A stretch of DNA of 60,221 bases from IMG/VR virus record IMGVR_UViG_3300034012_000852, positions 1-60,221 of that record. One strand, given 5' to 3'. The notes beneath the pieces are model-generated. The model saw only the letters and a list, made by a program, of their open reading frames with translations. It was not told the DNA's origin and did not search any database. The translations under genes and the position numbers were made by a program. The DNA comes from a virus. Every line of letters begins with the position of its first letter. Position 1 is the stretch's first letter. Below, piece after piece: positions 1 through 60,221 of the stretch.

Positions 1-98
1 GTGTAGAGCGCCATCTTGAACGTGTCAGTGCTGAAGTTGAACTGGCCAGAGGCCAAGCCCACCTTGAACTGATTGGTCGCGCCTTGCTCGATGGGCAT
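1..98 (-). CDS. tail/virion protein, N-terminal fragment (cut by window edge)
   Basis: Only the first 32 codons are present. The reading frame starts at ATG 98-96 and runs off the left end of the window. The start (MPIEQGATNQFKVGLASG) resembles the N-terminus of a small structural protein commonly found just after the adaptor gene in environmental phages; this is from memory. Its ATG shares one base with the TAA stop of the adaptor gene upstream (TAATG), so the two are translationally coupled. Its position in the head-tail cluster supports a virion role. Confidence 0.6.
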   Translation of the reverse strand, partial: MPIEQGATNQFKVGLASGQFNFSTDTFKMALY

Positions 99-784
99 TA
101 CTTGACCCCGTTATTCTGCGGCAGCGGAGCCAGACGCGACTGACCACTGCGGTATGCATCGCTGCGCTCCAAACCATCACCCAGACGCTTGGCGAGTTGC
201 AGGGCTTCCATGTACTTCTGGTTGTACAGCGCGAGCATGTCTTGCTCACCCTTCATGTAGGTGTAGGCTTCGACGAGCGAGCCGTACAGCAGCACCGTGT
301 CAAAGTTATCACCCAACCAAGTCTGGCCGTTTGCAGCCACCGTGATTGACTCGGGGTAGTAGAAGTAGTGAAGCTCGATCTCGTACGACGCGTCAGGTGT
401 GGGGCCAAGAATGAATGTCAGTTCATCCTCGTTGTCTGAACGTGGACCGAACAGTGCGTAGTACCGGGGGATCGCCTTATCGGTGTTCGGGTTCGGGTAC
501 GCCTGCCGAATGAAGTTCACGTCTTTATTCAGCAAGTACTCATACGACCCCGTGGCGTCAATTGCTGCCATCGAGTACACCGCCAAGAAGTCTGACGGGC
601 ACTGAAGGTACTTGTTGTTGGTCGTCGTAAACCCAGTGACGTTCTTGCGAAGCGAAGGGAACTGAACCGTGTTGTAGATGCGCTGCTCAGCTTGTTGGAC
701 GAAAACGGGTATCTGAGCAACGAAGTCGCTGCTCGGGTTTTCGGTATACGCCTGGATGGCGTTGCTGAGTTGCGTGTAGTTCAC
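98..784 (-). CDS. head-tail adaptor (neck) protein, 228 aa
   Basis: Probable adaptor protein that docks on the portal ring and begins the tail, as T7 gp11 or P22 gp4 do. The protein is mostly helical at the N-terminus (a helix with a QQAEQRIYN motif) and has a Tyr-rich beta section and a C-terminal helical stretch (EAYTYMKGEQDMLALYNQKY). This layout is typical of the adaptor family found in SU10-like and many environmental podoviruses. The start is GTG at 784, overlapping the TGA of the upstream 65-aa gene (GTGA). Nothing looks truncated. Assignment rests on remembered family resemblance plus position beside connector genes. Confidence 0.7.
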   Translation of the reverse strand: MNYTQLSNAIQAYTENPSSDFVAQIPVFVQQAEQRIYNTVQFPSLRKNVTGFTTTNNKYLQCPSDFLAVYSMAAIDATGSYEYLLNKDVNFIRQAYPNPNTDKAIPRYYALFGPRSDNEDELTFILGPTPDASYEIELHYFYYPESITVAANGQTWLGDNFDTVLLYGSLVEAYTYMKGEQDMLALYNQKYMEALQLAKRLGDGLERSDAYRSGQSRLAPLPQNNGVK

Positions 785-978
785 GCCATCGGTCCCCTGG
801 CCATCGTGCCCTTGGTGGCGCAGCCAGTACCACGGATTTTGATACCCGAGGTCTTGGTCGGCTTGTACTCGTTGGAGTGCATGTTGGCCACGGACACGTC
901 CATGCGCAGCGCCTTCTTGATGTCGTCAGCGCCAACAACGGGCGTCGGCACCGTCTTGGGAGTCTTGTAGGTTGCCAT
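781..978 (-). CDS. small basic virion-cluster protein, 65 aa
   Basis: Short Lys/Thr/Gly-rich protein of unknown function. Its C-terminal segment (RGTGCATKGTMARGPMA) is a recurring signature of small proteins encoded among head-tail genes of environmental phages (recollection). I chose ATG 978 because AAAGGTG lies about 9 nt upstream. An in-frame GTG at 987 would add three residues but sits inside the upstream gene. It overlaps the adaptor start by 4 nt. A role as a minor head or connector protein is inferred from position only. Confidence 0.65.
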   Translation of the reverse strand: MATYKTPKTVPTPVVGADDIKKALRMDVSVANMHSNEYKPTKTSGIKIRGTGCATKGTMARGPMA

Positions 979-979
979 G

Positions 980-1150
980 TCAGACACCTTTCTGCTTGCG
1001 GCCAGGGTTCATCTGGTTGGCCACCTTGGCCAGACCGCGACCCATCTTCAGCATGTCACTGTTGGTCTTGCCACCAGCCCGCAGCTTGGTCAGCGGCTTG
1101 CCCGGGTGCATTGCCTTTTCGTGCTTGTGCACTGCCTTCTTTGCGTCCAT
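980..1150 (-). CDS. small basic protein, 56 aa
   Basis: Very short gene with a clear ribosome-binding site (AGGAG six to seven bases before ATG 1150). The protein is Lys/Gly/Met-rich and strongly basic: it starts MDAKKAVHKHEKAMH and ends NPGRKQKGV, with no membrane segment. Its TGA stop lies 1 nt before the next gene's ATG at 978. It belongs to the cluster of small basic proteins between adaptor and capsid genes. Function is unknown. DNA contact inside the head would fit the charge but is inference. Confidence 0.6.
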   Translation of the reverse strand: MDAKKAVHKHEKAMHPGKPLTKLRAGGKTNSDMLKMGRGLAKVANQMNPGRKQKGV

Positions 1151-1159
1151 TTTTCGCTC

Positions 1160-1588
1160 CTATGCCGTCACAACGGCAACTGTACCAATTTGAATCTGCA
1201 ACACCAAGTAATTTGGTGTCAGCCCAGCATCGGGGCCGCGAGAACCACCAACCGGATTCCAACCCCACTGAAAGTCCCGACTGCCTTCGCTCGGGAAACC
1301 CACCGCACTTTGTGTAGTCGCCGTCGTGTCCACGATCTGCAACCCTGTATTGCCCGACTGCACGTAACTCAGATCAGGACGTGGGTTGCGCAAGCCTTGC
1401 GGATCATCGACCGGGTACATGCCCAACTGCAACTGCGGTTGGTCGGGGTCCCAACAGGCCGGGCAGACCAAGAGGTTGTAGGTCTTGGTCTTGATAACTT
1501 CCTTGCGCAGTTGCGTGAGCTTGAACCGAAAGTCGCAGCGGTCACACTGCGCAATCGCATTCTTACCTGACGCAAACCGGTTGCCCAT
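1160..1588 (-). CDS. zinc-ribbon virion-cluster protein, 142 aa
   Basis: The N-terminal half has two Cys pairs, CDRC near residue 15 and CPAC near residue 43, spaced like a four-cysteine zinc ribbon. The C-terminal half is beta-type and Gly/Gln-rich, ending in a hydrophobic strand (NYLVLQIQIGTVAVVTA). It directly abuts the 315-aa connector gene upstream (stop at 1589, start at 1588) and lies between two adaptor-like genes. A structural or head-completion role is likely from context, but I do not recognise a named family. Confidence 0.6.
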   Translation of the reverse strand: MGNRFASGKNAIAQCDRCDFRFKLTQLRKEVIKTKTYNLLVCPACWDPDQPQLQLGMYPVDDPQGLRNPRPDLSYVQSGNTGLQIVDTTATTQSAVGFPSEGSRDFQWGWNPVGGSRGPDAGLTPNYLVLQIQIGTVAVVTA

Positions 1589-2536
1589 TTAGGTGCCGCT
1601 CCCGATGTACATCTGCCGGGGCACAAACCGCACCGCTGCCTTCTCTTGATCCTCGCCTGCGGCGATCATCCACGCCTCGTCGTACTGTTCTTTAAGAACT
1701 TGCAATCGGCTCAGCCCATCAGGCACCTTCAGCGCGATGTAATACGCCAGACCGGCCACGAGGCAGGGCAGGAAGCGGAACGGCACGTCCATCGTCTTGA
1801 CGCCACCACCGGCGTCCTGCAGGCGACGCAGGCGCCAGTACACAAACTGGTAGGTCGTGCCAGGATTGGGCGTTGGCCAGACGGTGATGCTGTTCTTCTG
1901 CGACAGGATGATGGCCGCACCAGACGAGTGGCCTGCAGCGGTCGTACCGGCTTGGCCACGGGCGCAGTTCAGCAGCAACGCCGGATTGCCGCCACTAGCA
2001 GGCTGAACCTCGTTGAACGCAATCAGTTCGTTGTCGATCTTGATGAAGCCCGCGTTGGGCACACCGGCGAGCGATGTAATGGGGATCGACGTGGTGTCGG
2101 CCAATATGGTGGCCTGCAGCGTCCCGGCAAGCACGGAGTCCTGCCCCGACAGCTTCTGAATCCAAACCTGAATGGGTCGGCCTGTGATCAGCTTGTTGGG
2201 GATGGTGGCGTAGGTGCTGACGCTGATCCGGGTGATGGTCAGGTCGGCTTGGTTGTTAGGAACGTTGGCGTTGGTGCGAATGACGTGGTCGAGCAAATCC
2301 ACCGTGTCGTCTGGCAGCGCGTAGGTCGGCTGACCAGTAGCCAGGGTGATGACGTTCTGCTCGAACGTCCACATGTTGACGCCCCGGTTGCCCCAGTCGG
2401 CAAACAACAGATTCAGGCTGCGACGGGCCGTGCGCAAGTCATAGCCGGTGCGCATCTCGCCACCGGCACGCTCGAAGGCTTCCTCGACAATCTCATTGAG
2501 GTCGAGGTCAAACGCAGCTACGCCTGAAGTTGTCAT
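1589..2536 (-). CDS. second adaptor/head-completion-like protein, 315 aa
   Basis: The N-terminus (DLNEIVEEAFERAGGEMRTG) and the following helical segment with LNLLFADWGNRG are characteristic of phage connector/adaptor proteins found downstream of the capsid gene. The middle is beta-rich, with a short insertion (residues about 140-215) rich in small and hydroxyl residues that looks like an added Ig-like or spike domain. The C-terminus returns to helices (LAYYIALKVPDGLSRL, EQYDEAWMIAAGEDQEKAAVRF). It starts 4 nt inside the upstream gene (ATGA). Two adaptor-like genes side by side suggest two rings of a neck. Confidence 0.65.
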   Translation of the reverse strand: MTTSGVAAFDLDLNEIVEEAFERAGGEMRTGYDLRTARRSLNLLFADWGNRGVNMWTFEQNVITLATGQPTYALPDDTVDLLDHVIRTNANVPNNQADLTITRISVSTYATIPNKLITGRPIQVWIQKLSGQDSVLAGTLQATILADTTSIPITSLAGVPNAGFIKIDNELIAFNEVQPASGGNPALLLNCARGQAGTTAAGHSSGAAIILSQKNSITVWPTPNPGTTYQFVYWRLRRLQDAGGGVKTMDVPFRFLPCLVAGLAYYIALKVPDGLSRLQVLKEQYDEAWMIAAGEDQEKAAVRFVPRQMYIGSGT

Positions 2537-2766
2537 CTGAATCTCGCGGTCTTCTTAGCGATGGCCTTGGGTTGGGCTACGAACTGCTTGCCGGAGGCTT
2601 TGCCTGCTCGTTTTGCTCGGGTTGAGGCGGCGTACTCTTGGGGCGAGAGAGCTTTGATCGCAGCTTCTGGAAGGTATCGCTCACCAGTTTTACTAGACGG
2701 TTTACCACTCTTGGTTCTCCACTTCTGGTCAGTCCAGTCCTTTAGAGACTGCTGAGGCTTCTTCAT
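2533..2766 (-). CDS. small basic protein, 77 aa
   Basis: Lys/Ala/Arg-rich soluble protein with the motif WRTKSGKPSSKTGERYLPEA followed by a helical segment containing YAASTRAKRAGKASGKQF. I remember close relatives as short hypothetical proteins in marine and freshwater phage structural clusters. The start ATG 2766 overlaps the stop of the upstream gene (ATGA) and the stop overlaps the 315-aa connector start, so it is embedded in a coupled operon. The high positive charge suggests nucleic-acid contact, perhaps packaged with DNA. Function is unproven. Confidence 0.65.
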   Translation of the reverse strand: MKKPQQSLKDWTDQKWRTKSGKPSSKTGERYLPEAAIKALSPQEYAASTRAKRAGKASGKQFVAQPKAIAKKTARFR

Positions 2767-3041
2767 TTGCCCAGCTTCTTCAAAGTCTGAGCAAACCGTG
2801 CCCGCTGACCCAATTTGCCTGGGGCCTTAGCAGCCTTGGCAAGCGTCTTGGCCGGGATAGTTTTGCCTTCCTTAACGCCAAGCGACTTGCGCAGGGCACC
2901 GGGCTTTTTGATGGCCTCTTGGATGAACTTGCCACCCTTGGCCATGCCACCTTTTTTCGCGGCTTCAACACCACGACCTTTGAGGATGTCAGCCTGGGTA
3001 ACCTTGCCGTCGCCGGTCAGATCGGGAAATTTACTAGCCAC
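2763..3041 (-). CDS. small basic protein with EF-hand-like loop, 92 aa
   Basis: The real start is taken as GTG 3041, preceded by GGAGGT at a 4-nt spacing. Upstream in-frame codons are only the shadow of the neighbouring gene. Near the N-terminus is FPDLTGDGKVTQADILKGRG. Its DLTGDGKVTQAD portion has acidic or hydroxyl residues at positions 1, 3, 5, 9 and 12 of a calcium loop, as in EF-hand or dockerin modules. The rest is Lys/Ala/Gly-rich and basic. It overlaps the 96-aa gene upstream by 8 nt. The motif recurs in small proteins of environmental phages (recollection). Function is unknown. Confidence 0.65.
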   Translation of the reverse strand: MASKFPDLTGDGKVTQADILKGRGVEAAKKGGMAKGGKFIQEAIKKPGALRKSLGVKEGKTIPAKTLAKAAKAPGKLGQRARFAQTLKKLGK

Positions 3042-3324
3042 GGTAACCTCCGCCTTTAGCCTTGTACTGCTTGGCCAGAAGCTGCGCTTTGCGGGCGCTC
3101 CACTGACCTGCCGCCGTGCCCTGCGTGGCTTGGCCTTTGATCTTGTTGAACAAAGCCTTGCGCATACCGGGCTTGGTGTAGTTGCCTGCTTCGTTGACCT
3201 TGGACTTGGTGGTCCCGCCTTCGGCGTACATGTCAACGTCGTTCGGGTCATCCTTGCGTCGGATGACCTTCTTCTTGGGCATCTTGGAGGGGGCGATTGC
3301 CCCCATCCCCCGGCTGGGCATCAT
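3034..3324 (-). CDS. conserved small basic protein, 96 aa
   Basis: Carries a well-known signature of environmental phage genomes (recollection): KSKVNEAGNYTKPGMRKALF, then QWSARKAQLLAKQYKAKGGG. A Lys/Arg-rich N-terminus (MPKKKVIRRK) is followed by YAEGG, a short motif shared with several virion proteins here. There are two adjacent start codons (3324 and 3321). The gene sits in the run of small basic proteins between the capsid and connector genes. A structural or DNA-binding role is inferred from charge and position only. Confidence 0.65.
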   Translation of the reverse strand: MMPSRGMGAIAPSKMPKKKVIRRKDDPNDVDMYAEGGTTKSKVNEAGNYTKPGMRKALFNKIKGQATQGTAAGQWSARKAQLLAKQYKAKGGGYRG

Positions 3325-3325
3325 G

Positions 3326-3820
3326 TCAGCAGGTCTTTCCGCCGCGCTTCATGCCCAGGGGCTTCGATGCAGCCATCTTGACCATCGTGCCCTTGGTCTT
3401 GCCCTTGGTGGCCAGACCGTCGCGGCTAGGAGCAGCGGTAGGAACAGCGCCCATCTTGGCCTTGGTGATACCACCAGAAGCCATCTTCTTCATCTTCATG
3501 CCCTTCATTTCGGATTCCTCATGTTTGATCATTGAACGGGGAGCACCAGCCTTCTTCATGAAGCCGATCTCCTTCTTCACCATCGCCTTGGACTCTTTCA
3601 CGTCGCCACCCTTTGCAAGAATTGCCGACTTACCGTGTTCGGTCTTCGGCTTGTTGATGGACTGGACGTCTGCACGACTTCCAGAACCAAACTTACGGCC
3701 TTTGTCGGCCTTCATGAACTCTGCGCCAACAGACTGTGGGACACCTGCTTTCTTAGCGAAGGCCGGGTTGTTGGCCACCGCCGCCATGAACCTATGCTGC
3801 TTACCGCTACTGCTTGGCAT
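3326..3820 (-). CDS. basic Gly/Lys/Met-rich protein, 164 aa
   Basis: N-terminal helix with KQHRFMAAVANNPAFAKKAG followed by VPQSVGAEFMKADKGRKF, a pattern I remember from small proteins of environmental phages. The C-terminal half is low-complexity and rich in Lys, Met and Gly, with AKGGDV and MASGG motifs like those in the internal virion proteins further right. It starts 14 nt inside the upstream membrane-protein gene. A virion location is likely from context. Biochemical function is unknown. Confidence 0.6.
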   Translation of the reverse strand: MPSSSGKQHRFMAAVANNPAFAKKAGVPQSVGAEFMKADKGRKFGSGSRADVQSINKPKTEHGKSAILAKGGDVKESKAMVKKEIGFMKKAGAPRSMIKHEESEMKGMKMKKMASGGITKAKMGAVPTAAPSRDGLATKGKTKGTMVKMAASKPLGMKRGGKTC

Positions 3821-4010
3821 CTTCCGGCCTCTTCCGCTTGATCATGTCCGCAACCGTCTTGCCCGTAATCATCTCGGCAATCCGCATCAGCGTCCAGATG
3901 GCGCCAATCAAACCGAACAGCGGTGTGAGCAATTGCAAGAACGACGAGATGGCCGCAATAGCAGCCATGATGTCTAGCGTGTTCTTGACGGTATCTTGAT
4001 GCTGTCCCAT
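3807..4010 (-). CDS. small membrane protein, 67 aa
   Basis: One long or two short hydrophobic stretches occupy about residues 14-45 (IMAAIAAISSFLQLLTPLFG, then LIGAIWTLMRIAEMITG), followed by a basic tail KRKRPEDAKQ. This layout fits a small inner-membrane protein or an accessory holin-like peptide. It is far from the lysis cassette at 53.6-55.8 kb, so a head-internal or membrane-penetration role is equally possible. It ends 14 nt inside the next gene. I do not recognise a family. Confidence 0.55.
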   Translation of the reverse strand: MGQHQDTVKNTLDIMAAIAAISSFLQLLTPLFGLIGAIWTLMRIAEMITGKTVADMIKRKRPEDAKQ

Positions 4011-4011
4011 C

Positions 4012-4266
4012 TCAGCAGTTCCATGCCCGAAGACTCTTGTTAATCCTCGAATTCGGATCTTTTGCGGTTTTTTCGCTCGTCAACTTCTTTTTCATCCCTT
4101 TCATACGGGCGCAAAAAGAGTCGCGGCGTGGCCCGCCCTCCGGCTGTGGAGCCTTCAGTCCGGGCTTCCCCGGATTCGCGGCGTTGTAGGAGGCTCGCCC
4201 CTTGGCGTTCAAGCCGCCCTTGGGGTTCTTTCCTTCCTTGCGCTGCCATGCCGGGGACTTAGCCAT
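4012..4266 (-). CDS. conserved small basic protein (DUF6321-like), 84 aa
   Basis: Contains SPAWQRKEGKNPKGGLNAKG, then PRRDSFCARMKGMKKKL and the terminal SRINKSLRAWNC. These motifs match a widespread phage family that I remember as DUF6321; the number is from memory. The protein is small, basic and has two conserved cysteines. It starts inside the end of the upstream 95-aa gene. Family function is unknown. It travels with structural genes, which suggests a minor virion component. Confidence 0.65.
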   Translation of the reverse strand: MAKSPAWQRKEGKNPKGGLNAKGRASYNAANPGKPGLKAPQPEGGPRRDSFCARMKGMKKKLTSEKTAKDPNSRINKSLRAWNC

Positions 4267-4546
4267 AGAACAGAGTCACCGCAGCGGCGCTGCCGGTATC
4301 GCAGAAGATGCCATTTTCAGCCAAGATGCCTTCGCCTGGAATCACCACAGTGTGGCAACCATTGGCGTTGGCGCCGACTTGCAGCAGTACCTTTCCCGAC
4401 GCAGCCGAAGCGTTGTCATAGAACGTGACTGGGTCAGTACCGGCTGAAGACACGGCGACGTACGCACCTTTGATGCGAGCGCGGTAAGTAACCATCGCTG
4501 CATCTGTAGTGGTGTACGCTGCTTTGACGTCGTATTGCATCGCCAT
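4259..4546 (-). CDS. small beta-rich virion protein, 95 aa
   Basis: Starts MAMQYDVKAAYTTTDAAMV and ends in alternating hydrophobic strands (GIFCDTGSAAAVTLFYG). The small beta-sandwich-like composition resembles decoration or spike proteins encoded just after phage capsid genes (recollection). Start ATG 4546 has GGAG ten bases upstream. The stop overlaps the next gene. Head decoration is the best guess. Confidence 0.55.
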   Translation of the reverse strand: MAMQYDVKAAYTTTDAAMVTYRARIKGAYVAVSSAGTDPVTFYDNASAASGKVLLQVGANANGCHTVVIPGEGILAENGIFCDTGSAAAVTLFYG

Positions 4547-4558
4547 GATGCGCTCCTA

Positions 4559-4891
4559 TTAGGTAGCGGTGGTGATGGCAATCCAAGCAGACGCGCCGCG
4601 CACATAGATGCGGTCGTTGGTGGTGGTGCCGTCAGTACGCAGGTAAAGCGAACCCTGAGCAGCCGTCACGGTGGGGGCACCGGAGCCAACAAAGACGCCC
4701 AAGTTTGCAGTGGAGGACATCAGAACTGCCGACATACCGCCTGCTGCAGGAGCCGTGCCGCTGTCAGCGGTCAGATTGCCCGTGGCAGAGACAGAAGCCG
4801 CAGTGACCGTGGTCGCAGTGACAGCGCCGGTAATAGCACCAACAAAACCGTTGTTTGATACGACCGGGCCGCTAAAAGTCGTGGTTCCCAT
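4559..4891 (-). CDS. Ser/Thr/Ala-rich beta protein, probable head fibre or decoration, 110 aa
   Basis: ATG 4891 is chosen because GGAG lies about 8 nt upstream. An earlier in-frame start adds three residues and has no such site. The N-terminal half is a low-complexity run of Val/Thr/Ala/Ser of the type that forms trimeric beta stalks. The C-terminus (SLYLRTDGTTTNDRIYVRG, then AWIAI) is a motif common at the ends of phage fibre and decoration proteins. It is the first gene after the capsid-gene terminator, so its expression may depend on read-through. Confidence 0.55.
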   Translation of the reverse strand: MGTTTFSGPVVSNNGFVGAITGAVTATTVTAASVSATGNLTADSGTAPAAGGMSAVLMSSTANLGVFVGSGAPTVTAAQGSLYLRTDGTTTNDRIYVRGASAWIAITTAT

Positions 4892-5000
4892 GTGGAACAC
4901 TCCTCAAATTGCGCTTGCTGTCTCTGAGGTCAGTCCGCCAAGTCGGTCAGCAAGCAGGTTGAAAATCTTGGGACTAACGAGTTTATACACCCATTGCCCA

Positions 5001-5030
5001 AAAAAGAAAAGGGGGCCGAAGCCCCCTTTT
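5001..5030 (-). terminator. rho-independent terminator after capsid gene
   Basis: Read on the minus strand: a 10-bp stem AAAAGGGGGC / GCCCCCTTTT closed by a TTCG tetraloop and followed by CTTTTTT. It begins about 13 nt after the major capsid protein stop. It should cap the abundant capsid mRNA and lower expression of the genes beyond it. The arms are symmetric, but a long T-run follows only in the minus direction. Confidence 0.85.
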
Positions 5031-5042
5031 CTGCAGAACCAC

Positions 5043-5951
5043 TTAGGCTCCGGGCGAACCGAAGATTCCCAGGGGATCAGACCAGCCGAACGAATAACGC
5101 TCGCGGGCCTTGTAGCGCACGTTGCCGGTGTCAAAGTCACCATCCATTGACGTAGACATGGCCACACGCTCGAAGTGCTTCAGACCGTTGGGCACGTCCG
5201 TGGTCAGGAACCACGCATTGCTGTCGGTCAAGAAGTGGTTGACGGTATAGCCACCGGGGATGGCACCCATCTGCTTGATAGCGTTGATGTCGTTATCAGC
5301 AGTAGCCACACGCAGTTCCGTGTCAAGCAGACGCTTGGCCGTGAACATCAGTGCGGGCGGGATCACCAGCTTGATGGGCTTGGCAGCGATCAGCAGACCG
5401 CGCTCATCCGTCCATGCGGCGATCTGAATGACGGCGTTCTCAAGAGAAGTCTCATTCAGGTCAGCAGCGACGGCGGGCGTGTTGCTGTTGGTACCACCAG
5501 ACACCAGGGGGTGCGCGGTCGAGAACAAGGGCACGCCATCACCGCCCGGATAGGCAGTGTTGAAGCCGTTGTTCAGCACCGATGCAGCCTTGACCTGCTT
5601 GGTGTAGGACATCGCACGGGCCAGAGCCTTGGTGTAGCGGGCAGACAGACTGTCATACAGGTTGTCTTCCACTGCTTCCTCGGTGATCGAGAAGCCAAGG
5701 GCGATAGTCTCGTGGTTGTAACGAGCGGTAAAGGCTTCCTGCGCATTGTCATACGCGATGGCCTGACCTTCGTTCTTCACCGGAGCGGCACTGAAGCCAG
5801 CCAGCTTGGTTTCTTCTTCAAAGGAACGCTCGGACTTTTCAGTCTCGTAGATTTCCTTGTGCTCTTCGCCGTAGCGAGCGTACTCCATGCCAAACAGGGC
5901 GTTCAGACCCGGCAGGAGTTCTTTCAGTAGTTGGGCACGAGAAATTGCCAT
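5043..5951 (-). CDS. major capsid protein (HK97 fold), 302 aa
   Basis: Main shell protein of the head. The N-terminal helix (RAQLLKELLPGLNALFGMEY), ETKLAGFSAAPVKNEGQAI and the AFTARYNHETIALGFSITEE section match the short HK97-type capsid family I remember as Phage_capsid_4. The C-terminus ends with the aromatic strand YSFGWSDPLG. Its length, about 300 residues, is typical, and no separate delta domain or protease site is obvious. A good ribosome-binding site (GGAG) precedes ATG 5951. It is followed by a strong terminator, as expected for a highly expressed gene, and preceded by a structural protein and scaffold. Confidence 0.88.
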   Translation of the reverse strand: MAISRAQLLKELLPGLNALFGMEYARYGEEHKEIYETEKSERSFEEETKLAGFSAAPVKNEGQAIAYDNAQEAFTARYNHETIALGFSITEEAVEDNLYDSLSARYTKALARAMSYTKQVKAASVLNNGFNTAYPGGDGVPLFSTAHPLVSGGTNSNTPAVAADLNETSLENAVIQIAAWTDERGLLIAAKPIKLVIPPALMFTAKRLLDTELRVATADNDINAIKQMGAIPGGYTVNHFLTDSNAWFLTTDVPNGLKHFERVAMSTSMDGDFDTGNVRYKARERYSFGWSDPLGIFGSPGA

Positions 5952-5964
5952 TTTGAATTACTCC

Positions 5965-6846
5965 TTAGACACCCGTGGTGTTGTTATAGCTGTGGAAGTT
6001 TCCGTTCCAAGCCACCAAAACTTCGGGGAAGCCCACAAAGGACAGCGCCGAGCCAGAAGCCAGAGTAACAGACGCGTTCAGGGTCAGCGTGGTGGTAGCC
6101 ACGTTGATCACGGTTGCGTAGTTACCGGCCAGGGTACCAGTGCCAGTCGGGCAGACCAACTGCATGCCAGGACGCAGGCCCGACACAGCAGCAGTCAGCG
6201 TCACCGTGGCAGACGAGCCAGAGGTGCTGCCGGTGCCCGACAGGGTCACAGCAGTCTCAGGCACAACGCCAACCATACGGAACGGCACGGCTGCAGTCAC
6301 GCGATCACCAGCACCAGCGGTGCCAGAGGTCACAACAGCGCCCGACACGGAGAACGCCGAGTCACCAGTGATGGTGCTGCCCGTCACGCCACCAGCGCCA
6401 CCAACCTGATACAGGTTAGAGCCGACATAGTAGGGGTTCAGGAAGCCCACGGTGGTGCTGTTGTTCGCCAGCGACGTGCCTTGGGTCGTGACAACTGCTT
6501 TGAACAGCGCACGGGGATCGTCCACCACGATGGCGACGATGTCGTTTGCAGCCGTGTTAGCCGGATAGAACTGTTGGAACAGTTTCTGGCCGGTGGAAGG
6601 GCTGGTGTACGAGCAACCCAAGAAAATGCCGATGGTGCCAGCAATAGGCGTGGTCGGCGAAGACGCGGGTGTGTACGACGAACGCACAACGGTACCGTTA
6701 GAAATCTGAACTACGTCGCCGTAGAAGATATTCTGGCTGTACGCATTGGCAATGGGGATTTGACGAGTTGCTCCAGCATAGGGAAGTCCATCTAGTCGAT
6801 TGATGGGCTTAAAACCGTACGGAGCGTCAACAGTGGGGTAAGCCAT
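5965..6846 (-). CDS. capsid-associated structural protein, 293 aa
   Basis: Beta-rich Gly/Thr/Ser/Val protein directly upstream of the capsid gene. The N-terminus (YPTVDAPYGFKPINRLDG) and C-terminus (FPEVLVAWNGNFHSYNNTTG) are familiar from proteins paired with Phage_capsid_4 genes. The middle (about residues 180-270) is a Ser/Thr/Val-rich Ig-like stretch. Decoration or capsid stabilisation is the likely role. No catalytic motif is seen. The gene has its own GGAG ribosome-binding site and a 13-nt gap to the capsid gene, so the two are probably translated from one message. Confidence 0.65.
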   Translation of the reverse strand: MAYPTVDAPYGFKPINRLDGLPYAGATRQIPIANAYSQNIFYGDVVQISNGTVVRSSYTPASSPTTPIAGTIGIFLGCSYTSPSTGQKLFQQFYPANTAANDIVAIVVDDPRALFKAVVTTQGTSLANNSTTVGFLNPYYVGSNLYQVGGAGGVTGSTITGDSAFSVSGAVVTSGTAGAGDRVTAAVPFRMVGVVPETAVTLSGTGSTSGSSATVTLTAAVSGLRPGMQLVCPTGTGTLAGNYATVINVATTTLTLNASVTLASGSALSFVGFPEVLVAWNGNFHSYNNTTGV

Positions 6847-6860
6847 TTGTGACTCCTAAG

Positions 6861-7319
6861 TTACTTTGAACCAGAACCAAACCCACCTCCGCGCGTCGTG
6901 CTGGACTTGCGGTCCGAGAACAACGGCATCCGTGGATCATTGTTTCGCATGAAGTGGTTGTCCACTGAGTCCATCTGAGCTTGCGCTTGACGCCCGTAGT
7001 ACTCGTCCCGTGAGCGTGCAAGTTCGGCGGGCATCTTGCAAAGCATGAGGCCACCCATTTCCACGTTCCCGGTCTTTTCGTTGCGCATCAGCATAAGTTC
7101 AGGATGGTCATCTGCCTTAACCGGCTCCCAACCCTCACGCATCTTTTTGGACACGTTGGTGGGGTCAGACTGACCCAGGACGTGCGTCGCAATCCAGCGA
7201 AACACAATACCCGGCTCAGGTGTCGGCTCAGGCAATGCACTCGGAGGTACGTATACCGCCCGAGCAGTCTTTTCGCGTGACTGAAGGTCACGAGGCATAC
7301 GGTTTTGAGTTTCAGCCAT
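6861..7319 (-). CDS. conserved head-cluster protein, 152 aa
   Basis: Soluble, charged protein between scaffold and capsid genes. It contains FRWIATHVLGQSDPTNVSKK, then EGWEPVKADDHPELML and a Gly-rich tail GGGFGSGSK. The middle resembles small hypothetical proteins always found at this position in related environmental phages (recollection), which suggests a part in head assembly. It starts 8 nt inside the end of the scaffold gene, with GGAG upstream of its ATG. No known domain recognised. Confidence 0.65.
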   Translation of the reverse strand: MAETQNRMPRDLQSREKTARAVYVPPSALPEPTPEPGIVFRWIATHVLGQSDPTNVSKKMREGWEPVKADDHPELMLMRNEKTGNVEMGGLMLCKMPAELARSRDEYYGRQAQAQMDSVDNHFMRNNDPRMPLFSDRKSSTTRGGGFGSGSK

Positions 7320-8265
7320 TTTGGTTCTCCAGTTTTGCCACTTGTGCAGCGTATTGCTGCGGGGTCAGGCCCAGCTTTTTCGCCAACGCAACTTGCGTTT
7401 GAGTCAGTCGAATTTTTCCGACACCCGTAGTACGAGTGGCGGGAGCCACGACCGTTGTGGGTTTCTTTTGAACCTCAACCGTCTTCGGCTTGTCTTCGTT
7501 CCCGAATAACTCGGGGAACTTCGACTTCATGCGACCATCGATCTGGTCGAAATACTCATCGGAGCGGGGATCAACACCCCCGGTGACTAGCTTTTGATGC
7601 AGCCCTAGTGCGTAGCTGGTGAATTCCTCAAACCCCGGTTGCCCGAACCACTGGTTTTTTGCCTGCCAGCGCAGGGATTTCTCGTCGGGTTGAACCTGAG
7701 TTTGCGGTTGTTGCTGAGTTTGTACCGGAATTTCCGTGGGCTGTAAAGCCTGCGGACGGAATCTTTTTGCTTCTTCGACTCGCCACTTGGCCGCAGCAAG
7801 CTCCTCCTGGGCCGCGATGATGGCGTCGGTATCAAACGCCTCCTGTGCAGCCTTGAGGTTTCGACGGGCAGCTTCGAGTTCTGTCTCAGCTTCCTTGCGG
7901 GCGCTTGAAACCAGAACCTCCTGGCCCTCGTTGTAACTCTTCTTCAGCCGGTTGTTCTCGTCGATCAACTGCTGTGCAAGACGCTCAAGCTCGGCTTTTT
8001 CCCGGGCTACAGCCTCTTTTTGACGGCGTTCGTCGTGACGTGCGTGGGTCAACTCCTTGATCCGCGACTGCACGTTGGCCGAGTAAGACTCGATCTCTTC
8101 TTCGGTCGGGTCAGCGACCTCCCGCTCCAGAGGCTTACGGCCACGGTCACGCTCGGGCGTGTCGTCTACGACCTCAATCTCGACGTCGGTTTCACCCGAA
8201 GTCTCGACTTTGACTTCGTTCTCCTGCTCGTCAGGGAACTTGTACTCTTCCTTATCAATCGCCAT
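7312..8265 (-). CDS. scaffolding protein, 317 aa
   Basis: Likely internal scaffold that guides procapsid assembly and then leaves. The first 70 residues are very acidic. Residues about 75-200 form a long Glu/Lys/Arg/Ala heptad-rich coiled coil, followed by a Pro/Gln-rich linker. The C-terminus has a short Lys-rich helical domain (KIRLTQTQVALAKKLGLTPQ) of the sort that binds capsid. Size, composition and location between portal and capsid genes fit. There is no protease motif, so it may be reused rather than cleaved. Confidence 0.8.
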   Translation of the reverse strand: MAIDKEEYKFPDEQENEVKVETSGETDVEIEVVDDTPERDRGRKPLEREVADPTEEEIESYSANVQSRIKELTHARHDERRQKEAVAREKAELERLAQQLIDENNRLKKSYNEGQEVLVSSARKEAETELEAARRNLKAAQEAFDTDAIIAAQEELAAAKWRVEEAKRFRPQALQPTEIPVQTQQQPQTQVQPDEKSLRWQAKNQWFGQPGFEEFTSYALGLHQKLVTGGVDPRSDEYFDQIDGRMKSKFPELFGNEDKPKTVEVQKKPTTVVAPATRTTGVGKIRLTQTQVALAKKLGLTPQQYAAQVAKLENQNG

Positions 8266-8276
8266 CTTTCACTCCT

Positions 8277-8717
8277 TCAAGCGCGGGTGAGTCCGCGAGG
8301 GTCTTGCACAACAGCATCAACTTGGTCATCGTTGATGAGACGGAACTCCTTGCCAAAAATCTTGAACCGCGTACCAGAATAGGTACGCACCAGCACAAAA
8401 TCTCCGGGTTTACACCAAGCTCCCGTGGGGAAACGCTCGGGGTCTTTGTAGGCCGAGGGGCCTTGTTTGAGCACGAACAGCACCGTGGTGGCGTGTTCTT
8501 CCTGCTTCATGTACGTGTCGGCCTTGATCAGGCTGGAGTTCTCAAACGTGTCTGAAACGTCCGGCACGATGCACAGCAGTTTGTGACCTGCAGGCTCTGG
8601 AAGGGCTGTGGCCTTCTCTTCAGGGGCGAGGTTCTCGTCCTGTTCGTCCTGGGGCTGAATGGTCTTGGGCAGGCTGATGCCTGGGGGGAGGATGATTCCC
8701 GCTTCACTCGTCTGCAT
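8277..8717 (-). CDS. GroES-like phage co-chaperonin, 146 aa
   Basis: Probable Cpn10-type co-chaperonin that would cap host GroEL during capsid folding, as T4 gp31 does. After an acidic Pro-rich leader of about 45 residues, KLLCIVPDVSDTF, TTVLFVLKQGPSAYKD, the WCKPGDFVLVRTYSG loop and TRFKIFGKEFRLINDD follow the beta-barrel order of GroES. GroES proteins likewise have GDxV before the barrel closes. ATG 8717 is chosen because upstream in-frame codons are the shadow of the 64-aa gene, which it overlaps by 14 nt. Assignment is by pattern and context between portal and scaffold. A structure prediction would settle it. Confidence 0.65.
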   Translation of the reverse strand: MQTSEAGIILPPGISLPKTIQPQDEQDENLAPEEKATALPEPAGHKLLCIVPDVSDTFENSSLIKADTYMKQEEHATTVLFVLKQGPSAYKDPERFPTGAWCKPGDFVLVRTYSGTRFKIFGKEFRLINDDQVDAVVQDPRGLTRA

Positions 8718-8898
8718 CTTCGGCTTTCTTTGCAAGGTCAAGGATGTAACGCTCTGCCATCGCCAGACCTTGGATGACGCCGCAGAGCTTCTGGTATTCC
8801 TCAAAAGTGCGACACGAACCCCCCGCCAAGTCATCGGCGTAGTTGTTCATGTCGGTGCGTATTTGTTCGCGCAATACGCGTGCGAAGTCGTGGATCAC
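8704..8898 (-). CDS. short helical protein downstream of portal, 64 aa
   Basis: Helical and mildly acidic: MIHDFARVLREQIRTDMNNY, then CRTFEEYQKLCGVIQGL and AERYILDLAKKAEDADE. The pattern FEEYQKLxGxIxGLxxAxxxI recurs in small proteins encoded beside portals in many podovirus-like genomes, including T7-like phages (recollection). Its start overlaps the portal stop (ATGA) and its end overlaps the co-chaperonin gene. A portal- or scaffold-associated role is plausible but unproven. Confidence 0.65.
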   Translation of the reverse strand: MIHDFARVLREQIRTDMNNYADDLAGGSCRTFEEYQKLCGVIQGLAMAERYILDLAKKAEDADE

Positions 8899-11351
8899 TT
8901 AGTGTTCCTAATGGGTGGACGTGCCTGTGCGGCACGGGTTTTGGCAATCTCGACGCCCAGCTTGACGCCTTCACGTTCTTGCTGAGCGATGAGCATCGCC
9001 TTGTCTTTCTCAATATCGGCCTGGGTCTTCATGGCGCGAAGCTCCAGGTCGCCCTTCACGCGCTCAGCTTCAAGCTCCTGTTTGTCAGACATGGCCGTTG
9101 CATCGAGCATGATCTTCTGCGCCTTCAACTCCAGTTCCTTCTGACGCAGCGCCAGTTCTTGCTGCTGCATCTGGATCACCGGGTCTTGCATCTGCTGCTG
9201 CGCCTGCATCATCGCGGCCTGCTGCTGGCTCTGCGCCACCACCTGACCTGCGGCCTGGGCCATCATGGTGGACAGCGCGATCTCCACCTGCGGCGGGAGC
9301 TTCTCGTCCTCGGGAGGCAGCGGCATGCCCAACTGCGCTTCGATCTGCTTGCGCATCTTGAAGCCAATGTGCTCAGCGATGTGCGCTTGCAGCGACGCAG
9401 CCAACTGCTGCGCCTGCGGGTTCTGTCCCAACTGCGCGGCGATCAGCGGGTCTTGCATCATCATGTTGTGCACGGCGATGTGAGCGTCGTGATCTTGGTG
9501 CAAGAACGCCTTGACGGGCTTGAGCTTGAGGATGTTCTGGTTCTCGGTGACCGGATCGGTGGGCTTCTGGTCCTCCTCCAGCGGCACGATCTTCTCGGCG
9601 TTCTTGATGCCCAGAACAGACAGCATCCCCCGGTGAAGCTCAGGCAGGTTGTAAATCTGCGGAGCCATCTGCGCCATCTGGATGGCGGCTTGGAACTGAA
9701 CGACGCGCTGCGACATCGTGGCAGCGTTGGGGTCACTCACGGGGATGACATCGACCAAGTCGTAGTCAGCCTGCTTGGCACGCTTCGTCCCGTACTCGGG
9801 GTCGTAGGTGTAGTCCGGGTCCGTGTAGTCGCGGATCAGGTTCTTCAGGAGCTTGAACTCCTGCTTGAGCGAGAAGTGCGTACGAGCCTGGACAGCGGTG
9901 AGGACTTTTAGTTGACGCTCCAGCAAGGCCAGGGTCGTACCCACCGGCGCCTGCGCCGACATGTCGGCCACCTTCATGTCTGCGGTGGCAGCGAAGCGAC
10001 GGCCTTCCTCTACGATGTTCCCGAGCAACTGGTACAAGACGCCGGACGGCTCCTTGTACGGCAGGGGCAGGATGCTGTCGCGGATGTTGCCACTAGCGAC
10101 GTCCACATCGCGGAACTCGCCCGGAGCGATGGGGGTGTCATCGCCCTTGATGCGCAGCCCTCGGCTCTTCAAACCCCCCGGCAAATTGCTCAGCGTGCCC
10201 GCATCCACCAGTTGTCTCATCAGAGACGTTGCGGATTTGGCGAACCCGCCAATCAGATGGAACAGACCAAAGCCGTACGCCCCGAAGCCGGGGATGTACT
10301 GGTAGTGCACGAAGTGCTGGCGCTTGAGTTTGAGTGGGTCGTCCTCACTCCAATTTCTCCTTATTGCTAACACGTCATTCGTGCCCTTGATCATGGTCAC
10401 GACGTACGGCAGCGCGATCTCGGAGTCTTCTCCTTCGCCGTACTGATCTTTTTTTATATTTAAGTCCACATGGACTTCGTACAGCGTGAAGCGATCATCA
10501 TTCAGGTCGCGGAAGCCAGTCTCTTTGTCCTTGGCTTGCTGGATGTCGGTCTTGTTCTTGTCCGGCTCGCCAAGCTCGATGTCCCGATAGAAGCCAGCAG
10601 CCTGCAGCTTGATGATGTCGTTCTTGGTTTTCCGCATGACGTGCGTCAGGCGGTAGCAGGTGTCCATGTCGGTGGCGCCGTACGGCAGGATGATGTCCTC
10701 CGCAGGCACAAACATGCTGACCTGACGACCCAGGTTCGGGTCGTAATACACCTTCTTGAACGCCGAGCCCGTAGCGGGCAGCGACCAGAGCATGCGCTCG
10801 TGCTCAGGCCGGAACTCCTTCATGACCTCGGTCAACTCGAAGTTCATGTCGTCCTCGACGCGGACAGCGGCCTCTTTCACCTCGGGTGTGTCCTTGCCGA
10901 TGATCTTGGTCTTCACCGGGCCCTGCGCAGGGAACGTCTCGGTGATCATCTCGGACTGGAACTTGACCACGGCCTCCGTGATCATCGGGTGGAACACGCC
11001 GCATGCGCCGTTCCACGGTTCTGTCCGCTCTTCGATCTGCAAGCCCAACAACTTCAGGCCATCGACGTACGCTTTCTCCCACTCCTTGCGGGAACCCACG
11101 TCTTGGGTGATGTCTGCGGACAGGTCGGAGCCGAGTCCTTCGATGAAGGACGAGTCAAGCTCCTCCGCTAGGTTCGCATCGAACCCACCACCCTCGGGCT
11201 CCTCAGGGGTGAGGCTGATCTCCAGCCCATCGATGCCGATGTTGACCTCGTCTGGGTTGACGATCTCGATCTCCAACTCAGGCTCAGCCTGCGCCATCTC
11301 TTCCAGACCCACGGGCGCGCCGTACAGCGCCTTGTCGATGTTCGTTGCCAT
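8895..11351 (-). CDS. portal protein, 818 aa
   Basis: Dodecameric DNA gateway at the head vertex. An acidic N-terminus (about 100 residues) precedes the core: GLQIEERTEPWNGACGVFHP, MITEAVVKFQSEMITETFPA, then the wing and stem region with FVHYQYIPGFGAYGFGLFHL and MRQLVDAGTLSNLPGGLKSR. These follow the P22/SU10-type portal pattern. From about residue 600 the protein becomes Gln/Met/Ala-rich and helical, consistent with a C-terminal barrel and coiled crown. Length is within the large-portal range. It follows terminase with a 16-nt gap. A short AT-rich patch near 10450-10466 interrupts the otherwise GC-rich codons without breaking the frame. Confidence 0.9.
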   Translation of the reverse strand: MATNIDKALYGAPVGLEEMAQAEPELEIEIVNPDEVNIGIDGLEISLTPEEPEGGGFDANLAEELDSSFIEGLGSDLSADITQDVGSRKEWEKAYVDGLKLLGLQIEERTEPWNGACGVFHPMITEAVVKFQSEMITETFPAQGPVKTKIIGKDTPEVKEAAVRVEDDMNFELTEVMKEFRPEHERMLWSLPATGSAFKKVYYDPNLGRQVSMFVPAEDIILPYGATDMDTCYRLTHVMRKTKNDIIKLQAAGFYRDIELGEPDKNKTDIQQAKDKETGFRDLNDDRFTLYEVHVDLNIKKDQYGEGEDSEIALPYVVTMIKGTNDVLAIRRNWSEDDPLKLKRQHFVHYQYIPGFGAYGFGLFHLIGGFAKSATSLMRQLVDAGTLSNLPGGLKSRGLRIKGDDTPIAPGEFRDVDVASGNIRDSILPLPYKEPSGVLYQLLGNIVEEGRRFAATADMKVADMSAQAPVGTTLALLERQLKVLTAVQARTHFSLKQEFKLLKNLIRDYTDPDYTYDPEYGTKRAKQADYDLVDVIPVSDPNAATMSQRVVQFQAAIQMAQMAPQIYNLPELHRGMLSVLGIKNAEKIVPLEEDQKPTDPVTENQNILKLKPVKAFLHQDHDAHIAVHNMMMQDPLIAAQLGQNPQAQQLAASLQAHIAEHIGFKMRKQIEAQLGMPLPPEDEKLPPQVEIALSTMMAQAAGQVVAQSQQQAAMMQAQQQMQDPVIQMQQQELALRQKELELKAQKIMLDATAMSDKQELEAERVKGDLELRAMKTQADIEKDKAMLIAQQEREGVKLGVEIAKTRAAQARPPIRNTK

Positions 11352-11367
11352 GTCTGGCCTTTCCTAA

Positions 11368-12909
11368 TCAGTAGTACGCCGCCTTGCGTGGCGCGAAGTA
11401 GCGTTGTTCGTCTTGCTCGTCGGATTCGAGGCTGATGAAGCCCCCTTGACGGAAGCGCAGGAGCGCCTGTGTCGTAGTGTCCACGAAGTCGTCGTTCTCG
11501 CCTACAGGGAACGCCGCCATCTCTTCAATCACTTCCCGCGCCCAGCGCGTGTCGGGCGCCCAGACTTTCCCAGAGAAGAACAAATCTGCCACCGCGTTCA
11601 TCCGCACCACCTTGTCGTTGCCGCGCGACGGTGTGTACTCAGCCACGGGGATGCCCATATTTCTCAACTCATATATCAAAGGCGCACCCGCTGCCTTCTT
11701 TTCCACGATGAACGCGTCAGGCTCCCACTCTTTGTAGTGCTTAAGCGCGACCTGTTTCAACTCGGGGAACGCCATCCGGTCTTTGAAGGCATCGAGGAGT
11801 ATGAGTTGGGGAGAATCCCCTTCCTCTTCGTTATAGAACACGCCCCACGTGGTGCAGGCGCTGAAGTCGGAGGTGGTTTTTGTCTCGAACGCCGTGTCCC
11901 AGGACTGGATCACGTACTCGCACTGGGGCGGGTCGTCTTTTGGCCACATCCGCCAGTGATGGCGCCCAACGATGGCAGAGGAGTCTGCCGTAGGCTGCTG
12001 CATGTACTGCGCGTTCCAGAACCTCGGGTCGAGGTTGGCTTTCTTGGACTTGAGTTGGTCCAGTGGCCACTGGTCTGGCCACAGAGACTTTTCGTTCTCT
12101 TGGCCTTCATTCAAGATCGCGGGCAGTTCCACGATCTCCCACTGGTCGGCGTCGGGGTTTTTGGTCTGGTAGTCAATCAGACGGCCAGTGAGGTCGAGCA
12201 GCGACCACCGCGTCATGATGACGATGATGGCGCCCCCCGGCATCAAGCGTTGCAGCGGGCCTGTTTGGAACCAGTTCCACGCCGTGTCGAACGCGAGGCG
12301 GCTGTTTATTTTTACGTCTTGCTCAGAGTGAGGATCGTCAATAACGAACAGATCAGCACCGCGACCAGCCAGAGCACCACCGACACCAGCAGCGTAATAC
12401 TGGCCTCCCTTGGAGGTTGACCACTTCCCGGCGGCTTTTTGGTCTTCGGCAACACAGGTTTCGGGGTACAACTCAGCGTATTCGTCGCTGGCGATCAGGT
12501 TTCTGATGCGCCGACCAAAGTCTTCGGACAGGCCCGCTGTGTGCGTGCCCATGATGATCTTCTTCTCTGGGAAGCGCCCCAGGAAGTATGCGGGGAACAG
12601 GTAGCTGGAGAATTCGGACTTACCCATACGCGGGGCGATGTTGATGATCACCCGCTTTTTCTTGCCCGCAAGCACGTCTTCAAAGATGCGCGCCAGCTTT
12701 TTGTGGTGCGGCCCCACCTTGAACCCCGGATAGACGTGCTTGGCGAACTCAATCAGGCTGGTTTTGGCCAGTTGGCGCGACAACCTACGCTCTTTTTCCT
12801 CCAGAGCCTCAAAAAGCTCGACTTTCTCCTGCAAAGACAGCGTCGGCAGCGCCGCCTGGAGCGCCGCAAGCTCGCGCGGGGTCAGGCTAGTTAGATTCTG
12901 CAGGTTCAT
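11368..12909 (-). CDS. terL: terminase large subunit, 513 aa
   Basis: DNA-packaging motor ATPase plus nuclease. The Walker A variant APRMGKSE is at residues 92-99 and Walker B LFVIDD at 187-192. A coupling-type motif MTRWSLLDL is near 232-240. The C-terminal RNase H-like nuclease starts with SWDTAFETKTTSD (first metal-binding Asp about residue 338) and ends with the acidic pair in GENDDFVDTTTQALL. Motif order is complete. The gene overlaps the small subunit by 23 nt. The Walker A with Arg-Met before GKS is a common TerL variant. Packaging type (headful or cos) cannot be read from this. Confidence 0.93.
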   Translation of the reverse strand: MNLQNLTSLTPRELAALQAALPTLSLQEKVELFEALEEKERRLSRQLAKTSLIEFAKHVYPGFKVGPHHKKLARIFEDVLAGKKKRVIINIAPRMGKSEFSSYLFPAYFLGRFPEKKIIMGTHTAGLSEDFGRRIRNLIASDEYAELYPETCVAEDQKAAGKWSTSKGGQYYAAGVGGALAGRGADLFVIDDPHSEQDVKINSRLAFDTAWNWFQTGPLQRLMPGGAIIVIMTRWSLLDLTGRLIDYQTKNPDADQWEIVELPAILNEGQENEKSLWPDQWPLDQLKSKKANLDPRFWNAQYMQQPTADSSAIVGRHHWRMWPKDDPPQCEYVIQSWDTAFETKTTSDFSACTTWGVFYNEEEGDSPQLILLDAFKDRMAFPELKQVALKHYKEWEPDAFIVEKKAAGAPLIYELRNMGIPVAEYTPSRGNDKVVRMNAVADLFFSGKVWAPDTRWAREVIEEMAAFPVGENDDFVDTTTQALLRFRQGGFISLESDEQDEQRYFAPRKAAYY

Positions 12910-13579
12910 CGGGTGTCGGCTCGTCGTTTTGCGGAGCCTCGTCCACTACATCCTGGCTTTCCGCCACATCAATCACGTCCGTGACCTGCATGAAGCGGTT
13001 GATCTTCTCCTTGATCTTGGCTTCGATCTCGGCGTCGGACAGAGTGTTGTTTTTAACTTCGACCCGCTCCGTGAACAGCGCCACTTCAGTCACTCTACCC
13101 AACATATCCAAGGCTTTTAACCTGATCTTCGCATCAGGGTGCTTGGTTTCCTCAAGGATTTGGCTCACGGCGTAGCCGCGAAGCTCCTTGGCCTGCTCCA
13201 CAAACTCCCAGTCATAGGCGGTCAGCATCCCCGTCAGGTGCCGAACGGCAGCGGGCGTTTTTAACTGGACCAGGGCTTTGCGCTGTTCTTCGGGTGTTTG
13301 GGTGGTCAGCGCGGAAAACGCTTGCTGCGCCGTTGAGGCGGCTGCTGATTTCAGGGCGTCGTCCGTGGAGGGGGCGCCCATTTTCTCCAACCAGTCAGCA
13401 GTATTTAGCTGAGCGGCGACGATGTCGTCTGGCGTGGCCTGAGTTAAAGGAACCACGCTCTGCGGCGTAGCCGGTGGAGGGGTGAAATCCAGCAAGTGTT
13501 CAAGCATTTCCAAGCGGGGCTTGTGACCGAATAGCGCGGAGTGTATATTCGCAACCGGCATGTACGCAAGTTGGTTCAT
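12887..13579 (-). CDS. terS: probable terminase small subunit, 230 aa
   Basis: First gene of the leftward late block, overlapping terL by 23 nt, the usual place for the DNA-recognition subunit. The middle is helical, with FVEQAKELRGYAVSQILEET and HPDAKIRLKALDMLGRVTEV, a pattern I recall from annotated small terminases of environmental phages. A coiled segment (SDAEIEAKIKEKINRF) and an acidic tail follow. No classical N-terminal HTH is obvious, so the call relies on position and remembered similarity. The leader has a strong GAGGAGAAAGC ribosome-binding site, the same as that used by many early genes. Confidence 0.65.
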   Translation of the reverse strand: MNQLAYMPVANIHSALFGHKPRLEMLEHLLDFTPPPATPQSVVPLTQATPDDIVAAQLNTADWLEKMGAPSTDDALKSAAASTAQQAFSALTTQTPEEQRKALVQLKTPAAVRHLTGMLTAYDWEFVEQAKELRGYAVSQILEETKHPDAKIRLKALDMLGRVTEVALFTERVEVKNNTLSDAEIEAKIKEKINRFMQVTDVIDVAESQDVVDEAPQNDEPTPDEPAESN

Positions 13580-13612
13580 GCTTTCTCCTCTCTGTTGCAG
13601 GTTGCAACTTCC

Positions 13613-13642
13613 GCCCCGGCTGCAAAGCGCGGGGCTTTTTTT
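13613..13642 (+). terminator. hairpin with T-run, rightward-facing terminator
   Basis: GCCCCG and CGGGGC arms (with an extra GC/GC pair and one bulged base) enclose a TGCAAA loop and are followed by seven T on the plus strand. It faces rightward into the early block although only leftward genes lie to its left. It may stop antisense transcription, or act as an attenuator for a promoter inside the terS region. On the minus strand it would be a 5'-leader hairpin of the late mRNA. Confidence 0.5.
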
Positions 13643-13960
13643 CGCCGGTGTATGTCAAAGGTTGGACTGTATTTGTGGGAAATTTTTTGGGGTATAGGGG
13701 GGTATTTATTTTGGATTTATATGGGGGTGGGGGTTATTTTGGCGGGTTTGAGGTGGAGTTTGGGAAAAATGCGGAGTGCGGTTGGGGATTAGTGTTCATG
13801 TGACGATGTCGTCGCCGCCTCAATATCGGGGGGTGGGGGGTAGGTGGGGGTCGAAATACCCCGAAATCGAGTATCCGGCCCGACCCCGCTTAGGGGGGTT
13901 GACCCCTTATATGAGGGGCGGCGTTTCCTGGGGATTCGCCGCTGACCCTCGCAACCCATC

Positions 13961-13976
13961 GGGGACATTTGTCCCC
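13961..13976. repeat. palindrome copy 1, GGGGACATTTGTCCCC
   Basis: First of six copies of a 16-bp inverted repeat in the early region. It lies 19 nt before the start of the first early gene, just upstream of its ribosome-binding site, where a bound protein or RNA hairpin could affect expression. Confidence 0.85.
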
Positions 13977-13995
13977 ATTCAATCGGAGAGTAACC

Positions 13996-14409
13996 ATGCA
14001 AGCATTCATCAACGCAATCAACGCTGCCCTCAACGCTGCCAACGCCTACGGGGACGCTATCGCCGAAGCCCGCAACTGCCCCGAGGTCAAGGGCAAAGGC
14101 GAGGAAGCCGTCAGGGCCGCGCTGCTGCCCGTTGTCGCCGCGTTCTATGCCGTTCCCCTGATCGATGGGGATGGCAAGGCCAAGGGCCGCAAGGTGCTCG
14201 ACAAGGCTGCGCCCAAGTACGAAGCGGCGAAGAAAGCCCTGCAGCGCCTCCTGGGCGACCTGATGGGCAAGGGCAGCGACAAGGGCGAGGAACTCGAAGT
14301 GCCCGAGCACATCGCTGCCCTGGCAGCGAAGCTCGCCAAGGCTTGCAACGAGTACGAGCAAGCACGCAAGCTGGCCTCCACCGCCATCGCTGCTGCCTTC
14401 GCCAAGTGA
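13996..14409 (+). CDS. first early gene, Ala-rich helical protein, 137 aa
   Basis: Function unknown. The protein is almost entirely helical and Ala-rich (AFINAINAALNAANAYGDAI at the start, LASTAIAAAFAK at the end), with Lys/Glu-rich amphipathic segments and no membrane segment or cysteine cluster. ATG 13996 follows GGAGAGTAACC. It is the leading gene of the rightward block, so it is probably expressed early and strongly. A terminator-like hairpin follows at 14442. Proteins in this place often interfere with host functions, but nothing here shows that. Confidence 0.7.
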   Translation: MQAFINAINAALNAANAYGDAIAEARNCPEVKGKGEEAVRAALLPVVAAFYAVPLIDGDGKAKGRKVLDKAAPKYEAAKKALQRLLGDLMGKGSDKGEELEVPEHIAALAAKLAKACNEYEQARKLASTAIAAAFAK

Positions 14410-14410
14410 T

Positions 14411-14426
14411 GGGGACAGTTGTCCCC
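14411..14426. repeat. palindrome copy 2, GGGGACAGTTGTCCCC
   Basis: Second copy of the early-region palindrome. It starts one base after the stop codon of the first early gene. The centre GT differs from copy 1, but both 7-bp arms are perfect. Confidence 0.85.
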
Positions 14427-14441
14427 GTTCGATTTCCGCCA

Positions 14442-14475
14442 CGCAACCCCGAGCGCGAGGGGGGTTGCGTTATTC
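14442..14475 (+). terminator. hairpin terminator after first early gene
   Basis: CGCAACCCC (14442-14450) pairs with GGGGTTGCG (14461-14469) around a 10-nt loop and is followed by TTATTC. The stem is strong and the T-run weak, so termination may be partial. Confidence 0.55.
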
Positions 14476-14515
14476 AACCTGTTTCCTCGCCACTTTTGAC
14501 ACCGGAGAACCGACC

Positions 14516-14704
14516 ATGACCAAAGACCACCTGAACCACCTGCTGCGCGCCGTGATGGACATGGAGCACCGCACCCGCGAACCCATCAGCAAGGAAGGCT
14601 ACTGGGCGATGTCTGCCCTGGCCCAGGAGTGCGAAGCCCCGCAGTTCGTCATCGAGTACTTCGCCTACAAGGCTGTCTGCGCCGAACCCACCACCCAGGA
14701 GTGA
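14516..14704 (+). CDS. small early protein, 62 aa
   Basis: ATG 14516 has CGGAG upstream. The protein is helical and acidic (DHLNHLLRAVMDMEHRTREP; MSALAQECEAPQFVIEYFAY) with two cysteines and no membrane span. Function is unknown. It is the first of three short genes with 3-nt gaps, ending at the terminator at 15082. Confidence 0.6.
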   Translation: MTKDHLNHLLRAVMDMEHRTREPISKEGYWAMSALAQECEAPQFVIEYFAYKAVCAEPTTQE

Positions 14705-14707
14705 ACC

Positions 14708-14878
14708 ATGCTTGAACTCAAGCAAACCATAGGCAAGGCCGCGCTGTACCGGCGCGAAACCTACAACCACCGAACCACGCCGCTCATCGAGTGGATCGTC
14801 AAGGTGGGCGACCGCACCGTACGCGAGTGCTCCACCCGCAAGGAAGCACTGACTTGGCTCAACATCTACAAGGACTAG
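14708..14878 (+). CDS. small early protein, 56 aa
   Basis: Starts 3 nt after the previous stop, with CAGGAG overlapping that gene's end as ribosome-binding site. The sequence reads as one beta-hairpin plus a helix (LIEWIVKVGDRTVRECSTRK, then EALTWLNIYKD), a compact soluble domain with a basic middle. Unknown function. Confidence 0.6.
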   Translation: MLELKQTIGKAALYRRETYNHRTTPLIEWIVKVGDRTVRECSTRKEALTWLNIYKD

Positions 14879-14881
14879 ACC

Positions 14882-15058
14882 ATGCCCCACATCAACCGCC
14901 ACCAACAGCGTGCCCTGCCCCTGCGCGGGCATCCCAACCCCAAGGCCAAGGCCGAACTAGACCGCATCAAGGAGCGACTCCTGCGCGAGATCGAGGAGCG
15001 CGAAGGCAAGGCCGAGATCAAGTACTGGGAGCGCAGGACTTGGCTGCGCAACGGGTAA
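14882..15058 (+). CDS. small basic helical early protein, 58 aa
   Basis: Lys/Arg/Glu-rich. A His/Gln-rich start (MPHINRHQQRALPLRGHP) leads into one long charged helix (LDRIKERLLREIEEREGK) and ends WERRTWLRNG. AAGGA lies upstream of ATG 14882. Likely a DNA- or protein-binding peptide by composition only. It is the last gene before the palindrome and terminator pair. Confidence 0.6.
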   Translation: MPHINRHQQRALPLRGHPNPKAKAELDRIKERLLREIEEREGKAEIKYWERRTWLRNG

Positions 15059-15062
15059 GAAC

Positions 15063-15078
15063 GGGGACATTTGTCCCC
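15063..15078. repeat. palindrome copy 3, GGGGACATTTGTCCCC
   Basis: Identical to copy 1. It starts 4 nt after the stop codon of the 58-aa gene and sits just before a separate terminator hairpin, so it is unlikely to be the terminator itself. Confidence 0.85.
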
Positions 15079-15081
15079 TTT

Positions 15082-15113
15082 GTCGTCCGACCCCAGGGTC
15101 GGGCGACATTTTG
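15082..15113 (+). terminator. rho-independent terminator
   Basis: An 11-bp stem, GTCGTCCGACC (15082-15092) with GGTCGGGCGAC (15097-15107), contains one G-T pair, has a CCAG loop and is followed by ATTTTG. It closes the four-gene unit that starts at 13996. Confidence 0.75.
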
Positions 15114-15440
15114 TAAGGTTCTTGGTACTCGACCATCTTTTCTGCCCCTTGTCCCGTACCAAGCGCGGGCTAAGTCCTTGATTCTGTTCACTGTCCACCG
15201 AACTCGCCACTATATATATCTATATGTAATATGTAGTAGTAGTAGTAGTATTTTTGTGTGTGTCTTTGTCCTTCTTTTCCTTTTTCCTTTTAGTCCTTTG
15301 CTGTTGTTTGTATATGGGGAAAGCTGGACACCTCGTGACATCCTGTGCAGAATCAAGCACTTAGTTCGGCCCCATCACTGGCCAAGGGGCGTGAAAGTTG
15401 GGCCAGACGTGGTAGTTTTCGTCAACATCAGGAGCAAAGC

Positions 15441-16217
15441 ATGACCCGTACATGGGAAGACATCCTTCAATCCCGCCGCCGCGCGGGCTCCACCAACTCC
15501 AAGGACAAGCCGCTTGCGTGGCATGACCGGTGCATCCGCTGCGGTGAGGAGCGACCACGCCAGGAGTTCCGGCGGTGGCAGGGAACCAAGCGCATGGCCT
15601 TCAAGGTGTGCAACCACTGCCATCCCGAGAAGACCATCCAAGAGATGACCGAGGGCGAACTCAAGCAGTGGCTCGCGTATCAGCAGACGCCCGACCACAT
15701 CAAGGAGATGGTGTTCGCTGCACGCAAGGCGCGCATTGCTGCGACCAACGCGGCGAACGCAGGGCAGGGATCGCGCACTCACTGGCGCTCGGTCAGGCGC
15801 GACACGTGGCACACAACGCTGCTGCACATCCGGGCTGAGCGAACCAAGTGGCAGGCGATGCTCGCCCCATCGGCAGCACCACGCTACACCGAGGCCCGCC
15901 TCGCATTCGCCACGCGCTACACCCAGGTACTGGCTGACCTGCTGGGCCGCATCGACCGGGTAATTAAAACGGGTATTGACCGGGAGGATTGGGAGATTCA
16001 AAACAACAAGGCCATACATACTCGGATGACCTTGCCGGGTATTGAGAAGAAAGGGGAGTTATGTTTCGTTGAAGCGGACGATCCTGCGGATTGGTCGGTA
16101 TTTATTTCTGATACTGCACTGCAGGAGTTATCGAGTTTGTGGTCGGTGTGTGCAGAGCAACCGAAAAATGGCCGACCACTGGCGGAGCCCGAGTTTCTTC
16201 GGGCGATGGCGAGTTAA
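15441..16217 (+). CDS. early protein with N-terminal zinc-finger-like cysteines, 258 aa
   Basis: ATG 15441 follows AGGAGCAAAGC. Residues about 30-65 carry CIRCGEERPRQEF and then CNHCHPEKT, a CxxC-x(n)-CxxC pattern that could bind zinc. The middle is Ala/Arg/Thr-rich and helical, and basic enough for nucleic-acid contact. The last third (from about 15960) switches to AT-richer codons, including the VIKTGIDREDWEIQNNKAIH stretch, which hints at a different ancestry for that part. No known family recognised. Preceded by the AT-rich region at 15059-15440, from which it is probably transcribed. Confidence 0.65.
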   Translation: MTRTWEDILQSRRRAGSTNSKDKPLAWHDRCIRCGEERPRQEFRRWQGTKRMAFKVCNHCHPEKTIQEMTEGELKQWLAYQQTPDHIKEMVFAARKARIAATNAANAGQGSRTHWRSVRRDTWHTTLLHIRAERTKWQAMLAPSAAPRYTEARLAFATRYTQVLADLLGRIDRVIKTGIDREDWEIQNNKAIHTRMTLPGIEKKGELCFVEADDPADWSVFISDTALQELSSLWSVCAEQPKNGRPLAEPEFLRAMAS

Positions 16218-16222
16218 TCAAC

Positions 16223-16238
16223 GGGGACAAATGTCCCC
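16223..16238. repeat. palindrome copy 4, GGGGACAAATGTCCCC
   Basis: The same palindrome with centre AA, the reverse complement of copies 1 and 3. It starts 5 nt after the preceding stop codon and 24 nt before the next start. Confidence 0.85.
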
Positions 16239-16261
16239 ATCAACAACGAAGGAGAAAGCAA

Positions 16262-16471
16262 ATGAAATTTGTGCATCACAACACGGGCGAGTGGGTTCGC
16301 CCCAACCCTTGGTCAACCGTGCGCCGCTACCCATCGGACGCTCAGGTGCGGGAGTACGACTCCATCGAGGCCATCGACAACGCTTGGCTGCGCAACACCT
16401 TCGAGTGGATGCTCAAGGAGGGGTTGGACGTGACCCAGTGCGGGTCGGATGTGTTTCAGATTCGTCAGTGA
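16262..16471 (+). CDS. small early protein, 69 aa
   Basis: ATG 16262 follows AAGGAGAAAGCAA, the stereotyped leader of this block. The protein has a short beta start (MKFVHHNTGEWVRPNP) and an amphipathic helix (EAIDNAWLRNTFEWMLKEGL). It is soluble, with one Cys. Function is unknown. It opens a run of four closely spaced genes to 17586. Confidence 0.6.
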   Translation: MKFVHHNTGEWVRPNPWSTVRRYPSDAQVREYDSIEAIDNAWLRNTFEWMLKEGLDVTQCGSDVFQIRQ

Positions 16472-16484
16472 AAGGAGAGACAGC

Positions 16485-16664
16485 ATGAAGGTACGAGACT
16501 GGGAGTGCGGGTGTGGCCACGCGTGGACTGCCCCGGTGGTGCTCGCCAAGCACACGCCCAACCTGTCGGGTGAGGCCACGCAGTGGTGTCCCCAGTGTGG
16601 CCAACGCCCAGTGATGGGCTCGCCTGTGAGAGAAGTCCAACCAACCGAAGGAGAAAGCAAATGA
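16485..16664 (+). CDS. small zinc-ribbon protein, 59 aa
   Basis: Two Cys pairs, CGCGH near residue 7 and CPQCGQ near residue 40, form a classic CxC/CxxC zinc-ribbon pattern around a Trp-containing strand (HAWTAPVVLAKH). AAAGGAGAGACAGC precedes ATG 16485. Such one-domain ribbons in phage early regions often contact RNA polymerase or DNA, but no target can be read here. Its TGA overlaps the next start (ATGA). Confidence 0.65.
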   Translation: MKVRDWECGCGHAWTAPVVLAKHTPNLSGEATQWCPQCGQRPVMGSPVREVQPTEGESK

Positions 16665-16900
16665 GATACACACTGATCGTCGGAGACGCTGCCACCTATG
16701 AGGAAGGCGACGAACATCACGCTGACTTCCAACGCATCGACTTCATCAAGACCTTCCTCACTTTCGAGGAGGCCCAAGCGCAGGGCGAGCACGCCATCGC
16801 CCGTGACGGGTACGACACCTATGTGATCGCGCAGAACTACTACGGCATCGTGACCTACGCCCCCAACACGAAAGGAGAAGCAACATGCCAGGAGCAGTAA
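16661..16900 (+). CDS. small early protein, 79 aa
   Basis: Coupled by ATGA to the zinc-ribbon gene, with GGAGAAAGCAA upstream. It has strands at the N-terminus (MRYTLIVGDAATYEEG), an acidic helix (FIKTFLTFEEAQAQGEHAIA), then YDTYVIAQNYYGIVTYAPNT: a compact alpha-beta domain. Unknown function. It overlaps the next gene by 16 nt. Confidence 0.6.
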   Translation: MRYTLIVGDAATYEEGDEHHADFQRIDFIKTFLTFEEAQAQGEHAIARDGYDTYVIAQNYYGIVTYAPNTKGEATCQEQ

Positions 16901-17586
16901 TTTTCAGAGGGCCGTCCCAACTGGACGGCGCGCCCATCATCGTCGTCGCCGTGTGGGCATCGACCAACCGGAAGACAGGCGACATGCTGCAGACCTACAT
17001 CCTGCGGGAGGACATCGACCCACTCACCGCAAACAAGTACGGCGAGGACTACAGCATCTGTGGCGACTGCGCACTGCGCGGCACGCCGACACTAGACCCT
17101 GAGAAAAAACAGGCAGAGGAGCGGGCTTGCTATGTCGTCCTTGGCCAAGGGCCAACGCAGGTGTGGAAGGGGCTGCAGCGTGGGTTGTACCCAGACCGAA
17201 CCCAACGCCACGAACGCAGGGAACTTGGTCGAGGACGCATGGTGCGCATCGGCACATACGGTGACGGGGCTGCAGTGCCCGAGCATGTGTGGACGGAGTT
17301 GCTCTACGCCGCCGAGGGACACACCGCATACACCCACAACCGCGCCAACCCGGTGCACTTCATGGTGTCGGCGGACACACTACCCCAGGCTCAGGCCGCT
17401 TGGTCGTCGGGGTTTAGAACTTTTAGGTTAGTCAAGGATGTAGCGGACATCGTCCGCTCAGAAGAAATTCTGTGCCCCTCGTCCCGAGGTGTGCAGTGTG
17501 TGGACTGCCGCCTGTGTGGCGGCACCCAAGTCAAGGCGAAGTCCATCGCCATCGTGGTGCACGGCAACGGAGCCAAGCACTTCTAA
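16885..17586 (+). CDS. conserved Cys-containing protein (DUF7227-like), 233 aa
   Basis: Matches a phage and plasmid family that I remember as DUF7227 (number from memory). Signatures are KTGDMLQTYILREDIDP, then SICGDCALRGTP, ACYVVLGQGPTQVWKGLQRG, and a C-terminal VQCVDCRLCGG. Six or more cysteines in CxxC pairs suggest a zinc or iron-sulfur site linking the two ends. The family's function is not known to me. GGAGAAGCAAC precedes ATG 16885. A short AT-rich codon patch lies at 17411-17433. Confidence 0.7.
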   Translation: MPGAVIFRGPSQLDGAPIIVVAVWASTNRKTGDMLQTYILREDIDPLTANKYGEDYSICGDCALRGTPTLDPEKKQAEERACYVVLGQGPTQVWKGLQRGLYPDRTQRHERRELGRGRMVRIGTYGDGAAVPEHVWTELLYAAEGHTAYTHNRANPVHFMVSADTLPQAQAAWSSGFRTFRLVKDVADIVRSEEILCPSSRGVQCVDCRLCGGTQVKAKSIAIVVHGNGAKHF

Positions 17587-17592
17587 CCCAAC

Positions 17593-17608
17593 GGGGACAA
17601 CTGTCCCC
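17593..17608. repeat. palindrome copy 5, GGGGACAACTGTCCCC
   Basis: Starts 6 nt after the preceding stop codon and 20 nt before the next start. The centre AC is the reverse complement of the GT centre of copy 2. The arms are perfect. Confidence 0.85.
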
Positions 17609-17628
17609 ATCACTTCAAGGAGAAAGCC

Positions 17629-18150
17629 ATGAACAAGATTCAAGCAGCACAACGCAACGCCACCATCAACGCTCACCAGAGCGCCATGCGGGTCGAGCTT
17701 GCCCGCCACCCCGAGGTCAAGAAGATCCTCGCCATGTTCCCCCCTGCCCTGCGCAAGGAGGTGCGCTTCAGCGTCAGTGACTACAGCGACAGCGCCACCT
17801 TCATCCTGCGCCTGATCGGCCTGGAGTCCTTCAAGGACAAGCAACTGGTCAAGCTGCTCGCCAAGTTCGCAGGGGATGAGTGGGCGTCGCAGACTTCTGA
17901 CTATGCCAACAGCGACACGCCCAACCGGGACTTCAGCTTCAACCGCGAGATTCCCTGGACGCCCAAGCCGAGCAAGCACACGCGTTGGATTGAGAAGAAC
18001 TGCGGCGCGTACCACATCCCCACCACCTTCAAGATCAGCGTCATGCTGTTCACCTACGTGAAGAGCGACTCGCCGACCTGCCGCATAGTGGTCGAGGGCT
18101 ACGAGGAAGAAGTCGTGCGCAAAGAGATCAAGAAGATCGTCTGCGCCTAA
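17629..18150 (+). CDS. early protein, 173 aa, unknown
   Basis: ATG 17629 follows AAGGAGAAAGCC. A basic helical N-terminus (MNKIQAAQRNATINAHQSAM, then HPEVKKILAMFPP) leads to a mixed alpha-beta body ending VEGYEEEVVRKEIKKIVCA. There is no membrane segment and no metal cluster. I recognise no family. Palindrome copy 5 lies upstream and a stable hairpin follows its stop. Confidence 0.65.
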   Translation: MNKIQAAQRNATINAHQSAMRVELARHPEVKKILAMFPPALRKEVRFSVSDYSDSATFILRLIGLESFKDKQLVKLLAKFAGDEWASQTSDYANSDTPNRDFSFNREIPWTPKPSKHTRWIEKNCGAYHIPTTFKISVMLFTYVKSDSPTCRIVVEGYEEEVVRKEIKKIVCA

Positions 18151-18157
18151 TCAAACC

Positions 18158-18178
18158 GGGGCGGCATGGTGCCGCCCC
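18158..18178 (+). terminator. GC-rich stem-loop after 173-aa gene
   Basis: GGGGCGGC and GCCGCCCC pair with an extra A-T closing a TGG loop, beginning 8 nt after the stop codon. It lacks a T-run, so it is a weak terminator or an mRNA 3'-end stabiliser. Confidence 0.4.
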
Positions 18179-18198
18179 ACAACCCAAGGAGAGTGACC

Positions 18199-18396
18199 AT
18201 GAACGAAGTTCTTATGCAGACCTACGACAACGAAGAGTTCCTCTACACCTACCAGATCGTCGGCGACGAGGGTGCGTACAAGGTGTGGAAGTCCACCGGC
18301 CCCATCACTGGGGGCTTCATCAACAAGGGCGAGAGCTTCGACACCGCCATCGATGCGATGCAGGCGCTTGTCGAGTACATCAAGAAAGGAGAGTGA
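18199..18396 (+). CDS. small early protein, 65 aa
   Basis: ATG 18199 follows AAGGAGAGTGACC. Acidic alpha-beta protein: MNEVLMQTYDNEEFLYTYQI, a short GxxxVWK strand, then a terminal helix TAIDAMQALVEYIKKGE. Unknown function. It opens a four-gene coupled run (18199-19074). Confidence 0.6.
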   Translation: MNEVLMQTYDNEEFLYTYQIVGDEGAYKVWKSTGPITGGFINKGESFDTAIDAMQALVEYIKKGE

Positions 18397-18398
18397 CC

Positions 18399-18686
18399 AT
18401 GCAAGTAATCAAACCCACCACACTCACGCACACCCAACCCACTTTCCATTTCCTGATCACATCGATCTGGGAGTGGCGCTCAGGCACAGACCTCAACGAG
18501 TTGATGACCTGGGCCAACAAGCGTAAGAACACCTACTGGGTGTGGTATGTGCCGGTGTCCGACGACGCGAGCTACAACATCGAGTGGTACCAACCCCAAG
18601 TCGAGGGCAGTTTCGTCCTGGCCAACGTCGAGTTCGACAATCGTGGACGCATCGTGAAGCAGAAGAAAGAGGAGCAGACAGCATGA
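18399..18686 (+). CDS. small early protein, 95 aa
   Basis: ATG 18399 is preceded by AAAGGAGAGTGACC, only 2 nt after the previous stop. The middle is Trp- and Tyr-rich (SIWEWRSGTDLNELMTWANK; YWVWYVPVSDDASYNIEWYQ), which suggests a beta-sheet binding domain. It ends in a basic tail KQKKEEQTA. No family recognised. Confidence 0.6.
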   Translation: MQVIKPTTLTHTQPTFHFLITSIWEWRSGTDLNELMTWANKRKNTYWVWYVPVSDDASYNIEWYQPQVEGSFVLANVEFDNRGRIVKQKKEEQTA

Positions 18687-18898
18687 AAGACAACATCACC
18701 GCACTACCCGTGCGCCCCACCAAGGACGACGACTACCTGCACGCTGCGCTGTGCATGATCGGTGAGGGGGGTGACTTCGCTAAGAGCATCGGCAAGGCGT
18801 ATGTCCACGCCGACAGCCACAACAACGCACGCCTACGCGCTGCCTTCCCCGACCTGTTCACTCAGTTCTACATCAAGTACCAGGAACACAGGTCATGA
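18683..18898 (+). CDS. small early protein, 71 aa
   Basis: Coupled by ATGA to the previous gene; GAGGAG is upstream. It is helical, with DYLHAALCMIGEGGDFAKSI and LRAAFPDLFTQFYIKYQEHR. Length and composition suggest a small helical bundle. I recall similar short proteins in phage early regions but no function. Confidence 0.6.
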   Translation: MKDNITALPVRPTKDDDYLHAALCMIGEGGDFAKSIGKAYVHADSHNNARLRAAFPDLFTQFYIKYQEHRS

Positions 18899-19074
18899 AG
18901 GTCAAGGAACTGATCGAGTACCTACGCAGCGCGGCTGATCTCGATGCTGAGATGGTGCCGGGTATGACGTACCGCCAAGTCATCGAGGAACTCAGCAAGC
19001 GCGACCCCGATGCTGAGGTCAGCGTGCGCGACGGTGACCGGGTCTACACCATCGAGCGTGGGACAACACACTGA
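18895..19074 (+). CDS. small early protein, 59 aa
   Basis: Coupled by ATGA to the previous gene. The protein reads MKVKELIEYLRSAADLDAEM, a turn, then DAEVSVRDGDRVYTIERG, a helix followed by a beta-hairpin. The pattern (LxELL...DPDAEVxV) resembles a small fold common in phage hypothetical proteins. Function is unknown. Confidence 0.6.
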   Translation: MKVKELIEYLRSAADLDAEMVPGMTYRQVIEELSKRDPDAEVSVRDGDRVYTIERGTTH

Positions 19075-19078
19075 GATC

Positions 19079-19094
19079 GGGGACGCTTGTCCCC
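19079..19094. repeat. palindrome copy 6, GGGGACGCTTGTCCCC (diverged)
   Basis: The last and least perfect copy. The A of the left arm is G, so one pair is lost as DNA but would be G-U as RNA. It starts 4 nt after the preceding stop and immediately precedes the first leader stem-loop. Confidence 0.8.
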
Positions 19095-19101
19095 ATCCGT
19101 G

Positions 19102-19120
19102 GCCACTGCGGTTCAGTGGC
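19102..19120 (+). promoter_or_regulatory. 5'-leader stem-loop, copy 1
   Basis: GCCACTG pairs with CAGTGGC around a CGGTT loop, followed after 10 nt by AGGAGAAAGCAACC and ATG 19144. It matches the stem-loop at 19589-19607 with a compensatory A-T to G-C change, which argues for a functional RNA structure near the ribosome-binding site. Confidence 0.7.
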
Positions 19121-19143
19121 ACATCAACTAGGAGAAAGCAACC

Positions 19144-19518
19144 ATGATTGACATCAACACCATCTTCAACCAACTCCTCAACGCGGCCATCGTGCAGGCC
19201 ACCCAGCCCCTGGCTCAGCGCATCGCTGAGTTGGAAACCCGACTGACCGAGGCTGCACTCTTTCAGAAGGAGACGAACGTCACCGTAGACATGGACGCCC
19301 TCCGCGCGCTCGTCACCCCGCTGGTGGGCAGCATGGTCGAGGCCAAGATCGAGGAAGCCATCAGCGCCCACTGCGAAGAGTACGACCATGACGAGTACGA
19401 CCGGATGCTCCGCACAATGGAAGACCACGACCTCGACGACTTCGTGAAGCACTATGCCCTGGAGGACGCCGTCAAGGACGCAGTGCGCGACCTGACCTTC
19501 GAGGTCAGCGTCAGCTAA
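19144..19518 (+). CDS. acidic helical early protein, 124 aa
   Basis: Begins MIDINTIFNQLLNAAIVQAT, then a coiled segment (LAQRIAELETRLTEAALFQK). Residues about 75-110 are very acidic (HCEEYDHDEYDRMLRTMEDH) and the C-terminus is a mixed helix-strand. Oligomer-forming coiled coil plus acidic surface could mimic DNA, but that is speculation. Translation is led by the conserved stem-loop leader. The stop is followed by ATTTTTTT and a separate hairpin. Confidence 0.65.
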   Translation: MIDINTIFNQLLNAAIVQATQPLAQRIAELETRLTEAALFQKETNVTVDMDALRALVTPLVGSMVEAKIEEAISAHCEEYDHDEYDRMLRTMEDHDLDDFVKHYALEDAVKDAVRDLTFEVSVS

Positions 19519-19535
19519 ATTTTTTTCACCCGAGT

Positions 19536-19557
19536 CCTTCCCACAACCGTGGGAAGG
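19536..19557 (+). other. stable stem-loop between early genes
   Basis: CCTTCCCAC and GTGGGAAGG form a 9-bp stem with an AACC loop. The T-run precedes rather than follows it, so it is not a normal rightward terminator. A second small hairpin (GTCCA/TGGAC, loop CTTC) follows at about 19567-19580. The pair may structure the leader of the 325-aa gene. Confidence 0.5.
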
Positions 19558-19588
19558 GGTTACACTGTCCACTTCTGGACAACCCGTA

Positions 19589-19607
19589 GCCGCTGCGGAT
19601 CAGCGGC
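19589..19607 (+). promoter_or_regulatory. 5'-leader stem-loop, copy 2
   Basis: GCCGCTG pairs with CAGCGGC around a CGGAT loop, followed by CTCAACTAGGAGAAAGCAAC and ATG 19631. Same length, loop start (CGG) and spacing as copy 1. One stem pair has changed on both sides and the arms still pair. Confidence 0.7.
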
Positions 19608-19630
19608 AATCTCAACTAGGAGAAAGCAAC

Positions 19631-20608
19631 ATGGCTCATCAACTCTATACAAACGCAGCAGGCACCACCTCTTACGCATCCACCCAACGCGAGTGGCATG
19701 GCCTGGGGCAACTGATGCTGCCCGGTCAGTCCATTGAGAAATGGCAAGAGGAAGCCGGTATGAACTATGAAGTGCAGCGTGGGTACGTGCGCTACGCCAC
19801 CGAGCGTGGGCAGAACGCCGACCAGATGAAGGTAGTGAAGGACAAGGTTGTGTTGTTTAGGTCTGATACGAAGGACGCGCTTGGCGTGGTGTCTGATTCG
19901 TACAAAGTGGTGCAGCCCCGTGAGGTGCTGGAGTTCTTCCGCGACTGGGCCACGGCAGGTGGCATGACGATTGAAAGCGCCGGGGTTTTGTTTGGTGGCA
20001 AGCGGTACTTCGCCACAGCGAAGATGGCAGCGGGGGTTTGCGTCGATGGGTACTCCGACAGGATCGTGCCCTACGCTCTCCTGTCTACCTCAGCCGATGG
20101 CTCCCTGGCCACCGAGGCCCGGTGGACGACGGTGCGCGTGGTGTGCAACAACACCCTGAGCATGGCACGCGAGGGCAAGGCAGCAGTGCGGGTGACGCAC
20201 CGCAGCGAGTTCAAGCCTGAAGAAGTCCAATCAGTATTGGAGAACGCCAACGCCGAGTTCCATGCCTTCATGGAGATGAGCCGCCAACTGGCGGGCATCA
20301 AGGTCGCACGCCCCCTGGCCGAAGACCTCACGCTCCACCTGTTCAAGACCGGCACAACCAAGGACGCCGACAAGGTCAAGGAGTCGCGTGGATTCATCCG
20401 CGTGATGGAGTTGTTCAACGGTGCTGCGCGTGGGGCTCAGTTGGAAACTGCTAACCAAACTGCGTGGGGTTGGCTCAACGCGGTCACCGAGTACGCTGAC
20501 CACCACATCCGCGCTCACTCGGATGAGAACCGCACTGCCTCTGCTCTGTGGGGCCAGGGCGACACGCTCAAGAACCGCGCAGTTGAGTTGGCTCTGGCTG
20601 CAGCGTGA
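19631..20608 (+). CDS. phage/plasmid-like protein, TIGR03299/DUF932 family, 325 aa
   Basis: Recognised by the family pattern WHGLGQ near residue 24, then VVSDSYKVVQPREVLEFFRD, GGKRYFATAKM, and TTVRVVCNNTLSMA in the middle, ending WGQGDTLKNRAVELALAAA. The length of about 325 residues is normal. The family is widespread on phages and plasmids; its activity is not established as far as I know. It is the largest gene in this part of the early block and is bounded by its own leader stem-loop and a downstream terminator, so it probably forms its own expression unit. Confidence 0.85.
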   Translation: MAHQLYTNAAGTTSYASTQREWHGLGQLMLPGQSIEKWQEEAGMNYEVQRGYVRYATERGQNADQMKVVKDKVVLFRSDTKDALGVVSDSYKVVQPREVLEFFRDWATAGGMTIESAGVLFGGKRYFATAKMAAGVCVDGYSDRIVPYALLSTSADGSLATEARWTTVRVVCNNTLSMAREGKAAVRVTHRSEFKPEEVQSVLENANAEFHAFMEMSRQLAGIKVARPLAEDLTLHLFKTGTTKDADKVKESRGFIRVMELFNGAARGAQLETANQTAWGWLNAVTEYADHHIRAHSDENRTASALWGQGDTLKNRAVELALAAA

Positions 20609-20641
20609 AGCCCGTCTCTTTCTCTATCAACATCTCTTCTT

Positions 20642-20673
20642 CCGAGGGCTTGCGCCCTCGGTTGCTTCTGTCT
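20642..20673 (+). terminator. rho-independent-type terminator
   Basis: CCGAGGGC (20642-20649) and GCCCTCGG (20654-20661) form an 8-bp stem with a TTGC loop, then TTGCTTCTGTCT. It lies 34 nt after the stop of the 325-aa gene. A possible promoter (TTGCGC, 17 nt, TAAACT, 20650-20678) overlaps it and would serve the next gene. Confidence 0.6.
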
Positions 20674-20709
20674 AAACTTGGACTTCCCACAACCACAAAG
20701 GAGAAAGTA

Positions 20710-21222
20710 ATGACCGAAACCGTAACAACCCCAACCAAGATCAACAAGGCGGAACTCATCCGCACCCTGCTCAAAGACAAAAACAAAACCCGTGCACAGA
20801 TTGCCGACGAGGTCGGCTGCAGTAAGCAGTACGTCTTCAGCGTGCAGAACGCCGCCCGCGTGCGGGCCAAGAAGGCCAAGGCCAAGCGTGCGTACGAGCG
20901 CAAGCTGGAGATTCTCAAGGGCGCGCCCAAGCGCAAGTACACGAAGAAGGCTGAGTCAGTAGCTGCACCGGCTGCAGCGCCTGCGCCAGCGCCAGCGCCA
21001 AAGAAGTCCCTGGCTGATGAGCGCACCATGCTGCTGTGGGATCGCAAGCGGCTGAAGGATGAGTTGGCTGACGCTGCGGAGAGCATGCTGCAGATGCGCC
21101 AGGAGATACGCGATCTCAGGGAGCGCCCACCGATCCAGATCGAGGTGCCCGTGCTTCAACCCTTCTCGCACTTAACCTTCTGGCAGCGCCTGCGTATCCT
21201 GTTCCTGGGAGGTGCAGCATGA
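20710..21222 (+). CDS. HTH protein with Ala/Pro hinge, 170 aa
   Basis: ATG 20710 follows AAAGGAGAAAGTA. Residues about 10-45 form a resolvase- or MarR-like helix-turn-helix (LIRTLLKDKNKTRAQIADEV then GCSKQYVFSVQNAAR). Next comes a very basic stretch (RAKKAKAKRAYERKLEI), an Ala/Pro repeat hinge, a charged helix and a hydrophobic, aromatic C-terminus (LTFWQRLRILFLGG) that could touch the membrane or a partner. Likely a DNA-binding regulator. Coupled by ATGA to the next gene. Confidence 0.65.
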   Translation: MTETVTTPTKINKAELIRTLLKDKNKTRAQIADEVGCSKQYVFSVQNAARVRAKKAKAKRAYERKLEILKGAPKRKYTKKAESVAAPAAAPAPAPAPKKSLADERTMLLWDRKRLKDELADAAESMLQMRQEIRDLRERPPIQIEVPVLQPFSHLTFWQRLRILFLGGAA

Positions 21223-21413
21223 AGTTCTACGAGATCGAACTCAGGCGCGAGTCCTACATCACCGTTGTCGTCAGCGCCTACTCTGAAGATGAGGCAGCGG
21301 ACAAGCTCATGAACAACCTGGAGGATTACGTCGATGGCGACGCCGACGAGGCCAACTGGGACATCACTGACATTCAAGAAGCGGAGAGAACAGAGGAGGA
21401 CAGAACAGAATGA
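21219..21413 (+). CDS. small acidic early protein, 64 aa
   Basis: Beta-helix-beta pattern: MKFYEIELRRESYITVVVSA, then YSEDEAADKLMNNLEDYV and an acidic tail. Small acidic proteins of this layout are common in phage early regions. Function is unknown. It overlaps both neighbours by ATGA. Confidence 0.6.
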   Translation: MKFYEIELRRESYITVVVSAYSEDEAADKLMNNLEDYVDGDADEANWDITDIQEAERTEEDRTE

Positions 21414-21571
21414 AAACACGCGCATTGAAACTGGTACGTGAGTTGTTCGCCGTGGACTACGTACCGCTGCACACGCAGCGCCACAACCAACGGCAGTGGG
21501 TCAAGAGCGTTCGACAACTGGGTGACCGATGGCTACTCGCAAAGCCGTACGAAGTGCAAAAGAAGCACTAG
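21410..21571 (+). CDS. small basic protein, 53 aa
   Basis: Starts by ATGA overlap (ATG 21410) with GAGGA upstream. Arg/Lys/Gln-rich: MKTRALKLVRELFAVDYVPL then RHNQRQWVKSVRQLGDRWLL, ending VQKKH. A basic helical peptide that could bind nucleic acid. It overlaps the next gene by 43 nt in another frame. Confidence 0.55.
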   Translation: MKTRALKLVRELFAVDYVPLHTQRHNQRQWVKSVRQLGDRWLLAKPYEVQKKH

Positions 21572-21681
21572 ACCCACCACCCAAGGTCTGGCCCTTCCCA
21601 ACGTGGAAGGGCCGACCATACAAGCAACCTAAACAACCAAAGCCGAAGGCGTGGGAAACCATGCCGGAGGCACTGATCTAG
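21529..21681 (+). CDS. small Pro/Lys-rich protein, 50 aa
   Basis: ATG 21529 lies inside the previous gene, and the frame stays open to TAG 21681, which directly abuts the next ribosome-binding site. The protein is Pro-, Trp- and Lys-rich (DPPPKVWPFPTWKGRPYKQP, then PKPKAWETMPEALI) and probably extended. A perfect GGCCCTTCC/GGAAGGGCC inverted repeat lies within its coding sequence. There is no strong ribosome-binding site, so confidence is moderate. Confidence 0.45.
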   Translation: MATRKAVRSAKEALDPPPKVWPFPTWKGRPYKQPKQPKPKAWETMPEALI

Positions 21682-21690
21682 GAGAAATCA

Positions 21691-21813
21691 ATGAACCGAT
21701 ACGAAGATGATGGCCTAGAAGATTTGGGCTGGCTCGCCGCCATGCTGGGCGCGATTGGCTTCCTGTTCTTCGCCATCGTTTACTTCCTTCACTGGGCGGG
21801 TGTGCTGCTATGA
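21691..21813 (+). CDS. tiny membrane protein, 40 aa
   Basis: ATG 21691 follows AGGAGAAATCA. After a charged start ([15 protein letters not shown]) comes a single transmembrane helix ([20 protein letters not shown]). Its TGA overlaps the next start (ATGA). Function is unknown. Small membrane peptides of this kind often target host membrane processes, but nothing specific is visible. Confidence 0.55.
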
Positions 21814-22538
21814 ACAACGACGGCGAATACCGCATAGACCTCAAGGTCAGGAACAACCTGATCCTCAGTGCGATTGAGCTTGCGGGCTACAAGAACGTGG
21901 CGCAGTTCTGCAAGGCTGCGAACCTGGGCCAGTCGCTCGTCGGCGGCTTGATCAACTTCAAGACCTCACCGATTGCCAGCACGGGTGACCTCACCCCCAC
22001 TGCGCAGAGCCTCTGTGACTTCCTTGGACTGTTGCCGGAAGAGTTGTGGACGAAGGAGCAGTTGGCCTTCGTGCTGCCGACCAACAAGTCGCACTTCAGC
22101 ATGAACCACAAGGAGATGGTGCTGACCCTTGCGCGACACACGGGAGAGTTGCTTGAAGCCCCCGCCCCCGATGCTGGGCTGGAGGAGGAAGACAGGCAAC
22201 GTGTTGTGGGTGAGGTGCTCGACAGCCTCACGCCGCGCGAGGCTAAGGTGCTGCGCATGCGCTTCGGCATCGACACGCAAAACGACTACACGCTGGACGA
22301 GGTAGGCGCCAAGTTTGACGTGTGCCGCGAACGCATCCGTCAGATCGAAGCCAAGGCGATACGGAAACTGAAGAAACCCGAACGCTCAGACCCACTGCGC
22401 GAGTACGTGGGGGTTTCAACAGGTGTGGACTTCGACGCCATCAAGCAAGCGCACGAGTGGGCCAAGATGAACCCGGACGAGCGCGCTGCGTGGGAAGAAG
22501 AGCAGCGCAAGAAAGAAGAAGCGAGGAAGACCGCATGA
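21810..22538 (+). CDS. HTH-like domain fused to sigma-70 region 4, 242 aa
   Basis: Residues 138-190 are an unmistakable RpoD region 4: [18 protein letters not shown], then [12 protein letters not shown] and [19 protein letters not shown], very close to the bacterial primary sigma factor that reads the -35 box. Regions 1-3 are absent. Residues about 15-80 instead look like a Cro/XRE-type helix-turn-helix ([20 protein letters not shown], then [14 protein letters not shown]). The C-terminus is charged and helical. The protein could dock on host RNA polymerase through region 4 and bring or block promoters chosen by the other domain. ATGA overlap with the tiny membrane gene. The N-terminal call is less sure than the sigma call. 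Confidence 0.8.
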
Positions 22539-22654
22539 GATGGCTTGGTGACTTGTTCGCCCTGGCCTGGGCGGTGTCCATCCTGCTCGTGATCTTCCTC
22601 GGGCCGTTCGTGGCAGTGGCGGTGTTGATCAGTTATTTGTGGGGGATGGTATGA
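22535..22654 (+). CDS. tiny membrane protein, 39 aa
   Basis: ATG 22535 overlaps the previous TGA. Almost the whole chain is hydrophobic ([20 protein letters not shown], then [14 protein letters not shown]), giving one long or two short membrane helices. Function is unknown. It is coupled downstream by another ATGA. Confidence 0.55.
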
Positions 22655-22941
22655 GTGAAGCGTTGAGACTGGCTGAGTTGATTGACAACGATCTGAAGAA
22701 AGCCGCGCACCACGAAGAAGCCGCCGCCGAACTGCGCCGCCTTCATGCGGTTAATGATTCGGACACCGCCCTGCTGCGGCAGGCGTTGGACTGTCTTGAG
22801 AACCATGTGATGCAGCGAACGTATGCTGGTGGCGTGGTTATCTGCAACACCGCAATCGCCCTGCGCGAACGACTGGCCTTGTCTGATGCAGCACTGTTGG
22901 CACCTAAACCGGGGCAACTCAAAGACAGGGGGAAGAAATGA
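22651..22941 (+). CDS. helical early protein, 96 aa
   Basis: ATG 22651 is preferred over GTG 22639: it overlaps the previous stop and follows GGGGGA. The protein is helical: LAELIDNDLKKAAHHEEAAA, then RQALDCLENHVMQRTYAGGV, with a C-terminal LxxKPGQLKDRGKK. The layout resembles short phage proteins that carry a region of paired Leu heptads. Unknown function. Confidence 0.6.
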   Translation: MSEALRLAELIDNDLKKAAHHEEAAAELRRLHAVNDSDTALLRQALDCLENHVMQRTYAGGVVICNTAIALRERLALSDAALLAPKPGQLKDRGKK

Positions 22942-23168
22942 CCCGCGACGAAATCATCGACATGGCAAACAAGGCGCATGCCTACATCGACCGTCACTTC
23001 CTGGTCGCTTCTAGCACGGGCATTGCTTCGTTTGAACACTTTGCCCGACTGGTGGCAGAGCGAGAGCGCGAGGCGTGTGCGAAGGTGTGTGAAGAACTAG
23101 ACGCATGGAACGAAGACGACCCCGGCAGCAGCGCAGCCGCAGCCATCAGAGCAAGGGGACAAGCATGA
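22938..23168 (+). CDS. EREACAKVCE-family protein, paralogue 1, 76 aa
   Basis: A charged helical start (MTRDEIIDMANKAHAYIDRH) leads to FEHFARLVAEREREACAKVC and ends AAAIRARGQA. The AEREREACAKVCE...AIRARGQ module occurs in three genes within 900 nt here and in many other phages. The paired cysteines and charged helix suggest a small metal-binding or dimerising domain. Biochemical role unknown. ATGA overlaps on both sides. Confidence 0.65.
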   Translation: MTRDEIIDMANKAHAYIDRHFLVASSTGIASFEHFARLVAEREREACAKVCEELDAWNEDDPGSSAAAAIRARGQA

Positions 23169-23389
23169 AGCGCGATCTGTACGACTTCACCACACCACCA
23201 GACACACCCAAGGAAGCACACACAACCATGTACTACTTCCCGCATGAGTACAAGAGTAGCGTGGGTCTTCAGTCCCGATCACCTGCGCTCAACAACCTGC
23301 CTTGCATGGCAGCACACTACGACTTGGGTGGCAACCTGCTGTTTACACGGTTCATCTTTAAGGATGGCACATGGAGGGATGAGAAATGA
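23165..23389 (+). CDS. small early protein, 74 aa
   Basis: ATG 23165 overlaps the previous TGA; AAGGGGACAAGC is upstream. It separates two EREACAKVC paralogues and is unrelated to them: KRDLYDFTTPPDTPKEAH, then HYDLGGNLLFTRFIFKDGTW, a mostly beta protein. Unknown function. Confidence 0.6.
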   Translation: MKRDLYDFTTPPDTPKEAHTTMYYFPHEYKSSVGLQSRSPALNNLPCMAAHYDLGGNLLFTRFIFKDGTWRDEK

Positions 23390-23577
23390 AAGAAGACATC
23401 ATCCGCATGGCGCGGGAGGTTGGGCTGTGGCCTGCTGTTACAGACATGTTCCCAAAAGAACTTGAACGCTTCGCCGCCCTTGTCGCCGCAGCCGAGCGTG
23501 AGGCGTGTGCGAAGGTGTGTGATGACGAGGGACTGCACATAACTGCATCCATCATCAGAGCAAGGGGGCAGGGATGA
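23386..23577 (+). CDS. EREACAKVCE-family protein, paralogue 2, 63 aa
   Basis: The N-terminus (MKEDIIRMAREVGLWPAVTD) differs from paralogue 1, but LERFAALVAAAEREACAKVC and the ending SIIRARGQG are shared, also at DNA level (gcgtgaggcgtgtgcgaagg). This looks like duplication with N-terminal exchange. Coupled to both neighbours by ATGA. Confidence 0.65.
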   Translation: MKEDIIRMAREVGLWPAVTDMFPKELERFAALVAAAEREACAKVCDDEGLHITASIIRARGQG

Positions 23578-23792
23578 ACAAACCATCTGGTTCATTCCTC
23601 GCATGGGAGAACACCCTGTGCAATGCGTTAGACCACCCAAGGATTCAATCCCAAAACGCATGGGAGGATGGGTATGCGAGTGGCGTAGCAGCCGAGCGTG
23701 AGGCGTGCGCGAAGGTGTGTGAACGGCTTTACGCAGATGGGTTTGGAATAAATTGTTGCGCCGACGCCATCAGAGCGAGGGGGCAGGAATGA
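23574..23792 (+). CDS. EREACAKVCE-family protein, paralogue 3, 72 aa
   Basis: Third member: MNKPSGSFLAWENTLCNALD, then YASGVAAEREACAKVCERLY and the ending CCADAIRARGQE. Extra cysteines (NCC) precede the terminal motif. Almost the same 24-30 nt core as paralogue 2 suggests recent duplication. Function is unknown. Confidence 0.65.
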   Translation: MNKPSGSFLAWENTLCNALDHPRIQSQNAWEDGYASGVAAEREACAKVCERLYADGFGINCCADAIRARGQE

Positions 23793-24082
23793 GCGGTGAC
23801 CACAACGCAAACCAGAAGCCCAAGCAGACCAAGGAAGAGCGGGAGTACCACCGCAAGCGCGGGGCCGAGATACTGGCGCAGATACAGGCAGCGCGGGAAC
23901 CCAAGGAAAAGCGGGGAGTGTCTGAGAGATCAGTGCGGGTGACCATCGGCATGATGCGAACCCTCGCAAGCAACATCCCCATCAGCCCGTTTCACCTACA
24001 CGCCGCAGACCAGATGGAGCGGATGCTTGATGAACTACTTCGACTGAGGAAAAGAAATGACCGACAAGAAACTGAAACTTGA
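23789..24082 (+). CDS. basic helical early protein, 97 aa
   Basis: ATG 23789 overlaps the previous TGA, with GGGGGCAGGA upstream. Lys/Glu/Arg-rich helical protein (KPKQTKEEREYHRKRGAEIL; then AADQMERMLDELLRLRKRND). Probably a coiled, nucleic-acid- or protein-binding peptide. It overlaps the following gene by 26 nt. Confidence 0.6.
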   Translation: MSGDHNANQKPKQTKEEREYHRKRGAEILAQIQAAREPKEKRGVSERSVRVTIGMMRTLASNIPISPFHLHAADQMERMLDELLRLRKRNDRQETET

Positions 24083-24260
24083 GATCGTACCTGGAGCCTT
24101 CGACAACTTCGATGGCACGCAGGAAGAACTGGACGAGATGATGGCCGCGATTAAACAGATGATGGAAGACGGCACGCTGTTTGAGAACTCGACAGAGGTT
24201 CCGCCGGAAGAAGCCGAACTCATCTGGCAGCGGCTTGGCAACATAAAGGATCGGCAGTGA
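24057..24260 (+). CDS. small acidic protein, 67 aa
   Basis: GAGGAAAAGAA lies upstream of ATG 24057. Acidic helical chain: FDGTQEELDEMMAAIKQMME, then VPPEEAELIWQRLGNIKD. A pair of amphipathic helices, unknown function. Its TGA overlaps the GTG start of the next gene (GTGA). Confidence 0.6.
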   Translation: MTDKKLKLEIVPGAFDNFDGTQEELDEMMAAIKQMMEDGTLFENSTEVPPEEAELIWQRLGNIKDRQ

Positions 24261-24667
24261 GCCCACCCAACCAAAAGGGCAAGCGCATGATCAAGATCAA
24301 CGCGATCACGCAGGCCCACCTGATCAAGCTCCTCCTCGAAGGCACCTACACCTGCCAGGAACTGGCCAACGAGACGGGCCTTCACTACGTGACCGTACTC
24401 CAATACACACGCGAACTCCACCGTGCGGGCGCCGCCCACATCAGCGGGTGGGAGAAAGACCCGCGAGGCCGTGATCTGGCGAAAATCTACAAACTTGGTG
24501 AGGGCAACGACAAGCGGCGTCATCGCAAGTCCGACGCAGAGAAGCAGGTCGCCTACCGCGCCAAGAAGAAGCAGATCAAACTAATGGAGATGTTGACATC
24601 ATGCAGTGCCCCGAGTGTGGAGCGAGAGCCCACGCCCTTGAAGTTAGAGCCACAACTGGTGGACTGA
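24257..24667 (+). CDS. winged-HTH DNA-binding protein, 136 aa
   Basis: The start is GTG 24257 (GTGA overlap, AAGGA upstream) or possibly ATG 24287. Residues about 15-65 form a winged helix: AHLIKLLLEGTYTCQELANE, TGLHYVTVLQYTRELHRAG, then the wing AAHISGWEKDPRGR. The tail is basic (KRRHRKSDAEKQVAYRAKKK). Probably a phage regulator of early or middle genes. The last 67 nt overlap the zinc-ribbon gene in another frame. Confidence 0.65.
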   Translation: MSPPNQKGKRMIKINAITQAHLIKLLLEGTYTCQELANETGLHYVTVLQYTRELHRAGAAHISGWEKDPRGRDLAKIYKLGEGNDKRRHRKSDAEKQVAYRAKKKQIKLMEMLTSCSAPSVEREPTPLKLEPQLVD

Positions 24668-24912
24668 AGCGAAGGAGATATGAATGCTCACAGTGCAAAC
24701 AAAGGTTCACGACAGTGGGGACACCGCAGGACCTGCGGCTGGACATGCACAACAACCCGCACCGTCACGAGCAAACGATACGCAAGTCGCGGGCAACCAC
24801 TACAAGCAGTTCCAAATCGAACCCTGGGACGCCATCATTGACTGGAATCTTGGCTACCTGGACGGCAACGCCGTCAAGTACCTCAGCCGGTGGCGACACA
24901 AGAACGGAATAG
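24601..24912 (+). CDS. NrdR-like zinc-ribbon protein, up to 103 aa
   Basis: The N-terminal 45 residues form a zinc ribbon (MQCPECGARAHALEVRATTG, then RRYECSQCKQRFTTVGTP) like that of NrdR and Ogr-type regulators. Beyond about residue 50 the frame becomes Ser/Thr-rich and looks like the shadow of the overlapping DUF3310 gene. Either the protein has a nonfunctional tail or it is genuinely dual-coded. A role in transcription control is inferred from the fold. Confidence 0.55.
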   Translation: MQCPECGARAHALEVRATTGGLKRRRYECSQCKQRFTTVGTPQDLRLDMHNNPHRHEQTIRKSRATTTSSSKSNPGTPSLTGILATWTATPSSTSAGGDTRTE

Positions 24913-24980
24913 AAGACCTCAAGAAGGCGCGTCACTACATCGACAAGCTGCTTGAGGTAGAGCAGGCAAAGAAATCATAG
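24684..24980 (+). CDS. DUF3310-family protein, 98 aa
   Basis: Residues about 35-95 match the DUF3310 pattern: VAGNHYKQFQIEPWDAIIDW, then GYLDGNAVKYLSRWRHKNG and DLKKARHYIDKLLE. The family is common in phages and has been described as nucleotide-kinase-related; that link is weak. ATG 24684 has a strong AAGGAG six bases upstream inside the zinc-ribbon gene, so the 229-nt overlap is real as a sequence feature. The first 30 residues are low in structure. Confidence 0.8.
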   Translation: MLTVQTKVHDSGDTAGPAAGHAQQPAPSRANDTQVAGNHYKQFQIEPWDAIIDWNLGYLDGNAVKYLSRWRHKNGIEDLKKARHYIDKLLEVEQAKKS

Positions 24981-25116
24981 GCGGCGCGTTGGTTTGGTAA
25001 CGGTGGCAAGCCTTGCAGATGCGACCCACTTTTACCGCTTGCACAGTGCCGCCTGAAAGTACTTGCTGCGCAAGCATCCGTTTACCTAGACCGAGGGGGC
25101 TAGGAATCTGCGTCAC
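24919..25116 (-). CDS. possible minus-strand small protein, 65 aa
   Basis: A leftward frame in the only sizeable gap (24981-25154) of this part of the rightward block. It reads VTQIPSPLGLGKRMLAQQVL, then VKVGRICKACHRYQTNAPP, with one CxxC pair. The composition is protein-like and it is not a shadow of a plus-strand gene except over its last 60 nt. GTG 25116 follows a GGTGAGGG stretch; ATG 25079 is an alternative. It may be a remnant of an inserted gene or a chance frame. Confidence 0.3.
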   Translation of the reverse strand: MTQIPSPLGLGKRMLAQQVLSGGTVQAVKVGRICKACHRYQTNAPPMISLPALPQAACRCSDAPS

Positions 25117-25154
25117 CCCCTCACCTTCACCACCCAAAACTACAGGAGAAAGCA

Positions 25155-25640
25155 ATGGAACTACACACAACACTTGAAAAACTTCGCCATCACTGGGGCG
25201 AGACGATACGCCACGGAGGCGGATACTGCCCTGTGTGCACCCGATGGGGCAGCATCTACAAGCGGGGCATCAACCGCACGATGGCGCGCTCCCTGATCTG
25301 GCTCAACATGCAGCAGGGTGACGAGGACGGGTGGGTAGACGTGCCCGCCACCGGCCCCAAGGATGTGCTGCGCACCAACCAGTTGTCCACCCTCAAGTGG
25401 TGGGGGCTGATCCAGCGCAAGCCCAACGACGATCCGAAGAAGCGATGCTCTGGCATCTGGCGCGTGACAGACAAGGGCAAGGACTTCATCAGCAGCGCCA
25501 TCCGCGTGCCCAAGTACGTCTACACCTACAACGACGAGGTTGCGTTCTACGGTGATGAGACCGTGGCGCTCAGCGACTGCTTCCTCGACAACTTCGATTA
25601 CCGAGAAGTGATGGGGATTCCTCATGGCAGCGACGCCTGA
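25155..25640 (+). CDS. conserved Cys-pair/winged-helix-like protein, 161 aa
   Basis: ATG 25155 follows ACAGGAGAAAGCA. Signatures: GGGYCPVCTRWGSIYKRGIN near residue 25, SLIWLNMQQG, TNQLSTLKWWGLIQRKP near residue 80, then a strand-helix C-terminus. The LxxLKWWGL part resembles the recognition helix of a winged helix and the CPVC pair a half zinc site. I remember the family from phage genomes as hypothetical. It leads the replication gene group. Confidence 0.65.
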   Translation: MELHTTLEKLRHHWGETIRHGGGYCPVCTRWGSIYKRGINRTMARSLIWLNMQQGDEDGWVDVPATGPKDVLRTNQLSTLKWWGLIQRKPNDDPKKRCSGIWRVTDKGKDFISSAIRVPKYVYTYNDEVAFYGDETVALSDCFLDNFDYREVMGIPHGSDA

Positions 25641-25932
25641 AGTCAAGGTCAAGAAGCAGTGCGTGACACTGCTCAATGCCCATAAGGTTTACTACTTCTT
25701 CCCCGTGGCCTCGGGCTACGGTAGGGTGGGCATCCCCGACATCATCGCCTGCTGCGATGGCCACTTCCTGGCCATCGAGTGCAAGGCAGGCAAGAACAAA
25801 CCCACCGCTCTGCAGGAAGCCGAGATGCTCAAGATACGCACTGCAGGCGGCACGACCCTCGTGATCAACGAGGACAACATCAACGAACTACAGGGGTGGT
25901 TAGATGCTAGGAGTCAACTACATGAACAATGA
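25624..25932 (+). CDS. VRR-NUC domain nuclease, 102 aa
   Basis: Single-domain nuclease of the PD-(D/E)XK type. GIPDIIACCDGHFLAIECKA (residues about 36-55) supplies the catalytic Asp and the ExK motif, and TALQEAEMLKIRTAGG follows as in VRR-NUC proteins, which resemble Holliday-junction resolvases. Length is typical of phage stand-alone VRR-NUC. It overlaps the previous gene by 17 nt and precedes the DNA polymerase, so a recombination or branch-cleaving role in replication is likely. Confidence 0.85.
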   Translation: MAATPEVKVKKQCVTLLNAHKVYYFFPVASGYGRVGIPDIIACCDGHFLAIECKAGKNKPTALQEAEMLKIRTAGGTTLVINEDNINELQGWLDARSQLHEQ

Positions 25933-26194
25933 AGATTACGGGCGTTACATGGAGGCGGAGGTCGCCAACATGGAGCCGGAGAAGAAGGAGGCGCTGATCC
26001 ACGCCATCAAGACGCTGTTCCGCGCCTTCTCGGAAGACAACACGCAGGGCGTGCTCATACTGCTTGAGAAGGGTGAGTGCATGACGACGATGGGGCTGAA
26101 CGCCACGTACGACGAGTCGGTGCGCATAGTCAACACGGCACTCAACGTCTTTATCGAGGACGCGATCACGACAGAGACAGAAACAAAACACTAA
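25922..26194 (+). CDS. helical protein before DNA polymerase, 90 aa
   Basis: ATG 25922 is preferred to ATG 25904 because TAGGAG lies 8 nt upstream of it. The protein is acidic and helical (MEPEKKEALIHAIKTLFRAF; VRIVNTALNVFIEDAIT). It has no motif I recognise. It sits 8 nt before the polymerase gene, so a replication accessory role is possible. Confidence 0.6.
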   Translation: MNNEDYGRYMEAEVANMEPEKKEALIHAIKTLFRAFSEDNTQGVLILLEKGECMTTMGLNATYDESVRIVNTALNVFIEDAITTETETKH

Positions 26195-26202
26195 GGAGAA
26201 GC

Positions 26203-28176
26203 ATGAGCCTACCTTTTGATCAGATCATTGCAATTGACTTCGAGACGCGTTGGAGCAGCAAGGAGTACACCCTCTCGAAGATGACAACGGAGGAGTACAT
26301 ACGCGATGCACGTTTCAAGGCCTTCGGTGCTTGTGTCCATATACACGGAAGCGACGAACCGACTAAGTGGATTGGAGGATCAGACCTACCTGAGTACGTT
26401 TCTGGAATCGACTGGGGACGAACAGCCGTGCTTGCACATAACGCCCAGTTCGATGTATCCATCCTCTCTTGGTGCTACGGGGTGCAGCCAGCCTTCATCT
26501 TCGACACGCTGTCGATGGCGCGAGCTTTACGCGGCGTGGAGGTTGGCAATTCCCTCGCACAACTGGCAAGCGATTTTGGCCTTCCCCCCAAAGGGCGAGC
26601 CGTACATTCGACCGATGGACTGGAAGAGCTTACAGACGAGATCGAGCACGAGTTGGCCGAATACTGCGCGCACGACGTCTTTCTGTGTGAGTCCATCTTT
26701 GCAAGACTGGTGGTTGGATTCCCTGCCAAAGAGCTTAGGCTCATCGACCTCACCCTGAAGATGTACACGAGGCCGCTGCTGGAACTCGACCGGGGGATGC
26801 TGCAAGCGGCCATCGTAGAAGAAAGGGAAGCCCGTGAAGGACTGCTACAGAGGCTCGGCGTGGATGAGGCTGCGCTTGCGTCAAATGATAAGTTTGCTGC
26901 GCTCCTCGAACAAATCGGAGTTCCTCCGCCGATCAAAACCAGCAAGACCACGGGGCTTGAAACGTACGCGCTTGCGAAGAATGATGCCCTCTTTCAGGCG
27001 CTGCTCAACAGCGACAACGAAGACGTGATGCTGCTGTGCCAAGCACGGCTGAAGGTCAAGTCCACCAGTGAGCGCACGCGTGCACAACGCTTCCTCGACA
27101 TCGCGCACCGTGGCCGGTTGCCGGTTCCGCTGAGTTACTTCGGTGCAGGCACCGGGCGGTGGACGGCGAGCAAGGGGTCGGCCATCAACATGCAGAACCT
27201 CAAGCGTGGCAGCTTCCTGCGCAACGCCATCATGGCGCCCGAGGGCCACCTGCTGGTGGCCGGTGACCTCTCTCAAATCGAACCGCGTGTGCTCGGCGTG
27301 CTGTCGGACAACACGGCGCTGCTGGATATTTTTAGATCAGGGAGTGATGCCTACGCCCAGTTCGGCGCACAGATGTTCGGCATCCCGGGCCTGACCAAGG
27401 ACACGCACCCCGTGGAGCGGCAAGCAGCCAAGAGCGCGCTGATCGGGGCAGGCTACCAGTTGGGTTGGGCGTCGTTCGCCGCGCAGCTTCTGGTGGGGTT
27501 CCTGGGCGCCAAGCCGCTGCGCTACACCAAGGAGGACGCCAAGGTTCTGGGCGTCACGGGCGAGGACGTCAGGCGCTTCCTAGAGTGGGACGAGAATCTC
27601 AAGAAGCTGGAGGCCATCCCGCACACCTGCTCGACCCTGGAGTTGGCCATCCACTGCCTAGCAGCCAAGGCCATTATCGACAAGTACCGCGCCGCCTCGC
27701 AGCCCGTGGTGGCGTTCTGGAACCTGTGCCAGGAACTGATCGAGTACAGCCTGTACCGGGGCAAGGAATACAAGCACAAGTGCATCACGTTCCGCAAGGA
27801 ACAAATCGTCTTGCCAAGTGGCATGGCGATGCGGTATCCTGATCTCCGCCAGGACAAGGACGAGGGTGGTCGATCCCAGTGGTCGTACGCTGACGGCAAG
27901 AAGCGCATCAAGCTGTACGCCGGGAAGATCACCAACAACATTGTTCAAGGCACGGCGCGCTGCGTCATGACAGACGGGATGCTAAGGGTTGCGAAGAAGT
28001 ACCCTTTGGTAGGCACGGTGCATGACGAATTGATCGCCGTGATACCGGAAGGAGACGAAGATTACGCTAAGACTTGGGTCTTGGCGCAGATGACTATGGA
28101 GCCGCCATATTTACCGGGCATCCCGCTTGATGCGGGAGTCGGTGTTCACAAGCGGTATGGAATGACCAAAGACTAA
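26203..28176 (+). CDS. DNA polymerase I (family A) with 3'-5' exonuclease, 657 aa
   Basis: Replicative polymerase. Exonuclease motifs: I at IAIDFETRW (residues about 9-17), II at AHNAQFDVSILSW, III at YCAHDVFLCE. Polymerase motif A is AGDLSQIEPRV near residue 354, motif B is RQAAKSALIGAGYQLGW near 405, and motif C is VHDELIAV near 606. All catalytic acidic residues (D in A, HDE in C) are present. Length fits a phage PolA lacking the 5' nuclease. ATG 26203 follows AAGGAGAAGC; upstream in-frame codons belong to the previous gene's shadow. Confidence 0.93.
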   Translation: MSLPFDQIIAIDFETRWSSKEYTLSKMTTEEYIRDARFKAFGACVHIHGSDEPTKWIGGSDLPEYVSGIDWGRTAVLAHNAQFDVSILSWCYGVQPAFIFDTLSMARALRGVEVGNSLAQLASDFGLPPKGRAVHSTDGLEELTDEIEHELAEYCAHDVFLCESIFARLVVGFPAKELRLIDLTLKMYTRPLLELDRGMLQAAIVEEREAREGLLQRLGVDEAALASNDKFAALLEQIGVPPPIKTSKTTGLETYALAKNDALFQALLNSDNEDVMLLCQARLKVKSTSERTRAQRFLDIAHRGRLPVPLSYFGAGTGRWTASKGSAINMQNLKRGSFLRNAIMAPEGHLLVAGDLSQIEPRVLGVLSDNTALLDIFRSGSDAYAQFGAQMFGIPGLTKDTHPVERQAAKSALIGAGYQLGWASFAAQLLVGFLGAKPLRYTKEDAKVLGVTGEDVRRFLEWDENLKKLEAIPHTCSTLELAIHCLAAKAIIDKYRAASQPVVAFWNLCQELIEYSLYRGKEYKHKCITFRKEQIVLPSGMAMRYPDLRQDKDEGGRSQWSYADGKKRIKLYAGKITNNIVQGTARCVMTDGMLRVAKKYPLVGTVHDELIAVIPEGDEDYAKTWVLAQMTMEPPYLPGIPLDAGVGVHKRYGMTKD

Positions 28177-28190
28177 ACAAAGGAGAAAGC

Positions 28191-28496
28191 ATGCCCAACA
28201 TCCCCGTCCGCATCCGCGTAGGTAAGCAGATGTATTCCGTTGACGTGGTCGAGTCCATGCGCCGCAAGGCGACGATGGGCCGCACCTACTACGACCTGGG
28301 TCGCATCGAGATCGGCGCCAGCAGCAACCTCACAGGGCGCAAGTTCACGGACGCTGAGATCGACGACACCTTCTGGCACGAGGTCACACACGCCATCCTC
28401 TACGACATGGGTCACCGCCTGTACAACGACGAGCACTTCGTCACCGAGTTCTCAGGGCGCCTTGCCAAGGCCATCAAGTCAGCGAAGTTCAAATGA
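28191..28496 (+). CDS. small HExxH zincin-like protein, 101 aa
   Basis: The motif FWHEVTHAILYDMGH (residues about 62-76) contains HExxH followed by a third candidate ligand, as in zinc metallopeptidases of the ImmA/IrrE or SprT kind. The N-terminal 55 residues are a beta domain (IRVGKQMYSVDVVESMRRKA). It is about the smallest size for such a fold. Small HExxH proteins are frequent beside phage replication genes. The target is unknown; a processed repressor or host factor is possible. Coupled by ATGA to the nuclease gene. Confidence 0.7.
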   Translation: MPNIPVRIRVGKQMYSVDVVESMRRKATMGRTYYDLGRIEIGASSNLTGRKFTDAEIDDTFWHEVTHAILYDMGHRLYNDEHFVTEFSGRLAKAIKSAKFK

Positions 28497-29164
28497 GCGA
28501 AACAAACATCACGTGGAGCCACAGCGGCCTGAAGGACTTCGAGGGCTGCGCTCGGCGCTACCACGAGGTCAAGGTTCTAAAGAACTACCCGTTCCAAGAG
28601 ACGACGCACACCATCTACGGGAAGGACGTGCACAAGGCCATCGAGGACTACGGCAAGGACGGCACACCCATCCCCGAGAAGTACGCGCAGTTCAAGCCGG
28701 TGGTGGACGCGGTGCTCAGTAAGCCTGGGCGCAAGCTGTTCGAGCACGAGATGGGTGTGACGCGTGACCTGCAGCCTTGCGGCTTCAACGATCCCAACCG
28801 TTGGGTGCGCGGCATTGCCGACCTGCTGATCATTGACGACGACAACCTGTCGGCCAAGGTGGTTGACTGGAAAACAGGTAACAACAAGTACCCCGACCGA
28901 GATCAACTGATCCTCATGTCTCTCATGGTGTTCACGCACTTCCCCCACATCAGGCAAGTGAAGTCGGCGCTGTTCTTCCTCGTCAAGGAGTCGATGACCA
29001 CCCACGCCATGCTGCGCGGTGAGGCCGAGGAAGCATGGTGGCGCTACCGTGAGCGTGTGGCCAAGCTCGAAGCAGCGCACACCACCGAGGTGTGGAACCC
29101 ATCACAGTCCCCTCTGTGCGGATGGTGCCCTGTGGCCACCTGCACGTTCAACCCCAAGCACTAG
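28493..29164 (+). CDS. PD-(D/E)XK nuclease, Cas4/RecB-like, 223 aa
   Basis: WSHSGLKDFEGCARRYHEVK (residues about 8-27) is the typical start of the PDDEXK_1/Cas4 group. RGIADLLIIDDDNLSAKVVD and WKTGNNKY contain the catalytic Asp and the D-x-K pair, followed by a QLILMSLMVF helix. One early Cys (GC near residue 19) and CGWCPVATC at the end make a 1+3 cysteine set, like the 4Fe-4S cluster of Cas4 and AddB. Probably a 5' exonuclease for replication or recombination. No CRISPR genes are nearby. Confidence 0.85.
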   Translation: MSETNITWSHSGLKDFEGCARRYHEVKVLKNYPFQETTHTIYGKDVHKAIEDYGKDGTPIPEKYAQFKPVVDAVLSKPGRKLFEHEMGVTRDLQPCGFNDPNRWVRGIADLLIIDDDNLSAKVVDWKTGNNKYPDRDQLILMSLMVFTHFPHIRQVKSALFFLVKESMTTHAMLRGEAEEAWWRYRERVAKLEAAHTTEVWNPSQSPLCGWCPVATCTFNPKH

Positions 29165-29173
29165 GAGCCAAGC

Positions 29174-29404
29174 ATGGCCACGCGTGACTACAAGAAGGAA
29201 TACGCCGAGTACCACGGCAAGCCCGAACAGATCGCCAACCGAGCCGAGCGCGTCAAGGCGCGGCGCGTGATGGAGAAGACAGGTGCAGCCAAGAAGGGTG
29301 ACGGCAAGGACGTAGATCACATCAGACCGCTCAGCAAGGGCGGCACCTCCGCGAAGACCAACCTGCGCATGCGCAGCGTCAAGGCCAATCGCGGGGACAA
29401 GTAA
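29174..29404 (+). CDS. small HNH endonuclease, 76 aa
   Basis: The core DGKDVDHIRPLSKGGTSAKT followed by NLRMRSVKANRGDK is a bona fide HNH motif: the DH pair, the GG turn, N, and the terminal Arg/Lys-Asn-Arg. The preceding helix is very basic. Short stand-alone HNH proteins of this form occur in phages near replication or packaging genes. CTAGGAGCCAAGC precedes ATG 29174. Homing or nicking activity cannot be told apart from sequence alone. Confidence 0.8.
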   Translation: MATRDYKKEYAEYHGKPEQIANRAERVKARRVMEKTGAAKKGDGKDVDHIRPLSKGGTSAKTNLRMRSVKANRGDK

Positions 29405-29418
29405 CAACAGGAGAAAGC

Positions 29419-30987
29419 ATGGAAGTCGTTGAGAACCGGTTGCTCGTCTTCAAGACGCGCAACCCGGATAAGTATTCCCTCATCCCCAAGAGCAAGGCAC
29501 TGCCCCGTGAAGGTGGCGGCTACGACGTAGCCGTTTACTGGGGCCTGGACGAAGCGCGTGTGCTGCGCAACCTGGGGGTGAAGAACGTACCGTCTCCCAT
29601 CTACGGGCGCTACGAGTGGCCCGGGCGCTACACGCCGATGTCCCACCAGAAGGAGACTGCCTCCTTCCTCACGCTGCACCGCCGTGCGTTCGTGTTCAAC
29701 GATCCCGGTACGGGCAAGACGCTGTCTGCCCTGTGGGCGGCTGACTACCTGATGAAGCGTGGCGACGTTAGGAGGGTTTTGATTTTGTGTCCGCTGTCGA
29801 TCATGCACAGCGCCTGGATGCAGGACTTGGGTAACAGCGTCATCCATCGCAGCGCGGTGGTGGCGCACCATGCCCAGGCCGCACGGCGGATCGAACTGAT
29901 CCAAGAGAACTACGAGTTCGTCATCATCAACTACGAGGGTCTGAGCCTGATTGCGAACGAAGTTCGCGCTGACGGGCGTTTTGATTTAGTTATTGTTGAT
30001 GAGGCCAACGCCTACAAGAACCCGCAGACCAAGCGGTGGAAGGCGCTGAACTCCATCATCAAGCCCGACACCTACCTGTGGATGATGACCGGCACGCCTG
30101 CGTCGCAGTCACCGGTGGACGCCTACGGTCTGGCCAAGCTGGTCAACCCCAACGGGGTGCCCAAGTTCTACACCGCATGGCGCGATGCCGTGATGAACAA
30201 GATCACGATGTTCAAGTGGGCGCCTAAGCTCGACGCTGCCGACAAGGTGTACGAGGCGCTGCAGCCTGCCATCCGCTACAGCAAGGCGCAGTGCCTAGAC
30301 CTGCCGCCCGTGGTGACGATGACCCGCGAGGTGCCGCTCACGCCGCAGCAGGCCAAGTACTACAACCTGCTAAAGACCCAGATGCTGGTGATGGCTGCAG
30401 GCGAGACGATCACGGCAGTCAACGCTGCCGCTGCGCTCAACAAACTCCTGCAAATCTCAGCAGGCGTGGCCTACACCGACAACAAGGAGGTGGTTGAGTT
30501 CGACGCTACCCCGCGCCTGAACGTGCTGATGGAAGCACTCGAACAGACTGACAGGAAGGTGATCATCTTCGCTCTGTTCCGCTCCGCCATCGACGCCATC
30601 AGCGAGTACCTCAACAAGAACGGCATCGCCAACGAACAGATTCACGGTGGCGTGACGGCCACCAAGCGTGGCGACATCATCAAGCGTTTCCAGACGCAGC
30701 CCAACCCGAGGGTGCTGGTGATGCAGCCTGCGGCTACAGCGCACGGCATCACGCTGACCGCTGCCGACACGGTGATTTTTTATGGCCCGCTCATGAGCGT
30801 GGAGCAGTACACCCAGTGCATCGCACGGGCTGACCGCAAGGGACAGAACGCCGACAAGGTGACCGTCATCCACATCGAGGGCTCGCCCGTGGAGAAGAAG
30901 ATGTTCAAGGCGCTCACCGCCAAGGTGGACGACAACGCACTGCTCGTTGACCTGTTCAACAGCGAAATTCAAGAAAGGGGGTTGTAA
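29419..30987 (+). CDS. SNF2-type superfamily 2 helicase, 522 aa
   Basis: RecA-like domain 1 has MSHQKETASFLTLHRRAFVF, Walker A DPGTGKTLSA near residue 97 and DEAN (VIVDEANAYKN) near 194. Motif III is WMMTGTPASQSPVDAYGLAK. Domain 2 has VIIFALFRSAIDAISEYL, then GVTATKRGDIIKRFQ and motif VI CIARADRKGQ. This is the compact phage SNF2-like or UvsW-like form without large insertions. Likely to remodel forks or branched DNA with the polymerase and nucleases. The leader is CAGGAGAAAGC. Confidence 0.9.
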   Translation: MEVVENRLLVFKTRNPDKYSLIPKSKALPREGGGYDVAVYWGLDEARVLRNLGVKNVPSPIYGRYEWPGRYTPMSHQKETASFLTLHRRAFVFNDPGTGKTLSALWAADYLMKRGDVRRVLILCPLSIMHSAWMQDLGNSVIHRSAVVAHHAQAARRIELIQENYEFVIINYEGLSLIANEVRADGRFDLVIVDEANAYKNPQTKRWKALNSIIKPDTYLWMMTGTPASQSPVDAYGLAKLVNPNGVPKFYTAWRDAVMNKITMFKWAPKLDAADKVYEALQPAIRYSKAQCLDLPPVVTMTREVPLTPQQAKYYNLLKTQMLVMAAGETITAVNAAAALNKLLQISAGVAYTDNKEVVEFDATPRLNVLMEALEQTDRKVIIFALFRSAIDAISEYLNKNGIANEQIHGGVTATKRGDIIKRFQTQPNPRVLVMQPAATAHGITLTAADTVIFYGPLMSVEQYTQCIARADRKGQNADKVTVIHIEGSPVEKKMFKALTAKVDDNALLVDLFNSEIQERGL

Positions 30988-31009
30988 TCGACTCTGGACA
31001 CTGTATACT
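30982..31009 (+). promoter_or_regulatory. candidate sigma-70 promoter
   Basis: TTGTAA at 30982-30987, a 16-nt spacer, then TATACT at 31004-31009, located 28 nt before ATG 31037. It overlaps the end of the helicase gene. A reasonable but unproven promoter for the next two genes. Confidence 0.45.
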
Positions 31010-31036
31010 CTTAGACACAAAGATAAGGAGAAAGCA

Positions 31037-31426
31037 ATGACTGAAGAAACCATCCCGATGGACAAGCTCGTGCGCATGTACACCAAGATGCGCGCAGCCA
31101 TGCAAGACCTCGACAAGCAGATCGAGAACATCAAGGAGCAGCAGCAACAGGTGAAGAACGCCATGAAGGATCAGATGCAGGCGCTCGGTACCAAGTCTGT
31201 TCGCACCGACTTCGGCACGATCACGCTCAAGGAGAAGTCCCGGTACTACACGCAGGACTGGGACAGCTTCAAAAAGTTCATCGTCGAGCATGATGCCGTC
31301 GATCTTTTGGAAAAGCGCATCGCGCAACTCAACATGCAGACGTTCTTGGACGAGAACCCCAGTCTGCATCCCCCTGGACTCAGCAGCCTTGCTGAGTTCG
31401 ATATCGCTGTTACCAAGCCTCGTTAA
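31037..31426 (+). CDS. conserved replication-cluster protein, 129 aa
   Basis: N-terminal coiled coil (MRAAMQDLDKQIENIKEQQQ), then KSVRTDFGTITLKEKSRYYT, DWDSFKKFIVEHDAVDLLEK and NPSLHPPGLSS. I remember this family as a companion of the neighbouring 310-aa protein in many podovirus-like genomes. The layout (coiled coil plus small beta domain) could suit a DNA-binding accessory, but its activity is unknown. ATG 31037 follows AAGGAGAAAGCA and a candidate promoter. Confidence 0.7.
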   Translation: MTEETIPMDKLVRMYTKMRAAMQDLDKQIENIKEQQQQVKNAMKDQMQALGTKSVRTDFGTITLKEKSRYYTQDWDSFKKFIVEHDAVDLLEKRIAQLNMQTFLDENPSLHPPGLSSLAEFDIAVTKPR

Positions 31427-31438
31427 GGAGAAAGCACT

Positions 31439-32371
31439 ATGAGCAACATCGCTCTTTTTTCTGGTTCAAATGTTCCCGCCTTCGCCAAGAAAGGCGAACT
31501 GTCCGACCTCGCCAAGTCCCTCGCAGGTGGCGTTGGTGGTGGCGGCGGCAAGCGGGTGTCGATCAAAGGCGGCGTCTTCCGTCTACTCGTAGGTGGCAAG
31601 GAGGTCGCTGCAATTGATGAACGCTATCTGGACGTGGTTGTCGTCAACGCTGCCCCCAAGATTGGTCGTACCTTCTACGCCAAGGCGTACGACGGTGAGA
31701 CGCTCTCTGGCCCGGACTGCTGGTCTGCGGATGGCGAGACACCTAGCCCCGAGTCTGCGAACAAGCAGTCGGATCGCTGCGCAACCTGCCCCCAGAACGT
31801 CAAGGGCTCCGGTATGGGTGAGTCTCGTGCCTGCCGGTTTAGTCAGCGCCTCGCTGTTGTTCTTGCTAATGATATTGACGGCGACGTGATGCAGTTGCAG
31901 TTGCCCGCCACGTCGATCTTCGGCAAGGAGGAAGGCGACAAGCGCCCGCTGCAAGCCTACGCTCGCTACCTCGCCGCACAAGGCGTGAGCCCCGAGACGC
32001 TGGTCACCCGCATGCAGTTCGACACCAAGGCCGAGGCGCCCAAGCTCTTCTTCAAGCCGATGCGTTGGCTGACCGAGGAGGAGTACGAAAGCTCCGTGCG
32101 CCAGGGCCAGACCGAAGACGCCAAGCGCGCCGTTACCATGACGGTAGCAAAGACGGACAAGGTCGCGGCTCCCCTGGCCCTGGAGGGCACCAAGCCCAAG
32201 GCTAAGGCGGTGACGATGGAAATGCTCAAGGAAGCAACTGAGTCGCTGCAAGCAGCAGTAGCCGAAGAAGAGAACGCCCCGCCGACCAAGCGCAAGAGCA
32301 AGTCGGAAGAACCCGCAACCGCAGGCAAGCCGAATCTGGCTAAGCTCGCGGCTCAGTGGGACGATGAGTAA
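31439..32371 (+). CDS. probable single-stranded-DNA-binding-type protein, 310 aa
   Basis: Contains a beta-rich body (KRVSIKGGVFRLLVGGKEVA), a four-cysteine cluster (DCWS, RCATCPQNV, ACRFSQRL, residues about 93-135) that may bind zinc, and a helical region (RPLQAYARYLAAQGVSPETL). A long Lys/Ala/Glu linker follows, ending in the acidic tip AQWDDE. The acidic tail after a disordered linker is reminiscent of SSB proteins such as T7 gp2.5 and bacterial SSB. A close family recurs beside phage primases (recollection). The ssDNA-binding call is inference from layout and context. Confidence 0.55.
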   Translation: MSNIALFSGSNVPAFAKKGELSDLAKSLAGGVGGGGGKRVSIKGGVFRLLVGGKEVAAIDERYLDVVVVNAAPKIGRTFYAKAYDGETLSGPDCWSADGETPSPESANKQSDRCATCPQNVKGSGMGESRACRFSQRLAVVLANDIDGDVMQLQLPATSIFGKEEGDKRPLQAYARYLAAQGVSPETLVTRMQFDTKAEAPKLFFKPMRWLTEEEYESSVRQGQTEDAKRAVTMTVAKTDKVAAPLALEGTKPKAKAVTMEMLKEATESLQAAVAEEENAPPTKRKSKSEEPATAGKPNLAKLAAQWDDE

Positions 32372-32377
32372 TCAACC

Positions 32378-32396
32378 GGGGGCTTCGGCCCCCTTC
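32378..32396 (+). terminator. GGGGGC-TTCG-GCCCCC hairpin
   Basis: A perfect 6-bp GC stem with a TTCG loop begins 7 nt after the previous stop and is followed only by TTCCACC. It occupies the place where the next gene's ribosome-binding site would be expected, so it may limit both read-through and translation of the HTH gene. Confidence 0.55.
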
Positions 32397-32400
32397 CACC

Positions 32401-32682
32401 ATGTCCTATTCAGTCAAGACTGTTAAGGCCGTAAAGGCATCCCCCAAAACGCTCGGGAGTCAACTCGGGCGTTGGGCCGTACATTTGGACTTCTCGGTCA
32501 TCCGCATCGCCCAGATCACGGGCGCATCGCGTCAGACTGTATACAACTGGATCACTGGCAAGAACACCGTGCTCGCGCCTTATCGGCCTGCCGTTGAGCA
32601 ACTGCTAGAGATTCTGATGAAGTCCAACGATAACGAACAAGCATGGAGCAAAGCATGTCAGGAATTCAGTATCAAAGCCTGA
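32401..32682 (+). CDS. HTH regulator, 93 aa
   Basis: Residues about 30-60 are a clear helix-turn-helix (FSVIRIAQITGASRQTVYNW followed by ITGKNTV), of the Cro/XRE or MerR-like kind, then a Leu-rich dimer helix (VEQLLEILMKSN). Small size and position suggest a repressor or copy-control regulator. ATG 32401 has no visible ribosome-binding site, since a terminator hairpin ends just before it, which implies low or coupled translation. Overlaps the next gene by 28 nt. Confidence 0.7.
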   Translation: MSYSVKTVKAVKASPKTLGSQLGRWAVHLDFSVIRIAQITGASRQTVYNWITGKNTVLAPYRPAVEQLLEILMKSNDNEQAWSKACQEFSIKA

Positions 32683-32852
32683 GCGACGACGAGTTCGCTA
32701 GGCAGATTCAAGCCATCATCGACAAGGCGGGCGTGTTGCCCTCTGAGGTCATTGTGGAACTGGCCTACCGCGTGGACAACGGCGGGCGAGACAAAGAGCA
32801 CGAACGGGCGCGTACCAACCCCAACCAACTGCCGCTGCCCTTCAACGAATAA
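32655..32852 (+). CDS. small acidic protein, 65 aa
   Basis: ATG 32655 is chosen because GGAGCAAAGC precedes it. The chain (LSDDEFARQIQAIIDKAGVL, then SEVIVELAYRVDNGG) is helical and acidic, ending NQLPLPFNE, which resembles the QLPLF-type clamp-binding peptides of replication proteins. That last point is only suggestive. It lies between a regulator and the primase-helicase. Confidence 0.55.
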   Translation: MSGIQYQSLSDDEFARQIQAIIDKAGVLPSEVIVELAYRVDNGGRDKEHERARTNPNQLPLPFNE

Positions 32853-32864
32853 CTCGGGACATTC

Positions 32865-35744
32865 ATGGAACCGCTAGATTTCTTAGCGGCGGTTTTGCCG
32901 TCTCCGGGTCACGGGTATTACTGTGCGGCAGAACTCTCCTCACCCAAGAAACAGCACGTCTTCACCGAAGACTTGGCTGAGATACCCACACACGCACGAA
33001 GCTGGCTTGAGGGGCAGCAGGATGTGTATTTCGCGCTTGCTACGTTTGCGGATCGGGGTAAGCGCACCGCCGACAACGCCGAGTACATCAAGTCCTTGTT
33101 CATCGACATGGACGGGTACGAGAGCCGCGAGGCTGCTCAGTCCGCACTTGATGCGTTCCTAGCCGATACTGGGCTGGACGCCTATGGCAACCCGTGGATC
33201 GTCGCCTCTGGCGGCGGGCTGCATTGCTACTGGCCGTTCGACAAACCCCTGACTGTGGCCCAGTGGAAGCCCATCGCGGAGGCGTTCAAGCGCCTGTGCA
33301 AGCAGCGCGAACTGGCCATCGACAACACGGTCACGGCGGACGCCGCCCGGGTGCTGCGCATCCCTGGCACCAAGAACTTCAAGAAGAAATACGGCGAGCC
33401 CAGGCCGGTGGAAGTCCTGTCGCAAGGCGCGGCTGTCCTCGATGCTGACGAGTTCTTCGCCAAGCTCAGCAGCCTGTTGGGCACAGCCGTGCCCACCCCG
33501 GCACCGCTGATTGACCTCCCAGGCAAGCGCCCGATCAACGCCACCAAGACGGGCGTGCAGATGCTGGCCAACAGCGTCGTGCGTTTCGGCACGATCATGA
33601 AGCGCACCAGTAGCGGGGACGGCTGCGCGCAGTTGGCCCACTACGTGGAGAACGCCGAGGACGACGGCATGGAGCCGCTGTGGCGCGGGCTGCTGAGTCA
33701 GGCCAAGTACTGCGCGGACGGGGACAAGGCGGCAGTCATGCTCAGCCAACTGCACCCGTACGACGAAGACCGGATGCACGCCAAGCTGCGGGATATTAAA
33801 GGCCCCTATCCCTGCATCAAGTTCGATAGCGAAAATCCAGGCGTTTGCCAGAACTGCAAGCACTTCGGCAAGATCACCAACCCCCTGGCCCTGGGCCGGG
33901 AGGTCATGGCCGACACGTCGGAGAAGGAACTGGAGATCACCCCGGCTGACCCGGACGATCCCGATGCGCCCACCATCAAGGTGGTGCGCCCGACGCCTCC
34001 CCGGGGTTACGCCTATGGGGTCAACGGCGGCGTGTACGTGGAGAAGATGGTCGAGGACGCGGACGGCAACAAGCGCAAGCAGCAGGTCATGATCCTGCCC
34101 TACGACATGTTCGTGGTGGACATCCTGAACAAGGAGAACGAGCACACCGTCCACATGATCGCGCACCGCCCAGGCAAGCCTGCGGATGTCCTGTTCCCAC
34201 AGAAGGCGTCGGTCAGCAAGGACGAGTTGATCAAGGCCCTGGCCGCGCAGAACATCATGGCCTCGTACGGGTCAGGCAACGACAAGAACCTGTTCGAGTA
34301 CGTCCGGGCCTGCGTCGAGGAGGCCAGCGTCAACAAGAAAACCGTCAAGATTCCCGGCCAGTACGGGTGGCAAGAGGACGGCACCTTCGTCTACAGCGGC
34401 AAGATTTACCTGCCAGACGGCACCACCCGCACGGTGCCCATGCCCGACCTGCAGAACATCACCCGCATCACGCGCTCGGCGGGTAACCTGGAGAAGTGGC
34501 GGCGCTTCCCTCAGATGCTGATCAAGCGGGAGTTGTACGACCTGTTGGCGATCTCGTGCATCTCTTTCGGCGCCCCGCTCATGCGCTTCACCCAGATGCC
34601 CTGCCTGACGTTCCATGCAGGCTCAACCCAGTCGGGTACGGGTAAATCCTTGGCGCTGTCGCTGCTCAATTCGGTGTGGGGGCACCCGGTGCGATATCGC
34701 ACAGGCAAAAGCACCTCCCCCGTTACGATGCAGCAGCGGATTGGCAATCTTAACTCACTCCCCTTCACATCGGACGAAATCACGCACAAGTCGCGTCACG
34801 ACATGGAGTGGTTCCCGGGCATGGTTTTCGACCTGTCCGAGGGCCAGGGCAAGGAGAAGTCGGAGGTTCACCACAACCGCGAGCGCATCAACCTCGTGTC
34901 GTGGGCGACTCTGGCGCTCTTCACGTCCAACACCCACATGCAGGACTACATGGCTGGTGTGCGAGCGCACACTTCCCAAGGCGAGTTGCTGCGGATGCTG
35001 GAGTGGACGCCCGAGGAGAAGCTGAACTGGACGCCCGAGGAAGAGCAGACTATCCGCGTCCTGCAGGAGAACTACGGTGTGGCTGGTGAAGCCTACGTGC
35101 GCTGGCTCGTGCAGAACCAGGAGACGGCTGAGCGCGTGACCCGGGAAACCATCGCCATGATCAAGCGCGACTGGCAGATGACTGGTGATGAGCGTTTCTG
35201 GGCCGGTGGCTGCGGCGCGATGATCGCAAGCGCCATCCTCGTCTCGTCCAAGTACGCAGGCATCATCGACCTGCCCGTCGCGGAGATCATCAAGAGTCTC
35301 AAGCGCATGGTGGACAAGGCCCGCCGCGTGGTGCGCAACGGCGTGCGCACGGCAGAAGATGTGCTCAACGCTTTCACCCGCGACAGCTACGGCCAGTTCG
35401 TCGTGATCAAGAAGAGCGACGGCAAGGTGTTGGCTGCACTGGGCAGCGGGGAGATCATCGACCAGACGATCACGCGCAACAAGGTGTTGGGGCGCGTGGA
35501 GCACGAGATCGAAGTGGCCGGGTACGTGGACTACTTCATCGAGGAGCAGGTCATCCGCTCACACTGCGTGGCGATGTCTTTCGGTTACGAAGACTTCAAG
35601 AAGCAACTAGAGCAGATCGATGGCTACACCGTGTCGTACATGCGCAAGGACATGATGGCCCGCACTAGGGGGCCGCAGATGCGCATCCGAGCCATGTGCA
35701 TCAGGCGCAGGGTTGAGCGTGAAGCTGCCGTGGACGACGCTTGA
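32865..35744 (+). CDS. primase-helicase (AEP-like primase fused to a RecA-type helicase), 959 aa
   Basis: N-terminal 200 residues: FIDMDGYESREAA near residue 79 gives the DxD metal site, WIVASGGGLHCYWPFDKP near 107 the xHx motif, and AARVLRIPGTKNFKKKYG near 160 the third motif, as in archaeo-eukaryotic primases (AEP). The C-terminal half has Walker A STQSGTGKSLAL near residue 586 and SDEITHKS near 635, like DUF927-type helicases. A Cys/His cluster (CQNCKHFG) near 325 may bind zinc. Length agrees with phage fusion proteins. The gene likely starts replication forks for the family-A polymerase. ATG 32865 has only a weak ribosome site. Confidence 0.85.
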   Translation: MEPLDFLAAVLPSPGHGYYCAAELSSPKKQHVFTEDLAEIPTHARSWLEGQQDVYFALATFADRGKRTADNAEYIKSLFIDMDGYESREAAQSALDAFLADTGLDAYGNPWIVASGGGLHCYWPFDKPLTVAQWKPIAEAFKRLCKQRELAIDNTVTADAARVLRIPGTKNFKKKYGEPRPVEVLSQGAAVLDADEFFAKLSSLLGTAVPTPAPLIDLPGKRPINATKTGVQMLANSVVRFGTIMKRTSSGDGCAQLAHYVENAEDDGMEPLWRGLLSQAKYCADGDKAAVMLSQLHPYDEDRMHAKLRDIKGPYPCIKFDSENPGVCQNCKHFGKITNPLALGREVMADTSEKELEITPADPDDPDAPTIKVVRPTPPRGYAYGVNGGVYVEKMVEDADGNKRKQQVMILPYDMFVVDILNKENEHTVHMIAHRPGKPADVLFPQKASVSKDELIKALAAQNIMASYGSGNDKNLFEYVRACVEEASVNKKTVKIPGQYGWQEDGTFVYSGKIYLPDGTTRTVPMPDLQNITRITRSAGNLEKWRRFPQMLIKRELYDLLAISCISFGAPLMRFTQMPCLTFHAGSTQSGTGKSLALSLLNSVWGHPVRYRTGKSTSPVTMQQRIGNLNSLPFTSDEITHKSRHDMEWFPGMVFDLSEGQGKEKSEVHHNRERINLVSWATLALFTSNTHMQDYMAGVRAHTSQGELLRMLEWTPEEKLNWTPEEEQTIRVLQENYGVAGEAYVRWLVQNQETAERVTRETIAMIKRDWQMTGDERFWAGGCGAMIASAILVSSKYAGIIDLPVAEIIKSLKRMVDKARRVVRNGVRTAEDVLNAFTRDSYGQFVVIKKSDGKVLAALGSGEIIDQTITRNKVLGRVEHEIEVAGYVDYFIEEQVIRSHCVAMSFGYEDFKKQLEQIDGYTVSYMRKDMMARTRGPQMRIRAMCIRRRVEREAAVDDA

Positions 35745-35949
35745 GAAGGGGCAGGGGTTTTTCATCCCTGCCCTAGACCTCGACGCCACGCGTGAGGCGG
35801 GGCTAGTGGACGCTGTCAGGCAGCGGGTGGTGGACGCGCACGCTATGTACGCTATCCACCAGGGCATGCAGGGTGTGCTGTTTTACCGGCACACCAAGCA
35901 CGTCACATCTCCCTCAACTTCGCGGCGTCCGAAGCGTCCCGCACCATAG
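35719..35949 (+). CDS. conserved small protein at the end of the early block, 76 aa
   Basis: Reads VKLPWTTLEKGQGFFIPALD, then VRQRVVDAHAMYAIHQG and GVLFYR, a pattern I remember from phage hypothetical proteins beside primases. GTG 35719 (AGGG upstream) fits better than TTG 35713. It overlaps the primase by 26 nt. Its 3' end overlaps the end of the convergent 2,852-aa gene by 47 nt, and no terminator separates them. The last 18 residues are low-complexity and may be unimportant. Confidence 0.65.
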   Translation: MKLPWTTLEKGQGFFIPALDLDATREAGLVDAVRQRVVDAHAMYAIHQGMQGVLFYRHTKHVTSPSTSRRPKRPAP

Positions 35950-38900
35950 ACGACAGCTTGATCTTCACCTGCTGAATCCGATCCAACAGCGCGCGCTTCT
36001 CGTCTGGCGTCTTGTTGGATGCCCGGATGGCGGCTTCGACCTGCGTCAACTCACCCATCTCCTGTCGGTAGTAGCCCGCCAGTTCAGCCCGGGCGTACTC
36101 GTTGGCACGGGCGTCGAGCAGCGCACGGGCCTCAGCCTTGTCACCTCGGTTGACCAACTCGTTGAACGACGACTGAACTTTGCGCGAGTCGTCCAGGGCG
36201 TCGTAGGTGCTGTTGATGACCCACCGGGCATCGTTGGGCTGGAAGGCGCTGCCAACCACCGGCATGTCGGACAGGCGCTTGGTGGCCTTCTCCGGCGTGT
36301 CCTTTGTGGGGATCGGCAGGCTTGCCGCCTGCAGCAGCGCCATACCCATCGTGCTGAAGTAGCCGCTGATGAGCGCCTCCAGTTTGATGGGGCTGACGCC
36401 CGTCGCACCACCGAAGAGCTTTGCCAGTTCGGTCGTCTTCTCGCGGTACTGATACTCCGGCAGCAGTGCCTGCTCCTTGGCCGACAGCAGCGGGCGCTCG
36501 GTAAACATCGAGTAGTTGGTCATCACCTCGATGGCGGGCTTCATGGCTTGCGGGATGAAGTAAGCAGAGCCGCCAGGGATGGTGTTGCGCAAGATACCGA
36601 GCAGTGCCTCCTTGGCTTGCTCCCCGCCACGCTCGTTGACGATGGTGTTGTAGAGCGCCTCGGGCAACGCCTTGAAGATGTAGCCGATTTCAAACGGGAT
36701 CGGAATGCGTAGGGGCTCCGACACGCCAGGAAGGCGAATGAACCAGTTGCCATACTTCTCAGCAGGCAGCGCGTTCTTGTACGCCTCGTCGTCCTGCATC
36801 GCGTGGGCGTAGGCCAAGGTAGCCGCCATCAGCATGGCGCCGCGCGTGATGAGCTTGGCCTTGATCCGAGCACGCTCGCCTGCCGTAATCTGGCCGAACA
36901 TAGCCCGGTACAGCACGTTCAGACCTTGCACCTGTGCGTTGAAGAACGGGTACAAGGAGTTCGCCATGTGGGCACTGGGCGACGCACCGCGCTTGTTGAA
37001 GTTCATCGACTCCAGCGAGAGCAGCGTGGCCTCCATCTCGGACATGCCCTGCTTGATGTAGCTGTTGTACTGAGCGCGGCGAGTCAGAGCGTCAGCTTCC
37101 ATACCCGCCCACTCCAGCGCGCCGAGGGTCTTGGTAATGGCTGACCGACCCCCGACAAGATCACGCATGATCTTGCTGAGGTCTTCCTGTGTGCCGGTAA
37201 ACATCTGCCCACCGGTGATGCCGCGCCGCTCAAGCGTGCCCTTGGCAGAACTCTCGATCTCACGGAGCGCACCCAGCACTGGCGGGAAGTCAGCACCAGA
37301 CGCAATCGAAGCGGCCAGTGAGTCACGCATCAACTGACGCACCATGTACAGCGGGTTCAGTGTCACAGCGCGGCGCAGCAACTGCGTCGGAACCGTAAGC
37401 GCACGCATGATGCCGGTGGTCTGGAGTGGGATGCCCTCCATGCCCTTGACCAAGATGTCCGCGTTGACGCCCGTGTTGACCTTCTTACCGCCGACTTCGA
37501 CAGTATCGGTTTCAAGAACCGCGTAGCGGTCTTCGCCGTTGTGCTTGAACCGCACAACCTCCGGGCCGTCAACAGGCTTGGATGTGATCTTGGCCATGCC
37601 CAGATCAAGCAACTCAAACATCGCGTTGCGGGTGGCCAGATTGCGCAGCGCCAAGTCCACCATCATGTTGGTGTTCTGCACCGAACTGATCATGAAGTCG
37701 AGGATCGGCTTATCGCCACCCACCAACTCCTGCAGGTGCGGCATGTCCTTGACGTTACCCAGTTTGATCGGAGTCAGCCCGCCAAGCGCCAGTTCAGCAA
37801 CGCCGTTGCGCTCGCGGTACCAGGGAATGTAGTCCTTGGATGCGAGCAGTGCGTCTGCGTCTTTCTTGCTCAGCACGCCTGCCTTCTGGGCGAAGCGCAC
37901 GAGGTTCTCGTTGTACTGGTTGTAGATGTCCCGAGCGTTGTCGAAGATGTCCTGCAGCCCCTCGACAGACCTAACCTGGGCCACGGTATCCCGCAGCTTC
38001 TGCTCAGTGATCTTGGGGTCGCGCAGATCGAGCTTGTCGAAGCCCACACGCTCAGCGCGCTTTGCGGCCAGATACAGGGTGAACAGACGGCTCGTAGCAT
38101 CGACATCGCCGACAAGGCGCGCCGCGCCCTTGAGCGTAACGGCCACTTGCCGCAGGCTTGGGCCGGTCTGGCTCTCGACAATGAACTCGCGCTCACCATC
38201 CCTACGCTGGACTTCGCGGACGTCCAGTGCGCCGTTGGCCACAGACTGCGCCGTGAAGTTCATGCGCTGGTCGTACATGCGCAGGTAGTACATCATCTGC
38301 GTGCCCTTGAGCTTGTCCATGTACTTGGACAGGCGCTCGAACCCGGCAAAACGATCTACCAGACCCGTCTCCATCGCCAGACCGCTGGACTTGGCGCGGA
38401 TGGGTTGCCACCAAGATTGGTTGCCCGCAACGATGCTGCGCCCGAACGCATCCGCCTCGGCCAGGGCCGGGTTCAGATTGCGCGGCTGATTGAGTACCTT
38501 CGGGGCCAACAGCGCGTTGTCGGCCTGGGTCGGACGCGGCACCTTTGTCATCAGGTTATCGACCGCAGCCAGAGTGGCTTCGAGCATGTTCTCCGGCGTC
38601 TTGATGCCAAGCATCCGCAAGAGCGCGCTCTTGAACGAGTCCCACATGTGGCGCAGCGTCCACTTCTGCTGCCGCATCTCTGCCTGCATCACGTCGTCGG
38701 ACAGCGCCTCAGACGCAAACTCACTCAAAGATGTTTTGGCGTTCTCGTTTGTCGCACCCTTTAACTTCTTATACGCCTCGAAAAGTTCTTCCAGTTCCCG
38801 CTTGGCACGGCGCTGATCATCCGTAAGCTGATCCTCGGGCATTTGAATGACGCGCTCGGTAGCGGCGTGCACACCTTCGTGGACAGCCGTGCGCTCATTC

Positions 38901-41900
38901 AGTCCGTACTTGGCATCCAGGCGAATGAAGGAACCGTCAGCCGCAGCCTGACCGTATGCTGCCTGCCCATCCGGGTCACGCAGATCATTGACGATCTCAA
39001 CGCGGGTGTTGCCCAGGAGCAGCTTCAGGCGGTCTGCCACTGCGCGGGTAAGGTCGTTAGTGGTGGACTCAGCGATGTTGCTCATAACAACCGCTGCGCT
39101 CTTCTCACTATCAACTTCTTCTTTCAACGCAGGCCCTTGCGACGCAGTCGCAGCCAGTTGCTGCAGCGTGTCGGGCGCGGGGGCTTTGATCTTGCTCAAT
39201 CGCGCTTCAAGGCTGGCCAGTTTAGCGGTAGCTGCTTCCTTCTCAGCCAACAGTTCTTTCTGACGGGCCTCCTGCTTGGGTGACAGCGTAGGCTTGCCGT
39301 CAACTTCTGGCCCACGCTTGTTGGCCTCAATGAAGTCAAGCTGCCGCTGAATGTCTTTGAGTTGTCCTCGGGCAGTTGCTACGCGGCCAAGGATGCTCTC
39401 ACCCTTGGCGCCAATCTCTTCTTGCACCGCTGCCAGATACTCAGCCTTGGACTTGCGTCCAACGCCAAAGAGGTCGGCAATGTCTGGCTCAGCAACTTCG
39501 ACTTCAGCAAACTCGCGGTCAGCTTCTTCGCGCTCAGCCTGCGCAATGTCCTCAAAAGATTCCGCTGTCTCTTCCTTTGCGGTGCGCCCTTTGGCGACAG
39601 CCGTCTCGGCTTCCAACTTGAATTTGTTCTGCCTGAGCAACGCAGCCTTGTTCTCAAGGCGGCTTCGGTTGTAGTCACCAAGAAGCAATTGCTCCAACTC
39701 GGTCAGCGGCTCTTTGCGCTGCACCTTATCCATCGCCTGCTTGATGATGGTGTTGGTTTCAAAGGTAGCTTTTTCTTCAGGCGTGAGCGTCTTGCGCAAC
39801 AGTGTCTGTTGCTCCTTCCGCTCCTTGATGGCATCTTCATCAAGGAGAGTCTCTTGCCCAACGCCTTTGCTGCTGTACAGCGTACCCTTGGGCTTGCGCT
39901 CAGCCTCAATCTCAGACTTGGTCGTCGCAGTGATGTCAAGCGCAGGGGCGCCAACACGCGCTGCAGCTTCGGCAAACTCTTTTTCCGTAAGCACCGACTG
40001 AATCTCTTTGAGTTCTGCGTCGGTCTTGCGCTTGCGCGGCTTAGGTGGTTCAGCCACCTCGACGGTGCCAGTGTCGATCAGGTTCTTCAGCCACGCCTCA
40101 CGACGCAGCATTTCTGTCAGCGCCTCTTGGTAGCCAACCAAACCCTTGGGCATTACCCGGGCGTTGAGCGCGTTGGTAACCGCGTCGTTGTACGCCGTCT
40201 CAAGCCGGTTTACGATGGGCATCAAGTTGGCGCGGGCCTCGGATGTTTTGGCTTCCGTGTATGCACGCAGAGCAGCTTCGTAAGGCGCGCGCTCTTTCAC
40301 ACCCTCGACGGTCTGCCTACGCGCAGTGTCGTAGGCTTCTTGGAGTTTCTTCGTAAGCGTGCTGATGTACGCACGGTAGCCCTTGAGCACCTGTTGCGGG
40401 TTGCCCCGCACCTGCCGCATCTCGTCGGCCAAGATGGTGGGCGTGTCATCTTCCCGTGCCGCGCGCTGCGCGTCGGTAATGGGGTCGTACGCCATTGACC
40501 GCAGGGGCTGACCAAACTGATCAACGCCTTCGGGCGCTTTCTGCTGTCGCTCAAGCGTGGCTTGCTGCGCCTTGTACTTCGCGGTGCGTTTGAGTTCAGC
40601 TTCGGCTTTGTTGCGCGCCGCCTGCGCACGGCGGTTAACACCTTCTTGTGCCGCGCTCCTGGCTTCTAGTGCGCCAATATCTTTCTTGAGCTTGGACGCT
40701 GCTGCCTGGGCTGCGCGCAGTTCGCGCTTAGCCATCGCCAAGACCGTGCGATCACCACCCTTCTGGGCTTCGTATTCGCGCACGCGCCGGTCAGCTTCCG
40801 AAACACGCGCAACTGCATCAATGCGGGCAAGGGCCGTGCTAAGCGACGAAAACTGGGTGTTGAGGGAGTTGAGATGCTTACCAAGCGGGTTGTCAGCCAA
40901 CTGTTCCTTCAGCAAACGCTTGTCTTCGTCGCTGACCTTCATCGTGTCGATGAAGTCGTTCGTCTGGTTAGCAGACAACTGGAGTTCGTTAACCGCAGCC
41001 TTGAGTTGCCCCCGACGCGCAACGGCTTGCAAAACGCTCCCAAAATCTTTTTGCACTGCGGCAAGCTCGTCTTGCAGAGACTGAATTTTTTCAGTCTTCA
41101 GCTTGCTGCGCGCTTCGATCAGCTTGGTTTCTTGCTCTTCGGCTACACGAAGTGCTTCGCGCAGCGCACCCATGCGCTGCGTAACGCCGTCAGAGTACTC
41201 GCCTAAGTTTGTTCGAGGAAGCGACTCAAGCGCAGCCAGTTCTTCTCTCAGCGCATTCAGCCGCAAGAACGGGTAGGCGTTGGCCAGCGCGTCTTCAATT
41301 TCGTTAACCGTGCCAGTGAGTTCAGAAATTTTGTCGTTAACAGCGTCAAGTTTTTCTCTTGCACGCGCAACCTTCTTCTCGACCGGTTCGGCCTGCTTGC
41401 GCAACCGTTCTGCCGCCTCACCGCCAAGATATTGCTGAAACTCTTCCGGTGTTGCCCGCGTCACAGCGAGCTTCTTCTGCTCACTGGGGAACAGCGCCAT
41501 TTGCCCCGCGTCTTCTTCGCGCGCACGCTCAGCCTGCTCCACAAACGGCTCAAGCTCAGCCTGAAGAGACAGCGGCACCGCCTTCGCGCTTGGACCACGC
41601 AGTGTGTCCTCGCCAATATCACGTGCGGGGCGCTTTGTTACTGCCGCACTGGCGGTCTTGATGGTGCGGGCAAGCGCGGGATTTTCCGCCTCAGCAGCGG
41701 CAATTAGTTCCTCACGAGACGCCTTAAATACTAAAGCACTTGCAGCGTCAGGCGCCATGCCCTCCTTGAGCTTCTTTTGGTACAGATCGCGCCGTGCCCT
41801 ATCCTCCGCGTTGGCCAAGGTAGCACCGGCCACGTCCGCGCGGCCTTCAGCGGGAAATGCCTGCAGCGTGGTTACGCGTCCTGCGCCAGGACGAGCCATG

Positions 41901-44461
41901 CCCTCTTCGCCACTTTCGATGCGACGAAGCTGCGCATCAAGCTGCCCGTAGAAGCCGTCACGATCTTGCTCAGGCAGCACGTTCTCGACGCGGCTAAGGA
42001 AATCGTACGCTTCGTCAGACAGGCGGTTACTGGCCATCGCCCGAGTGAGGCGCTCTTGCAGTTCCTCACGGGTAACTTCACGTGCAGCAGGCTCAGCCTC
42101 ACCAAACAGTTGGAACCCACCCGGCACGCGGCGAGCCTCGCCCGTGGGCTTGAGGACGTTGCGCGGGACAAGCCCTTGCTCACCAAGATCGGTGGTGATG
42201 TCGAACAGCCTGCGGTTTACCTCTTTGCCAAGCGCGTTCTGTGCGCGCTCAAGTTGAGTAGCGCGGCGCTCAAGGCGCACCTTCTCGTCGCCTTCGGCAG
42301 TCTTGGCCTTCTCCTGCACATCACGCAGAAGTGCCGTTGCGCGGTCGTAGCGCATAGTGGCCGGAGCCATTGAAAGCTGCTGCGTCAGGCTTGTAATTAC
42401 ACGGCTTTGCTGCGCAGGATCAGTCGCCGCCATGATGCGGTCAACCAGCTTCTCCGCTTCCACCGGCATGGCAAACTGCATGCGGGGCACAGGGCGCTCA
42501 GCCACACGACGAAGTGCGACGACTTCCGGTGCAAGTCGCTGCTGGCGCCGCTCATCGGCAAGCCGCTGTTCTTCAGCACGCGCTTCTTCCTCGCGCAACG
42601 CCTGCTCTTGCGCTTCAATATCAGGAGCGCCGGGTTTGTACACCCGCGCAGCAAATTGAGAACGCGTCTCAAGAGGCGGCAACTCACGTGGTTTGCCAAG
42701 ATCAAGCCCCTGCTGTGCTCCGATCTGCGACAGATCGGTGATGCCCATTTCCTGCAGCTTCTTGGCCAGCTTGACCTGCGCGTCGATGTCGCCTTCTTCT
42801 TCGGCAACCTCCATCTTTTTGCGCAGCAACTCAAGCTGCTTATCAGCAGGCTTGGGGGTTTGACTGGCAAGTACTTCGGCTTCCTTGAGCGCCTTCTGCA
42901 CTCGGGAGAACTCTTCGCCAAGCGCCAGTTTTTCGGACAGTACCTTTGTGGTCTGCGCCTTTGTGCGCAACTCGTCAAGGTAGTTGCGCAGGTTGTTTGC
43001 CTGGGCAGCGTAGTCAATCGCCTCGCCTTCCGGCGCAGCTTCCGGGGCTTCGCCCAGGACTTGCGGCTCCATGCCCGGAATCGACAACTGCTGCATCGGG
43101 CCAGCAAGTTGTTCCTCCTGCATGCGAGTCTGCTGCTCCTGCGCTGCACGCTGTTGTTCTGCAGCGCGCGCGGCGGCTTGTGCCTGGAGCAGAGGCGCGG
43201 CAATCGCCTTGGACCGGTTGTACTCGGGCGCCTGTTCCTTCAGTTGCGTCGCCAGTTCGTTGCGGCGCTTCTTCTGGGCCTCATAGGTCTGCTTCTCAGC
43301 AAACGAAGCGCCGGGAGGCAGCTTCTGCTTGAGCAGGTCGCCAAGGTCGTTGTACTCTTTCTGCAGCGCGTCATGCTGCTGCATGAAGTTGAGCGCGTAC
43401 TCGGGCGTCTGTTTCTCCGCCGCAGCCTTTTCTTCGGCCAGACGCTCCTGCTCGCGCTGCTCTTTCAGCGCCTTGCCACGCTCAAGTTCTTCTCTGACCT
43501 CGACCCGCTCACGGGCTGCACCGCGCTCGGCCACACGACCGGCAGCACCGATAGGTGCAAGCAGACTGGTCTGGTACGCCGTCTCACCATACTCCTTGAG
43601 CGCGTCTTCACTGAGCAGCGGCAGTCCTGCCTGCGCACGCTCCAGCATCTGCTGCGTGACTTCGGTGGGGATTTCGGCCAGTGCACCAACTGCCGTGCCC
43701 TTGGCCAGCGTCTTGAGCAGCGTCTCCTTGGCGAGCTTCTCAGCGCCTTCTTCGGCGCCTTTCTCCAACATCTTGGCAACACCGGGGCCAAGCGCCTTAC
43801 CGGCCAAAGTGCGGCCTAGCGGAACAAAGGTAGCAGCGACGTCCAGAGCGGCTTGTGGGACAGCCGCCGCAGCCGCCGCAGCGCGATCAATCGATACAGG
43901 ACGTCCTGCTTCTCTGTCTGCTTCACCCTGTGCCCGAATATTGCCTGCAAACTGCTGCAAAGCTGAAGGCACAACGGCACCGGCAATACCACCCAAAACG
44001 CCACCGGCTAAAGTACCTGCAGGGCCAAGTGCTGTACCTGCCATAGCGCCCAAACGCGCGCTTGCAAGAGTAGTCGCAATATTTGGCGCCTGCTGCGCAA
44101 TTGCCAGAGGGGACTGCCGAGCCACTTCACCCGCCGCAGCCAACAGTCCTCGTTCTTCGTACGCTTTCTTTATCAGATCAGTACCGATCTGATTTGCGTA
44201 ACGGCGGGCAATATCCTCTTCGCGCGCTCTGGCCTCACGCTCAGCTTCTTCGGGAGCGTAAATGCCTTTGACACCTGCGCGCAGGGCGCTCAGTGCAGAC
44301 TCTGCACCCTTGCCGACAGCGGCAAGAACACCTTCTGAGGGCTTGGGCTGCTGCGCGATCTGCTGCTTGACTACAGCAATGATCTGTTCTTCGGAAGCGC
44401 CTGCTGGCCCCTCCACATCGTAAATTCTCCCGTCCGGGCCTTGTACGCTGTAAATGGGCAT
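35903..44461 (-). CDS. giant polyvalent internal virion protein, 2852 aa
   Basis: The largest gene (8.6 kb, about 14 percent of the window). Probably packed in the head and ejected with DNA, as N4 gp50 or T7 gp16 are. The N-terminus (YSVQGPDGRIYDVEGPAG) is typical of phage internal proteins. Residues about 120-180 are Ala/Gly-rich and hydrophobic. Residues about 320-1600 are mostly Glu/Lys/Ala/Gln coiled coil. Residues about 1861-1865 are HEGVH in TAVHEGVHAATERV, a zincin-type HExxH. The C-terminal 400 residues contain NWFIRLPGVSEPLRIPIPFE (about residue 2573) and match the LPD38-type domain of polyvalent proteins as I remember it. AGGAAG precedes ATG 44461. No RNA-polymerase motif was found. 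Confidence 0.8.
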   Translation of the reverse strand: MPIYSVQGPDGRIYDVEGPAGASEEQIIAVVKQQIAQQPKPSEGVLAAVGKGAESALSALRAGVKGIYAPEEAEREARAREEDIARRYANQIGTDLIKKAYEERGLLAAAGEVARQSPLAIAQQAPNIATTLASARLGAMAGTALGPAGTLAGGVLGGIAGAVVPSALQQFAGNIRAQGEADREAGRPVSIDRAAAAAAAVPQAALDVAATFVPLGRTLAGKALGPGVAKMLEKGAEEGAEKLAKETLLKTLAKGTAVGALAEIPTEVTQQMLERAQAGLPLLSEDALKEYGETAYQTSLLAPIGAAGRVAERGAARERVEVREELERGKALKEQREQERLAEEKAAAEKQTPEYALNFMQQHDALQKEYNDLGDLLKQKLPPGASFAEKQTYEAQKKRRNELATQLKEQAPEYNRSKAIAAPLLQAQAAARAAEQQRAAQEQQTRMQEEQLAGPMQQLSIPGMEPQVLGEAPEAAPEGEAIDYAAQANNLRNYLDELRTKAQTTKVLSEKLALGEEFSRVQKALKEAEVLASQTPKPADKQLELLRKKMEVAEEEGDIDAQVKLAKKLQEMGITDLSQIGAQQGLDLGKPRELPPLETRSQFAARVYKPGAPDIEAQEQALREEEARAEEQRLADERRQQRLAPEVVALRRVAERPVPRMQFAMPVEAEKLVDRIMAATDPAQQSRVITSLTQQLSMAPATMRYDRATALLRDVQEKAKTAEGDEKVRLERRATQLERAQNALGKEVNRRLFDITTDLGEQGLVPRNVLKPTGEARRVPGGFQLFGEAEPAAREVTREELQERLTRAMASNRLSDEAYDFLSRVENVLPEQDRDGFYGQLDAQLRRIESGEEGMARPGAGRVTTLQAFPAEGRADVAGATLANAEDRARRDLYQKKLKEGMAPDAASALVFKASREELIAAAEAENPALARTIKTASAAVTKRPARDIGEDTLRGPSAKAVPLSLQAELEPFVEQAERAREEDAGQMALFPSEQKKLAVTRATPEEFQQYLGGEAAERLRKQAEPVEKKVARAREKLDAVNDKISELTGTVNEIEDALANAYPFLRLNALREELAALESLPRTNLGEYSDGVTQRMGALREALRVAEEQETKLIEARSKLKTEKIQSLQDELAAVQKDFGSVLQAVARRGQLKAAVNELQLSANQTNDFIDTMKVSDEDKRLLKEQLADNPLGKHLNSLNTQFSSLSTALARIDAVARVSEADRRVREYEAQKGGDRTVLAMAKRELRAAQAAASKLKKDIGALEARSAAQEGVNRRAQAARNKAEAELKRTAKYKAQQATLERQQKAPEGVDQFGQPLRSMAYDPITDAQRAAREDDTPTILADEMRQVRGNPQQVLKGYRAYISTLTKKLQEAYDTARRQTVEGVKERAPYEAALRAYTEAKTSEARANLMPIVNRLETAYNDAVTNALNARVMPKGLVGYQEALTEMLRREAWLKNLIDTGTVEVAEPPKPRKRKTDAELKEIQSVLTEKEFAEAAARVGAPALDITATTKSEIEAERKPKGTLYSSKGVGQETLLDEDAIKERKEQQTLLRKTLTPEEKATFETNTIIKQAMDKVQRKEPLTELEQLLLGDYNRSRLENKAALLRQNKFKLEAETAVAKGRTAKEETAESFEDIAQAEREEADREFAEVEVAEPDIADLFGVGRKSKAEYLAAVQEEIGAKGESILGRVATARGQLKDIQRQLDFIEANKRGPEVDGKPTLSPKQEARQKELLAEKEAATAKLASLEARLSKIKAPAPDTLQQLAATASQGPALKEEVDSEKSAAVVMSNIAESTTNDLTRAVADRLKLLLGNTRVEIVNDLRDPDGQAAYGQAAADGSFIRLDAKYGLNERTAVHEGVHAATERVIQMPEDQLTDDQRRAKRELEELFEAYKKLKGATNENAKTSLSEFASEALSDDVMQAEMRQQKWTLRHMWDSFKSALLRMLGIKTPENMLEATLAAVDNLMTKVPRPTQADNALLAPKVLNQPRNLNPALAEADAFGRSIVAGNQSWWQPIRAKSSGLAMETGLVDRFAGFERLSKYMDKLKGTQMMYYLRMYDQRMNFTAQSVANGALDVREVQRRDGEREFIVESQTGPSLRQVAVTLKGAARLVGDVDATSRLFTLYLAAKRAERVGFDKLDLRDPKITEQKLRDTVAQVRSVEGLQDIFDNARDIYNQYNENLVRFAQKAGVLSKKDADALLASKDYIPWYRERNGVAELALGGLTPIKLGNVKDMPHLQELVGGDKPILDFMISSVQNTNMMVDLALRNLATRNAMFELLDLGMAKITSKPVDGPEVVRFKHNGEDRYAVLETDTVEVGGKKVNTGVNADILVKGMEGIPLQTTGIMRALTVPTQLLRRAVTLNPLYMVRQLMRDSLAASIASGADFPPVLGALREIESSAKGTLERRGITGGQMFTGTQEDLSKIMRDLVGGRSAITKTLGALEWAGMEADALTRRAQYNSYIKQGMSEMEATLLSLESMNFNKRGASPSAHMANSLYPFFNAQVQGLNVLYRAMFGQITAGERARIKAKLITRGAMLMAATLAYAHAMQDDEAYKNALPAEKYGNWFIRLPGVSEPLRIPIPFEIGYIFKALPEALYNTIVNERGGEQAKEALLGILRNTIPGGSAYFIPQAMKPAIEVMTNYSMFTERPLLSAKEQALLPEYQYREKTTELAKLFGGATGVSPIKLEALISGYFSTMGMALLQAASLPIPTKDTPEKATKRLSDMPVVGSAFQPNDARWVINSTYDALDDSRKVQSSFNELVNRGDKAEARALLDARANEYARAELAGYYRQEMGELTQVEAAIRASNKTPDEKRALLDRIQQVKIKLSSMVRDASDAAKLREM

Positions 44462-44479
44462 TGCTGCGCTTCCTAATTT

Positions 44480-46567
44480 TTAGGGGTTACGTACCCCCAG
44501 AACTCTGAAACCGGTTGTATCAACGGACGCCCCGGCTGGCCGAGATGATACTCCAGCAGGGGCTTCCAGGCCAAGCGCCGCAAAGGTCTGCCGCAGGATT
44601 TCGTCGTACTTGGCCTTGCGCTGTTCCTCGGTCATCTCCAGCTTCTGCAGGGCTGACAGACCCTTCTCCCAGTTGGCAAACGCCACGTTGGCTTGCTGCA
44701 GTGCAGCAGTCTTGCCCCGGGTACCTTCCTCGTACATCGCAGCCTTGCCTTCGGCTTCACGCGTGAGGGCTGCACGGTACTTCTCTTCAGACAGCGCCTT
44801 GGCTTCCTCACGCTCGACCTTCTCGCGCTCCTTGCGTGCGGCCAGGGCACCAAGACCAGCACGTCCTGCAGAACCCAAGAACCCGGCAAACCCTTCTCCG
44901 CTTCGGCCCGGATCAGCCATCATGCGCAGGCCAATCTCAACCAGATCGTCGTTGGACAGTCCCTTGCGGTCTTTCTTGGGAAGCTCTTCCTTGGCGGTAG
45001 CAATTGCTTCTTTCTTGACGTCCTTGGGCAAGTCTTCGCGCTTGATGGGCGCAGGGTAGTTCCGGCCCTCATTGCTGTAACTGGCCTGCTCAAGCATTGT
45101 GGGCAGCGCCGTACGCCCGGATTCACCTTCGCTTGCGACCGCAGCGGCGGTAAGGTTCTTGGCGGTTTGCGCCGCAGCAACCCTCGGTGACGCCACAGTA
45201 GCTGCCCGGGCAGCTTCCCGCGCACGTTCTGCCTGCTGAAGAAGTTGAATGCGCTCAGCCGCTGACGGGGCCTTGGCTGCTTGCTCGGCAAGACGCTCTG
45301 CCATGACTGCCTGCGAAACCACTTGCGCCTCACCGGACATGGCGCCTGCCATGCGCGCAGCCTCTGCGGCGTCCTCTGCGGCTTTGGTATTCCTACCGGC
45401 GGCAGCGGCAACCTGCATAGCCTGAATCTCTTCCGGCGTGAGCGTGCGTGCAGCAGACGGCGAGCCAAAGAATCGACGCGTGCCTTCGTACAAACGCTGA
45501 ATACCAGAGGCTTCGCCTGCTGCTTTGCCCGGAGCGGTCACCGCTGCCATAGGCGTGGGTGCCATCAGAATGTTGCCGATGTTGCGCTTGGTTTCCTCGG
45601 ACATGCCGAGGCCGGAGCCAACCCGGCTAAAGAAGCCTTCGGGCACGGCAGGAGGCGCCTGAACCGCTTGGCCAGGAATTTGTGCACCGGAAACCGCTTG
45701 TGCAGGAGCCGCCTGCGCAGCCTGGGCTGAACTGACGGGGACCAAATTGGTGAGCGTAGCGGCCAGCTTTTTGCCGTAGTCCGGGTCAGTGGCGTACGTG
45801 CCGATCCTGCCCGAAGAAAGCCCCTCAGTAAACGCGCCAACATCTCGGCCCGAACCAACAGCCTTGGGGAAGTTGCGCTTAACCAAGTCCGTGTAGTCGC
45901 GAGCAAAGTCTTCAGGCGACTTGTAGCTCTTGTAGGCGGCTTCGCTGCCCTCCAGTTTGTCAAAGGCTTTCTTGCCTTTGCCGGTCACGTCCTTGATGTT
46001 ACCCAGGTTGTACTGACCAACCGTCTTGGTGCCCCAGCCAGACTCAAGGCCCCACTGAGACAGGATGATGTCGGGATCGACGCCAAGCTCAGCGCCAACC
46101 TTTTCTGCCACGTCGCGGTACTGCTCGACAAAGCGAGACTTAACGTCCCCGCCGCGTTGATAACGCGCCACACCACCATCGGCCATGCGCACGACAGGTT
46201 CGCTGCGCTGAGTAAAGTCAAACATGCCGCCGCGAGAGAACGCGTCTTCAGCGGTATCTGAGACGCCACCTTCAGCGTAGCCTGCGATGCCGCCATCAGC
46301 CATGCCTTGCATGTTGGGCGCTTGGAGTTGCGCGATGCCAACTTCCTCTGGCGTGTAGCCCAGTGAGGCTACGGCCTGATCTGCTACCTTGGGCTGGGGC
46401 TGCGCCATCTGCGCTTGCGAGGCCGCACGCATCTTTTTGCGAGCCATGCCCTCAGACACAACCAACGGCAGGATGTACGGGTCTTGCTTGTACATCATTG
46501 CCACACGCTGCAATGCCTGATCCGGCAGCATGCGCAGTTGGGTGGTGAGTTGATTGATGTTGATCAT
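44480..46567 (-). CDS. internal/ejection protein with GH73 glucosaminidase domain, 695 aa
   Basis: Residues about 140-280 match a FlgJ-type N-acetylglucosaminidase: FVEQYRDVAEKVGAELGVDP, DIILSQWGLESGWGTKTVGQ (with the catalytic Glu), YNLGNIKD, then KSYKSPEDFARDYTDLVKRN and IGTYATDPDYGKKLAATL. It would cut peptidoglycan during DNA entry. MADGG/YAEGG motifs flank the N-terminus, and the C-terminal half is an Ala/Glu/Lys-rich helical region. ATG 46567 follows the upstream TGA by 2 nt; TTG 46573 is an alternative. It lies between other internal proteins, so it is part of the ejection apparatus rather than the lysis cassette. Confidence 0.8.
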   Translation of the reverse strand: MININQLTTQLRMLPDQALQRVAMMYKQDPYILPLVVSEGMARKKMRAASQAQMAQPQPKVADQAVASLGYTPEEVGIAQLQAPNMQGMADGGIAGYAEGGVSDTAEDAFSRGGMFDFTQRSEPVVRMADGGVARYQRGGDVKSRFVEQYRDVAEKVGAELGVDPDIILSQWGLESGWGTKTVGQYNLGNIKDVTGKGKKAFDKLEGSEAAYKSYKSPEDFARDYTDLVKRNFPKAVGSGRDVGAFTEGLSSGRIGTYATDPDYGKKLAATLTNLVPVSSAQAAQAAPAQAVSGAQIPGQAVQAPPAVPEGFFSRVGSGLGMSEETKRNIGNILMAPTPMAAVTAPGKAAGEASGIQRLYEGTRRFFGSPSAARTLTPEEIQAMQVAAAAGRNTKAAEDAAEAARMAGAMSGEAQVVSQAVMAERLAEQAAKAPSAAERIQLLQQAERAREAARAATVASPRVAAAQTAKNLTAAAVASEGESGRTALPTMLEQASYSNEGRNYPAPIKREDLPKDVKKEAIATAKEELPKKDRKGLSNDDLVEIGLRMMADPGRSGEGFAGFLGSAGRAGLGALAARKEREKVEREEAKALSEEKYRAALTREAEGKAAMYEEGTRGKTAALQQANVAFANWEKGLSALQKLEMTEEQRKAKYDEILRQTFAALGLEAPAGVSSRPAGASVDTTGFRVLGVRNP

Positions 46568-46569
46568 GT

Positions 46570-47619
46570 TCAAACACCCATGTTGTAGATGGCCAGATCA
46601 GCCAGACCGGCGGGCTTGTCCCGATACTCGGCGTCTTCCACCTCGCCGCCCTTGGCAAACAGCCCCAGACCCTTGGCCGCGATGCCCGCGCCTGCAATCT
46701 GACCTATCGCGGAAGGCGGCTGCTGATACAGCGCCGAGCCAGTCTGCGTCAGTGGCACGCCACGGATGATGTCGGACATGAAGCCCAACTGCTTGTACGG
46801 GTAGTTCTGGAAATTGAGGAAGTCTTGATACTGAGCGCCCAAGATGTTCTGCATCTGCTGCTGTTGTTGCTGACCGTACTGAGACTGCAACTGGTTGAGC
46901 GCCATGTTCTGGCCAAACTGCGTCTGGCCTAGATTGCCAAGTTGTTGCGCGCCCTGCATCGCAGTCTGCAGTCCCTGCAACCCCAGACCGGCGCCATACT
47001 GGCGTGACTGCTCGGCCAACTGCACTGCGGCTTGGCGTTGTGCCTGCTCTTGGTTGAACTGCTGCTGAGCCTGCTGATAAGCGGCTTGCAGGCCAGTGGC
47101 CTGGATACCGCCCAACTGGGTGGCGAGGTTGCGCTGCGCTTCGGCGTTCTCAATGGCCTGACGAGCGCCACCAAAGGCACCGGCACGGGCGTACTTCTGA
47201 CCCCGAGCAGTAGCGGCGATGTCCGCTTGTCGCTGAGCTTCCCGTTGCTGGAAGTCCACCACGCCCTGCATGTAGGGCGACATGTAACCGCCCATCACAC
47301 CCTGTTCGGTAAACGACTGGGGGGTGTAGTACATCGGGCCGTAGGTGCCCGCTTGCAAAGCGCGAAGACCGGCAGTGCCTGCCAGGGCAGAGGCATCGGC
47401 CAACTGAGGAGCCGCCTCCATCGCCTGGGCACCGGCAAACGCCTGCTGCTGCAGCGGGGTGAACTGAGCGAACCGCTCACCCATGTACTGTTGGTACGGG
47501 TTGTACTCAACGTCGGTCAGCGCCTCGGCTTTACCAAGGAGCGCCTCTGCATAAGGTGCGACGACAGGAGCAAAGCCTGTCTGGTACTGCTGTACTTGGT
47601 ACGGGGTGGGATCAGCCAT
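46570..47619 (-). CDS. Gln/Ala-rich internal virion protein, 349 aa
   Basis: Helical and rich in Gln, Ala and Gly (QAAYQQAQQQFNQEQAQRQA; YGQQQQQQMQNILGAQ), with VVAPYAEALLGKAEALTDVE and MYYTPQSFTEQGVMGGYMSP near the N-terminus. The C-terminus is GLFAKGGEVEDAEY, the AxGG motif shared with other virion proteins here. The composition matches the small ejection protein of short-tailed phages (compare P22 gp7/gp20, T7 gp14). It stands between the GH73 protein and the 891-aa protein and overlaps both closely. Confidence 0.7.
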   Translation of the reverse strand: MADPTPYQVQQYQTGFAPVVAPYAEALLGKAEALTDVEYNPYQQYMGERFAQFTPLQQQAFAGAQAMEAAPQLADASALAGTAGLRALQAGTYGPMYYTPQSFTEQGVMGGYMSPYMQGVVDFQQREAQRQADIAATARGQKYARAGAFGGARQAIENAEAQRNLATQLGGIQATGLQAAYQQAQQQFNQEQAQRQAAVQLAEQSRQYGAGLGLQGLQTAMQGAQQLGNLGQTQFGQNMALNQLQSQYGQQQQQQMQNILGAQYQDFLNFQNYPYKQLGFMSDIIRGVPLTQTGSALYQQPPSAIGQIAGAGIAAKGLGLFAKGGEVEDAEYRDKPAGLADLAIYNMGV

Positions 47620-47628
47620 GATGCTTCC

Positions 47629-50304
47629 TTATGCGGGCAAGTATTGTTCGGACTTGGTGTTCTTGGCCACCTTGCCTTTGCCGGTTGTCTTGGCGCGTGC
47701 ACGTTGCACACGGTCCATCATTGCGTAGAGTTTGCGTGCACCAGCTTCGGTGGACCCATTCCCAATTTCAGAGACGATGCGGGCGGGGATCACAAACTCA
47801 CCATCGGCGAGCCGCGCGGGTTGACGGTTGCCAATCGTGGCGGGGATGCTGTCAGAGACGCCATCACCAGGACCACGCAGCAAGCGCCCACCATCGGAGT
47901 ATCCGCCCAGGTTGTATTGCTGGACGTTGCCACCACGAGCAGCGGCAGACGCGATGTCCATCAAACCGCCTGCTTTGTTTCCACCGGTACCGGTATCGGT
48001 ACCGCCAGTTCTGCCGCCACCGGCAGGGGTCGCCGACCAGCCCTTGCGACCTTCTTTCTGGCCAAAAGTCTCCCAGTGGAATCTGGCGTAGGCGTCGGCG
48101 GTCATGCCGGTAGTGCCCTTGAGCCACTCTTGGTACACGTCGGGGTTGGCCTTGAAGTACGACTCAGTGTTGCTGCCAACAGGGTTACCCGCCTGATCGC
48201 GGATGGGTGCGTTGGCCGTAGAGGGTGTGCGCTCAACGAACTCAGGGTTCTTAACGTAGCGTTGTGTTTTGGGATCAAAGATCAAACGCTTAGCCTTGAT
48301 GTTCTCAGGCGCACCGAGGACGGCCTCGGCGTACGGGCGCATCAACTCGCCGGTGGGCGTGAACGGCTTGACCGGGTACGCGCCACGACCCATCAAATAG
48401 TCATACGCCTGCAGGCTACCACCAGTCAAACCACTGAAGCGGAACTCATTGTAGGCAGCGCGGGCCTGCATCTCGGGAATGCCTTTGCCACGAGCAAATG
48501 CAACTACGTCACCGTACGGCGCGTTGGGGTTGCTCTTCAAGTAGCCTTGCAGAAGCGAGAAGGCTTCGTTTTGCGTGTAGGTGCGATCAGTCGGCTTGAT
48601 GTCCGTGATGACCGGCATCTTGGTAGCGCCACCACCTTGTTCGTAGGCGCTCTTTACCTCGCCCATCGTGGGTGCGGTGGTGTAGTCAACCGCCGGTGCA
48701 CCGGTCACGGCAGTACCCGGAGCCACGCCGGGAACGTCAGTGAACAAGTCCGGTGGGGTGTAAGGCACTACCGGCTTGGGGCGCGTGATGTTGTTTGCAG
48801 CCATAAAGTCCGCTACGTTCTGCGCACTGAACGACTTGCCGTAAGTTTGATTTACAAGATCAGCGATCTGTTGATCACTCAGACCCTGCGCCACACCGCT
48901 TCTTGCAATGCCGATAGCTGCGGCCTGCGGATCTTTAAATATGCTCTGTTGCGCGGCCAACTGCGCGGCAGTAGGTGTGGCCAACTGAGTCGGGTCTACA
49001 GCGACACCAATATTGGAGCCGACGCTTTGAATCTGGCGCTTGATTTCTGGGATTCCCAGATTAGTGCCCGCCCAGTAGCTTAAGCCTTCTTGCTCGGCCT
49101 CACGACCCAACACATCTCTATAAATCTGGTTAATGTCCTTTTCGCGATCCGTCTGCAAAGTAGCCGGAGCGTAGTTGTATCCAGGACCGGCGGTGCCTGA
49201 AATAACGGTCTGCCCCCCAGGCTGTCCTGCGGCTACGGCATTAAGCCCAAGATAGTTGGGCAGCGTGCTTGCAGGTGTAGCAAACTGCTGTGTAGTTGCG
49301 GCTGTACGGGTGGCGTCAATTTGTTGAGCCAGTGCGGGGTTGCCTGCACGTGTCTGACTGACTACGTCGTTGAACGAGCCAAGCCCTTGTCCCATCCAAT
49401 AGTTGATGGCTTCTTCGTTGGGGTTAAGTTCCGCGCCGGGATTGGTTCTGTAGGCTTGCAGAACCTCTTCGCGGGTAGCGCCGCCATCGGCCAGGGCCAC
49501 GATGCCGCCGGATGCGGCTCGCACTGGTTCTTGCGCGATGTACGTGCCGCCATACGGGTCGTACGTGTAGCCACGGTACATGCCCCGGTTCTGGGTGAGC
49601 GAAGGCATCTGCACGTTGGTGGGTACCATCGCGTCGGCTATGACAGGACTCATAGCAAGTGCTGCTGTGCGCCCAAGATTAGAAATGCCACCTGCACCGC
49701 TGGCACCACCAAACGATGCCATCAGGTTTTGACGGCCTGCCTCCGTACCCAGGTTAGAAACGCCCGCTGCAATCTTGTCGTAGGGCGTCATGGCTGCGGT
49801 TTTAGCAGCAACTTGTTCGGGAATAGCCGCCGCAGCCTCTTTCAGTGCTGCCTCGCTAACAGCGTCTTTAACTGCCGCCTGTCCAACAGCCTGCTGCACA
49901 CCGGCTTCTCCAGCAGCCGCAAACCCCGAAGCTAGCGAGGCACCACCATAGGCACCCAACCCGGCCAATATGCCTTCCTTGAGACTGCCTTTGGCCAAGC
50001 CGGTAACGCCACCAACCAAAATGCCCGTACCAACCGCACCGCTTAAGCCACCAAGCGCCGAACCAATAGCCGTACCAACACCGGGCAGGAACGCGTTAAG
50101 CGCCATACCGGCAATCATCGGCAAAATGCGCTTGAGGAAGCTGGCCTCCGGCAGACCCGTTTCCGGGTTGATGGTCAGCCCACCGCCGTGTGCTTCGGCC
50201 AGAGCATGCAGACCCCGCACCTCGTCCGGTGTCATGTGGACAAGCATGGAGTCGCCGTTGCGACCCTTAGACGCCATGTGGTCGGCTAGAACAGCAAGGC
50301 TCAT
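47629..50304 (-). CDS. internal virion protein with DUF4214-like repeats, 891 aa
   Basis: The N-terminus contains MLVHMTPDEVRGLHALAEAH, a pattern common in environmental phages. Residues about 50-130 are Gly/Ala-rich and hydrophobic with GxxxG repeats, able to insert in a membrane. INQIYRDVLGREAEQEGLSY (about residue 390) is a DUF4214-type repeat, and related sequences appear near residue 270. The C-terminus has LRGPGDGVSDSIPATIGNRQ and GEFVIPARIVSEIGNGST, another familiar phage motif. Likely an ejection or tail-tube component. GGAGG precedes ATG 50304. Confidence 0.7.
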   Translation of the reverse strand: MSLAVLADHMASKGRNGDSMLVHMTPDEVRGLHALAEAHGGGLTINPETGLPEASFLKRILPMIAGMALNAFLPGVGTAIGSALGGLSGAVGTGILVGGVTGLAKGSLKEGILAGLGAYGGASLASGFAAAGEAGVQQAVGQAAVKDAVSEAALKEAAAAIPEQVAAKTAAMTPYDKIAAGVSNLGTEAGRQNLMASFGGASGAGGISNLGRTAALAMSPVIADAMVPTNVQMPSLTQNRGMYRGYTYDPYGGTYIAQEPVRAASGGIVALADGGATREEVLQAYRTNPGAELNPNEEAINYWMGQGLGSFNDVVSQTRAGNPALAQQIDATRTAATTQQFATPASTLPNYLGLNAVAAGQPGGQTVISGTAGPGYNYAPATLQTDREKDINQIYRDVLGREAEQEGLSYWAGTNLGIPEIKRQIQSVGSNIGVAVDPTQLATPTAAQLAAQQSIFKDPQAAAIGIARSGVAQGLSDQQIADLVNQTYGKSFSAQNVADFMAANNITRPKPVVPYTPPDLFTDVPGVAPGTAVTGAPAVDYTTAPTMGEVKSAYEQGGGATKMPVITDIKPTDRTYTQNEAFSLLQGYLKSNPNAPYGDVVAFARGKGIPEMQARAAYNEFRFSGLTGGSLQAYDYLMGRGAYPVKPFTPTGELMRPYAEAVLGAPENIKAKRLIFDPKTQRYVKNPEFVERTPSTANAPIRDQAGNPVGSNTESYFKANPDVYQEWLKGTTGMTADAYARFHWETFGQKEGRKGWSATPAGGGRTGGTDTGTGGNKAGGLMDIASAAARGGNVQQYNLGGYSDGGRLLRGPGDGVSDSIPATIGNRQPARLADGEFVIPARIVSEIGNGSTEAGARKLYAMMDRVQRARAKTTGKGKVAKNTKSEQYLPA

Positions 50305-50351
50305 ACGGCCTCCAAGAAAAGGGTTGAAATCATTTTAGGTCGTTTGGGTGC

Positions 50352-51728
50352 TTAGCGGCTAATCTCTTCCCAGTCCAGAGAGCCAAGCACCTGATCCCCG
50401 TTGGATGCCGCCGAGCAGGCCAGCGTTATCTCATAGGGTGTCGCAGTAAACGGGTTGCGCTCAAGTTGAGTGGTGAACAGCGCGGCCTTCAAGATGTCCA
50501 CACTGGTGGCCCCTTGGTTGGAGCCTTGGAAGTAGCCCGTCGCCAAGATGCGGCCCCCGGTAGAGGAGAACGATGTACCGGTGATGTTGTACTCAACGGA
50601 AGAGTTCGTGCCTGCACTGACCCAAGTGCCACCTGTCGTGGTGCCGTTTACAACCACCGACCATTGATAGTTTGCGTTGTTCGTTACGCCCAAAATTGAT
50701 ATTGCGGTCAGGATAGCAATACCGTCCAACCGCGTTGATTTCAAGCGGAACGACACGACGGGGTAAACCGTCCCGGCGGTGGTCAGTGTCTTTGGAGTTG
50801 TGATGGGAGTCCCTGCGGACAACTGCGCCCCGCGTAGTTCATACCCGCCCTCAGAAATCACCGTTGAGCACACCTGTTTGAGCGTGCTTGCCCCAGTGGT
50901 CGCCGCCACATTGGTCATCTCGTACCGCAGCGGCAAAGAAGCGGTGGTGATGTAGGTCGTGGTGATAAGGTTGGCGTGGTCAAAGTTGTGGCACGGAACA
51001 AATGTCCCGTTGATGATGAACCCGGTGCGAACCGTACCGAGGCCAAGCCACTCAACATCAATGTACAAAATCTGCGCCTTGGAGGAGTCCAGTGTCAGGC
51101 CAGACGGGCCGGTGCCGTCCAGTGGGTCTTGATTCCAATCTGCCTGGGCAACACGGGTGTTGATTGGAGCGCCTGTCACGCTGCTGCGCTCGACCATGTA
51201 GTTGGTTGAGCCTTCGCGTTCAAAGTAAATGCCGTTGGCCGCACCGTAGTAGCCCGCACGTTGGCGCAGATTGGCCTTGGCCTCACCGAACACAAACGTG
51301 TTCATCACCAACAGGCTTTTACCCGGCTGATACGAAAAGACTTTGATGGTTTCCCGAATGATCTGGTCGCCACTGGCCGAGCCAACCGTCAGGTCCATCA
51401 GACCTTCATTGGCGTTAAACGTTGCCGCTGCGGTGCCGGTTATGCTGTTGACCCACAGGTTGTTGTCCGCGTAGCGATGGGACGAGTCGAACAAGGTCAG
51501 CGGGTTGCTGACCCGCAAACGCCCGAAGGCATCAACATTGGTGCCGCCGATGGAGATTGGGATAGGAGAAGTTGTAGCCACAATCCGCCTCAGTATTGCG
51601 TCAAGCCGGTTGAAGTACAGACGCAGGACGTTGTTGAACTGCTCGTGGTAACGCGACTCGTACGCAGTTGGTGCCAACGGCAGGTTTGGGGGTGCAGGGA
51701 CGATTGCATCTTCAATTAGCAAACTCAT
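50352..51728 (-). CDS. tail/virion structural protein, 458 aa
   Basis: After a helical start (YESRYHEQFNNVLRLYFNRL) comes DAFGRLRVSNPLTLFDSSHR, a strongly conserved motif of phage virion proteins, then a long beta-rich Thr/Ser/Val body typical of tail or spike sandwiches. ATG 51728 is preferred over TTG 51734. It follows the nozzle gene in transcription order with a 2-nt gap. A tail appendage or spike is likely. Confidence 0.65.
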   Translation of the reverse strand: MSLLIEDAIVPAPPNLPLAPTAYESRYHEQFNNVLRLYFNRLDAILRRIVATTSPIPISIGGTNVDAFGRLRVSNPLTLFDSSHRYADNNLWVNSITGTAAATFNANEGLMDLTVGSASGDQIIRETIKVFSYQPGKSLLVMNTFVFGEAKANLRQRAGYYGAANGIYFEREGSTNYMVERSSVTGAPINTRVAQADWNQDPLDGTGPSGLTLDSSKAQILYIDVEWLGLGTVRTGFIINGTFVPCHNFDHANLITTTYITTASLPLRYEMTNVAATTGASTLKQVCSTVISEGGYELRGAQLSAGTPITTPKTLTTAGTVYPVVSFRLKSTRLDGIAILTAISILGVTNNANYQWSVVVNGTTTGGTWVSAGTNSSVEYNITGTSFSSTGGRILATGYFQGSNQGATSVDILKAALFTTQLERNPFTATPYEITLACSAASNGDQVLGSLDWEEISR

Positions 51729-51730
51729 GG

Positions 51731-53566
51731 TCAACGCCGCCCATCCGGTCTGATGTCAATACGCGGAGCACCCAACTGCCAAGTCGTACCAAGTGTGTTG
51801 GAGTCGATCTTGAAGATCATCTGCCGCCCACGCACGCGGGTGTAAATCTGCCCGGTGAACTCTTCGGTAATGACGTACGTCGAGCCCCTAACCACCGGCT
51901 GTCCTGCGTTATCAACGCTGCCTGAACCCGAGTTGTACAGCCCATAGAGCGTCATGTTGACGGTGGGCGTGTTGGCCGTTGAGTTCTCAAACGTCAGGTC
52001 AGGCAGTATGCGCCAGACAAACCCGAAGTTGTGCCCGTCACCGATGTCGAATTCAGACGACGAGATGTAGGCGTTGATGGCGGTTGTGGTGCCCGTCTCG
52101 TTGTCGTCCAAACCCTGCTCGTGGTTCACGAGGTTTTGGTTGTAGGTAGCACCCATCGGGTAGTCGCGCAGACCGGAGTCAAGCCACGCCGTGCGGCCCA
52201 AGGTGCCGTAGTACCAAATTTTCTCAACGTAGTTGTAGACAACGTACTTGCCGATGGTGGTGGAATTAGCGGCTGGGTAGAACCACCAGACTTCGTTGAA
52301 GCCCTCGTTGGTACCGGCAAAAACCTGCTGCGCCTGGGCTTGATTGAAGTCACTGAAAACATAGCGGCGTAGATCGCAGTTGAGCGTCTGCACGCGACCG
52401 TCGTAGGCGTAGAACTTGTCCACACCCATCCAGTACACCACGCCAGAGGCGATCACAGCGGCGTTGGGGCCGACGATGGAGATGTTGTCGCCAAGAAGCT
52501 GAGCACCCCAGAAGATCGGTGCATCCAGATATTGAAGCGAATAGATGGACGAGTCGGTGAAGACCACAACTTCCTGACGCGCCTGCACCGCCGCAATAAT
52601 CTCTGAGCCGTGAGACAGGCGCAAGCTGCCCGCTTGATTAGTTGCCGAAGGCGTCCAGTTGACGGCGTCTTCCTGGTCAGACCACCGGATCAGCATCGGG
52701 TCAATGACCGAAGAGCCGTAGTCGTTGCAGCCCATCGCAAACACAAAGCGGTTGATGTCTGAGACGAAGATGTCATTCTGAATCGTCGGCACGTCAGACG
52801 CGCCAGACAAAGACGACAGCAGCACGCCACGGACGCTTAGCCCAGTCGTCGCATCCCAGTAATAAATGCCGCCCTTGCGCGGGCCGAAGATCAGGTCTTC
52901 GCCAAAGTTGGCTTGGCTCCACAACCGCAGATCACTCTGCGTTGTGCTGGGTGTACCGATGCTCCAAGGACCAGTGCCCCAAGTACCCGCACCCCAACCA
53001 GTAAGCGGCACCACCGTAGATGGGCCAGTATTGATCTGATACGCGGCGGACACCGCCGAACCGCCCGTAGCCCCCGCCGGGATAGCAGACGCCACCGTGA
53101 TGGTGTATGTGTTTACCGTCAGGACAGTAAGCTGGAACTCGCCATTAAGAAGCGAAGCGTAGGTTCCGGTGACACCGCTGAAGGTCACAAAGTCACCCGT
53201 GATGCCGCCATGCGAGTTAGCGGTTACCGTTACGGTAGTGGTGCCGTTGCCTGTAAACGGGTCGGTGCCCAGCGTGGTGGTTACGCGGATTGGCGTGATG
53301 TCGTTATACACGCCGCCGTTCTCGATGTAGAACTTCAGGTTAGTACCAACGCCAATCAAGTTTTGACTGGTCAGCGTCACCCAGTTCCACAGCGAACGGC
53401 ACACACCAAGGAAAGTGCTCGTGGAAATGCGGGTCCAACCGCCGATGACTTCGGGGTTGCCTTGACGGAAGCGAACCTTGTCGCACTCGTACCACCCGCC
53501 TTCGGTGGTGTACCGCGTGTTTTCGCGGTTGACTCCGGGCTTGAAGAGGATTTTCTGGAGTGGCAT
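51731..53566 (-). CDS. tail nozzle / stabilisation protein, 611 aa
   Basis: Resembles the nozzle family of short-tailed phages (T7 gp12, P22 gp10): KILFKPGVNRENTRYTTEGG, YECDKVRFRQGNPEVIGGW, then repeated beta-propeller-like strands with RWSDQEDAVNWTPSATNQAG and VVVFTDSSIYSLQYL. A Thr-rich insert at about residues 105-185 looks like an Ig-like domain. The C-terminus holds MIFKIDSNTLGTTWQLGAPR. All typical of proteins closing the tail tube. There is a 15-nt gap from the endolysin upstream. Confidence 0.75.
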   Translation of the reverse strand: MPLQKILFKPGVNRENTRYTTEGGWYECDKVRFRQGNPEVIGGWTRISTSTFLGVCRSLWNWVTLTSQNLIGVGTNLKFYIENGGVYNDITPIRVTTTLGTDPFTGNGTTTVTVTANSHGGITGDFVTFSGVTGTYASLLNGEFQLTVLTVNTYTITVASAIPAGATGGSAVSAAYQINTGPSTVVPLTGWGAGTWGTGPWSIGTPSTTQSDLRLWSQANFGEDLIFGPRKGGIYYWDATTGLSVRGVLLSSLSGASDVPTIQNDIFVSDINRFVFAMGCNDYGSSVIDPMLIRWSDQEDAVNWTPSATNQAGSLRLSHGSEIIAAVQARQEVVVFTDSSIYSLQYLDAPIFWGAQLLGDNISIVGPNAAVIASGVVYWMGVDKFYAYDGRVQTLNCDLRRYVFSDFNQAQAQQVFAGTNEGFNEVWWFYPAANSTTIGKYVVYNYVEKIWYYGTLGRTAWLDSGLRDYPMGATYNQNLVNHEQGLDDNETGTTTAINAYISSSEFDIGDGHNFGFVWRILPDLTFENSTANTPTVNMTLYGLYNSGSGSVDNAGQPVVRGSTYVITEEFTGQIYTRVRGRQMIFKIDSNTLGTTWQLGAPRIDIRPDGRR

Positions 53567-53581
53567 AACCGTATTCTCGTG

Positions 53582-54085
53582 TCAAGACAAGAAAAGGGCA
53601 ATCTCTGCCTCGCGGCGTTTTACCAGACCCGGCAGGACTTTGCCACCACCCATCGTCCACTGGCGGAAGGCGTCTGCCGCCCCGTCCCAGTCGTCGCGGT
53701 TGGCCCGCATCCTGATCTGGCTGCGCTGCAAGTTACCTAGCCCTGCATTAAAGGAAAAACTGACCAGAGCGTCAAAGCTGCCTTGACGGCCAACCACGCC
53801 GGGAACAAGTCGAAGAACACCACGTTCAAAAGTCCCGACATCATCACGGAATAGTTCGTCGATCTCCGTCTTAGTCCAGACACGGCTGTCCTCCGGCTTC
53901 AGGGGGAACTCGTTGCGAAGCATCCCGGCGTACCCTTCCTTGCGGATGACCGGGAGCCTGATCTGCTCTTGATACAGGACATGGCCGTAGCCAATCGTCC
54001 AGATGTGGGCAGGGCAAAGGTAGGGTTTACTCCTAAACCCCTCATACTTGTGCATGAGGTCTTCGCCCGCCTTGCTCAGTTTCAC
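53582..54085 (-). CDS. endolysin, GH24 lysozyme (muramidase), 167 aa
   Basis: Cleaves peptidoglycan at lysis. The catalytic segment HKYEGFRSKPYLCPAHIWTI has Glu15, Cys24 and Thr30, the E-x8-[D/C]-x5-T spacing of the T4/P22 lysozyme family; Cys replaces the usual Asp. GYGHV follows. The C-terminal lobe has SFDALVSFSFNAGLGNLQRS. There is no signal peptide or SAR helix, so export needs the holin. The start overlaps the holin stop (ATGA). Length is typical. Confidence 0.9.
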   Translation of the reverse strand: MKLSKAGEDLMHKYEGFRSKPYLCPAHIWTIGYGHVLYQEQIRLPVIRKEGYAGMLRNEFPLKPEDSRVWTKTEIDELFRDDVGTFERGVLRLVPGVVGRQGSFDALVSFSFNAGLGNLQRSQIRMRANRDDWDGAADAFRQWTMGGGKVLPGLVKRREAEIALFLS

Positions 54086-54585
54086 TTCTTACTCCACTGG
54101 CGAGAACCGAACCAGTAGCCGATGATCCCCCCGAGGATCGCCATCTCGTCGGCAGAGAAGATCAGGTCAGAGTACAGGATGATGTCGTCCATGCCCTGAA
54201 TCAGATTCGGGTGGTTCCACAGATACCACGCCATGAAGGCGTTGATGGCAACCAACTCAAAGACGAAGATGTAGGTGACCGTAGGCCGGACGGTGCCGGT
54301 GTAGTTCACCACCCACCGGGATGCCTTGTCCATGATCTTCTGGTCGTGCGCCAGAGCCGCCTCGGTCATCCGGGCGTCGGTTTCCATCGCCACCTGCTCG
54401 GTGCGAATCTCCTCCATCCGGGCCTGGGCGGCAAAGCCTGCTGCGGCCAGTTGGAGTTCGCGCTCGATCTGCACCTGGGCCAACTTCAGTTCATGGGCTT
54501 GGTCTGCCTTGTTTTGGAAGTATTCAAGCAATTTGGGCAGGCCCGAGAGGAGCAAGCCCCCAAGGGTGGAAAGAAGCGACAGCAT
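54082..54585 (-). CDS. holin (3-TM, GTA-holin-like), 167 aa
   Basis: Membrane pore protein for the endolysin. The N-terminus is hydrophobic (MLSLLSTLGGLLLSGLPKLL), followed by a charged helical middle (HELKLAQVQIERELQLAAAG). Near the C-terminus are two transmembrane segments, PTVTYIFVFELVAINAFMAW and EMAILGGIIGYWFGSRQW. This matches the family I remember as GTA_holin_3TM. It sits directly upstream of the lysozyme, the usual order. Confidence 0.8.
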   Translation of the reverse strand: MLSLLSTLGGLLLSGLPKLLEYFQNKADQAHELKLAQVQIERELQLAAAGFAAQARMEEIRTEQVAMETDARMTEAALAHDQKIMDKASRWVVNYTGTVRPTVTYIFVFELVAINAFMAWYLWNHPNLIQGMDDIILYSDLIFSADEMAILGGIIGYWFGSRQWSKK

Positions 54586-54586
54586 C

Positions 54587-55063
54587 TCAGGCTCCTAGAG
54601 CAAAGAAGAACAGAAGCACCCCGACCGCTCCCACACCAAGTGAGGCGTAGAACAGGCTCAGGGTGACGGCCAGGATGGCGGCAGAGGACAGGACGATGGC
54701 CAGTTGCAGCGCCATGCCGGAGTAAGAGTAGTAGGAAGACTTGGCCTTGGCAGCATCGCGCTTGGCTTCAGCAGCGCGGGCCTTCTCCATGATCTCGTCC
54801 ATGTCGGCGCGTTGCTTGGTGGCCTTCTGCTCGTTGTTGGTGACCTCGTAGATGGTCGCCCGGACGTTCTTGGCCTGATACCACGCCCACAGGTTGTTGG
54901 ACTCTATGGTTCCGTTGAGAACCGCAGAGGAGTTCCTTCCGGCAAAGTAATTTGTAACAGCAAGGAGTAGAGCAAGCAGGCTAATAGAAACCGCAGCAAG
55001 AGCCTTGACATGGGCTTCCCTCTCTGACCGGCTTGCGCCTTCCGGCGGCTTCCTGAAACTCAT
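54587..55063 (-). CDS. DUF4337-like membrane protein, 158 aa
   Basis: A basic N-terminus, a first transmembrane helix (ALAAVSISLLALLLAVTNYF), then SNNLWAWYQAKNVRATIYEV, the signature I associate with DUF4337. After a charged coiled segment come two C-terminal membrane helices (MALQLAIVLSSAAILAVTLS and VGAVGVLLFFFALG). It belongs to the lysis group by location. Its activity is unknown; an accessory holin or antiholin is possible. It overlaps its neighbour by ATGA. Confidence 0.7.
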   Translation of the reverse strand: MSFRKPPEGASRSEREAHVKALAAVSISLLALLLAVTNYFAGRNSSAVLNGTIESNNLWAWYQAKNVRATIYEVTNNEQKATKQRADMDEIMEKARAAEAKRDAAKAKSSYYSYSGMALQLAIVLSSAAILAVTLSLFYASLGVGAVGVLLFFFALGA

Positions 55064-55554
55064 TGCTGCGCCTTGTCGATTAAGTAGTAGCCAACCGCGA
55101 TCAGGGCGGTTGCTACGAACGCAATGCCTGCCCCGTACTTCACATTCAGCATGAACTCCTGCTGCCGCAGGCGATGCTCACGCTCCTTCTTCTCGCGCTC
55201 CTTCTTCAGCCGGATGCGCTCCATGATCATCTCGTTATAAACGCTCTCACCGTAGTGAGCGACGATCAGAATCTTGAGTTCGTACTCCTGCTTGATCAGC
55301 GCCTGCTTGTGCATCGTGATCTGCAAGGCTTCCTGCTCAACGCTGTCGTCGTGCAGCAGCCGCTTGAAGACCGAGGGCTTCTTGTTGGCCTTCTCGTTTG
55401 CGAGGCGGTTGAAGTCCCCAAAGGCCCCGTACCACTTGCCGATCTGACCGGCAACGTCCTGTATCTCGCGGCCCGTGGCGACGAGTTTCTTTACTGCACC
55501 GAACGCAGCATTAGCGGCGGATACTGCCGCCAGGATGCCGGTGATCGGCTCCAT
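55060..55554 (-). CDS. membrane-anchored helical protein, 164 aa
   Basis: The N-terminus (MEPITGILAAVSAANAAFGA) is hydrophobic and Ala-rich. The middle is helical and very charged (MERIRLKKEREKKEREHRLR), and a single C-terminal transmembrane helix (YGAGIAFVATALIAVGYYLI) ends at a short tail. This is the layout of a peripheral lysis or injection protein. Similar ones occur next to holins in many environmental phages (recollection). Function not established. Confidence 0.65.
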   Translation of the reverse strand: MEPITGILAAVSAANAAFGAVKKLVATGREIQDVAGQIGKWYGAFGDFNRLANEKANKKPSVFKRLLHDDSVEQEALQITMHKQALIKQEYELKILIVAHYGESVYNEMIMERIRLKKEREKKEREHRLRQQEFMLNVKYGAGIAFVATALIAVGYYLIDKAQQ

Positions 55555-55557
55555 ACA

Positions 55558-55833
55558 CTACTTGTTCCCTTTCAAGAACTTCTCGCGCTCTTCAAGGAGT
55601 TTGACCTTGACCTGAAGGTCATTGATGTCCTTGTAGATTTGCTCTTTCATAATGGCCCTGCGCTCGGCGCTGATCGGACTGTCAGTCGGCACGCCTTCCT
55701 TGGTGATGAGCGCGGGCATCTGCCCTTCGATCTTGGTCAGACGCTCAGAGAAGGATGCCACTTGACCGAGTAGCCAAGCAAGCGCAGCCACCACGATGGG
55801 AATGACTGCCTTGAGTACGTCTGACCATGCCAT
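55558..55833 (-). CDS. small membrane/coiled-coil protein, possible spanin-like, 91 aa
   Basis: An N-terminal transmembrane anchor (AVIPIVVAALAWLLGQVASF) is followed by a periplasmic-type coiled coil (KDINDLQVKVKLLEEREKFL). That is the plan of an i-spanin, although no partner lipoprotein (o-spanin) could be found. GGAGTAAATC precedes ATG 55833. It lies in the lysis group. Confidence 0.6.
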   Translation of the reverse strand: MAWSDVLKAVIPIVVAALAWLLGQVASFSERLTKIEGQMPALITKEGVPTDSPISAERRAIMKEQIYKDINDLQVKVKLLEEREKFLKGNK

Positions 55834-55836
55834 GAT

Positions 55837-56067
55837 TTACTCCGTGATCACCACCGTGTCGGTGTCCTCAAAGAACATCATGCGCCCACGGCACGCGATG
55901 TTGTAGTCCTGCCCGTTGGCATCCAACTCCGTCCACGACCGAGTTTCAATCCTGACGTGCTTGGCAAGGATTTCCCTGCTGCCCTCAAACACCCGCCAGA
56001 CATGAAGCATGGAGCCACGACCCGGTTGTCCGCGTGACTTGTTGAACCGGATCGTGTACTTGTTCAC
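55837..56067 (-). CDS. small conserved protein, 76 aa
   Basis: Basic beta-rich protein: MNKYTIRFNKSRGQPGRGSM, then LHVWRVFEGSREILAKHVRI and IACRGRMMFFEDTDTVVITE. I remember similar sequences from phage tail-end clusters. No motif identifies a function. ATGA overlap with the tail-chaperone-like gene upstream. Confidence 0.65.
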   Translation of the reverse strand: MNKYTIRFNKSRGQPGRGSMLHVWRVFEGSREILAKHVRIETRSWTELDANGQDYNIACRGRMMFFEDTDTVVITE

Positions 56068-56453
56068 TCAGGGGCTTTCGGCCACTGAATATTGTCGGGG
56101 AAGTCTGCCTGAAGACGAATCTCGCGCAGCGCACGGCGGTATTCAATCCACAGCGCACGGCCACCCGCAGTCATGGGCACGTCCGGCAAGACAGACCAAT
56201 CGGACTCGGCCAACATTTTCTTGGCCTTATCCCAAGCGAGTTCGGCAGCAGAAGACGGGACCGGGCCGGGTGGCGCGTCGCCTACCTCAACCCACCCTTG
56301 ATCGTTGTAGGACTCACCCAACCACGACAGATCACCGATCTGGTCGATGAAGCCATGAAGGCCGAAGATCGGCCCCCAGTTTTCAGGCAGCGGCTGCGGC
56401 TCGCTTAGTGCGCTTCCGTCCGACAGTTTTTTCAGTTGCCACAGTTTGCTCAT
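56064..56453 (-). CDS. tail-assembly-chaperone-like protein, 129 aa
   Basis: The C-terminal half has AWDKAKKMLAESDWSVLPDV, RALWIEYRRALREIRLQADF and PDNIQWPKAPE, the hallmark of the phage tail assembly chaperone/APC-like domain (PF16778 as I remember it). ATG 56453 is chosen over ATG 56459 because AAGGAG then lies at 8 nt. In short-tailed phages this domain often accompanies tail fibres and may assist fibre assembly. Overlaps the upstream 172-aa gene by 71 nt. Confidence 0.7.
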   Translation of the reverse strand: MSKLWQLKKLSDGSALSEPQPLPENWGPIFGLHGFIDQIGDLSWLGESYNDQGWVEVGDAPPGPVPSSAAELAWDKAKKMLAESDWSVLPDVPMTAGGRALWIEYRRALREIRLQADFPDNIQWPKAPE

Positions 56454-56901
56454 TTTCATTACTCCTTGCCATCAAGGCGGGTTGAAGTCCGGGCTGTTGT
56501 TCGGGGGGTGGAAGAATCGCGCCCTTGCTTTGGTGCGGAGCCATATCATTTGGGTGCGGCGGATGCCCCATGCCAGGAAGATGTTGCACCCCACGATAAT
56601 GCGCCAACTCTTCTTCCGTATATTTCCAATCGCGCCAACTTGCAAAATCTTTGCGTGGCAAGATGTGGATATGGCACCCAATGCTTGCAGCAAGTTGATG
56701 AATAATTTCAGTTACCTCGACCGGTTGGAGTATGGCGAAGGTATGCACGCCATCCTGGCGGCGCATCGAAAGTTCTACGATGCCGCCAAAACAAGTTCCA
56801 ACAGTAACTGAACGGGCACGATTGACTGCCTCTTGTATGTTTTGTACTTCCATCCGACGATGGAACGCATCGACTTGCTTTTGACGTTCGCGTTTATTCA
56901 T
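56383..56901 (-). CDS. conserved virion-cluster protein, 172 aa
   Basis: ATG 56901 (MNKRERQKQVDAFHRRMEVQ) has GGA about 10 nt upstream. Further on come ARSVTVGTCFGGIVELSMRR, HTFAILQPVEVTEIIHQLAA and FASWRDWKYTEEELAHYRG, a pattern I remember well from environmental phage genomes next to fibre genes. The C-terminal tail is basic and Thr/Lys-rich. Function is unknown. Confidence 0.65.
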   Translation of the reverse strand: MNKRERQKQVDAFHRRMEVQNIQEAVNRARSVTVGTCFGGIVELSMRRQDGVHTFAILQPVEVTEIIHQLAASIGCHIHILPRKDFASWRDWKYTEEELAHYRGVQHLPGMGHPPHPNDMAPHQSKGAILPPPEQQPGLQPALMARSNENEQTVATEKTVGRKRTKRAAAAA

Positions 56902-57863
56902 TGCGGGTTCCAAGATATATTTACAAATCCACCAGAGCCAACCGTTACTGGATAATTTGAGCCTCCAGTAACGCTTACGCAGTTATAGGTTGCGTTTGTT
57001 CCGGCGCTTCCGGGGTTTCCTGAGCCGGTTCCGGGATTGCCAGCGTTACCGCGACTGCCCCCACCGCCCCCGCCCCCCGCACCGGCTCCGGCTGGGGGAC
57101 GGCTTACATAAAGTCGAGCGCCGCCGCCGCCACCGGCCCCCGCTCTCTGAAGGCCAGCACCGCCACCGGGACATCCGCCCGCAGAACATGATGCTCCCGG
57201 GCCGCCGTTGCCCCCACCAGCACCGCCACCGCCGCCGCCAGACTGTCCAGAAGCACAACTGCCAGGGTTAGAAGTCCCTGCGCCACCACCACCACCACCA
57301 CCATAATTAGAACTTGCTGGTGATGCAAAGCCCCCGAATGGCGATCCTCCAGAGCCACCATTACCAAGAACTATAAATCCGCCCGGGAAAGGGGGGCTAC
57401 AGGGTAGATTGCCCCCGTTATTGCCGCAAAACCCCGGCGTCCCGTTGGTTCCTGCGTTGCCACCTGTACCACCACCACTACCCGCAGACCCTCCGGGGAA
57501 GTTATAAGAAAGTGCCGTGCTGGCTGTACCGTTATTTCCCGGAGAGCCTGGATTGCCCGGATTGCCTGAGCCAAAACCGTAACCCCTGGAGCCACCTGCG
57601 CGGGAATCAACGACATAATAGTTCCCATTAGAACAGCAATAATCTTCCCAATATGCTGGCCTACCGCAGCCGCCGTTGCCTCCGCCGCCACAATTCCCAG
57701 GGTTGCCGCCATTGCCAGGGTTCCCGGAGCCACCTTGACCCTGAACACTTACACGGGTAATACCAACCGGAGCGGTCCAAGTGCCAGATGTATTAAATGT
57801 TTGCGAGCCACCGGGGGTTAGCACGCCCCCATACATTGCAATTTTTGGTGTTCCTGCGGGCAT
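56898..57863 (-). CDS. Gly-rich adhesin / tail-tip protein, 321 aa
   Basis: After an N-terminal beta part (GGVLTPGGSQTFNTSGTWTA, then PVGITRVSVQGQGGSGN) the protein is an extended Gly-rich repeat with Asn and Pro (NPGNPGSPGNNG; GNPGTGSGNPGSAGTN) and scattered Cys pairs (CGGGGNGGCG, CCSNGN). This composition suggests polyglycine-II helices as in phage S16 gp38-type adhesins, ending in a small beta domain (YNCVSVTGGSNYPVTVGSGG). It is likely the receptor-contacting tip. The GNPG repeats resemble collagen and stand next to three hydroxylase-type genes. Confidence 0.7.
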   Translation of the reverse strand: MPAGTPKIAMYGGVLTPGGSQTFNTSGTWTAPVGITRVSVQGQGGSGNPGNGGNPGNCGGGGNGGCGRPAYWEDYCCSNGNYYVVDSRAGGSRGYGFGSGNPGNPGSPGNNGTASTALSYNFPGGSAGSGGGTGGNAGTNGTPGFCGNNGGNLPCSPPFPGGFIVLGNGGSGGSPFGGFASPASSNYGGGGGGGAGTSNPGSCASGQSGGGGGGAGGGNGGPGASCSAGGCPGGGAGLQRAGAGGGGGARLYVSRPPAGAGAGGGGGGGSRGNAGNPGTGSGNPGSAGTNATYNCVSVTGGSNYPVTVGSGGFVNISWNPQ

Positions 57864-57870
57864 TTTTTCC

Positions 57871-58467
57871 TCACTCGTAGTAGAACCAGCCAGTCACAAT
57901 GTACTTGCTGCGTTCACCAAAAACAGTATTGCCACGATGGGCATGTGTAAATGCAGCAGGCCAAAGCACCATCGTATTTTCAGTGGGCTGCAACCTGCGC
58001 TGCTGATATAGAAACTCAGTTTCTCCAGCCTCTTCTTGAGTTAACGTGTTGAGGTATAGCATATATACCAAAACACGCTCGGCCTGCTCTCCGTTATTTT
58101 GCTCTGCGTGCCAAATATGATAGCCGCCGCCAGGGTCGGTACGCTGCATCTTCATGGCGGTACCGGTAATTTTTCCATCCTTAAGCAATGAAAATTGCTC
58201 AGTATAGGCGTCATAGCATTGCTGAAGCCCATCGAAAAACACCCGAGTCGCGGGGATACCATTAAAAGCGGCGGCAGTATGTACGCCAAAATTAAAATCC
58301 AACTGAGTATCGTTTTTCCTATGTTTAAGCGCACCTTCGCTACGCTGACGGTTTGTTCCCGCGCCAGAATCAATCAAACGCTCAAACTCACTAATCAAAT
58401 GCTGACAGTACCCATCCGGGTATACATTCCGGTAGACGGCAATGAAGTCTTTGTACTCTGCGTTCAT
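57871..58467 (-). CDS. 2OG-Fe(II) oxygenase, type A, 198 aa
   Basis: An iron-dependent oxygenase using 2-oxoglutarate. Proposed ligands are H120 and E122 in YHIWHAEQNN (HxE in place of HxD), with the distal His in AFTHAHRGN (H175) and the 2OG-contacting basic residue R178 or K188 (KYIVTGWFYY). The beta core (RVLVYMLYLNTL) separates them in the normal order. ATG 58467 overlaps the upstream stop (ATGA). The DNA here is visibly less GC-rich than neighbouring late genes. Substrate is unknown. Confidence 0.8.
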   Translation of the reverse strand: MNAEYKDFIAVYRNVYPDGYCQHLISEFERLIDSGAGTNRQRSEGALKHRKNDTQLDFNFGVHTAAAFNGIPATRVFFDGLQQCYDAYTEQFSLLKDGKITGTAMKMQRTDPGGGYHIWHAEQNNGEQAERVLVYMLYLNTLTQEEAGETEFLYQQRRLQPTENTMVLWPAAFTHAHRGNTVFGERSKYIVTGWFYYE

Positions 58468-59018
58468 TTGAATGCTGGCCCCGAAGCCCAAGCCACAAGA
58501 GATTGACGATTACCGCTTGTCACGGGGGTTACTTGGTGGAGTACATATGAGGGGAATGCCGCCACCAGTCCCCGCTGTTTGCGAACGGTTTGTGGCTGAC
58601 CACCAGTCATAACCTGGAGGTTTCCCCCCTCGTACTGGCTCGGGTCGCTCAGTTGGAGAACCAAACTGAATTTGCGACTTACATTTGTGTTGTAGTCCTG
58701 ATGCCATCCATACATCCCTTGTTCTGATTGAACATAATTTGTTAACTGAAACGGCTCACCAAATCCCGTCAGATCAAACCGATAATATTTGGCATTTAGA
58801 GAAGAAGCGATTTGCCCAAGTTTCTGAAATACCCAAGCGGTATCTGGCGTTTTATTCAGCCAAGAAATTTGAGACCTCCGAATCTTCGCCAAGTCTGGCC
58901 CCTGCGGGTCACCGCCCACCTGCGCCTGCTGATCGGCCTTACGAGCCTGCTCTTGGAGCCAGTCTAGTTCCTGCTCCGTAAACCCACTCTCCCACCAAAC
59001 GAAGGGTTCTATGGGCAT
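58464..59018 (-). CDS. 2OG-Fe(II) oxygenase, PKHD/PiuC-like, 184 aa
   Basis: The clearest of three oxygenases. GMYGWHQDYNT supplies H106 and D108, FPSYVLHQVTPVTSGNR supplies H161 and R171, and RKFSLVLQLSDPSQYEGG sits between them: the full HxD...H...R set of PKHD-type hydroxylases. The N-terminus (FVWWESGFTEQELDWLQEQA) is a short helical cap. ATG 59018 lies 11 nt after the upstream stop; in-frame codons further upstream are a shadow of that gene. Prolyl or lysyl hydroxylation is plausible for this family, but the substrate is unproven. Confidence 0.88.
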   Translation of the reverse strand: MPIEPFVWWESGFTEQELDWLQEQARKADQQAQVGGDPQGPDLAKIRRSQISWLNKTPDTAWVFQKLGQIASSLNAKYYRFDLTGFGEPFQLTNYVQSEQGMYGWHQDYNTNVSRKFSLVLQLSDPSQYEGGNLQVMTGGQPQTVRKQRGLVAAFPSYVLHQVTPVTSGNRQSLVAWASGPAFK

Positions 59019-59029
59019 AGCGTATGGAG

Positions 59030-59623
59030 TCAGCACATGCTGCACGGGCGCTCCTTGTGGGACACGATGAAATGAATGCATCGCGTCGGGGTGTCGGTAT
59101 TGCTGCCGGTCAGTTGGTGCTGCATCCACGAGTTTCCAAACATCACGGTTCCAGGCACCATGTTGTTGAAGTGAATGCTGTTGGTGGCGTTGAGTACTTC
59201 GCCGCCCTGCACGAAGTCCAGTTCGATCATGGACTTGTTCATGCGGGTGTCGTGGTAAATCGGGTACGCGCCACCCTCGGGCGTTTCGAGGAAGAACCAC
59301 CCACACATCTGGCTGTTCTTGTGGACATGCACGGCGGTGCCGCCGCCTCGATTGATCTCCTGCGCCCAAAGACCGGAGAGGTAGAAGTCGTACTTCTCGA
59401 CCGCATACCCTTGACTCCGCAGCAGGTCTACAACTGACAGCAGAAGGTAGTCTGCCACTTCCCTGAAGGCAGGATCGTGCGCGAGATGGGCGGACTGAGA
59501 CATCGGCCACTCGGGCTTGCGAACTTGATCCAAGTATTGGATGCATGTCGGCAGAACCTTCTCAGCCAAGTCGGGCCGCTCATCTCGATAGACGATAGCC
59601 GGGAAGTAGGCAAAGCCTTCCAT
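59030..59623 (-). CDS. 2OG-Fe(II) oxygenase, PF13759-like, 197 aa
   Basis: Third oxygenase, of a different subfamily. GGGTAVHVHKNSQMCGWFFL, then EGGAYPIYHDTR and PGTVMFGNSWMQHQLTGSNT with TRCIHFIVSH follow the order of the 2OG-FeII_Oxy_5 family. Metal ligands probably include H101 and H169, with R181 for 2OG; these assignments are by alignment from memory. Its ATG (59623) shares one base with the TGA of the 73-aa gene. It has an N-terminal helical domain (SVVDLLRSQGYAVEKYDFYL). Confidence 0.75.
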   Translation of the reverse strand: MEGFAYFPAIVYRDERPDLAEKVLPTCIQYLDQVRKPEWPMSQSAHLAHDPAFREVADYLLLSVVDLLRSQGYAVEKYDFYLSGLWAQEINRGGGTAVHVHKNSQMCGWFFLETPEGGAYPIYHDTRMNKSMIELDFVQGGEVLNATNSIHFNNMVPGTVMFGNSWMQHQLTGSNTDTPTRCIHFIVSHKERPCSMC

Positions 59624-59844
59624 CAAGCGTTGATGTGGGCTTCAATTGCGGCGGCGAAAGCCGTGATGTCAGCGGCGGAAACGTCACGAGCGTCCACAGG
59701 CTTGCTGCGGGCGTTCTCAAGCAGGGTTTCCTTAGCAAGCCGCACGGCTTCCAGTTTTGCCTGCTTGGCCTGCAACGCCATTTGGTTAGCGTGGCGGGCG
59801 TTCTCCAAATCCATCTGGAATTGTTGGTCAACAGTCATAGACAT
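59623..59844 (-). CDS. small Ala-rich helical protein, 73 aa
   Basis: ATG 59844 follows TAGGAGCAAAAA. A Gln/Ala/Lys-rich helix (MDLENARHANQMALQAKQAK, then LEAVRLAKETLLENARSKP) is followed by a second helix ITAFAAAIEAHINA. I remember similar short proteins next to fibre genes in environmental phages. It could be a fibre oligomerisation partner, but no evidence is visible. Confidence 0.65.
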   Translation of the reverse strand: MSMTVDQQFQMDLENARHANQMALQAKQAKLEAVRLAKETLLENARSKPVDARDVSAADITAFAAAIEAHINA

Positions 59845-59856
59845 TTTTTGCTCCTA

Positions 59857-60221
59857 TTAAGCGGCCATATTCTTCATGGCAATATTGCCGTACCACGTCG
59901 TGCCTCCATCCGGGGTGAAGAAAACCCAGATGTCAGTGGCGTTCGCCGTGGTTGTGCGAGACAGGGACGCTGCCCCGCCAGGGAATCGGAAAGAACCACC
60001 AGACCAAGCCACAGTTCTACCGGCTGTGCCGTCGTTCGTCAAGATCAACGTGAACGAAGACGAGCCCGTGGCGATTGGGTTGGAGAGTGTAAACGTGCAG
60101 TTGCCGGTCAGCGTGGCAGTGAAGACGTTGGCATTCCGCAGGTCAATGGTCGTGGCCGTCCCGGTGTTACCCAGGGCAGAAACCGTATCCGCGTAGGCTT
60201 TGGGTCGCACAAACCCTGCGG
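59857..60221 (-). CDS. tail fibre C-terminal domain (cut by window edge)
   Basis: The frame is open to the right window edge, so the N-terminus is missing. The visible part (AGFVRPKAYADTVSALGN, then NVFTATLTGNCTFTLSNP and WVFFTPDGGTTWYGNIAM) is a beta-sandwich tip common at phage fibre C-termini. An in-frame GTG at 60210 could be mistaken for a start. It precedes, in transcription order, the 73-aa protein and the three oxygenases. Confidence 0.75.
   Translation of the reverse strand, partial: AGFVRPKAYADTVSALGNTGTATTIDLRNANVFTATLTGNCTFTLSNPIATGSSSFTLILTNDGTAGRTVAWSGGSFRFPGGAASLSRTTTANATDIWVFFTPDGGTTWYGNIAMKNMAA

Follow-up and report, generated by a model that had tools for sequence, protein, structure and literature searches.

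The window, the whole 60,221-nucleotide stretch analysed here, comes from an uncultivated water virus and carries three adjacent genes, A, B and C, between the end of a tail-fibre gene and a Gly-rich gene, G (Table 1). The three oxygenase open reading frames and the Gly-rich frame reported in the initial annotation are confirmed, with Pfam matches for A, B and C, as is their tight coupling: an ATGA overlap joins B to C, 11 nt separate A from B, and G starts 8 nt past the stop of C. A tail-fibre end and a Gly-rich protein do flank the block, but a 73-aa gene separates the tail fibre from A. On the other side, the ≈172-aa gene starts in an ATGA overlap with G.

Table 1. Features of the oxygenase locus in the window
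Feature	Coordinates	Strand	Description
Tail fibre, C-terminal end	59857..60219	(-)	Runs off window; phrog_7760 tail fiber, E 1.5e-10
73-aa gene	59623..59844	(-)	No assigned function; position kept in homologous loci
Gene A	59030..59623	(-)	197 aa; PF13759-type putative 2OG-Fe(II) oxygenase
Gene B	58464..59018	(-)	184 aa; PKHD-like 2OG-Fe(II) oxygenase
Gene C	57871..58467	(-)	198 aa; prolyl-4-hydroxylase-like 2OG-Fe(II) oxygenase
Gene G	56898..57863	(-)	321 aa, Gly-rich; presumed adhesin and substrate
≈172-aa gene	56383..56901	(-)	No assigned function; downstream of G, travels with cassette
Tail fibre assembly chaperone (Phage_tail_APC)	56064..56459	(-)	PF16778, E 1.2e-13

The enzymes are of three types, as first proposed, but the types fall to other genes than those initially named: A is PF13759-type, B has the HxD motif and C the HxE motif. 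B matches PF13640 (E 9e-14, 52.6 bits vs a cut-off of 27) and phrog_61, and its facial triad and basic 2OG ligand, H106xD108 (H106-Q-D108), H161 and R171, are invariant in 120/120 sequences; among PDB sequences it matches the PKHD hydroxylases 3dkq (E 2e-8) and PiuC (9ghl). C also matches PF13640 (E 2e-12, 48.1 bits vs 27) and phrog_61, and the corresponding residues H120xE122 (H120-A-E122), H177 and K188 are invariant in 118/118 sequences, the HxD iron motif of collagen-type prolyl 4-hydroxylase being absent and HxE present in all of them. A PDB fold search with an AlphaFold2 model of C (pLDDT 90) gives PBCV-1 vCPH (5c5t) as the top match (E 7.5e-11, TM 0.67-0.73), with prolyl hydroxylases making up all of the best 50 fold matches, and the best matches of a C profile to PDB sequences are prolyl 4-hydroxylases. 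The predicted fold of C is similar to that of collagen-type and HIF-type prolyl hydroxylases. Gene A matches PF13759 (E 7.3e-9, 36.4 bits vs 27) and phrog_81; H99xH101, H169 and H184 are invariant in 88/88 sequences, across which the canonical HxD/E motif is absent. Iron-binding residues had been assigned to all three proteins; B and C carry canonical HxD/E ligands, and A does not.

The G protein of the window is 34% Gly and contains Gly-Asn-Pro triplets between conserved N- and C-terminal caps, with six GNPG, one GSPG and one GTPG. The GNPG repeats noted initially are thus present; the accompanying description as collagen-like reflects the Gly-X-Pro triplets and is not upheld by Pfam, in which window G has no match, Collagen (PF01391) included, nor does it match any PHROG. 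A relative from a T4-type virus, by contrast, has a Pfam Collagen match (E 6e-46). No match to G comes up in a BLAST search of phage isolates. For a possible resemblance to polyglycine-II tail-tip adhesins (S16 gp38 type), a PDB fold search with its model (pLDDT 91) turned up no significant match. In the cores of 70 G homologues, picked by oxygenase homology and not by motif, we count 489 GxPG vs 35 GPxG, with 315 GNPG, and a GxPG density of 2.68 per 100 aa compared with 0.23 in controls; Pro in these homologues lies mainly at the Y position of Gly-X-Y. X-Pro-Gly is the site used by collagen prolyl hydroxylase. Lys hydroxylation of G was considered and set aside: the sole Lys of window G, K7, falls within or adjacent to the N-terminus, where confidence is low, which makes Lys an unlikely main target.

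The loci of 71 distinct C proteins on viral contigs share the gene order tail fibre, 73-aa gene, A-B-C-(D)-G, ≈170-aa gene and chaperone, and conservation in 71 distinct homologous loci rules out a chance arrangement. D is a fourth 2OG-like gene, found in 27/70 loci scored, and its active-site residues are invariant, as in B and C. G proteins at loci with D are longer and slightly richer in Pro, a difference confounded by relatedness. Oxygenase triplets away from any tail protein, named initially as refuting evidence, were looked for, and all 71 distinct loci lie in a tail module (71/71). In a reverse search for which just the G N-terminus served as query, B and C lie immediately upstream at 80/80 loci with upstream sequence. 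Common descent accounts for part of the linkage inside the window's clade.

We find the same pairing in a DNA search for GNPGNPGNPG, run independently of the oxygenases, with 2OG genes ≤5 kb from 48/56 distinct Gly-rich ORFs. For controls, the figures are 3/81 (p 9e-25 vs 48/56) for Gly-rich tail proteins that have a similar FTVPAGV motif and 2/18 for GPX-repeat proteins, which have Pro in the X position. The linkage still holds in 25/33 cases once loci with any oxygenase HMM score ≥260 are removed. It occurs in contigs with T4 gp23 (141 and 199 kb) and in short-tailed relatives of HTVC023P, and its gene orders number at least seven (ABCg, ABCDg, BCg, CgBD, gB, gBC and gCB, where g is the repeat gene). 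B stands alone at fourteen repeat loci, which shows that C can be dispensed with; 23/65 repeat loci carry a ≈78-aa family similar to the 73-aa gene. A similar N-terminal motif across Gly-rich families suggests that cassettes may have moved as units. A GNA-repeat search was discarded as a control, since 18/19 distinct ORFs also carry GxPG triplets and it is not independent.

We propose that A, B and C, joined in many relatives by D, probably constitute a cassette for post-translational modification of the presumed tail adhesin next to them, the Gly-rich G, acting on Gly-X-Pro. B and/or C, as 2OG-Fe(II) prolyl hydroxylases, would hydroxylate the Y-position Pro of Gly-X-Pro-Gly (mostly Gly-Asn-Pro-Gly) late in infection, before or during assembly, and A and D would modify other residues of G or of the adjacent fibre. 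We infer that G is an adhesin and the substrate, that Pro is the modified residue and that B and/or C are the enzymes acting on it; the modification could in turn affect adhesin stability or receptor binding. Near-exclusive linkage, the Y-position Pro repeats, the modelled fold of C, which is like that of prolyl hydroxylases, and the recurrence among unrelated viruses lend strong indirect support to the original suggestion that the oxygenases act on the adhesin; the further suggestion of receptor tuning is speculative.

The enzymes could instead target a different protein of the virion, with the upstream tail fibre as the main candidate, or several tail proteins, G being a mere neighbour. This fits the tail fibre upstream of A in the window clade, and the C-like genes of S-RSM4 and S-CAM3, each of which directly follows a gene, for a virion structural protein or short tail fibre, that has no GxPG repeats; we nevertheless consider it unlikely, as 2OG genes adjoin the GNP-repeat protein itself in gB, gBC and CgBD loci and rarely accompany Gly-rich tail proteins that lack the repeat. 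Also to be weighed is the standing reading of such genes in cyanophages (PMC3037559), and in pelagiphages and seasonal marine viruses (PMC9599517, PMC11561400), as auxiliary metabolic genes (host 2OG or nitrogen metabolism) or DNA repair or modification enzymes, here in a permissive tail-module site. A B-like gene beside a resolvase and a polymerase in CRP-810 agrees with that reading, but it predicts neither the Gly-Asn-Pro linkage nor the varied gene orders, and C resembles protein prolyl hydroxylases in both fold and sequence, so that we regard it as quite unlikely.

It is highly improbable, in our assessment, that the oxygenases merely hitch-hike, i.e., that a recombination hotspot by a receptor-binding gene gathers morons and the Gly-rich N-terminal domain moves the block without functional coupling. 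Homologues of the ≈172-aa gene and of the chaperone do travel with the block, each in 41/65 repeat loci, and cyanophage tail regions hold many 2OG genes. Set against this, the genes are intact and their active sites invariant despite large divergence (C down to 34% identity), and Gly-rich relatives without GNP repeats do not gather 2OG genes.

Few non-structural genes are commoner in aquatic phages than those for 2OG-Fe(II) oxygenases, and the usual interpretation assigns them to host metabolism or DNA repair. According to one paper, what they do in viruses had not been specifically investigated (PMC9602691). If it is a modification cassette, the linkage described here points to a candidate substrate (a virion protein), site (Pro in Gly-X-Pro-Gly) and enzyme (C and/or B). 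Oxygen, iron and 2-oxoglutarate inside the infected cell would then be needed for the host-range determinants of many aquatic phages, and in the absence of these enzymes adhesins could come out misfolded or inactive.

Three 2OG genes in a row were initially put forward as not known to have been described, but S-CAM8 has four consecutive genes with 2OG Pfam matches, followed by a tail fibre gene, and database entries already include runs near cyanophage tail genes, some bearing the labels 'ferrochelatase' or 'DNA endonuclease'. A search of open-access papers for a phage prolyl hydroxylase with a collagen-like tail fibre found no relevant paper. The PHROG 61/81 oxygenases of cyanophages and pelagiphages share these PHROGs and occur in tail-region runs (S-CAM8, S-CAM3, S-RSM4, HTVC023P), but they show little or no linkage to GNP repeats and their partners are labelled otherwise (ferrochelatase, DNA endonuclease). 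Action on this motif cannot be general among such enzymes: in HTVC023P, genes resembling B, A and D lie close to Gly-rich proteins that have few GxPG triplets, and the tail proteins beside the C-like genes of S-RSM4 and S-CAM3 lack GxPG repeats. In S-SCSM1, the virion proteins encoded close to a 2OG gene contain no GxPG. None of 80 bacterial chromosomal loci with C homologues has a GxPG protein nearby, and hence neither a host nor a second cellular system was obtained.

Collagen-like phage tail fibres with Gly-Pro-X repeats share Gly-X-Y triplets with G, but carry Pro mainly in X rather than Y and, as above, seldom neighbour 2OG genes; TFTVPAGV-type Gly-rich tail-tip proteins resemble G in N-terminal motif and Gly-rich core, but have ≈12-fold fewer GxPG than G cores and rarely have such neighbours. 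B is like the PKHD-type hydroxylases PiuC and Sbal_3634 over the catalytic half (HxD...H...R), differing in that the match is limited to residues 109-178, in its 184-aa length and in its tail-operon context. C is predicted to share the fold of vCPH (PBCV-1; 5c5t/5c5u), BaP4H (3itq/5hv0) and Pseudomonas putida P4H (4j25), with profile-level sequence similarity and a Lys ≈11 residues past the distal His, but it differs in HxE, in identity of 16-19% and in its location, next to the presumed substrate in a phage tail operon. Recurrence of the pairing with a GNP-repeat protein in unrelated viruses suggests that phages may hydroxylate their own adhesins, as animal cells do collagen. More tentatively, it is possible that one to four dedicated 2OG-Fe(II) hydroxylases process a Gly-Asn-Pro repeat adhesin in a widespread phage system, a prokaryotic-virus counterpart of collagen hydroxylation that would account for a large share of the abundant phage 2OG-Fe(II) and so-called 'ferrochelatase' genes at present taken for metabolic ones.

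The presence of genes A, B and C side by side, as the initial annotation had proposed, is confirmed, and all three give 2OG-Fe(II) Pfam matches over the curated cut-off; the 2OG-Fe(II)-type residues ascribed to all three are found in B (HxD...H...R) and C (HxE...H...K), but A carries HxH rather than HxD/E. An ATGA overlap joins B and C, an 11-nt gap separates A from B, gene G starts 8 nt past C, and a 73-aa gene stands between A and the tail-fibre end.

Coordinates of the genes discussed, in the window and in related viral records
Feature	Record	Position	Strand	Description
A	window	59030-59623	-	PF13759
B	window	58464-59018	-	PKHD-like
C	window	57871-58467	-	prolyl-4-hydroxylase-like
G	window	56898-57863	-	321-aa Gly-rich protein
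~172-aa gene	window	56383-56901		no Pfam or PHROG match
large ORF	window	35903-44461	-	2852 aa
Gly-rich genes	L058	from about 9750
gp67	L629 (HTVC023P)	29302-29922		'ferrochelatase'
SXCG_00046	L635 (S-CAM8)	8681-9289		'ferrochelatase'
cyanophage gene	L635 (S-CAM8)	11095-11610		'DNA endonuclease'/'DNA endonuclease V'
cyanophage gene	L637	10597-11136		'DNA endonuclease'/'DNA endonuclease V'

Separate scans of viral contigs, one per query protein (A, B or C), recover largely overlapping sets of contigs, and the order at 71 distinct C proteins is constant as far as each contig extends: tail fibre, ≈75-aa gene, A, B, C, (D), Gly-rich protein (265–468 aa, about 28–39% Gly), ≈170-aa gene and tail chaperone. 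Gene D (≈196 aa), present in 27 of 70 scored loci, reads as a putative fourth 2OG oxygenase because HxD...H is invariant (51/51 sequences) and PF13532 matches, below threshold. A subgroup (loci L157, L162, L163, L165–L169) has a divergent A-like gene 3′ of the tail chaperone, not 5′ of B. At locus L058, A-B-C is followed by several Gly-rich genes rather than one, then by more Gly-rich (about 25%) ORFs. The window's ≈172-aa gene is found alongside the Gly-rich protein in many viruses; its product may serve that protein specifically, as a chaperone or as an attachment factor.

The association holds when oxygenase homology is kept out of the search. Querying viral contigs for DNA encoding GNPGNPGNPG gives 56 distinct Gly-rich ORFs, of which 48 lie no more than 5 kb from an A–D type gene and 37 are immediate same-strand neighbours of one; for most of the 8 exceptions the sequence stops short on one side. 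Oxygenase genes lie near only 2/18 proteins with GPX repeats (Pro at X) and 3/81 distinct Gly-rich tail proteins that carry the FTVPAGVxxV motif, one of these three (L559) having four GxPG triplets plus A, B and C. The difference between 48/56 and 3/81 gives a Fisher p of 9e-25, or 3e-15 once loci with close relatives of the window enzymes are removed, both ignoring phylogeny and therefore overstating significance. A GNA-repeat search proved invalid as a control, since the proteins it recovered were of the same type. A query limited to the first 48 residues of G finds 80 loci, with B and C beside G wherever upstream sequence is present.

Gene orders among the repeat loci include ABCg, ABCDg, BCg, CgBD, gB, gBC and gCB, where g is the Gly-rich gene, and full-length T4 gp23 is encoded in the records of L231 (141 kb) and L243 (199 kb), with a fragment in that of L263; the pairing is therefore not limited to one phage lineage. 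The L243 Gly-rich protein has 1395 aa and a Pfam Collagen match of 6e-46. Block transfer of the cassette between viruses is possible, as the ≈170-aa gene and chaperone are common to 41/65 loci.

Seventy window-type G proteins were picked for their linkage, with no regard to motif; in their cores GxPG (Pro at Y of Gly-X-Y) occurs 489 times versus 35 for GPxG, Asn is mostly at X, and GNPG is found 315 times. GxPG density is 2.68 per 100 residues, versus 0.23 in control Gly-rich proteins. Collagen prolyl 4-hydroxylase recognizes X-Pro-Gly. The G model (pLDDT 91, pTM 0.71) is mostly non-helical and largely non-strand, with strands at either end, would suit packed polyglycine-II helices, and has no significant match among PDB folds. 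That G is an adhesin we infer from two features: it lies in the tail module, and conserved ends flank a variable core.

The AlphaFold2 model of C (pLDDT 90) has as its top PDB match vCPH, the viral collagen prolyl hydroxylase of PBCV-1; all the others among the 50 matches listed are HIF or bacterial prolyl hydroxylases. The C profile matches P4H sequences weakly (E 0.0025), with HxE where P4Hs have HxD, and B resembles PKHD hydroxylases. These likenesses support assigning the activity to the protein prolyl hydroxylation class and do not identify the substrate. We conclude that the oxygenase and Gly-rich genes form a genuine, conserved and unexpected genetic module; substrate, site and phenotype we infer, favouring with moderate confidence hydroxylation of the Gly-X-Pro repeats as the best explanation.

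The window is a virus record of 60,221 bases. Its terminase shares ≈50% identity with the terminases of Pelagibacter phages HTVC023P/HTVC027P and lake phage DSL-LC04, and it also encodes a portal/head-tail adaptor protein as well as a DNA ejection protein; the virus is therefore probably short-tailed, of this broad group. The 2852-aa ORF, beside ejection and endolysin-type genes, is comparable in length to large ejection proteins carried in virions.

Published work reads cyanophage 2OG genes as acting in DNA repair or in the nitrogen metabolism of the host (PMC3037559); no paper proposing adhesin hydroxylation was found in the open-access literature searched, which is weak evidence of absence. 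The 'ferrochelatase' proteins HTVC023P gp67, SXCG_00046 and phrog_2954, the last handled as a ferrochelatase metabolic gene in a 2024 study (PMC11561400), score about 125 bits against the D family, have HxD...H motifs and give no Pfam ferrochelatase match; judged by sequence, they look like mislabelled 2OG oxygenases. The endonuclease labels of the cyanophage genes of phrog_2297 and phrog_274 look doubtful because of PF13640 2OG-Fe(II) oxygenase matches (E 2e-11 and 1.5e-5, the latter slightly under cut-off). Three 2OG genes in a row, initially thought undescribed, have precedent in the tail regions of cultured cyanophages: S-SCSM1 has 24 2OG genes (PMC9602691), S-CAM8 has four 2OG-Pfam-matching genes in succession and then a tail fibre gene, and in S-CAM3 and S-RSM4 a C-like gene has a fibre or structural gene on one side and a tail chaperone on the other.
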